Virus record (IMG/VR): IMGVR_UViG_3300021368_000646
Coordinates: 1-29,080 of that record
Reading direction: 5' to 3' (one strand)
From: a virus
Length of the DNA stretch: 29,080 nt
Position 1 is the first letter of the stretch, and each line of letters starts with the position of its first letter. Both the position numbers and the translations under genes were made by a program. The notes under the pieces were generated by a model. The model was not told the origin of the DNA. It ran no database searches and saw only the letters and a list, made by a program, of their open reading frames with translations. This document shows, in pieces, positions 1 to 29,080 of the stretch.

Positions 1-155
1 CCACGCACTTCACGGATAGCATTGACCACTTGGTTCACCACGTTGTTGTGCTGACGGTTGATACCGCGCAGTGACTTGGTAGCAGGACGAGTGATGTAGA
101 AGATGCTGGTGGTCTCATCTTCGTTGCAGATGCTGATCTCGTAAGCGTTGGGCAT
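1..155 (-). CDS. Partial hypothetical protein, C-terminus cut by the window edge (51+ aa)
   Basis: ATG at 155 opens MPNAYEISICNEDETTSIFY, then TRPATKSLRGINRQHNNV and a helix VVNQVVNAIREVR that runs off the left edge. No stop occurs within the visible frame, so at least 51 residues remain open. It is the first gene after promoter block A. Not recognised. Confidence 0.7.
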   Translation of the reverse strand, partial: MPNAYEISICNEDETTSIFYITRPATKSLRGINRQHNNVVNQVVNAIREVR

Positions 156-232
156 GGGGTCCGTTCCTTTGACTCTCTTAATATACACGGTTTCCGCGCC
201 CTGTGCCACAATAGTGGACACTTCAAGGACTG
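156..232 (-). promoter_or_regulatory. Promoter/leader block A
   Basis: Minus strand: -35 GTGGCA (204-209), 18-base spacer, -10 TATATT (180-185), ATG at 155. The 27-base core (167-193) equals 1636-1662 in block B. The box before it (CCAC/GTGG pair with loop AATA on the plus strand) keeps the hairpin form but with a different loop and outer stem. The block overlaps the end of the membrane-protein gene. Confidence 0.65.
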
Positions 233-438
233 GTCAGCTTGGACACGCTGATTGCCAGCAGGAATGCGATCATGATCACCACATCCCACGATTTGGTGCG
301 GATGAAGTACGGAACTGATATAGCATCAGATACAACATGTGCTATGACTCCTGCAGTTACGTTCACATGTAGCACAACAAAATAGGCAGCGATGACACCA
401 ACGCTCCCTGCAATCCGCGCCACTACGTCTGTTTTCAT
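223..438 (-). CDS. Small membrane protein (71 aa)
   Basis: Two hydrophobic segments: AGSVGVIAAYFVVLHVNVTA (residues about 10-29) and VVIMIAFLLAISVSK near the C-terminus, with a weakly hydrophobic IAHVVSDAISVPYFI between. The ATG at 438 overlaps the stop of the nuclease-like gene (TAATG); a GTG two codons earlier is less likely. The segment VPYFIRTKSWDVV resembles small conserved cyanophage membrane proteins (recollection). It may act in the host membrane; function unknown. The stop overlaps the start of promoter block A. Confidence 0.78.
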   Translation of the reverse strand: MKTDVVARIAGSVGVIAAYFVVLHVNVTAGVIAHVVSDAISVPYFIRTKSWDVVIMIAFLLAISVSKLTSP

Positions 439-968
439 TACCACTCCGTGATGTTCTTTACCCAGTCTTGTTGTAGCAGTTCTTTTACCTTGGTGCAGAT
501 ATAGTCATCATTTTCAATGCTCTTGCCACCCTGTTGGTGAGCGAAGAGACACTCATCTGACTCAATATGTGCTATGAAATCTTCTTTTGTAAACCATACG
601 ATACGTGCATCACACTCTTTCATGTTGATACCACAGAATATCAATCGCTCCCAGTCTTTATCACGAGACACATGGTTAATAATAAATGAGTCCTTCTTCA
701 CACTACCTTTCTTATCACGAGTAGCGAGAGAGAACTTAATCTCAGTAAGTATATTACTGATGACACGATCGTGCCCAGCAGTAGATGTCTTAGCACGTTT
801 CACCCCGTACTTGTACATACACTGGGACACAAATCGCTCACCAAACTCACCCTTTTGTTTGGGTGACATGTACACATACCCCTTGAATGGAGTATCTTCC
901 CAAGGATCCTGTACGTTGGAATCAATGTAGTCACGGAGACTACCATCAGCAAACATAAAGTCAAACAT
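438..968 (-). CDS. PD-(D/E)XK nuclease / restriction-endonuclease-like protein (176 aa)
   Basis: A PD-(D/E)XK-type active site is visible: E41 or E44 in the helix KGEFGERFVSQCM, D67 in TAGHDRVI, then TEIKFSLA with E76-x-K78 about ten residues later. The downstream FIINHVSRDKDWERLIFCGI and DARIVWFTKEDF strands have the form of several type II restriction enzymes (substrate strand, then a hydrophobic strand, then a closing element). The family cleaves DNA; here it may degrade host DNA, attack competing phage, or process phage DNA. No methyltransferase partner is visible. It has its own promoter and shares a TAATG with the membrane-protein gene. Nuclease activity is inferred from motifs. Confidence 0.65.
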   Translation of the reverse strand: MFDFMFADGSLRDYIDSNVQDPWEDTPFKGYVYMSPKQKGEFGERFVSQCMYKYGVKRAKTSTAGHDRVISNILTEIKFSLATRDKKGSVKKDSFIINHVSRDKDWERLIFCGINMKECDARIVWFTKEDFIAHIESDECLFAHQQGGKSIENDDYICTKVKELLQQDWVKNITEW

Positions 969-989
969 AATCCTTGGGAAGTTGATCCT

Positions 990-1018
990 ATTATAGCGTG
1001 TGGCAGGTCAACATTCAA
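990..1018 (-). promoter_or_regulatory. Sigma-70-type promoter for the nuclease-like gene
   Basis: Minus strand: -35 TTGAAT (1013-1018), 17-base spacer, perfect -10 TATAAT (990-995). The ATG of the following gene is at 968, with AAGGA just before it. The -35 lies within the last codons of the micro-gene at 1008-1187. Box quality and spacing are the best of any promoter in the window. Confidence 0.7.
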
Positions 1019-1187
1019 TCTGTTGGATCAGTTCGTCAACTGTCACCTCTAGCTCTGCTGCTTTCAGTTCAAGTGCCATCATACCAGCAGTGTCATCATC
1101 ACTCATATCCATGTCATCCATATCAGTGAGTGAGAGCATCTTGTCAAACAGCATGTCAACAAAGTTGCGGTCGTCTTGAGTGATCAT
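1008..1187 (-). CDS. Micro-gene, acidic Met-rich protein (59 aa)
   Basis: ATG at 1187 gives MITQDDRNFVDMLFDKMLSL, then a run of Asp and Met (TDMDDMDMSDDD) and a terminal helix (LKAAELEVTVDELIQQIEC). It is coupled to the upstream micro-gene by ATGA. The stop region doubles as the -35 part of the next promoter (1013-1018). Function unknown; the acidic, helical form is common in small phage regulators and inhibitors, but that is only an analogy. Confidence 0.6.
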   Translation of the reverse strand: MITQDDRNFVDMLFDKMLSLTDMDDMDMSDDDTAGMMALELKAAELEVTVDELIQQIEC

Positions 1188-1348
1188 TGTTCTAATTGTG
1201 ATTTGAGAAGATTGTACAGTTCACTAGCATCAACGTTGTGATGGTAGGAATATTGTGCTGTGTGCCCCAGTGGACACCCCATCATCATATCCAGCAGGAA
1301 TTTGATTTGAGAGGGTTCTAGGGGCACTGAGCAGGTCTCAGTAGTCAT
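1184..1348 (-). CDS. Micro-gene, hypothetical (54 aa)
   Basis: ATG at 1348 gives MTTETCSVPLEPSQIKFLLD, followed by a short MMMGCPLGHTAQ segment and a helical end (NVDASELYNLLKSQLEQ). The TGA overlaps the next ATG in an ATGA motif, the strongest evidence that it is translated. The 40-base upstream gap holds no purine-rich Shine-Dalgarno that I can see. No family recognised. It fills a gap that would otherwise look non-coding. Confidence 0.6.
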   Translation of the reverse strand: MTTETCSVPLEPSQIKFLLDMMMGCPLGHTAQYSYHHNVDASELYNLLKSQLEQ

Positions 1349-1388
1349 TGTGGATTGGAGGGGGGATAGAGACGCTCCCAGGTGCCTC

Positions 1389-1625
1389 TCAGCACGCCAT
1401 GGGAGAATAATCTGAACCAGTGTACTCTTCAGTGTTGATGGCAGTCACTACAGCACCGTTGGCGACGTAGTTACGAACTTCGTACTGCATCTCAGTCTTG
1501 AGTTTAGTAGCGAAGAAGACCATCTCAGAGTCAGAACCAGGGTGCCAGACGACTTTCTTAACGAAACGCTTGCCAGTGCCGACAGGATAGTAATCAATCT
1601 TGGTGGCGGAGGTGAAGAGTTGCAT
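1389..1625 (-). CDS. Small hypothetical protein (78 aa)
   Basis: Not recognised. Beta-rich appearance: LFTSATKIDYYPVGTGKRFV, VVWHPGSDSEMVFFATKL, YEVRNYVANGAVVTAINTEE. It is the first gene after promoter block B, 24 bases from the -10 box, with AAGG in the leader. The promoter block is repeated before the gene at the left edge, but the two proteins do not look alike. Its TGA is 40 bases before the next start. Expected to be expressed separately from the oxygenase operon. Confidence 0.7.
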   Translation of the reverse strand: MQLFTSATKIDYYPVGTGKRFVKKVVWHPGSDSEMVFFATKLKTEMQYEVRNYVANGAVVTAINTEEYTGSDYSPMAC

Positions 1626-1701
1626 GGGTGCCTTGCTTTGACTCTCTTAATATACACGGTTTGGGGATGCTGTGCCACCACAGTGGGCAGCTTGAAGAGT
1701 G
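1626..1701 (-). promoter_or_regulatory. Promoter/leader block B
   Basis: Minus strand: -35 GTGGCA (1673-1678), 18-base spacer, -10 TATATT (1649-1654), ATG at 1625. The 27 bases at 1636-1662 are identical to those at 167-193. Upstream is an imperfect hairpin at 1669-1691 with stems GCTG/CAGC and CCAC/GTGG (loop CACA on the plus strand) that overlaps the -35 box. No T-run follows, so it is not a classical terminator. The form fits a host-sigma-factor-type early or middle phage promoter. Confidence 0.65.
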
Positions 1702-2292
1702 TCACACGAATGGTGGACCGATGACCCAACCTACGATACTCTTCCTAATGCCCTTGGTAACTGGTGTTACTCTGTGAATAGTTTCAGATGGAAAGATTAC
1801 CATCTGTCCTCTTTTCTTTGGTGCCTTGTGTATCTTCACGTCAGGTTCATCACTAACGATACCATGACCAGTATGATATGCCAACTCTAAGTCACCACCT
1901 TCGTAGTCATCATTCAACAATACTGAGAATGATAGTTTACGAATGTATTTCTCTGTTGGATTTGCCAATTCAATATGATCACGATGCCATGAGTAATGAT
2001 CACCTTCACGATAACATGCATATTGAAATGCATTACCATGATACCAAGGACTCAAGTTAAACTTGTAATGCTCATCATTGACCATGTTCAGGTAATGCCT
2101 GAAGAAAGCACCAACCCACATTGGTTCTTTCAATAGTTTAACCTTTGTGGATCGTGATGGCACTTTACGATAGTCACCATTAGGATTGAAGACCATAGCT
2201 TCAGCAAAGTCTCCTGAAGATGGGTTATCAAGTTCTTTGATAATCTCTTCTAAGATGATGTCAGGTAGTTTCAGATCAACAAAACAATGCAT
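1702..2292 (-). CDS. 2OG-Fe(II) oxygenase 5, PKHD-type (196 aa)
   Basis: A complete PKHD-type dioxygenase. The HxD pair is H103/D105 in GDHYSWHRDHIELA; LNDDYEGGDLELAYH follows, then MVIFPSETIHRVTPVTKGIR with distal H173 and R183, and the terminal IVGWVIGPPF. It resembles oxygenase 2 most closely (shared DDYEGG and PVT-x-G-[IV]-RK), so the two may be paralogues, but the N-termini and loops differ. The start is coupled to the upstream 52-residue gene by TAATG. It is the last gene of the long block; a hairpin and a promoter follow it. Confidence 0.93.
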   Translation of the reverse strand: MHCFVDLKLPDIILEEIIKELDNPSSGDFAEAMVFNPNGDYRKVPSRSTKVKLLKEPMWVGAFFRHYLNMVNDEHYKFNLSPWYHGNAFQYACYREGDHYSWHRDHIELANPTEKYIRKLSFSVLLNDDYEGGDLELAYHTGHGIVSDEPDVKIHKAPKKRGQMVIFPSETIHRVTPVTKGIRKSIVGWVIGPPFV

Positions 2293-2450
2293 TACGAATC
2301 ACCGTAGATGGGAATAATATCAGTGCGACAGTGCTCGGTTTTGTTGATATGCTGCTCCCACAGAGCGGCATCGTCCAAATTGTAAAAGATCGCTTCTTGG
2401 CGGGATGTGCCCTTTTTCTTGCTCTTCATCCACACAACTGCGTACTTCAT
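2292..2450 (-). CDS. Overlapping small basic protein (52 aa)
   Basis: ATG at 2450 gives MKYAVVWMKSKKKGTSRQEA, then IFYNLDDAALWEQHINK and DIIPIYG. The composition and amphipathic pattern look like a real small protein: strand, basic turn, helix (LDDAALWEQHI), strand. The TAA at 2292-2294 overlaps the ATG of oxygenase 5 in a TAATG, the same coupling seen at three other joints here. It overlaps the previous gene by 131 bases in another frame. The longer frame starting at 2591 carries unrelated-looking residues before this ATG. Function unknown. Confidence 0.7.
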   Translation of the reverse strand: MKYAVVWMKSKKKGTSRQEAIFYNLDDAALWEQHINKTEHCRTDIIPIYGDS

Positions 2451-2631
2451 GATAAAACTGAGGGTAAACAACGAGATTAACATAGTGACGACCCCACCGT
2501 GAGTTAGCACTCTTGGGGAGTGGGATGTCTTTGAAACAAATAGTGATGTAATACTCACTAATGAAAGAGATATAACCTGTGATTTCCCCATATTTCACAG
2601 GTTGTAGCAACTCAAAATCAATCGGTTTCAT
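2320..2631 (-). CDS. Small conserved phage protein (103 aa), C-terminus overlapped
   Basis: Start ATG at 2631 (MKPIDFELLQPVKYGEI), preferred to the adjacent TTG. The first 60 residues (VKYGEITGYISFISEYYITIC, YVNLVVYPQFYHE) look like a small beta-barrel-type fold, familiar from short T4-like cyanophage proteins of unknown function. After VRSCVDEE the reading becomes low-complexity and unlike the rest, and this last part (2320-2450) overlaps another gene in a different frame. So the conserved body is about 60-65 residues with a tail of about 40 that is free to vary because of the overlap. Confidence 0.7.
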   Translation of the reverse strand: MKPIDFELLQPVKYGEITGYISFISEYYITICFKDIPLPKSANSRWGRHYVNLVVYPQFYHEVRSCVDEEQEKGHIPPRSDLLQFGRCRSVGAAYQQNRALSH

Positions 2632-2815
2632 CAAAATACTTCCGATCCTTATTCTCTGGTTTAGGGAGACGGAACATTTCCTTAAGATCGTTCAGATCAT
2701 TAAGTTGTTTTTGCAGGTTGTCAATTTGTGCCTGCAATTTTAGAAAGTTTTCATCGTTGATTCTTTGCATCATCAACATGTTTTCTACTGCTGATTTAAG
2801 ATCTTCTTCAGTCAT
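2618..2815 (-). CDS. Small coiled-coil protein (65 aa)
   Basis: An alternating heptad pattern (INDENFLKLQAQIDNLQKQL, then NDLKEM) marks a coiled coil over most of its length. I start it at ATG 2815 (MTEEDLKSAVENM); a TTG at 2824 would add MIT. No function is recognised. The gene ends inside the start of the following gene: the last codons (DETD) lie over the ATG at 2631, a 14-base overlap. Confidence 0.68.
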   Translation of the reverse strand: MTEEDLKSAVENMLMMQRINDENFLKLQAQIDNLQKQLNDLNDLKEMFRLPKPENKDRKYFDETD

Positions 2816-2820
2816 GGTAA

Positions 2821-3132
2821 TCAATAACGCTCTGGTATTTTATCATACTGTAGTTTTTTGACAAGCTCGGGATCATCAATAAATGGATCAACTTCACGGT
2901 TGCCCATCATCAAATCATACAAACCACGAGCACGACAGTATGCTTGTTCATGATATTGTATCACATCATTGACGCAAGATAGCATCTCTTCATATGTCTG
3001 TCGTGAAGATACTTTGTCATCTTGGAGATAATCATCAATCGCATCTTGCATACGATCTTTGCGTTGCTTTGCATAAGTTTTGTTCAAGAAGTCTTCAGTT
3101 CCTTTAAGTTCAGGGCGTCCTTCAATAGTCAT
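2821..3132 (-). CDS. Hypothetical cyanophage-type protein (103 aa)
   Basis: Not recognised as a function. The DDYLQDDKVSSRQTYEEMLS and VNDVIQYHEQAYCRARGLYD segments look like two long helices, and the style resembles short conserved hypothetical proteins of cyanophages (recollection, not a search). It is coupled to the previous gene by ATGA. Its TGA is followed 5 bases later by the next ATG. Confidence 0.7.
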   Translation of the reverse strand: MTIEGRPELKGTEDFLNKTYAKQRKDRMQDAIDDYLQDDKVSSRQTYEEMLSCVNDVIQYHEQAYCRARGLYDLMMGNREVDPFIDDPELVKKLQYDKIPERY

Positions 3133-3320
3133 GAATTAAACTCTTCATTACGACGGCGGTCAAGGTATTCAATAATTTCACCACGCCACTCTAGCAATTC
3201 ATGATAGCATTGCTGATCATGTGCATCTTGACGTAGTTCATGATCTGGTTTCAACACACTCTCATAAAAGATGAAGAAAGCATCTTTGCGTTTTTCGTGT
3301 TTGGTTGTGTTCCAGTCCAT
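3129..3320 (-). CDS. Small hypothetical protein, helical (63 aa)
   Basis: Not recognised. Predicted mostly helical and rich in Lys, Glu, Asp and His (EKRKDAFFIFYESVLKPDHE, EIIEYLDRRRNEEF). ATG at 3320 follows the only sizeable gap in the small-gene block. Its TGA overlaps the next ATG in an ATGA motif, which supports real translation. Confidence 0.65.
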   Translation of the reverse strand: MDWNTTKHEKRKDAFFIFYESVLKPDHELRQDAHDQQCYHELLEWRGEIIEYLDRRRNEEFNS

Positions 3321-3388
3321 GTAATTGTAGCGTTACTCAGGTATTTTAGATGGTTATGTGTGGAAATCCACGTTTCCTAATAATTTCT
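3321..3388 (-). promoter_or_regulatory. 68-base intergenic gap with a weak promoter-like element
   Basis: Reading on the minus strand, TAAAATA (3342-3348) resembles a -10 box or a degenerate T4-type late element, 22 bases before the ATG at 3320. There is no convincing -35 box (GTGGAT at 17 bases). A short self-complementary GTGGA-TCCAC pair lies at 3360-3371. A secondary promoter for the five following genes is possible but weakly supported. Confidence 0.25.
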
Positions 3389-3658
3389 TCACGATTGAGG
3401 TCCCCACCCATCGTTCTCAGGGACACAATCATCATCGTCCACACGGTCAACTGATGCAATGTCACATACTGGCACCTCATGCTCACCACCTACAAGATAC
3501 CATGGCATAGTCTGTCCATGATACTCTGGATGTGCTTGATAGTCTTCAGGATAAACACGATCACCGAGATACATTAGTTCGCTTTCGGGGATAGTGTTGT
3601 CTCGTAACATTGCTTGCAGCTGCAAGTGCGTCAGTTCATATTGCGTAGGTACTTTCAT
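3389..3658 (-). CDS. Hypothetical protein, acidic C-terminus (89 aa)
   Basis: Not recognised. It starts with a helical N-terminus (YELTHLQLQAMLRD), has a central region rich in Tyr, Pro and His (YPEDYQAHPEYHGQTMPWYL) and ends in an Asp-rich tail with DDDDCVPEND. The start overlaps the preceding stop by one base (TAATG), which supports it as a translated member of the operon. After it comes a 68-base gap, the largest in the region. Confidence 0.65.
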   Translation of the reverse strand: MKVPTQYELTHLQLQAMLRDNTIPESELMYLGDRVYPEDYQAHPEYHGQTMPWYLVGGEHEVPVCDIASVDRVDDDDCVPENDGWGPQS

Positions 3659-4182
3659 TAGGCATTCTTGATGTTGAAAGAGATGATCACACGTTCTGAA
3701 TCAGATTTTACTGCCTTGCACTGGTGTGTCAAGACAGATGGGAAGAACACGATGTCTCCCTCACTGACCTCAGGGACATACTCTACCACATCACCCTCAA
3801 TGAAGTCAACAAAAGGAGCGAAGAACGACGTTGGTTGGTGGTCACTCTCTAAACTGGCATAAAAAATAGCACTATATCCTAATGCTCCATGATTATGGGG
3901 TGGGTGATAACCTCCACGAGTATACTTCTGCGCCCACATATTATAGATCTCAAAATCAAATGGATATATCTCATTGAATTCTTTCAATGCAGGTTCAAGC
4001 AATTCAAACATTTTTTCTGTGTATGGAGCAAGCTTACCTTCTTTATAATATTTGAAGTAGTCTGTAAGGTGTCCATCACCATCTTCAAGATCTAAGGATG
4101 AAATTATATCATCTTTGTGATCACTCCAATTCTCAACTGTAGCAGTGAAAAATGGAACTACAAATCCATTAGCAATTTTCAT
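3658..4182 (-). CDS. 2OG-Fe(II) oxygenase-like protein 4 (HxH variant, 174 aa)
   Basis: Matches the 2OG-Fe(II) oxygenase family with an HxH-type first motif (Pfam 2OG-FeII_Oxy_5 style): MWAQKYTRGGYHPPHNHGA with H93, H96 and H98, YSAIFYASL, then VSEGDIVFFPSVLTHQ with distal H153, and R164 in SERVIISFNI. The second Fe ligand is not the usual Asp: position 98 is His, so either H96/H98 serve or another acidic residue does. It differs from the four other oxygenases here by lacking HxD/HxE at this site. ATG at 4182 overlaps the previous gene by ATGA; its TAA overlaps the next ATG (TAATG). Confidence 0.82.
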   Translation of the reverse strand: MKIANGFVVPFFTATVENWSDHKDDIISSLDLEDGDGHLTDYFKYYKEGKLAPYTEKMFELLEPALKEFNEIYPFDFEIYNMWAQKYTRGGYHPPHNHGALGYSAIFYASLESDHQPTSFFAPFVDFIEGDVVEYVPEVSEGDIVFFPSVLTHQCKAVKSDSERVIISFNIKNA

Positions 4183-4562
4183 TCTTCTGGTCTATTTCTC
4201 CCTGGTCGTAGAGCATTGTTATCATATTCAATGACACCATCTGGTCTTACAACAAAACATTGATACCAATATGTGTCATCATCAACTTCATCCTTGCGAG
4301 GGAAATAATCCATCACAAAGTCTTCTGCAATTTGAGGAGTTCTAAACTCAATGTATCCATAATACTTGCTCTCCATCAAAAGAATAACTTCTGGTGGCAT
4401 TTCTTCATCAAGTTTATAGTAATCAATGACAATAGACTTAGCAGCATCATCTGCTGCCTCAAGTCTTGGGTTCTCCCAGTATACTAGAGCACCAGCATTT
4501 GCAGCGGCTTCCTCAATTTGATCCCAATCTCTAGCACTATCAAATGTCTGTAGGTTCTCCAT
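4179..4562 (-). CDS. Acidic hypothetical protein (127 aa)
   Basis: Not recognised. It is acidic, with an N-terminal helix (residues 8-24), an alternating strand-helix middle (VILLMESKYYGYIEFRTP, IAEDFVMDYFP) and a tail of Pro/Arg. The GYIEFRTPQIAEDFVMDYF segment reads like one beta-alpha unit of a small alpha/beta domain. The ATG at 4562 lies inside the end of oxygenase 3 (23-base overlap) and has AGAGGA upstream. It ends in a 4-base ATGA overlap with oxygenase 4, so it sits inside the oxygenase cluster and could be an accessory to it, by position only. Confidence 0.75.
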   Translation of the reverse strand: MENLQTFDSARDWDQIEEAAANAGALVYWENPRLEAADDAAKSIVIDYYKLDEEMPPEVILLMESKYYGYIEFRTPQIAEDFVMDYFPRKDEVDDDTYWYQCFVVRPDGVIEYDNNALRPGRNRPEE

Positions 4563-5073
4563 CGTTGTCCTCTACTTTCTTTAATTTATATGCGGCAGTT
4601 ACTCTAATGCCATAAAACTCTCTGGTAGTATCCTCTGCCCAGTGATACATGTCAGATGGGAATAGCACACATGACGCTGGTTTAGGGAATACAGTATCAT
4701 ATCTACCATCATCTTGTACAAAGATAGTCTTTCCACCCCATGTGAGATCCCACACAGGATTACAAAACACTAAGAATGTATAATCTGCATCATCAACATG
4801 CATTGATCCATCCAAACCTCTAGTGTGACCATTCATGTAATAGTCTAAGATTTCAAACTTAAATGGAATTAAGATCTCCATCTTCTCAGGAATGACACTA
4901 TCAAAGATACCATATCCTTTGATATCCATCTTCCAGAACTTTTTATGCAATGCTGATTCACTACTAGTAGCACCAAATTGCCATCTAGGACGACTAGCAA
5001 TTTTATCAATCTCCTCCATTTCCTGTGGAGTAAGAATAGTATCCCAAGATTTAATATCAGTAAGTTTGCTCAT
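4540..5073 (-). CDS. 2OG-Fe(II) oxygenase 3 (177 aa)
   Basis: A compact dioxygenase with intact catalytic pattern: H92/D94 in GSMHVDDADYTFLVF, then GGKTIFV, a conserved VLFPSDMYHWAED with distal H144, and R157 in GIRVTAAYKL. It lacks the LNDDYEGG strand of the PKHD pair, so it belongs to another branch of the superfamily. This subtype is frequent in cyanophage structural regions; its target is not known. Start ATG at 5073 has a good Shine-Dalgarno (AAGGA, about 6 bases upstream). Its 3' end overlaps the next gene by 23 bases. Confidence 0.88.
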   Translation of the reverse strand: MSKLTDIKSWDTILTPQEMEEIDKIASRPRWQFGATSSESALHKKFWKMDIKGYGIFDSVIPEKMEILIPFKFEILDYYMNGHTRGLDGSMHVDDADYTFLVFCNPVWDLTWGGKTIFVQDDGRYDTVFPKPASCVLFPSDMYHWAEDTTREFYGIRVTAAYKLKKVEDNDGEPTDI

Positions 5074-5074
5074 A

Positions 5075-5722
5075 TTAGTTCCTTAATGTAGTGTGATGTC
5101 TAATAATACCAAGGCGAGCAAGATCAAACTGGGTCAATACTTCTCTATCTAAATCACCTTCCAGTTTCCAGTATACTTTGTTTAGTTCAGTAATATAATA
5201 TCTCATGGTTGAATCAGAGATTGAACTCTCTAACCAAAATGTGATACACTTCCTAACACCATTTGTGACTGGTCTTACACCATGTACAAAATGTGTGGGA
5301 TAAACTAAAGCTTTACCAGCAGGTAGTTTCTTCTCAATAGTTTCTGTACCAACTTTGATGAAGTGTTCACCACCTTCATAGTCATCATTCAATGTGATAA
5401 CAACTGTGTAATCAGTTCTACATCCCCACATTTCATAATAATCTGTGTGGTCATCATAATGCTGACCCTCCTCATACTTCAACAAAAAGCATGGTGAGCA
5501 TTTATTCAAAGGATGCATCCTAAACAATTCTGTTTCTCTTAGGATCTTTGCAATACTCTGATTAACGATCTTATTGATCTCTATATCATCTTGCTGAGTA
5601 TTATCTTTTACGTGCTTTTCCTTTGGTCCAGTAGCAGCACCATCAATAAACTTACCAGAGTCAAATAGACTCATCATTTGTCTTAGTCTGTTTTTATCTA
5701 AGAAATCATACTCATAAATCAT
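5075..5722 (-). CDS. 2OG-Fe(II) oxygenase 2, PKHD-type (215 aa)
   Basis: A complete PiuC/PKHD-type dioxygenase. Key residues are the HxD pair H92/D94 in GQHYDDHTDYYEMWG, then LNDDYEGGEH, PAGKALVYPTHFVHGVRPVTNGVR with distal ligand H147, and the 2-oxoglutarate-binding R157. Members of the superfamily hydroxylate protein or small-molecule substrates using O2 and 2-oxoglutarate; the substrate here is unknown. The last 45 residues extend past the catalytic core. It overlaps the previous gene by ATGA. The last codons hold AAGGA, a Shine-Dalgarno for the next gene. Confidence 0.92.
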   Translation of the reverse strand: MIYEYDFLDKNRLRQMMSLFDSGKFIDGAATGPKEKHVKDNTQQDDIEINKIVNQSIAKILRETELFRMHPLNKCSPCFLLKYEEGQHYDDHTDYYEMWGCRTDYTVVITLNDDYEGGEHFIKVGTETIEKKLPAGKALVYPTHFVHGVRPVTNGVRKCITFWLESSISDSTMRYYITELNKVYWKLEGDLDREVLTQFDLARLGIIRHHTTLRN

Positions 5723-6051
5723 TGCATAACCTCAACATAAGATTTAATATAATCATCAACTGCTCTCTTGTATCCCTCATGAATAGATGGAAGAGGAGCA
5801 CACATATTAACAATACTATCAAATCCAACTAGGAATGAATTATCTGAAGAAAATCTCTTCCATGGTTTATATGTCACGCCCAGTTGATTTACATCAATTT
5901 GACCTGAAGATTTGATGGTAAAAGGATATACTAGATTATAGCAGACTTTTTGCTGTACACCATTTATTTCTTCAATATGATCTTTTACATTAGCAATCAA
6001 CTCCTCCCCCGTAACAAGAGTGAGAAGGAGAATATTAAGTTTTTGTTCCAT
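5719..6051 (-). CDS. Small conserved cyanophage-type protein, Sm-like pattern (110 aa)
   Basis: Opens NILLLTLVTGEELIANVKD, continues NLVYPFTIKSSG and YKPWKRFSSDNSFLVGFD, then P-S-I-x-x-x-Y. This beta-strand order (strand, G-E-x-x-I-A-x-V, then P-F and W-x-x-x-x-x-D) is a pattern I associate with small conserved phage proteins of possible Sm-like fold. The fold assignment is tentative and no function is known to me. It starts 2 bases after the chaperone-like gene and overlaps the next gene by 4 bases (ATGA), so it is part of the same polycistronic unit. Confidence 0.75.
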   Translation of the reverse strand: MEQKLNILLLTLVTGEELIANVKDHIEEINGVQQKVCYNLVYPFTIKSSGQIDVNQLGVTYKPWKRFSSDNSFLVGFDSIVNMCAPLPSIHEGYKRAVDDYIKSYVEVMQ

Positions 6052-6053
6052 GA

Positions 6054-6908
6054 TTAAACGTTATTACTATTAAGAGCTGCTAGGAGTGCATCAAGTTCTG
6101 CTCTCTCATCAGGATACTGAGCAGAGTAATCAGCAGGTTTCAATGCACCATGTACAATTTCGTCAGGATTCTTGATTCTATAGTTAGAAGCAATGGTCAA
6201 ACATACTCTCTTGACATATTCATCCCATACACCTGGGACAAATCCACCAAATTGATCATCTGTTTGTAGATATGCATTACCTGCATATGGAGTATTACCT
6301 TCAGCATCCTGATATTGTACATATCTAGAATAAACAGTAGGATTGATTGGATACTTTACCTCATCAGATCCTTGACCACTGTAATCAGAAGGAATATCTC
6401 TAAGTTTCTGTCTGTATGCAGTCCACTGTGCTTTTACTTCATCACTAATTTGTGCGTCTGGCATTTGAGTCCAGTCACATTCAGATAAGAGATAGTTCCT
6501 GACTAGTCTAACACCTTCCCATGATGTTTTCTGCCATCTACCATACTCATCATATAGTTTTTCTGCAACAGTTTCTTGTGCGCTGTCTTTGTACTCAAAA
6601 TACTTCTCTTTGAGTTTCTCAGCAATGTCTGCTACTTCAGCGTCAGTCGCTTCTCTCCATTCATATGTTTTCCATTTTCTTTCTTTAGTAGCACGATCAT
6701 AGACGTACTTCTTCTTCTCAACACCATAAGATCCATCACTGAAATAATTCAAATGAATCAAGCGGTCTTTATCAGATGACCAAAATGGAAAGAGCATAGG
6801 TTGGACATTATCATTCCACCATGTCTCTTCAATAAATTCAGTCTTACCATCTACGATGATAACTCTTTCTAGTGCATTGACTTGCACTACTACACGGATG
6901 TCTGCCAT
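6054..6908 (-). CDS. Tail-fibre assembly chaperone-like protein (284 aa)
   Basis: Residues about 130-180 contain RNYLLSECDWTQMPDAQ, then WTAYRQKLRDIP, the signature of phage tail assembly chaperone domains (Pfam PF16778 type), which occur in proteins that help fold or attach tail fibres. The N-terminal 130 residues (opening MADIRVVVQVNALERVIIVDG, Trp-rich, then acidic/lysine-rich helices) and the C-terminal 100 residues are not recognised. The family usually carries this short domain at the end of a larger protein; here it is central. Placement immediately after four adhesin genes fits a role in their assembly. It starts 4 bases after the preceding oxygenase, with no clear Shine-Dalgarno. Confidence 0.8.
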   Translation of the reverse strand: MADIRVVVQVNALERVIIVDGKTEFIEETWWNDNVQPMLFPFWSSDKDRLIHLNYFSDGSYGVEKKKYVYDRATKERKWKTYEWREATDAEVADIAEKLKEKYFEYKDSAQETVAEKLYDEYGRWQKTSWEGVRLVRNYLLSECDWTQMPDAQISDEVKAQWTAYRQKLRDIPSDYSGQGSDEVKYPINPTVYSRYVQYQDAEGNTPYAGNAYLQTDDQFGGFVPGVWDEYVKRVCLTIASNYRIKNPDEIVHGALKPADYSAQYPDERAELDALLAALNSNNV

Positions 6909-6912
6909 TAGA

Positions 6913-7530
6913 TTACGGGAGTTTTAGAAACCAGCCTGTCGCAATATATTTATCATGGGTGAAGACAGTGTTCCCACGATGTACATGTGTCATCCCTGCT
7001 GGCCAGATTAATAATGTGCCTGTCTGTGGTTTATATCGTTTCTTTTGATAGAGAAATTCAGTCTCTGCCTCACCATCAGGCATGTCGTTCAAATATACCA
7101 TCCATGCTAGTTCTCTGTTTGCTGCTCTGAAACTACCATTCTCATAATGCCAAGTATGATAACCACCACCAGGAGAGGTTCTCTGTACTTTCAATCCAAT
7201 AGAATTTAGATTTGTTTTAAGATGATCATACTCTTGCTTGTAGTTTCCAAACGCAGTATTCAAATACTTATAGAAATGTGTTGCCAATCCCATGTCAACA
7301 TCATCTAGCATGATGCTAACATCATGTCTAGCAAGTTTCTTATCTGGCATCTGATCTTTACCATGCTGTACAATCTCAGGATTGATATCAATATACGTGT
7401 CAAAGTTTTTTACGATTGCAGCACAAATATCATGGTGTACAAATCTCCTGTACACACCAATAAAGTCTTCAAACTGTCCTTCAATCCTATCAGGATCAAC
7501 AATAAATCCACACTCACTTGCTGCTAGCAT
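6913..7530 (-). CDS. 2OG-Fe(II) oxygenase 1 (HxE variant, 205 aa)
   Basis: A 2-oxoglutarate/Fe(II)-dependent dioxygenase of prolyl-hydroxylase-like fold. The core is QRTSPGGGYHTWHYENG with candidate ligands H128 and E130, then WMVYLND and the distal WPAGMTHVHRGN with H182, followed by KYIATGW, where K194 may replace the usual Arg that binds 2-oxoglutarate. The usual second ligand is Asp (HxD); here it is Glu. I chose the ATG at 7530, which overlaps the upstream TGA (TGATG), over the TTG one codon earlier. It follows the glycine-rich adhesin directly, so adhesin modification is a natural idea but is not shown. Substrate unknown. Confidence 0.85.
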   Translation of the reverse strand: MLAASECGFIVDPDRIEGQFEDFIGVYRRFVHHDICAAIVKNFDTYIDINPEIVQHGKDQMPDKKLARHDVSIMLDDVDMGLATHFYKYLNTAFGNYKQEYDHLKTNLNSIGLKVQRTSPGGGYHTWHYENGSFRAANRELAWMVYLNDMPDGEAETEFLYQKKRYKPQTGTLLIWPAGMTHVHRGNTVFTHDKYIATGWFLKLP

Positions 7531-10500
7531 CAATACGCCCTGATCAAATACTTCACTAGATGATAGCGTGTTAAGAGAGGAATGTCAATCTCTGGTGATA
7601 AAGTTGAAGAAACATTTAATTTAACAGCAGATGACAGTGTAAATGTACCTTCATTGACATCTAAACCAGCAGAATCAATAGGATTACCTTGTGGTTCAAT
7701 TCTTTCTGTGACAAATTCAATACCTAAGTCAGCTCTTGCTTGTGGATAAGTAGCAATCTCAACCTCTGCTTCATCATATTCAAACTGAACCCAATCAATG
7801 CCGAAGTTATCTCCTCCAGCATTTCCACTTGAACTTCTAACTTGTCTTACTTCTAACAATAAGTTATTAGTTTGGAAATCAGATGGAATTGCAACATCAA
7901 CTATTGTCCAATCAGTAGGACCACTAGCAGATGATATAGTACCAATCTTAGTATAACTGCCACCATTATCATTACTTGCAAATAATTCTAGTGGTTCTCC
8001 TGGTGCTTCTCCACCATTACTACCATTACCACGTATTACTCTCCATTTAGAATTGATAATTGGTGATTGCTTACTATTACTAGGAGATGCATTAATGGTG
8101 ATTGTTCTCGCCCATCTTACTGCTTCACTTCCAAAAAATCTGAGATATTTCTCATTATCTGTAGAAGTAAATCCACCTGCAGATCCAGATCCTGTTCCAG
8201 ATTCAATGTAATCTACAGTTGTACTAGCGAGATCAAATAATCCAGCAGTTGTAGTTGTACCAGTACCGCCGCCAACTGATTGTTCAATATAGTATCCGAC
8301 TTCACCACCACCATCTTGTCCTGATGCGCCACCACCAGATCCATTATTACCAACCTGAAGTGTACCAGCATTTGGATTAGTTAAACCACTAGCTTCAAAT
8401 TTGAAATAAATTGTAGCGCCTGATCCACCGCCACCACCACCAGCACCTTGTGTGGTGATAGTATTAGTAGCATACATTGTAACGCTACCACCGCCACCAC
8501 CCTGAGAGTTACCTGCGGGATTGTTTCCACCGTTTCCTGCACCAGTAGAGCTTGAACTACTGACAGTTGGACCAGAACCAGAGGATTTGACAGCAGATTG
8601 TCCTCTTTTAGCACCATATCCTGCTCTACGTGCATTAGATCCGTTGGATCCACCGCCACCACCACCAATACCAGATCCTGTACCAGCGCCGCCTCCGCCG
8701 CCGCCTCCGCCACCACCAGAGCAGACAGCGTTACCGCCACCACCACCAGATCCAGCGAAGATACCACTCAATTGTTGGACACCATCTGTATTGTTGGGTT
8801 GACCATTCATGTCACTAGTAGTGGATGAACTGTTACCACCTGATCCACCGCCACCACCACCGCCAGCGCCAACTAGAACAGTGTTTGTAGTACCAACTGA
8901 CGAAGCACCACCACCGCCGCCTCCGCCGCCAGCACCGTTACCTGCTCCACCGCCGCCACCGCCAGCATATCCAGAGGGACCACCTGATCCACCACTATTT
9001 CCTGATCCTGGACCTCCACCAGCACCAACATATACTCTTAAAATACCATTATTGCCAGTCTGTAGTTCAGCATTGACTCGTTTACCAGCACCACCTTGTC
9101 CTCCTTTGTGTGATGAATTAGTAACACCACCAGCGCCGCCACCACCACCACGTACTTGACAGGTAACACTCTTAAGACTACCGCCAGAAGGAATATTATA
9201 TGTTTGGAAACTAGTTCCAGTATAACTAAACGTTTCGTTAGATAATACATCTTCTGTAAAGGTATCAGCAACACCATCTCCACCTTTTCCATAGAATAGT
9301 GTACTAGATCCACCAGTGCCACCAGAACTAGATCCACCATTGGTTCCAGATTGTCCAGCAATATATCCAGAGAGCTCTAGACTCACACCACCTGCAAGAT
9401 TAAATGTTCCATTTCCAGTAACAGTTGTAAATGAACCATTTACACCATATCTTACATTACCACCTGATCCACCGCCGCTGCCATTATTTCCTGATTGTCC
9501 ACCACTACCTCCACCTGCTCTAATTGCGTAAGTATTTCCAGCATACGAGAAAGTATAGGTGGTATTTCCACCATTACCACCACCATTAGTAGTGTTACCA
9601 CCAGATCCACCAGCACCAGTTAAGTTACCACCGATAGCAAGAATTGGAACTTCATCTGCATCTGGTGCTGGTACTGTATAAGTTCCGTTACTGTTTTCAC
9701 TTACTTTTATGTCAAGATTGGTAGTAGTATCTCCTGGTATCTGAACTGTCTTTCCACCAATAGTGTAGTTATCATCAATATCCCATGTTGTAGGATTTGG
9801 AGTTGTGATAATACTAATAACTTCTGCTGGTAAATTACCAGCAATCTGATATCCTGTTTCAATAGTAATTTCACCAGAATTACCACCATTTGTAACTACA
9901 AGTGCATTTGCTGTTAATGCTAAGTATTTTGATGCTGCTAATTTAAAGTTGTCATCGTCTATCTTAATAACCCACCAGGTACTTTGTGCTGCAAAATTAA
10001 CACTTACACCATTAACACTAAATGACAGTGGTGTTGATTGTGAGTTTGATACAACACGAATCATATTGCCAGTGTTTAGATCATGTTCTTGGACATTAAA
10101 GATACCATCAGCACCGATTTGAGATTGTGTGAAAGTAGCAAAGAACTTCTCACCAATACCACCAACGTTTCCGTATGTGGAGAGGTTAGGGTCTTGTATA
10201 ACATAATCAACAATACCATGTGCGTGGAATAGTGGAACTCCACCAGATGGTAAGAAGAAATTAACCTGACCATTACTATCTTTAAATCCAACAGCATGAT
10301 CGTCAACTGGTCCACCACCACCTTCAAATGCACCAGCCTGAGGAGCACTAGATGTTAAAATAGCATGTTCGTGTTCTGGAACAGCAGAGATCATCTTCTC
10401 TTGTAGTGGTCCAACTTGGATTGTTACTTCACCACTTAGTGAACCACCAACAAATTCAGTAACATTTGTGTATCCACTAATAATAATATTTCCAATATCA

Positions 10501-11741
10501 AATAGATTCTCTTGCTGATCCTTAGAAAAATACCATCTACCACCAGTAGCACCAACAACAGAAATAACATTACCAGAAACAGGTGATCCAGCACCAGATA
10601 CACCACCACCTGCACCTACAAGTTTCTTTGCTTTATAATCTGGAACATTAAATGTAACTCCAGGAGTAGTTCCAAAGTTCTCTTTATCAAATGTTCCACC
10701 ATTACCACCATAATCATCTGTTATGACTTCAAACAACAGTGGATAGTCATGTGCATTATACTCAGATCCATCACAATACAAAAATCCAGGATATTGCATC
10801 GCTGGATCGGTTGCAGTATTTGATGTAGTTGATGTGACCTCAATTCTTGCTAATCCATTACTTCCATTTTGTAAAACATATACAGTCTCACCATCAGTAT
10901 ATCCATACCCAGGATTAAGAATAGTACAGAAGTTTAATGTGCCATCTAAATTAGCAAGTACACCAACTTCAAGACCATATCCAGTGGATGATGCTACCGT
11001 GAAGAGTCCCGCAGATCCAGCATCAGTTATGTTGTAATACTTGCCATCATTGATATCACTATTACTTCTAGCGATTCTAAAATTATTACTGTCTACTACA
11101 TCTACATAAAAACTGAAATTCTTTTCAAATTGTACTCCACCTACACCACCAGCAGATAGATTAGGAGTGGCGATTGCACCTGCTCCACCTCCTCCACTAA
11201 TTGTTACTACTGGATTTTGATATCCTTTTCCACCATCATTAACTGTGATGGCAGTGACAACTCCAGAATTAATTGTTGCTGAAAACTGTCCAGGTTCTGC
11301 AGGACCAGCTCCATTATCAGTTACAATAACATTTGGTGGAGTTGTGTATCCCGATCCACCATTGTTAACAGTTATAGTTTGAATTGAAGCACCTAATTTT
11401 AGTTTATTAGGGTTTTGAGCAGACTCAGTAACAACTAGTTTATCACCATCTACAAATGGATGATTGTTAAGTGTAATTAGATCATTATTCACACCAAAAT
11501 TAGCTGGAGCTAAATCTGCGCTAATAGGACCAGTTGGAACACCACTAACAACATCATTAGTATACCCTGTGCCAGTAGAACTTCCTGTTGATACTGTTCC
11601 TAGTCCAGTAACAACACCATTATCTGTGACTTTCTCATCGTCTGCCTTAAAAATAGGCACAATAGCACCAATTGGCATTGTAGTGTTACCAAAAGTTGCC
11701 TTATCTGACAGATAATTTGTACGGATATTTCTGATTGACAT
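7530..11741 (-). CDS. Glycine-rich tail-collar adhesin (1,403 aa)
   Basis: Domains in order: a beta-rich start with two GSGYTTPPNVIV / GKGYQNPVVTIS repeats (residues about 120-200); a tail-collar region near 315-376 (YPGFLYCDGSEYN, FNVPDYKAKKLVGAGG); HxH pairs at H457/H459 and H506/H508; a glycine-rich stretch of about 465 residues (about 700-1165) with runs of up to ten Gly; and a jelly-roll-like segment near 1175-1340 (LELFASNDNGGSYTKIG, WVQFEYDE) that may bind carbohydrate. It ends in LVKYLIRAY. Glycine-rich tips are known from receptor-binding adhesins such as T-even gp38, where they pack as polyglycine helices; this gene could have a similar role. Its TGA overlaps the next ATG (TGATG). 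Confidence 0.88.
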   Translation of the reverse strand: MSIRNIRTNYLSDKATFGNTTMPIGAIVPIFKADDEKVTDNGVVTGLGTVSTGSSTGTGYTNDVVSGVPTGPISADLAPANFGVNNDLITLNNHPFVDGDKLVVTESAQNPNKLKLGASIQTITVNNGGSGYTTPPNVIVTDNGAGPAEPGQFSATINSGVVTAITVNDGGKGYQNPVVTISGGGGAGAIATPNLSAGGVGGVQFEKNFSFYVDVVDSNNFRIARSNSDINDGKYYNITDAGSAGLFTVASSTGYGLEVGVLANLDGTLNFCTILNPGYGYTDGETVYVLQNGSNGLARIEVTSTTSNTATDPAMQYPGFLYCDGSEYNAHDYPLLFEVITDDYGGNGGTFDKENFGTTPGVTFNVPDYKAKKLVGAGGGVSGAGSPVSGNVISVVGATGGRWYFSKDQQENLFDIGNIIISGYTNVTEFVGGSLSGEVTIQVGPLQEKMISAVPEHEHAILTSSAPQAGAFEGGGGPVDDHAVGFKDSNGQVNFFLPSGGVPLFHAHGIVDYVIQDPNLSTYGNVGGIGEKFFATFTQSQIGADGIFNVQEHDLNTGNMIRVVSNSQSTPLSFSVNGVSVNFAAQSTWWVIKIDDDNFKLAASKYLALTANALVVTNGGNSGEITIETGYQIAGNLPAEVISIITTPNPTTWDIDDNYTIGGKTVQIPGDTTTNLDIKVSENSNGTYTVPAPDADEVPILAIGGNLTGAGGSGGNTTNGGGNGGNTTYTFSYAGNTYAIRAGGGSGGQSGNNGSGGGSGGNVRYGVNGSFTTVTGNGTFNLAGGVSLELSGYIAGQSGTNGGSSSGGTGGSSTLFYGKGGDGVADTFTEDVLSNETFSYTGTSFQTYNIPSGGSLKSVTCQVRGGGGGAGGVTNSSHKGGQGGAGKRVNAELQTGNNGILRVYVGAGGGPGSGNSGGSGGPSGYAGGGGGGAGNGAGGGGGGGGASSVGTTNTVLVGAGGGGGGGSGGNSSSTTSDMNGQPNNTDGVQQLSGIFAGSGGGGGNAVCSGGGGGGGGGGAGTGSGIGGGGGGSNGSNARRAGYGAKRGQSAVKSSGSGPTVSSSSSTGAGNGGNNPAGNSQGGGGGSVTMYATNTITTQGAGGGGGGSGATIYFKFEASGLTNPNAGTLQVGNNGSGGGASGQDGGGEVGYYIEQSVGGGTGTTTTAGLFDLASTTVDYIESGTGSGSAGGFTSTDNEKYLRFFGSEAVRWARTITINASPSNSKQSPIINSKWRVIRGNGSNGGEAPGEPLELFASNDNGGSYTKIGTISSASGPTDWTIVDVAIPSDFQTNNLLLEVRQVRSSSGNAGGDNFGIDWVQFEYDEAEVEIATYPQARADLGIEFVTERIEPQGNPIDSAGLDVNEGTFTLSSAVKLNVSSTLSPEIDIPLLTRYHLVKYLIRAY
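8260..9620 (-). repeat. GGN-triplet-rich tract encoding polyglycine runs
   Basis: On the plus strand this tract is dominated by imperfect CCN triplets (CCGCCACCACC-type), densest around 8660-8760, 8845-8960 and 9130-9155. On the coding strand they are GGN glycine codons. The third base varies, so the tract is not a pure microsatellite, but it is GC-rich relative to its surroundings and open to in-frame triplet gain or loss. Proline-rich open frames on the plus strand here are by-products. Confidence 0.85.
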
Positions 11742-11742
11742 T

Positions 11743-13485
11743 TTAGGTCTTAATTAAGTAATCTACCATAATGAAAGGAGCAATTAAACTATCTATTTTG
11801 GAGTCAGTTTCTGGTTGAATGTTAACCGAAGCTGACATACCATCAGTAGAAATAAATGTCTCTGGTATATTTAACTGATAATTGGTAGTTCCAATACTAT
11901 AATTGATAGTATGAGTATGCTCTGTTGGATCATCTTCATAATCAAATGCTTCTGTAGTTTCAACAATATTTGAGATCTGTGGATATACAACGTTTGTATT
12001 ATTATCTACGACGGTATCAAAAGGAACAACGTTTGCTAAGCAAGTCTCATGAGGATATCCCGATTCTGCGTTACCATCTTCCGAAGATTGTCCAACAGTA
12101 TCAATTCTCAGACTAATACCGCCACCACCAGTAAGAGGTGCATCACCAATGTTCTTTCCACCAACATCAGGGAATTTAAGAATATCACCAGCAGCATATC
12201 CAGTTCCTTTATTAGAAAAGGCAAGAATTTTATATCTTGTGTTAACAGCATTACCAAAACCAGCTCCACCTGGATATGCTTCAAATCTAACAACTGCTTT
12301 TGCACCAGTTCCTGATCCACCTGACAAATTAACATCATCTTGAGCAAAGTCATTGATGTTATCCCATGTTCCTGCACCGCCACCATATCCACTGTATGCA
12401 AACTGTCCAGTTCCTTTGGGATACCAATCATTTGGTCCGTCATTATATGCGGATCCACCCATATACAGAGAGAATGATTGAATTGCTGTAGGTGAAGGAG
12501 TAGCTCCAGTAGGAATGTTATCATTACCAACTCCATCTGCACCACAAAGATATGTGGCATTAACAGTATACTCAGTAGCAGGTCCACAACCAGTTGGAGG
12601 GATTGGTCCTAGTGGAACACCAGCAAATTTCTGTACACAAGGACCTTCTGGCGTAGTATCAATTACAACTGATTCACCATCTGGAATTAGACAGTTAATG
12701 TTGTATCCACCACACTGTGTTTTACAAATACCATAATATTCAAATGATGCACTACCAAATCCACCACCCTCATTAAATGAACCACCCTGCCACTTGTTTG
12801 TCTGAGCATAAAATTTACATGCTGGTTGTTCTTCTGTGGCATCAAACCAGTTCTGAACACCAATAGTTGATGCGTTTGTAAAATAATTTAATTCAAATAC
12901 ATCACTACCTGCTCTTCTAATAGTTCTACATCTATACGTGGTAGTATAGTGTGCGTGTGGTAAGAATGACAATGCAGAAACAACTTCTTCATCTGGAGAT
13001 TTTGGTTTAGTAAAACCTAAATTACCAGTTAAGTTTACAGTTCTTCCAGGAACTCTAAACTGTCCTGTTAAATCAATAACTGCTGTTGTTCCTACGTTCG
13101 TTGATACAGTGACTCCAACACCAGACTTTTTAATCTCTTGTCCATTAGCATTTGTCACAGTCATGTCATTAATGACACCCTGGTCAGATCCAGAAGTTGC
13201 TTTAATAAACTTAGATCTTAGGTCTGGAACCTGAAATTGATCATCACTTAATTCTACATTTGGTTGTTTAAATGCACATCCATCGCCAGTTCCTAAAATT
13301 TCTCCCAAAGCAGGAAAAGTTGCAACATTATAAACAGCTCCATCACATCTTAAATATCCAGATGGAAGCAACTCTGCACTTAATCCAGCAATAGGATCAT
13401 TAACATCCAACTCTCTAGGATACGCAATAAGAGTTCCTGTAGTTGTTCCGATCTTCGTTCTTTCTTGATTTAAAAAAACTGGCAT
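11743..13485 (-). CDS. Tail-collar-domain protein 2 (580 aa)
   Basis: A second tail-collar protein. Residues about 18-95 contain LLPSGYLRCDGAVYN, FPALGEILGTGDG and FQVPDLRSKFIKATSG, the collar signature. HxH pairs occur at H177/H179 and H523/H525. The central part is rich in Gly, Asn, Cys and aromatic residues (for example CKTQCGGYNINC) and includes a GTGYAAGDILKF-type beta repeat common in phage structural proteins. The C-terminus, APFIMVDYLIKT, parallels the ends of both neighbouring collar proteins. It starts 2 bases after the preceding stop and ends 1 base before the next start. It is probably a fibre-tip paralogue of its neighbours with a diverged receptor-facing middle. Confidence 0.87.
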   Translation of the reverse strand: MPVFLNQERTKIGTTTGTLIAYPRELDVNDPIAGLSAELLPSGYLRCDGAVYNVATFPALGEILGTGDGCAFKQPNVELSDDQFQVPDLRSKFIKATSGSDQGVINDMTVTNANGQEIKKSGVGVTVSTNVGTTAVIDLTGQFRVPGRTVNLTGNLGFTKPKSPDEEVVSALSFLPHAHYTTTYRCRTIRRAGSDVFELNYFTNASTIGVQNWFDATEEQPACKFYAQTNKWQGGSFNEGGGFGSASFEYYGICKTQCGGYNINCLIPDGESVVIDTTPEGPCVQKFAGVPLGPIPPTGCGPATEYTVNATYLCGADGVGNDNIPTGATPSPTAIQSFSLYMGGSAYNDGPNDWYPKGTGQFAYSGYGGGAGTWDNINDFAQDDVNLSGGSGTGAKAVVRFEAYPGGAGFGNAVNTRYKILAFSNKGTGYAAGDILKFPDVGGKNIGDAPLTGGGGISLRIDTVGQSSEDGNAESGYPHETCLANVVPFDTVVDNNTNVVYPQISNIVETTEAFDYEDDPTEHTHTINYSIGTTNYQLNIPETFISTDGMSASVNIQPETDSKIDSLIAPFIMVDYLIKT

Positions 13486-13487
13486 TT

Positions 13488-14681
13488 TTAGTAAGCTCTG
13501 ATGATCATGATTACGGTCTGTGATGGAGTGTTATTATCCATAAGAATATTTAACGCATCTGGAATATCAGAAACATTGACCGTATAAGATTGTACGTTGT
13601 TGACAGCGATATTTGGTGGAATTTTAAGACCACCCATATTCATTGATAAATCAAAACTAAAGTGACTGTGTGTAGTTAGACTCTTATCGGTAGAATCTTG
13701 TGCAGCGTGACTTAAGTTAGTAGGAAAAGTTGTTCCTGCATTACCACCAATATAATTATCCTTACCAAACAGTTTTATAGGAGGTGGGAATACACCTGTA
13801 TGCATTTTCATATGGTGTTCATAATTATAAGTATCACTAAAGTTGGTTGTATATGCACCACTGGAAGGAATAGTTCTTGACAATCCAATTTCTGGAACTG
13901 TTGAATCTGATGCAGGGAAAGACTTAGCTTCACTAGTTAATACTAGTGTATTTTCATCATAGTATGTAATTGCACCAAATCCATTTTGCCAAGTATCTGG
14001 ACTATCTGTACTGGTAACACCAGTCAAGTTTGCAGATTCATATCCAGGACTACCAGAAACCTGGAATGTTGGTGCTTGGAAAATCTGAACATACTTACCA
14101 CTTGGAAATGCAGTTGTGTATTGTCCAGAGTGTTTGTGACCAGGGGTATGGTCAATACCAAGTTTTCTACCAATTGTATAATATGTTTTAGACCATGTAG
14201 GATCATTCAAGGTAATGTTTTGAATTTTACCTGCCATGGTATCAATTGGATCTAATTCAAATCCAAGATCAGTATCTGCACTATAAATTGTGGGCGGAGT
14301 AACGGAAGTTCCATCACCCTCAACTAAACTTCCAATAACACTGTATGCATCAGGTTGATTTGCATAATACTTTTCTTCCAGTAACATGTCTTTTTCAAGG
14401 TCAAGCAACTGCCTACCATTTAAATTAGGAACTCGGAATAGATCTCCCTCATCAAAATTTGGAAAGTTTCCAGTAATGGAATCTTCAGTAGGACCATATG
14501 TATTTCCTATCATAGATGCCAACAAAGGAAATAATGCACAATCATATGTTCTACCATCACAAAGAATCCACCCAGTAGGAAGATTGTCTGGATTATTTCC
14601 AGTGCTTTGATTTCCACCCCAGGGCATGATAGTGCCGACTGGGGCAGACTTCATCGTCTTTAGTCTGTTATAGAAAGCCAT
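13488..14681 (-). CDS. Tail-collar-domain protein 1 (397 aa)
   Basis: Residues about 14-90 match the phage tail-collar domain (Pfam PF07484 type): GTIMPWGG, then LPTGWILCDGRTYD, FPLLASMIGNTYG and FRVPNLNGR. Tail-collar proteins form trimeric fibres or fibre tips on phage baseplates. The rest carries two HxH motifs (H182/H184 and H338/H340) and a third His cluster (289-294), the pattern that binds zinc in T4 gp12 and iron in the T4 gp37 tip. It ends in the hydrophobic C-terminus IMIIRAY, shared with the 1,403-residue protein. The ATG at 14681 overlaps the stop of the giant gene (TAATG), implying translational coupling. No strong Shine-Dalgarno is visible. A virion adhesin or short-tail-fibre role is inferred. 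Confidence 0.88.
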   Translation of the reverse strand: MAFYNRLKTMKSAPVGTIMPWGGNQSTGNNPDNLPTGWILCDGRTYDCALFPLLASMIGNTYGPTEDSITGNFPNFDEGDLFRVPNLNGRQLLDLEKDMLLEEKYYANQPDAYSVIGSLVEGDGTSVTPPTIYSADTDLGFELDPIDTMAGKIQNITLNDPTWSKTYYTIGRKLGIDHTPGHKHSGQYTTAFPSGKYVQIFQAPTFQVSGSPGYESANLTGVTSTDSPDTWQNGFGAITYYDENTLVLTSEAKSFPASDSTVPEIGLSRTIPSSGAYTTNFSDTYNYEHHMKMHTGVFPPPIKLFGKDNYIGGNAGTTFPTNLSHAAQDSTDKSLTTHSHFSFDLSMNMGGLKIPPNIAVNNVQSYTVNVSDIPDALNILMDNNTPSQTVIMIIRAY

Positions 14682-17600
14682 TATAGTTCAGTTAACCACC
14701 AACCTTGATAGACAGCAGGAATAAAGTTGTCTCCATCAGTTGCACCAACATAAATTAATCCGAAGGAAGCATTTTTGTTTTGTACAACTAGTTCACCAGA
14801 TCCATATGCTGTAGAGAGACCTCCAAGTTTTGTACCAACAGTATCACCTTGGAGAGGTACAGGTTCACCACCTACGATTGGAGCACGAATCACGAGAGAA
14901 TTATTATATGTCAATGCTCCACCAACTTCAGTAATTCTAATAACATCGCCTGTTACAGCGTTGGATGGTAGAGTCAAGATGAGAGCACCTGTAGATGGAG
15001 CTACTGCTACAATATAATTTATATTAACAGCGAGAGTAGCAGTTGCGTTGATGAACTTCGTAATGTGACCACCATTGATGTTCTTGTATGCCGTCAATCC
15101 AAAAGCATTGATGGATCCATCTTGCATAATGGTGAAGTTATTAGCACCATTGACACCTAGATTTCTGACATCTAAGATTGGTTGAGTAGCAGCTGGAGCA
15201 GCAGAAGAAATGCCAGCAACATCAAGTAAGCGACCAACAAATGTATCACCAAACTCAGCTTCAACTCTGAACGTTGGTTCAAAAGTCTTGTTAGTAAATT
15301 GGATAGCATCAGGGTCCTCAACACATCTAGAAGGAACAATTCTTAGGTTGCCGCTGATATCAGTTGGTGCATTGATATCAAGTGCGCCACCCTCAAAGTG
15401 GTGTTCTTCGTTGTTGAGTAGTTTGATGATAGGTACATTGTTATCTGTACCTGTAATCTCAAAGTTTGAACCAACAAACTTAACATCATCATAAACGGTA
15501 AGTCTACCGTGATGATAGTTTGTTTTGACTAGTTCAATTCCACCATCGTTTGTAACAGTGTTGGAAACCAAGAAGATTTCATTATCAATTGCCAACCAAT
15601 ATTCACGATCAAGGAAGAATGGAACAACATCGCTATTCTCTAATCCAACCTTAACAGCAGTAGATCCAGTTGCAGGGATATCATTTGTAAGTGTAGTATT
15701 TTCTCTGAAGAGAACACGGAATACACTTTCACCATCACTATGTGTCTGGTTTGATCCAGGAACATTTGTCAAGGATGCTACACGAGTAACAGGTAAGTTA
15801 CCAGCAGGTGCAATTCCACTTGCTTGAGGATTTCCACTGATTTGCATGATTTCTTCTTGACCGCCAGATCCAAATCCAACGAAGATGAAATCGTCTTTTG
15901 CAAAATTGGTAATGTCATCAACAGGTAGTGTTGTAGCACCAGTGCCAATTGTACCAGTAGTATTAACAAATGTAGTTGCAATACCGTTGTCTACTTTTGG
16001 ATCCTTGAAGATCGTATATACTGTTGCACCCTTAGTGTGTGCTTCAGCTGTAGTTCCATACTGAGATCTAGTTGTGAAGATCTCACCACTAGGATTACCA
16101 ACTACTACATCACCAGAACATCCATCAACAGTAAAGATGTCGCGAACTTTATCAGTAATTCTAAACTTCTCATCTCTAGTTGCGTTAAAGCTGATTCCAG
16201 TTTGATTACCAGAACCACCAAATGCTAGGTTCAGTGTAACTGTGCTGGTAGCAGTATTAATTGCAACAATCTGTGGATCAACGAATCTTGTACCGCCAGT
16301 TTCTGCAGGATACTGATTCTGATCTAGTGTTACAGTACCACCATTATCAACCAGTTCAACATAATCACCAACTTCTAGTCCATCAAGTGAAGGAATAGAA
16401 GTGATTGTGAATTGTCCCTCAATCGCGTTACCAGTGAATGTCTGAGCAGATGCAGTCTTACAACCACCCTTGAATTCAAACGAACCATTGATAGTTAGTT
16501 TTCCATTCTCTCCATCAGCACCGTCGTTACCAATGATTGTCTCACCAGTGACACTATCAACAATGAAGACTGTATCACCATTTGGACAACCATTAGTGAT
16601 TTCAAACGTCTTATTGACAATTTCTAGAGCAGTTGCTAACTTAAATGCTTCACCCTGGTTGAAGTCTCCGTCAGTGTTGGTATCTTCACGAGAGATGATA
16701 ACGTAGTCAACTCCAACATTAAGTGTTCCACCAAACGTTGCTAGATATACATTTTCTTCAGCAGATGCATCTCTTGTTCCATCAATTGCCTGCTCAATCC
16801 AAGTAGCATCAAATGCAATGTTACACTTGTATACTGGAGTTCTGTTTCCAGGCTCATCTGGGTGAGTGTCAATTTGAGGAGCGAAAGAACCAAGTGGTTC
16901 TCTCTCAACAGTTAGGTAGTATGGAGCAGTTTCTGCACCACTTAAACCACCAACCGCAATACGAACAATTTCAGGTCTTGTGTTATTACCTGCATCAACA
17001 GGAGCATCAAGAATTAGATAATCACCCTCATTGAAGTAACCAGCAACAGGTTGATTTAATACTGGTAAGTAATATTGCTTACCTGTTAGTGCAGGTAGAT
17101 CTGCTCCTTCAGGACCAGCGCCAGGTTTAACTGACTGGAATGTTGCGTCACCCCAAGATGCAGAACCAGCGGTGTCAATTCTGTTGTATCTGTTATCCGA
17201 AGATGGTAACTGAAGAACATTGACGATATCAATATTTTGATTAAAGGAGGAAGGTCCTAGGATACCAGATGCGTGAGCAATTGCAGTTGTTCCTAGAGAT
17301 GCACCAACACCAACAAAGGAGAAGGAAGAAGTACCACCACAGAGTTTAACACTCGCATTGAATGTAGTCTCACCATCAACTTCAAGACTGTTTCTGATTG
17401 TAGTTGTACCACCTTGACCAGCGATGTTAACTTCAGAAGCATTCAGAGCAAAGTCAATTGTCTGAGTATTTCCAGAGAAGAAGCTAACAATACCTGCTTC
17501 AGTTGAAATGGTTACAACCTGCTCAGGATTGGTTCTATCACCACCAAGTTGCTTAAATGAACCAAAGGTTACATCACCTGCAAACTTAGTTCTTTTAACT

Positions 17601-20600
17601 TCAAAGTCAACGAAGGATAGGGATTCAACACGATTATATGCACCACCAATTGTTGTCTTAGAGATTGCAGCATCTTGATCAATGTTACCGATAAAGATGT
17701 TAGAATGATTAGCATTGTTGCCAATGTAAACAAACTGATCACCAGTAGACTTATCACCAACATAGATCCACTGAGTAGAAGTGGTGTTAAAGTCTCCAAT
17801 TCTTAGAGTCTTAGCATAACCACCAATGTGCAATCCAGCGGTGTTATCTCCTCCAACAAATGTGCTGTCGTTGAAGAGGTTAACAGTTCCAGTTGTGATG
17901 TCAGTTCTGACTTCAGCAAGTGTGCCGTCACCCTGAACTTCAATATCACGCTCAAACTGTACATCCTCAGTGAATCTTGCATCACCTTTAACAACTAGTG
18001 CTCTATTGAGTTCACTATCCTCAACATTAACACCAACCTTACCTTCAGCAACTGGTCTACCACCCTCTAGTGGGGTAGAAGTTTCAGTAGAAACTCTCAA
18101 TACTGCCTCATCATTAGGAGCAGCACTGTCACCACCAACAATCAGAGCATCCTTAATTCTATTCTTATCGCGATCAGCAAACTGAGTATGCTGTAGATAA
18201 TCAGGTGTCTTACGACCACTAATGTATGCATTACCAACAACGTCAAGGTTTGCACGAGGATCAGTTGTTAGATTCTCAACAAATGCATTTGCATATGCAT
18301 CATGAGAAGATCTGCAGATGGTGTTAATACCAAGTTTGTAATCACCAATAGTTTCTGTCTCAGTTCTGAGTGCCTCACCACCAATGATACCAACTTCTTT
18401 GAAGTTAGCATTAGAGAATTCAATAGTTGGTTGATCAGCACCACCAGGAGTTCCAGAGATGATATTTTCCCAAGGTTGTGTATCCTGTGGAATTTGATCA
18501 ATAACTTGGAAGTGGCAGTAGTTATTAGTTGGGTTGAATGGATCACCAGGCTTGGCAGCATATACTGTCCAAGTTAGATTCAGTCTAGGATCATAGTAGA
18601 AGTTCTTGATTCTAATCTGAGATGTAGAGGTAATTCCAATGTCATTACCAACTGCAAGTGCAACACCACTTGTAAAGTCTCTGAATTCAATCTTAACAAC
18701 ATTTGATCCATCAAAGACGATGTTATCAATGCTATTGTTAGCAATATTTGAGAAGTAGTTAGATAGGATCCATGCGATAGATCCATTCTTACCAACCTCG
18801 GATCCTTTGAATAGAACATCACCAGGAGCAGGTAATACACCACCATAAGTGATATACTGTGCAGCTGCAATTCTAGTGCCACCATTAGCAATTAGTGGAG
18901 TCTGATTAGGAGTAATGTTAGATGCAACACCAGCAGTAGTGTGCGTCTGGAACATGTAGCTCTGACCATTTCCTCTAGCGTTGAACTGGAAGATAGCAGA
19001 ACGAATTCTGTTCTTGCTTAGTCTGATATCACCCTCAGTTGGAGGAGCGAAGGAAGTTCTATCTAGACCCTCATCTTGTTCTAGTTGAGTTACAGGATCA
19101 ACAGAAGATACGTTGGAACGAATGATTAGAGAATCACGAGATTGTGTTAGATCCTCATCTTGAACTGCAATGATTAAAGGAGATTCAAATGTGTTGACGA
19201 GTTCTCCATCACCACCAACAACAGTAATATTTTGGTTAAAGGTTACAGGAGTATCAAAGGTGGTAACGAGACCTCCAATTGTATCATCCTCGTCTCCATC
19301 ATCATCTAACGTTGCTCTATCAATGAATGTCTCTTCACCAGTGATAGCGTTGATTCTTCTGTTACCGATATACAGGTCACCCTGAGAGTTAATACCAGTG
19401 TAGAAGACGATACCACCGTCTTGTTTCTTACTTTGTGCGTAGAAGTCCTCATCAGGTGTTAGGACAACTTCCTGACGCGCTGGGAGACCAGTGGAGTAGT
19501 TACCAGGACCGAAACCAAGGTATTCAAACGTGTGGTTACCAGCACGAGCGATAGATGGACGACGGAGTTCAACGTAATAACGCTGATCAGATAGAACTGT
19601 GCTGTTACCAGCGATAGGAATACGACGATCTTCAGAACCAGAGGTAGCATTACCATCTTGTGCTTTAATGGCATTTGTACCACTATAAGTGTTCATGATA
19701 AATGCTGGTTGATTTGTTAGATCTTCCATAAGTTCTCTGGTTACAGAGTTCTTAAAGTCGTTAACAGAAACCAGACCGTGGATGTAGTTATCAGCAGCAG
19801 AGAATGTAGGTGGTGGATCAATTAATCCAGCGTAGTAATCCTTCTCTGATTGTGTTGTACCAGAGTTCTTAAACCAGAGAGGATCATTTCTGAAGTTGAG
19901 AGGATATAGTTTGCTGACTGGCTGAGAGAACTTAAACTTCTTAAAGTTATTTGTTACACCAGCACCAGTTGGGAATGGCGAGATATTACCACGGAGTGCG
20001 GTAATATAGTAGATACCATCTTGCTGACCAGCGATTCTACGCTGTAGTGTTTCATATCCAAAGATGTAGAAGGTGTCTTCAATGACGCCTGCATCCTCAA
20101 CACTATCAACATAGTATTCAACACCAGCATCATCCTGAATCTTATCACCAGGGGTGATAGTATAAACGTTAGCGCCGTTTTGCTTGTAGAAAAACTCAGG
20201 ATTATTTTTTGCGATTTGAGTCTTCAGAGGTAGGGATTTGCCCATATCCTGATCCTCAAGCATGTCAGCGAAGACAGTGCCCTGAGTAAATCTTGTGTTA
20301 GCATATTCACTATACTCAAGTTTACCACCACGGATGTTCTTGATGATGATATAATGCTCACCACCAACAGTGTAATATGCGTGGATATTAGCAAGACCAG
20401 AGGAATTACCAGCAAAGCTTACTGCGTTTACAGAACTTGCTAGATTTTCAGTCTTACTGACTTCAAAGTTACCACCCTGAGGAGCAGTGATCTTAACAGT
20501 TGTTAGGATCTCATTTCTCAGACCAGGGAAATTCTTAGAATCAATTGTATGATCATTGACTGTGATCTCAAGATACTTAATAGAAGGATCTAGGTTGTCT

Positions 20601-23600
20601 TCAACATAACGACCAGATTGAATAGTCGCTTGTACACCAGAGGAGAATCTTGCAAATGCTCTGTATTCAATACCAGATCCAGTTTGATCTTTCTTATATG
20701 GATCATACTGTGCTTCTACATTAAGATTATTAGAAGTAAAGTCTGCAGAAGTGTAACCAATGAATTCACCTGCTTGTACTGGGTTCTCAAAACGAGCACC
20801 ATATACTGTACCAACAACTGGTTTCAATAGAACTTTCTGTGGTACTAATTTACGAGTATCGTCAGTTCTTGTCTTAAGAACGAAACCACTAATAGGATCT
20901 CTAGCATTCTCAAGATACTTAGGAATGACCATACGAATCTTGTATGTTCTGTCATCCTTACCACGATTATCTTCTAGACGTTGATACCACATATCAGTGG
21001 ATCTTTGTCTGTCATTATAATCAGACTCATTGATTCTCCAGAAGATATTATTCTTCTTGACGCTATCAGGTTGTCCAGTAACTTCATCCTTACACTGAAT
21101 GAACCACTTACCTGTATCGGTAGTAGCATCAGTGAATCCAGGATCAAATCTCATTGGAACACGACGCTTGTTAGCAAAGACATCAAAGATTAGTCCTGCT
21201 TGACCAGATGCAAATACAATTGGATCAGCATTGTTGATTGCATTAGCGTAAGTTTGGTGCAATGTAAAGGTCTTATTGTTCTGATATCTTGCGAAGAACT
21301 CAACCTTTGGATTAATTCTACCAACGTTAGCATCATTAGGATCAGTAACGGCAACATTAGGATTGTTAGCAAACTGACTACCTACTAGTGGTAATTGTCC
21401 ACCTTCAATTGATCTGATGAATACTTTCTGAGCTTCACTGGAAGATAGAGATGCAGATGGTTTGTCAAAGATATGAGAAACGTCTGTTTCAATACCAGCA
21501 ACAACAGAAGTGCTCAAAGATCCCTTATAGTTGTGTAGATCGTACTTCTCATCTAGGATGAATTGGTACATATCAATTTCAACATCAGAGTCAATACTAT
21601 CTGTCTCAGATGCGTAGATATAGATACCTGCTGCAGCGTTCTCTTTAGAAGTTGCGAGCATCAATCTAGTCTGATCACTGCCATCAAAGAACGAAGTGCC
21701 GCCATAGTTTTCTGGTTGTGTTACTCTACCAGGAGCGATGACATAGTAAGTTCTATTAGTTTCAAATCCATTAGGTAGTCTGACAAGACGCTTATCAACG
21801 TCAACATACTTACCAGTTACAGTATCAAAGCGAGGACGTGGTACAAGTCTGACTGGAGTTCCAGTCTCAAACTTATGTGGATCAGATGGGTTACCACCTG
21901 TATCAATGGTGAATACAGTAGCTCTAGATGCTAATAGTGCAGTATTAACTGTCTGTTCTTGTCGTACAACTGTTCCAAGACCACTGTTGATAATAGTAGT
22001 GATGTTGCCAACTAGAGTTTCAATAGCATCTGCAGTACCAGAACACTCTCTATAAGATGGAGAGGTTAGAGTATCTTGAATGACTTCAGGACCATCTGCC
22101 TCAGGACCAACAATTACAGTATCTGGTAGTGTATCTGCCCAAATACCCTTAGAGTATACAAAGTAGAGGTCAGTCGTGCTGCTAGTCTGTAGAGCATTGA
22201 CTGTGTTACCTTCATTCAATCTAGAACCATTAACACCAAGTTCAACCTGTGTATTACTTACGATTCTCTTGACATAAGTTCCCTCAGGAATATTGGTATA
22301 GATTGGAGTTGCATTATCCTGTAGAAGTCCATTGACAAATGCTGGGTTCGCAGGATCTAACTGACCTCTAGAGTTTTCATATTCAACAACACTCATACCA
22401 ATGATGATACCGCGTGTATCATTGACATCAATAATTGCAGAACCAGCAGTTGTAGAACAATCAAATCCTAGAACGTCAAAGTTTCTCATGGCAGCAGTTG
22501 CCATTTGACCAACGTAATCCCATGCGTCTAGAGTTTCAGTCTTCTCACCATCAATGTACTCTAAACTGTTGCCAACATAGTATGCTTCACCTGCTTGGAT
22601 GCTGTTGATGTTACCACCAAGTCTGAGGTCATTAACAATAGCGTCAACAATGTAAGTAACGTCACGGAAACACTTAGATGCTTCGTTGTTGATTGTAAAG
22701 TCACCTGTATTGAGAGGAGGTAGACCAGCAAGTGTACCACCAACAATTGCATCCTGTAAGATATCAAACAGTGTCTCAATAGATCCACGAACGTTTGCAC
22801 AATCCCACTCACCATTGTTTAGAGGTGGTAGGTTGTCAAGGTTGCCATCATTGAGGGAGTTGCATGTGATGTCAATCAGTGCGTTGACAGTAGCTAAAAC
22901 GTCAGAGCAGTTACCATCTGCATATGCAGCAGGTCTATACTTACCAGCAGATCTAGGATATGCATGAGTAGTTACGTTCTGATCCTTAGTACACTTGAAG
23001 ATGAGAGATTCATCCTTAAGTTTGATACTAGTTCCAGCTTCAAGATTATGGTTACCAATCGTCAAAGCAACAGAACCAGAAGCAGGATCATATACTGCGT
23101 TAGATACATTCCACTCTACTAGAGGAGATGTACCAACATTAATACTAATGCTATAATCAGTTACGGCAGCAACTTGAATATTTTGACCAGCAAAAGGATC
23201 ACTACCAGGACGTGGATATGTCTTAGTAATTGGAGTTCTTCCCATCTCACAAGAGAATGTGAAGGAGTTATCATCTAGAGAAATTTGATCACTGGTTGTT
23301 ACACCATGTGCAGTACCGAAATACAACACCATCAGACCAGTAGTAGCATCATATGTTGCATTAGTTGGTGTTAGTTGACCACCGTTCAATACATTAACTG
23401 CACCAGCTGCAGCATTTACAAATGTATGTGGATAATCTCCACCAGATACTACAGCGCCAGCAGTTGCAGCGATGAATGTATGTGGGTATTGATCCTGTGA
23501 TGCAGATGCGCCAACATTAATTGTGATAGATGTAGCGGTTGTGCTAAGAATGTTGAGTGGAGTATTCCATGCAGGATCAGGACCGTCAGGAGTAGTTCTA

Positions 23601-26600
23601 GATACACCGTCAAGGTTACCTACACCACCGTCATTACCGATTGCTTGAATAACGATACCCATCAAAGTATCAACGGCATTTACAGCAGAACCACACTTAG
23701 GTAGTAGTTCAGTTGCATCCCAGTCTTCTACAATCGTGGTGTCAATCTTCTGAGTTAGAGTATTACCTGAAGTTACAGATACAGTCTCATTCTTGATAAC
23801 CTGCATCGCGATGTTTTTCGCTTCGGTCATTACCTTAGCAGCTTCATCACGCTCAGCATCAATGAATGTTTCTACAGTAGTACCGTCTCTATAGTCATAG
23901 TTGGTGACATAGATCTTAGCAGCATCGTAAGTCTTGTAGTTACCACCAAACTTAACATCCCACATGACTTCCTTAAGGACGCTAACAACGTCATCCTTAC
24001 AATCTTGTGCAGTATTATCTGCCTGTGGTGTGTAAGAAGGATATGCAGCAAGCATACGAAGATATGCTTCTTCAGCAATAAAGTCAACGTTATCAATGAC
24101 CATATCGTGTGCATCACACTCAATATCTCCTACGATTGGTGGATCACCTGTCTGATCTAGTGTGATATTAAGGTCACGATCATAGTAAACATTGTTCAAT
24201 GCACGCTGCATTAGATCTTCAGCACGCTTGAATGCAGTGATAGAAGGTCCAACCTCAGCGTCAACACCGTTAGCAATCAACTGGTTGTTGTTGAAGTATT
24301 CCTTAGTTGCAGCGATAGTAAACTCGTTACCACCAAACCAGAGATCCTGTGCAACAGCATCAACAACAATACCAAGGTCTCTGCGACACTTAGCTTCGCC
24401 AGTGATGAATGTACCTTCGTTAGCAGGTTGGTTCCAAATACCACCAGTAATATTACCAGCAGTGATTGCATCAGTAACAATAGTTCCTAGTGTGGTTAGT
24501 GCGTTCTGAACGTCAGCACATGCAGTAGAAGAATTTCTTGCAACAGTTCCGTTGCCATCTCCCCACTGACTCTCACCTTCTGTTACAGTAAGATCCTTAT
24601 AGTATAACTGGTTAGTAATCGCCCTCTTCATTTCGTTGATGGCGGTATTATATGCAGTTACACTTTCTGCTTCCTCACCTACAAGACCATTGCTTAGAGG
24701 TGTGGTAGCATTAGTAAAGTATTGTTCTGTGTATGTTCTTGTGTGCTTGTTACCTTCGCAGAACATGTCAACAGAGATAGCATCAATGAAATAACCAAGG
24801 TCACGAGCACACTTGATTTCACCTGGACCTCTACCAGTACCGTAGTTGACCTCAGTAGGCATAGAGCTGAGGTTACCAGCAGCAATGATTGTTGTAGCAA
24901 TGCCAGTAAGAGTATCAACAGCAGACTGAACATCAGTGCAAAGAGCACTATTAAACTGACTGAGTGTATTTCCACCAAAGTTAACAGCATCAGTTGCAGC
25001 ACTTACAAATGTGTGTTCATACTGTTGACCAACAGGAGAGGCACCAACATTAACTGTGATAGTATCTGCTGTGGATGCAGTAATCTCAAGATACTGTCCA
25101 GATGCAGGGTCAGATGGACGTGGATATGTTTCGTTAGAAACGTTACCATCCTGAGTGCAGGTAAATGTAAGTGAGTTGTCAGCAATCTTGACACGATCTC
25201 CATTGCTCAGACCATGGTTAGCAATGCTAAGAACCATCACACCAGTTGCTGGACCATAAGTTGCACCATGTGGTGTATAATCTCTTGATACTTGACCATA
25301 CGAAGATCCAGGTGCATTGTCTGCAGCAATCGTTAGATCTTTCTCATAGAGTTGATTAGTGATCGCTTTCTTGATCATCTCTGCTGCTTTATTCAGCGTA
25401 GTGATCGTTGGAGCTTCTTCACCTACAACACCGTTAGCAATAGGTGTAGTTGCATTCTCAAAGTATTCAGCAGCAAATCTGTATGTGTAGACATTACCCT
25501 TACAGAATAGGTCAAGTGCTAGAGAATCAACGAAGATACCGATATCTCTACGGCACTTGCTCTCACCAGGACCAGCTTCATAAGGTGTTTCAGCAGGTAA
25601 GGAATTAAGATTACCAGCAGCAATAGGTGTGGTAATAATATCAGTTAGAGTTACGATAGCGGATTGAACATCATCACAAGCACCAGAGTTAGTTCTAGAA
25701 ACGTTACCGCCACCACCACCATATTGTGCAGGACCCTCAGTAACAGTGAGATCTTGAATAGCAAGTTGGTTGGCAACTGCTAGTTTCATCTGATCTCTTG
25801 CTTGGTTGAATGCTTCAACGGATGCAGTCTCTTCTCCTTGTAGACCACCAGAGATCCAGTTGCCATTACCGTCAAAGTATTCAGATACAAACTTACGGGA
25901 ATACTTGTTACCACCAACAAATAGGTCAAGAGATACAGCATCAACGAAGATGCCCATATCACGCTTACACTTGGCACCAAAGGTATTACCATTGTTACCA
26001 TCATAGTTTGGATACAATGCAAGCATTGCTGCATATGCAACATCAACAATGTCAGTCTTATTCTGTTGAATCAAACGATAACCATCAGCATATCTAGAGC
26101 GAGCATCAGTCTGCTGGTCTCCAGGAATAAAGAAGTCAGGGTGACCAATTGTAATTTGTGCTAGTGCAGTGTCAACGATCTGATCTCTGTTGAATGTAAT
26201 CAAACGATATGCAGACGCATATCTAGATCCTTCATCAATTGCAGCGTCTCCATCAATGACAAAATTAGGATGAGCAACTGCAATAGATGCAAGTGCTCTA
26301 TCTCTAATCTCAGAAGAGTTACGACGAATCATTCTGAATGCGTCAGCAAGTCTAGACTGAGAGTTAGTTTGGGTGTCACCAGGAATATAGAAGTCAGGAT
26401 GATATACACTTACCTCAGCAAGTGCTGCGTCTAGGATGAACTCTCTATTGGCGACAATTCTGTTACGTGCGTCCTTATAACGGGATGCAGGATCTGCCTT
26501 AAGTGCAAGGTCAATCGTTACACCGTTAGTTGTATCACCATCTAGTTCTGCCTGAGAACCTGTCTTGCCGACGTTGATACCATAAGGAGCAAGGTTGCTG

Positions 26601-29047
26601 TTAGGATCAGGATCATAAAGATCTGCCTTAACAGTTAGGAGGTTAGCAATAGCTTTCTTACATAGGTCTCTTGCTCTACGGAACGCATAAGTTGCATATG
26701 TCTCTTCACCAACTAGACCATTAGTGAGTGGGTTGCCATCACCATCAAAATATGTTCTGGTTGCAGCAATGATGTTAGCGTTACCACCATCTTTAAGGTC
26801 TTCTGCAACAGCATCAACAATAAGACCAATGTCACGCTTACACTTACCATCACCAATACCTTGGATCACACCAGATCCATAAGTCGTGATCATATCATCA
26901 AATGCTGTGTCAACAATCTCTTGACGGTTGGCAGCAATTAGATTACGAGCATCAAAGTATCTGTTACCTGCAGGATTTAGACCAGGGTTAACATAAGGAA
27001 TGTTTTGAAGTCTAGGATACTTCTCTAGGATATATCCGAAGACTTCCTCCTGAATCATGCGGCGATTAGATTCAATGAGGTTAGCAGCATCAGCATAGAC
27101 ACTGTTAACAACACCACCAGAAGGATTGAGAACCGATCCCTTAGCAACATACTTAACGAAACCAGTTGGTTCTAGGGATGCATTGAAGAACTCATCAGTA
27201 CCAGCTGCTGGATCCAGTTTGACATATAGTTTATCATCAGATTTAGCACCAATTCTGTATCCAGTAATGGTAGCAGCAGGTCGTGTTAGAGGACTGTTGA
27301 TCTCGTCACTGCCAAGGAATAACTTGGTATAGTTCTGAGAAGTCTGCAGAGTTCCTTGAATATCAATTGTATAATAATTGATTTTCTTGGTGCTTGCTTG
27401 GTTATCAAGTACCTGTCTAGGTGGAATAATGTCAGTAATGTAACCACCCTTATCTTGGTTAAAGGCGAAACCTTTGAAACCAATAGCATGAAGTGATGTA
27501 TTACCGAAGTTGGAGTTAGAGTTGGTGATAGACATGTCACCACCACTTTCCATCAGGAAGTGATCAGCGAAACCAACAGCGAAGATAGAAACGTTCTGGA
27601 TAAATGCGTCTTCAGATGCACGAACGTGGAAGTTTCTCCACTCATCTTTCCAGTAGGAATCACCTTTAGTATGGTAAGGAACCGTAGCAAATGCGTCAGT
27701 TAGTGATGCTTGGTTCCAGGTATTAGTGTATTCATCATAACGGATGAATGCTCTGTCATCCTTCTGCAACGAAACACCCGTATACTGCGCGATAACCATG
27801 GATTTGAATCCAGTGGCTTTCAAACCATTCGCCCAGATTCCGCAAATACCCCATGTAGAACGGATAGATACGTTGAAAACATACGGAGATGCGGACTCAA
27901 CAGAGTCAACTTCCGCAAGAGTTTGCGCGTTTTGTCCTAGTGCAGGAGTAGTGTCAACACTTACTGTCTGACCAGATACAATATTACTACCAATTGCGCT
28001 TACAACAAATGGTACTTCATATGTAAACTTACGAGCATCATTCTGATCAATAGATTTGATCTGGAAGATACCTTCTAGTACATCATCAATCTCAGTGTTA
28101 GCAATAGCAACGAACTGACCTTGGAAGTAACCATGATCAACTTTAGTTGTTACTTCAATCTCAGCAGTGGAAGCAGGAATGCTAGGATCAGTAGTAGCAT
28201 CAGTTAGCTTCAGACTTTCAATAACTCTAGAGTCAGATAGAGGACCAACAATTCTGTTCTCTTGGACTCTGAAATCAAATTCACCTGGATCATCAATTGT
28301 AGGTTGATATGCAGAGAATGCCTTAGCAATCTTTCTATAGAAGATACCTAGTTCTTCAGTATCTGCATATTCAAATACAGTTAGTTTGTGGTGAGAATAG
28401 TTAGGTGCTGCAAGTTTGGTAAAGTCATTTGGATCATAGTAAACTTTACCTTCGCCTGCGGCGACATCATAGAGAGGAGATTCAGTAGTTGTTTGTCCAT
28501 CCTTAATGGTGAACTGCCAGAAGTAACAACCACCAGTTACGTTAAAAATTGCAGAGCGAGGAATTTCACGTTCCGTTACAGCAGGATCGGGAACGTACAT
28601 AGGACGAACAACAGTTCTTCTTAGGTCATAACCTACGAGAGAAGAACCTCTAGGGATGATAGCACCACCCTCAGTATTGTTGAACTTATAGAAGACGTTA
28701 TCTGGGTTAGAGATATCAAGAATACTATCATCAGTCCAAGCATTAGTAGCTTGATCAAATCCAAATACATCAATACCACTGGTGTCAACTAGACCAGGAC
28801 GGTTGTCAATGTAGTGAATACCAGGCATCAGCATGATGCTGAACTGGTCAAATCTATCGTTGCCGAAACCAGGCAAGTAAGAATATCTTGCGATTTCTAA
28901 GAATGCACGCTGAATACTCTTAAAAGGCGTGACTGGTGAATTGCCTCGGTTTGACAACGCATCTGTTGCGTTGAAATCGTCTGGCGAAACATAAAGATAC
29001 TTACCAGTCTTTGAACTAATAAGGTTATCTAAACGTGTTAAAGGCAT
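14681..29047 (-). CDS. Giant modular virion structural protein (4,788 aa), tail fibre/baseplate-associated
   Basis: A continuous 4,788-residue frame, roughly 0.5 MDa. The N-terminus (LYVSPDDFNATDALSNRGN, then PFKSIQRAFLEIA and LMPGIHYI) is the type seen in large cyanophage virion proteins and resembles the opening of right-handed beta-helix proteins; residues 1 to about 640 are probably beta-rich. Residues about 640-2170 hold helical repeats: YxDAxxLIxxNRxxI segments, four of them in exact 43-residue tandem (855 onward), and seven Cys-Lys/Arg-Arg-Asp modules with Cys at 736, 1027, 1165, 1413, 1554, 1683 and 2126, most ending in GGN or KGN. Beta inserts carrying YPRP and PHTF motifs interrupt them. 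Residues about 3250-4788 look like fibrous beta-structure. The stop overlaps the next start (TAATG). It is probably a tail fibre or baseplate-peripheral adhesin; the exact position in the virion cannot be told from sequence. No self-cleaving S74 chaperone was recognised at the C-terminus. Confidence 0.93.
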   Translation of the reverse strand: MPLTRLDNLISSKTGKYLYVSPDDFNATDALSNRGNSPVTPFKSIQRAFLEIARYSYLPGFGNDRFDQFSIMLMPGIHYIDNRPGLVDTSGIDVFGFDQATNAWTDDSILDISNPDNVFYKFNNTEGGAIIPRGSSLVGYDLRRTVVRPMYVPDPAVTEREIPRSAIFNVTGGCYFWQFTIKDGQTTTESPLYDVAAGEGKVYYDPNDFTKLAAPNYSHHKLTVFEYADTEELGIFYRKIAKAFSAYQPTIDDPGEFDFRVQENRIVGPLSDSRVIESLKLTDATTDPSIPASTAEIEVTTKVDHGYFQGQFVAIANTEIDDVLEGIFQIKSIDQNDARKFTYEVPFVVSAIGSNIVSGQTVSVDTTPALGQNAQTLAEVDSVESASPYVFNVSIRSTWGICGIWANGLKATGFKSMVIAQYTGVSLQKDDRAFIRYDEYTNTWNQASLTDAFATVPYHTKGDSYWKDEWRNFHVRASEDAFIQNVSIFAVGFADHFLMESGGDMSITNSNSNFGNTSLHAIGFKGFAFNQDKGGYITDIIPPRQVLDNQASTKKINYYTIDIQGTLQTSQNYTKLFLGSDEINSPLTRPAATITGYRIGAKSDDKLYVKLDPAAGTDEFFNASLEPTGFVKYVAKGSVLNPSGGVVNSVYADAANLIESNRRMIQEEVFGYILEKYPRLQNIPYVNPGLNPAGNRYFDARNLIAANRQEIVDTAFDDMITTYGSGVIQGIGDGKCKRDIGLIVDAVAEDLKDGGNANIIAATRTYFDGDGNPLTNGLVGEETYATYAFRRARDLCKKAIANLLTVKADLYDPDPNSNLAPYGINVGKTGSQAELDGDTTNGVTIDLALKADPASRYKDARNRIVANREFILDAALAEVSVYHPDFYIPGDTQTNSQSRLADAFRMIRRNSSEIRDRALASIAVAHPNFVIDGDAAIDEGSRYASAYRLITFNRDQIVDTALAQITIGHPDFFIPGDQQTDARSRYADGYRLIQQNKTDIVDVAYAAMLALYPNYDGNNGNTFGAKCKRDMGIFVDAVSLDLFVGGNKYSRKFVSEYFDGNGNWISGGLQGEETASVEAFNQARDQMKLAVANQLAIQDLTVTEGPAQYGGGGGNVSRTNSGACDDVQSAIVTLTDIITTPIAAGNLNSLPAETPYEAGPGESKCRRDIGIFVDSLALDLFCKGNVYTYRFAAEYFENATTPIANGVVGEEAPTITTLNKAAEMIKKAITNQLYEKDLTIAADNAPGSSYGQVSRDYTPHGATYGPATGVMVLSIANHGLSNGDRVKIADNSLTFTCTQDGNVSNETYPRPSDPASGQYLEITASTADTITVNVGASPVGQQYEHTFVSAATDAVNFGGNTLSQFNSALCTDVQSAVDTLTGIATTIIAAGNLSSMPTEVNYGTGRGPGEIKCARDLGYFIDAISVDMFCEGNKHTRTYTEQYFTNATTPLSNGLVGEEAESVTAYNTAINEMKRAITNQLYYKDLTVTEGESQWGDGNGTVARNSSTACADVQNALTTLGTIVTDAITAGNITGGIWNQPANEGTFITGEAKCRRDLGIVVDAVAQDLWFGGNEFTIAATKEYFNNNQLIANGVDAEVGPSITAFKRAEDLMQRALNNVYYDRDLNITLDQTGDPPIVGDIECDAHDMVIDNVDFIAEEAYLRMLAAYPSYTPQADNTAQDCKDDVVSVLKEVMWDVKFGGNYKTYDAAKIYVTNYDYRDGTTVETFIDAERDEAAKVMTEAKNIAMQVIKNETVSVTSGNTLTQKIDTTIVEDWDATELLPKCGSAVNAVDTLMGIVIQAIGNDGGVGNLDGVSRTTPDGPDPAWNTPLNILSTTATSITINVGASASQDQYPHTFIAATAGAVVSGGDYPHTFVNAAAGAVNVLNGGQLTPTNATYDATTGLMVLYFGTAHGVTTSDQISLDDNSFTFSCEMGRTPITKTYPRPGSDPFAGQNIQVAAVTDYSISINVGTSPLVEWNVSNAVYDPASGSVALTIGNHNLEAGTSIKLKDESLIFKCTKDQNVTTHAYPRSAGKYRPAAYADGNCSDVLATVNALIDITCNSLNDGNLDNLPPLNNGEWDCANVRGSIETLFDILQDAIVGGTLAGLPPLNTGDFTINNEASKCFRDVTYIVDAIVNDLRLGGNINSIQAGEAYYVGNSLEYIDGEKTETLDAWDYVGQMATAAMRNFDVLGFDCSTTAGSAIIDVNDTRGIIIGMSVVEYENSRGQLDPANPAFVNGLLQDNATPIYTNIPEGTYVKRIVSNTQVELGVNGSRLNEGNTVNALQTSSTTDLYFVYSKGIWADTLPDTVIVGPEADGPEVIQDTLTSPSYRECSGTADAIETLVGNITTIINSGLGTVVRQEQTVNTALLASRATVFTIDTGGNPSDPHKFETGTPVRLVPRPRFDTVTGKYVDVDKRLVRLPNGFETNRTYYVIAPGRVTQPENYGGTSFFDGSDQTRLMLATSKENAAAGIYIYASETDSIDSDVEIDMYQFILDEKYDLHNYKGSLSTSVVAGIETDVSHIFDKPSASLSSSEAQKVFIRSIEGGQLPLVGSQFANNPNVAVTDPNDANVGRINPKVEFFARYQNNKTFTLHQTYANAINNADPIVFASGQAGLIFDVFANKRRVPMRFDPGFTDATTDTGKWFIQCKDEVTGQPDSVKKNNIFWRINESDYNDRQRSTDMWYQRLEDNRGKDDRTYKIRMVIPKYLENARDPISGFVLKTRTDDTRKLVPQKVLLKPVVGTVYGARFENPVQAGEFIGYTSADFTSNNLNVEAQYDPYKKDQTGSGIEYRAFARFSSGVQATIQSGRYVEDNLDPSIKYLEITVNDHTIDSKNFPGLRNEILTTVKITAPQGGNFEVSKTENLASSVNAVSFAGNSSGLANIHAYYTVGGEHYIIIKNIRGGKLEYSEYANTRFTQGTVFADMLEDQDMGKSLPLKTQIAKNNPEFFYKQNGANVYTITPGDKIQDDAGVEYYVDSVEDAGVIEDTFYIFGYETLQRRIAGQQDGIYYITALRGNISPFPTGAGVTNNFKKFKFSQPVSKLYPLNFRNDPLWFKNSGTTQSEKDYYAGLIDPPPTFSAADNYIHGLVSVNDFKNSVTRELMEDLTNQPAFIMNTYSGTNAIKAQDGNATSGSEDRRIPIAGNSTVLSDQRYYVELRRPSIARAGNHTFEYLGFGPGNYSTGLPARQEVVLTPDEDFYAQSKKQDGGIVFYTGINSQGDLYIGNRRINAITGEETFIDRATLDDDGDEDDTIGGLVTTFDTPVTFNQNITVVGGDGELVNTFESPLIIAVQDEDLTQSRDSLIIRSNVSSVDPVTQLEQDEGLDRTSFAPPTEGDIRLSKNRIRSAIFQFNARGNGQSYMFQTHTTAGVASNITPNQTPLIANGGTRIAAAQYITYGGVLPAPGDVLFKGSEVGKNGSIAWILSNYFSNIANNSIDNIVFDGSNVVKIEFRDFTSGVALAVGNDIGITSTSQIRIKNFYYDPRLNLTWTVYAAKPGDPFNPTNNYCHFQVIDQIPQDTQPWENIISGTPGGADQPTIEFSNANFKEVGIIGGEALRTETETIGDYKLGINTICRSSHDAYANAFVENLTTDPRANLDVVGNAYISGRKTPDYLQHTQFADRDKNRIKDALIVGGDSAAPNDEAVLRVSTETSTPLEGGRPVAEGKVGVNVEDSELNRALVVKGDARFTEDVQFERDIEVQGDGTLAEVRTDITTGTVNLFNDSTFVGGDNTAGLHIGGYAKTLRIGDFNTTSTQWIYVGDKSTGDQFVYIGNNANHSNIFIGNIDQDAAISKTTIGGAYNRVESLSFVDFEVKRTKFAGDVTFGSFKQLGGDRTNPEQVVTISTEAGIVSFFSGNTQTIDFALNASEVNIAGQGGTTTIRNSLEVDGETTFNASVKLCGGTSSFSFVGVGASLGTTAIAHASGILGPSSFNQNIDIVNVLQLPSSDNRYNRIDTAGSASWGDATFQSVKPGAGPEGADLPALTGKQYYLPVLNQPVAGYFNEGDYLILDAPVDAGNNTRPEIVRIAVGGLSGAETAPYYLTVEREPLGSFAPQIDTHPDEPGNRTPVYKCNIAFDATWIEQAIDGTRDASAEENVYLATFGGTLNVGVDYVIISREDTNTDGDFNQGEAFKLATALEIVNKTFEITNGCPNGDTVFIVDSVTGETIIGNDGADGENGKLTINGSFEFKGGCKTASAQTFTGNAIEGQFTITSIPSLDGLEVGDYVELVDNGGTVTLDQNQYPAETGGTRFVDPQIVAINTATSTVTLNLAFGGSGNQTGISFNATRDEKFRITDKVRDIFTVDGCSGDVVVGNPSGEIFTTRSQYGTTAEAHTKGATVYTIFKDPKVDNGIATTFVNTTGTIGTGATTLPVDDITNFAKDDFIFVGFGSGGQEEIMQISGNPQASGIAPAGNLPVTRVASLTNVPGSNQTHSDGESVFRVLFRENTTLTNDIPATGSTAVKVGLENSDVVPFFLDREYWLAIDNEIFLVSNTVTNDGGIELVKTNYHHGRLTVYDDVKFVGSNFEITGTDNNVPIIKLLNNEEHHFEGGALDINAPTDISGNLRIVPSRCVEDPDAIQFTNKTFEPTFRVEAEFGDTFVGRLLDVAGISSAAPAATQPILDVRNLGVNGANNFTIMQDGSINAFGLTAYKNINGGHITKFINATATLAVNINYIVAVAPSTGALILTLPSNAVTGDVIRITEVGGALTYNNSLVIRAPIVGGEPVPLQGDTVGTKLGGLSTAYGSGELVVQNKNASFGLIYVGATDGDNFIPAVYQGWWLTEL
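23381..23488 (-). repeat. 54-bp (18-aa) direct duplication of a YPHTF beta-hairpin segment
   Basis: Two consecutive copies of YPHTF(I/V)xAAxAGAV-like sequence start at 23488 and 23434, exactly 54 bases apart. A related single copy (EHTFVSAATDAV) lies upstream near 25010. It belongs to a beta insert which also carries the YPRP motif and is itself present several times in the giant protein. Confidence 0.75.
25994..26485 (-). repeat. Exact-period 129-bp (43-aa) tandem repeat inside the giant gene
   Basis: The codons for the Ser of SRYKD, SRLAD, SRYAS and SRYAD start at 26485, 26356, 26227 and 26098, exactly 129 bases apart. Three full units (26099-26485) and a fourth partial unit follow. Shared positions in each 43-residue unit are S-R-x-x-x-A/G-x-R-x-I, N at 13, D at 19, A-L-A in the full units, H-P (Y-P in the last), F or Y at 32 and G-D in the full units. 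The nucleotide copies have diverged, so this is an old duplication rather than a recent slippage product. The fold is probably two helices plus a short loop per unit. Confidence 0.9.
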
Positions 29048-29080
29048 GACTACTCTGACCCTGCTAACTTTTGTCCTCGG
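29048..29080 (-). other. Probable 3' end of an upstream gene
   Basis: These 33 bases precede the giant virion gene. Two in-range minus-strand stops (TAG at 29050-29052 and at 29064-29066, in different frames) could end an upstream gene running in from the right edge. A stop at 29050 would leave a 2-base gap to the next ATG, which matches the spacing of other gene pairs here. Nothing more can be said about the product. No promoter was recognised, so the giant gene is probably read through from upstream. Confidence 0.3.

Follow-up and report, generated by a model that had tools for sequence, protein, structure and literature searches.

In the window (the whole stretch of DNA analyzed, 29,080 nucleotides), the gene for a 2OG-Fe(II) oxygenase, which we label E, lies between the last of a series of collar-domain adhesin genes (Coll3) and the gene for a tail-fibre assembly chaperone (TAP). 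The same arrangement was found in 17 of 18 named relatives that bear the cassette, representing about 15 genera; S-PM2 and S-RSM4 are cassette-bearing isolates. The fixed position of E suggests, short of proof, that the phage may chemically finish its own attachment fibres. We give an even chance to the proposal that Coll3-E-TAP, together with the downstream oxygenases D and C, constitutes a fibre-maturation cassette of T4-like cyanophages in which E hydroxylates Coll3 with the chaperone.

The window is a fragment of a marine, T4-like Synechococcus cyanomyovirus close to S-RSM4. Five oxygenase ORFs (A to E), all on the minus strand, were located within positions 1702-7533 (Table 1). Pfam profiles or structural models support each of them, confirming a preliminary description of five distinct 2OG-Fe(II) oxygenases at this place. 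The motif types that it gave were also borne out, as HRD in A, HNH in B, HVD in C, HTD in D, and HYE in E were each seen with a distal His. The HxD/E...H metal triad is present in A, C, and D as HxD and in E as HxE; B carries HxH...H instead and is a PF13759 member by profile. In profile searches A, D, and E scored above the PF13640 cut-off and B above that of PF13759. Alignments of B, C, D, and E show no variation at the metal residues, and those of A were read from a single sequence.

Table 1. Coordinates of the adhesin, chaperone, oxygenase, and small-protein genes of the window
Feature	Coordinates	Strand	Evidence
Giant fibre-like adhesin, 4788 aa, first in adhesin array	14681..29047	-	ORF
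Coll1, collar-domain adhesin (short-tail-fibre type), 397 aa	13488..14681	-	PF07484 1.7e-11; phrog_4591 5.5e-81
Coll2, collar-domain adhesin, 580 aa	11743..13485	-	PF07484 3.6e-7
Coll3, Gly-rich collar-domain adhesin, 1403 aa	7530..11741	-	PF07484 5.4e-8
E, 2OG-Fe(II), HxE...H...K	6913..7533	-	PF13640 41.7 bits
TAP, tail-fibre assembly chaperone, 284 aa	6054..6908	-	PF16778 4.9e-16; phrog_4697 1.5e-51
DUF6561 protein, 110 aa, between TAP and D	5719..6051	-	PF20198 28.1 bits vs cut-off 27
D, PKHD/PiuC-like, HxD...H...R	5075..5722	-	PF13640 50.5 bits
C, HxD...H...R	4540..5073	-	PF13640 24.6 bits, 5e-5, just below 27-bit cut-off
h127, small protein between C and B	4179..4562	-	S-RSM4 orthologue, same place
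B, PF13759, HxH...H	3658..4182	-	PF13759 49.3 bits
h89, small protein (phrog_2020), closes packed run	3389..3658	-	phrog_2020 5.7e-27
A, HxD...H...R, off packed run	1702..2292	-	PF13640 64.4 bits

The five oxygenase genes had been described as directly following four adhesin genes. Four adhesin-type genes do lie upstream (7530-29047), and the giant adhesin has an S-RSM4 orthologue of 4482 aa at the same place. However, the five are not contiguous: a tightly packed run has the order Coll3-E-TAP-DUF6561-D-C-h127-B-h89, and A is separated from it by several small ORFs. The chaperone-like neighbor that had been noted is the PF16778 gene between E and D, and its product scores 58.8 bits against a curated cut-off of 26.6. 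The DUF6561 protein was recognized in the window and S-RSM4 only. No T4-type late promoter (TATAAATA) was found within the window.

The likely start of E is the ATG at 7530, which overlaps the Coll3 stop codon (TGATG). Among environmental contigs, E occupied the adhesin-chaperone slot in 60 of 61 and TAP came next in 61/61, with a median gap of 3 nt on either side of E. The slot is kept although identity drops to ∼37% for E and 16-20% for TAP. On an 84-tip TAP tree the presence of E required 2 changes, compared with 16.5 when labels were shuffled. On the tree of E itself the locus copies cluster (3 changes versus 30.4 shuffled); a pair from another context (L231/L242) falls inside the locus copies, and the group L209-L226 is also found among them. 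Residues H129, E131, H185, and K195 are invariant in 80/80 sequences (61/61 locus copies and 19/19 others, divided at an E score cut of 240 that was chosen after the data were seen), and dN/dS values of about 0.07-0.26 indicate purifying selection. Computation thus gives gene order, conservation, intact catalytic residues, and selective constraint for E, and it also gives a fold (below). Six genomes with this collar-adhesin set carry 58 oxygenases, and 22 of these are inside the adhesin locus against 4.2 expected; the hypergeometric p of 5e-12 overstates the case because related genomes are non-independent samples. These counts and the occupancy of the E slot support the oxygenase-adhesin link proposed in the preliminary description, at this locus.

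The structural model of E (pLDDT 89.4) has a double-stranded β-helix fold and matches oxygenases in the PDB. The best Foldseek match was to the collagen prolyl hydroxylase vCPH of PBCV-1 (5c5t), with a value of 5.8e-10 and TM scores of 0.66/0.74. The best structural neighbors are mostly peptidyl-prolyl hydroxylases, comprising vCPH, the Pseudomonas putida P4H with EF-Tu (4iw3), PHD2, and the Bacillus anthracis P4H; the third match was PolD, an oxygenase of Streptomyces cacaoi. At the sequence level, E matches prolyl hydroxylases at 5e-7. An HxD metal motif is typical of prolyl 4-hydroxylases. Because all 80 E sequences have HxE, E is described here as a predicted prolyl-hydroxylase-like enzyme and not as a P4H.

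Coll3 is most likely the client of E. Its composition is 20.4% Gly, and its collar region contains two HxH motifs (aa 457-459 and 506-508), with HxH invariant in 28 Coll3 sequences. Conserved prolines of Coll3 include, in the numbering of the window, P318, P367, P445, P455, P1383, and P1388. A sequence search of the collar region against the PDB gave no match to T4 gp12. This glycine-rich, collar-domain protein would be a receptor-binding protein, and comparison with other short tail fibres suggests that it is trimeric. In the mechanism that we infer, E would be translated straight after Coll3 and ahead of TAP, and TAP would grip the distal part of Coll3 while folding proceeds. E would then act on a protein substrate: it would hydroxylate Coll3 at one position or a few, most likely at proline, while Coll3 is nascent or held by the chaperone. 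This modification, coupled to the chaperone step, may set the folding, stability, or receptor binding of Coll3. The substrate of D and C would probably be this fibre protein too, or a neighboring one.

The Coll3-TAP architecture can exist without E. The S-WAM2 lineage keeps both genes in the absence of E, D, and C, and 54 such environmental contigs were recovered with the E-less S-WAM2 chaperone as the query. Coll3 proteins from genomes with and without E have the same domains and composition (14 versus 14 sequences), and the idea that the adhesin loses a domain or compositional feature along with E was rejected. The adhesins of contigs L286 (with E) and L299 (without E) are 57% identical over their aligned length. 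E is therefore dispensable for this architecture. Three Coll3 columns (S, F, D) are diagnostic of genomes with E, the reverse control giving 19 columns, and among the diagnostic columns no clear hydroxylation-site residue tracks E. The correlation between oxygenase presence and adhesin content, put forward earlier as a check, is thus mixed: the E slot is filled in nearly all of the 61 contigs, but the 54 adhesin-chaperone pairs do without it.

A profile built from D matches Sbal_3634 (2.5e-41) and PiuC (1.3e-36), and D falls below the PRK05467 PKHD equivalog cut-off (118.6 versus 143 bits), as a distant relative. The AlphaFold model of C (pLDDT 92.3) has the double-stranded β-helix fold of 2OG oxygenases, with Foldseek matches to 3dkq/PiuC/PHD2, and residues H92, D94, H144, and R157 are invariant in 34 sequences. 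All 34 members match the NCBIfam "FlmC family," with C scoring below its cut-off (44.8 versus 240 bits). The family of C, phrog_274, carries the public label "DNA endonuclease V." We rejected this assignment, since C has only PF13640 matches, a 2OG oxygenase fold, and no endonuclease V domain. In 39 contigs with enough downstream sequence, D and C occurred together in 31, D alone in 2, C alone in 0, and neither in 6.

A and B are not fixed cassette members. At this place A is found only in the window and the near-identical contig L164, a few genomes have genes related to A at a distance of 5-14 kb from the cassette, and A is probably not a cassette member. A is also only partly PKHD-like (51.8 versus 143 bits for PRK05467, below the cut-off). 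H96, H98, and H153 of B are invariant in 11 aligned relatives, and B is a variable member, present in part of the relatives only. The earlier suggestion that the five enzymes form one set with one target each is therefore not supported; A and B may belong to a general, mobile cyanophage oxygenase pool.

Five oxygenases in 5.8 kb compares with 0.35 expected (Poisson, P 3e-5). Nevertheless, this count is normal for these phages, because clusters of 5-8 per 5.8 kb occur in 4 of 12 relatives, whose genomes carry 7-14 clustered oxygenases each. The phage S-SCSM1 carries 24 2OG-Fe(II) oxygenase genes (PMC9602691). When 131 oxygenase genes in the 12 genomes were compared with circular-shift controls, the neighborhood of 1-2 genes around ORFs of 700 aa or more held no excess of oxygenases (p 0.37-0.75), and a general rule that oxygenases adjoin large structural genes was rejected on this ground. 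A weak excess was seen within 5-10 genes of ORFs of 1000 aa or more (p 0.015-0.03). The oxygenase-adhesin link is locus-specific. Elsewhere, other cyanophage oxygenases lie near a DNA polymerase-sized ORF and may fit a role in DNA repair or base oxidation.

Alternatively, E, D, and C might modify a protein of the host late in infection (such as EF-Tu, a surface protein, or one of the ribosome), with the fibre operon used for timing only. The presence of many cyanophage oxygenases at other loci is in line with this explanation, as is the P. putida enzyme solved with EF-Tu among the close structural neighbors of E. We consider it unlikely, since timing alone leaves the exact adhesin-chaperone slot unexplained. 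It is likewise improbable that the region next to the tail fibres simply gathers small cargo genes and that the oxygenases have no functional tie to the adhesins. Oxygenases do cluster together anywhere (44/131 have another no more than 2 genes away, with 11.8 expected in the 12 genomes), clusters of 5-8 occur distant from adhesins, as at 37-44 kb in Syn9, and cargo is a good description of A and B. Yet random cargo turns over as A and B do, whereas E is nearly position-fixed across deep divergence and D plus C nearly so.

Hydroxylation of a nucleoside, a sugar, or an envelope component is a decidedly improbable role. PolD and the sub-threshold FlmC match of C may point in this direction; against it, the close structural neighbors of E are mostly peptide hydroxylases, and the cassette yielded neither a glycosyltransferase nor a nucleotide-sugar gene. 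A drain on 2-oxoglutarate or nitrogen sensing has been proposed for cyanophage oxygenases generally, on the basis of their number and of NtcA sites (Sullivan et al. 2010, PMC3037559). This is very improbable here, as it does not predict the position, family identity, and conservation of one adhesin-chaperone enzyme. Least probable is AlkB-like DNA repair or base oxidation, a role proposed for the Syn9 oxygenases adjoining uvsX/uvsY (cited in PMC2984593) and echoed by the endonuclease V label of C, since no repair gene was recognized within the window and C has an oxygenase fold without that domain.

Returning to hydroxylation of the fibre, we put at slightly under even the stronger proposal of a three-part device (adhesin, HxE prolyl-hydroxylase-like enzyme, and chaperone) in which infectivity needs O2-dependent fibre hydroxylation. 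A search of the accessible literature on virion or tail-fibre hydroxylation in phages returned nothing relevant and no mass-spectrometric or biochemical evidence. If the proposal is true, this would be, as far as we found, the first phage to hydroxylate its own fibre and the first prolyl-hydroxylase fold using a natural 2-His-1-Glu iron center. Phage fibres would join collagen, HIF, and EF-Tu as targets of prolyl-hydroxylase-type enzymes, and fibres made in Escherichia coli would miss a native modification. In a photosynthetic host, virus maturation would be tied to O2, Fe(II), and 2-oxoglutarate, and in the ocean it would depend on how much oxygen and iron are available.

The oxygenases of the window share their superfamily with the general cyanophage 2OG-Fe(II) oxygenases, which occur as many diverged copies per genome (PMC9602691, PMC3037559). 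These abundant enzymes are filed as metabolic genes in both papers, unlike the adhesin-chaperone reading given here, and the accessible parts of the two make no mention of a fixed adhesin-chaperone position. The constant adhesin-oxygenase-chaperone order in many genera offers a concrete candidate substrate for one of them. E shares with vCPH (5c5t) and the bacterial P4Hs (3itq/5hv0, 4iw3) the fold, the two His and one acid, and a Lys ten residues past the distal His. It differs in having Glu where the metal motif normally has Asp, in its 16% identity, and in the location of its gene between adhesin and chaperone. D spans nearly the whole profile of the PiuC/YbiX/Sbal_3634 PKHD family, with HxD...H...R; those proteins belong to an iron-uptake context, and D to a phage fibre operon.

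Phage fibres and their assembly chaperones are encoded as pairs in T4 (gp37/gp38), Mu, and Pam3 (gp24/gp25), where a gene for a Gly-rich distal fibre is closely followed by a PF16778 chaperone gene, as here. A precedent for the chaperone step is Pam3 gp25, which wraps around the distal, glycine-rich region of the Pam3 fibre (PMC9608196). The cyanophage locus differs from these pairs in having an oxygenase gene inserted between fibre and chaperone and retained across relatives.

The closest DNA to the window, a 29,080-base IMG/VR virus fragment, is that of Synechococcus phage S-RSM4 (Kyanoviridae, Gibbetvirus), with 70% identity and 68% of the first 8 kb covered. The two share the gene order from giant, a fiber-like adhesin of 4788 residues, to the oxygenase gene B. 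Read from right to left on the minus strand, the genes of the window are giant, the collar-domain adhesins Coll1, Coll2, and Coll3, the 2OG-Fe(II) oxygenase E, the tail-fiber assembly chaperone TAP (PF16778), a DUF6561 protein, oxygenases D and C, the small protein h127, oxygenase B, and the small protein h89. The fifth oxygenase, A, lies beyond h89 and small ORFs, separate from the packed genes. The stop codon of Coll3 overlaps the likely ATG of E (TGATG), and the genes after E overlap or lie a few bases apart, so that Coll3 through h89 looks like one operon.

Coordinates of features in the window
Feature	Position	Strand	Remark
giant	14681-29047	-	first in right-to-left reading
Coll3	7530-11741	-	preceded by Coll1, Coll2
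E	6913-7533	-	oxygenase
TAP	6054-6908	-	chaperone
D	5075-5722	-	oxygenase
C	4540-5073	-	oxygenase
B	3658-4182	-	oxygenase
A	1702-2292	-	oxygenase
Conserved protein	438-968		phrog_6927 (1.3e-79); no Pfam match
Repeat, two copies	167-190; 1636-1659	-	exact, 24 bases

The repeat CCGTGTATATTAAGAGAGTCAAAG, each copy of which lies just upstream of an ATG, is probably a promoter or leader element; its 22-base core was found again in nine other loci. Within giant, five repeats around CxRDxG (residues ∼736-1560, best at 990-1052) resemble the chromophore-binding region of phycobiliproteins. They match the Pfam Phycobilisome family (PF00502, E 1.2e-10) and, weakly, phycoerythrin alpha (0.079).

The number of oxygenases is ordinary: 12 complete relatives contain 131 oxygenases, 7-14 per genome, and 5-8 fall within 5.8 kb in four of these genomes. 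For S-SCSM1, 24 have been published (PMC9602691). Across the 12 genomes oxygenases cluster mutually (44 have the next one at most two genes on; 11.8 expected), and there is no general association with large structural ORFs. S-RSM4 itself carries eight 2OG oxygenase genes in ∼5.7 kb (NC_013085, 89.3-95 kb; locus L049), four genes away from a 2921-residue ORF similar to giant.

What is out of the ordinary is the position of E. The adhesin set is present in 18 named relatives from ∼15 genera, and in 17 of them E sits between Coll3 and TAP; the sole exception, S-WAM2, is missing E, D, and C together. D is next after TAP in 17/18, with a small DUF6561 gene between them in S-RSM4 and the window, and is followed by C in all of these save ACG-2014h and S-H9-1. 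Six collar genomes have 58 oxygenases in all, of which 22 lie in the adhesin locus or among the five genes to either side of it (4.2 expected). Eleven further relatives, chosen for absence of the adhesin locus, still have oxygenases and lack the collar set, apart from one weak match in P-SSM2. The suggested co-occurrence of oxygenases and adhesins stands for E at the Coll3/TAP junction but not as a rule for large ORFs, nor for S-WAM2.

An extra oxygenase lies directly 5' of giant in four of the six collar genomes (S-PM2, 165172; S-CAM1, 74194; S-H9-1, 30970; ACG-2014h, 20175), so that their adhesin array is bracketed by oxygenases; the window ends short of this region. P-SSM2 (AY939844, 27.1-28.3 kb; L046, 9621-10770), a phage almost without the collar set, has a second, separate pair of PF16778 chaperone and 2OG oxygenase, followed by a 1908-residue giant-like ORF.

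A profile search of environmental contigs with E returned 80 loci. At a score of at least 240, a threshold picked after inspection of the data, TAP was next in 61/61 loci and a Coll gene preceded E in 60/61; the 19 lower-scoring loci had other contexts. The E tree broadly agrees with this split (3 label changes versus 30.4 when shuffled), with some other-context copies interleaved. The median gap is 3 nt on each side of E. Where at least five downstream genes were present (39 loci), 31 had both D and C, 2 had D alone, and 6 had neither. Two loci (L208, 7989-9772; L221, 7146-8926) have E-like, C-like, and D-like genes in a row, preceded by an ORF of ∼525 residues and one of >1800 residues, with no recognizable chaperone.

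Cassettes without E also exist. In 62 loci found with the S-WAM2 chaperone, Coll directly precedes TAP in 54, and E intervenes in 7. Mapped onto a tree of 84 chaperones, the presence of E takes two changes, such as a loss and a regain. Adhesins with and without E have the same regions and the same glycine content (57% identity, gaps counted, between those of L286, with E, and L299, without), and their alignment contains no column indicating an E-linked hydroxylation site. E is therefore an old, nearly fixed cassette partner, yet dispensable, and its effect does not show up as a domain difference in the adhesin.

The predicted structure of E (pLDDT 89.4) is closest to chlorovirus collagen prolyl hydroxylase, PolD, Pseudomonas putida P4H, and PHD2, and by sequence E is nearest to Bacillus anthracis P4H (5e-7). 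The motif is HxE...H...K, with the lysine ten residues past the distal histidine as in collagen prolyl 4-hydroxylase, which has aspartate in place of the glutamate; His-129, Glu-131, His-185, and Lys-195 are invariant in 80/80 sequences. Among close relatives, where dS is nearly saturated, dN/dS is ∼0.07-0.26 for E and comparably low for C, D, and B. A, D, and E exceed the Pfam cut-off for PF13640 and B that for PF13759, while C falls slightly under its cut-off. The nearest solved structures to the C model (pLDDT 92.3) are Sbal_3634/PiuC, P. putida P4H, and PHD2, so by predicted fold and motif C is a 2OG oxygenase. The label "DNA endonuclease V" (phrog_274), carried by C orthologs in many RefSeq cyanophages, is accordingly wrong. 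"Ferrochelatase" (phrog_3531) and "DNA endonuclease" (phrog_2297), families also matching these enzymes, look doubtful as labels. The D profile matches solved PKHD proteins at 1e-36 to 2.5e-41, and D is PiuC-like as judged by sequence; the likeness of A to PiuC is distant only. B belongs to the HxH family, whose two solved members (3bvc and 2rg4) are both function-unassigned.

The simplest explanation is fiber maturation, in which E would act on Coll3 during its synthesis and hand-over to TAP, and D and C would act on Coll3 or neighboring fiber proteins. We infer a protein as substrate, Coll3 as that protein, and proline as the residue; the conserved candidates in Coll3 are Pro-318, Pro-367, Pro-445, Pro-455, Pro-1383, and Pro-1388 (window numbering). 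A chaperone of the TAP type, Pam3 gp25, holds the distal glycine-rich part of its fiber (PMC9608196). Host-directed modification by the enzymes stays the main rival to maturation of Coll3 because one of the structural neighbors of E has been solved bound to EF-Tu.

Multiple cyanophage oxygenases are already known; published proposals are nitrogen/2OG modulation (PMC3037559) and DNA repair (cited in PMC2984593), and the literature itself calls the function untested. In the literature searched, which covers only some subscription papers, neither a fixed adhesin-oxygenase-chaperone order nor hydroxylation of phage fibers is described.
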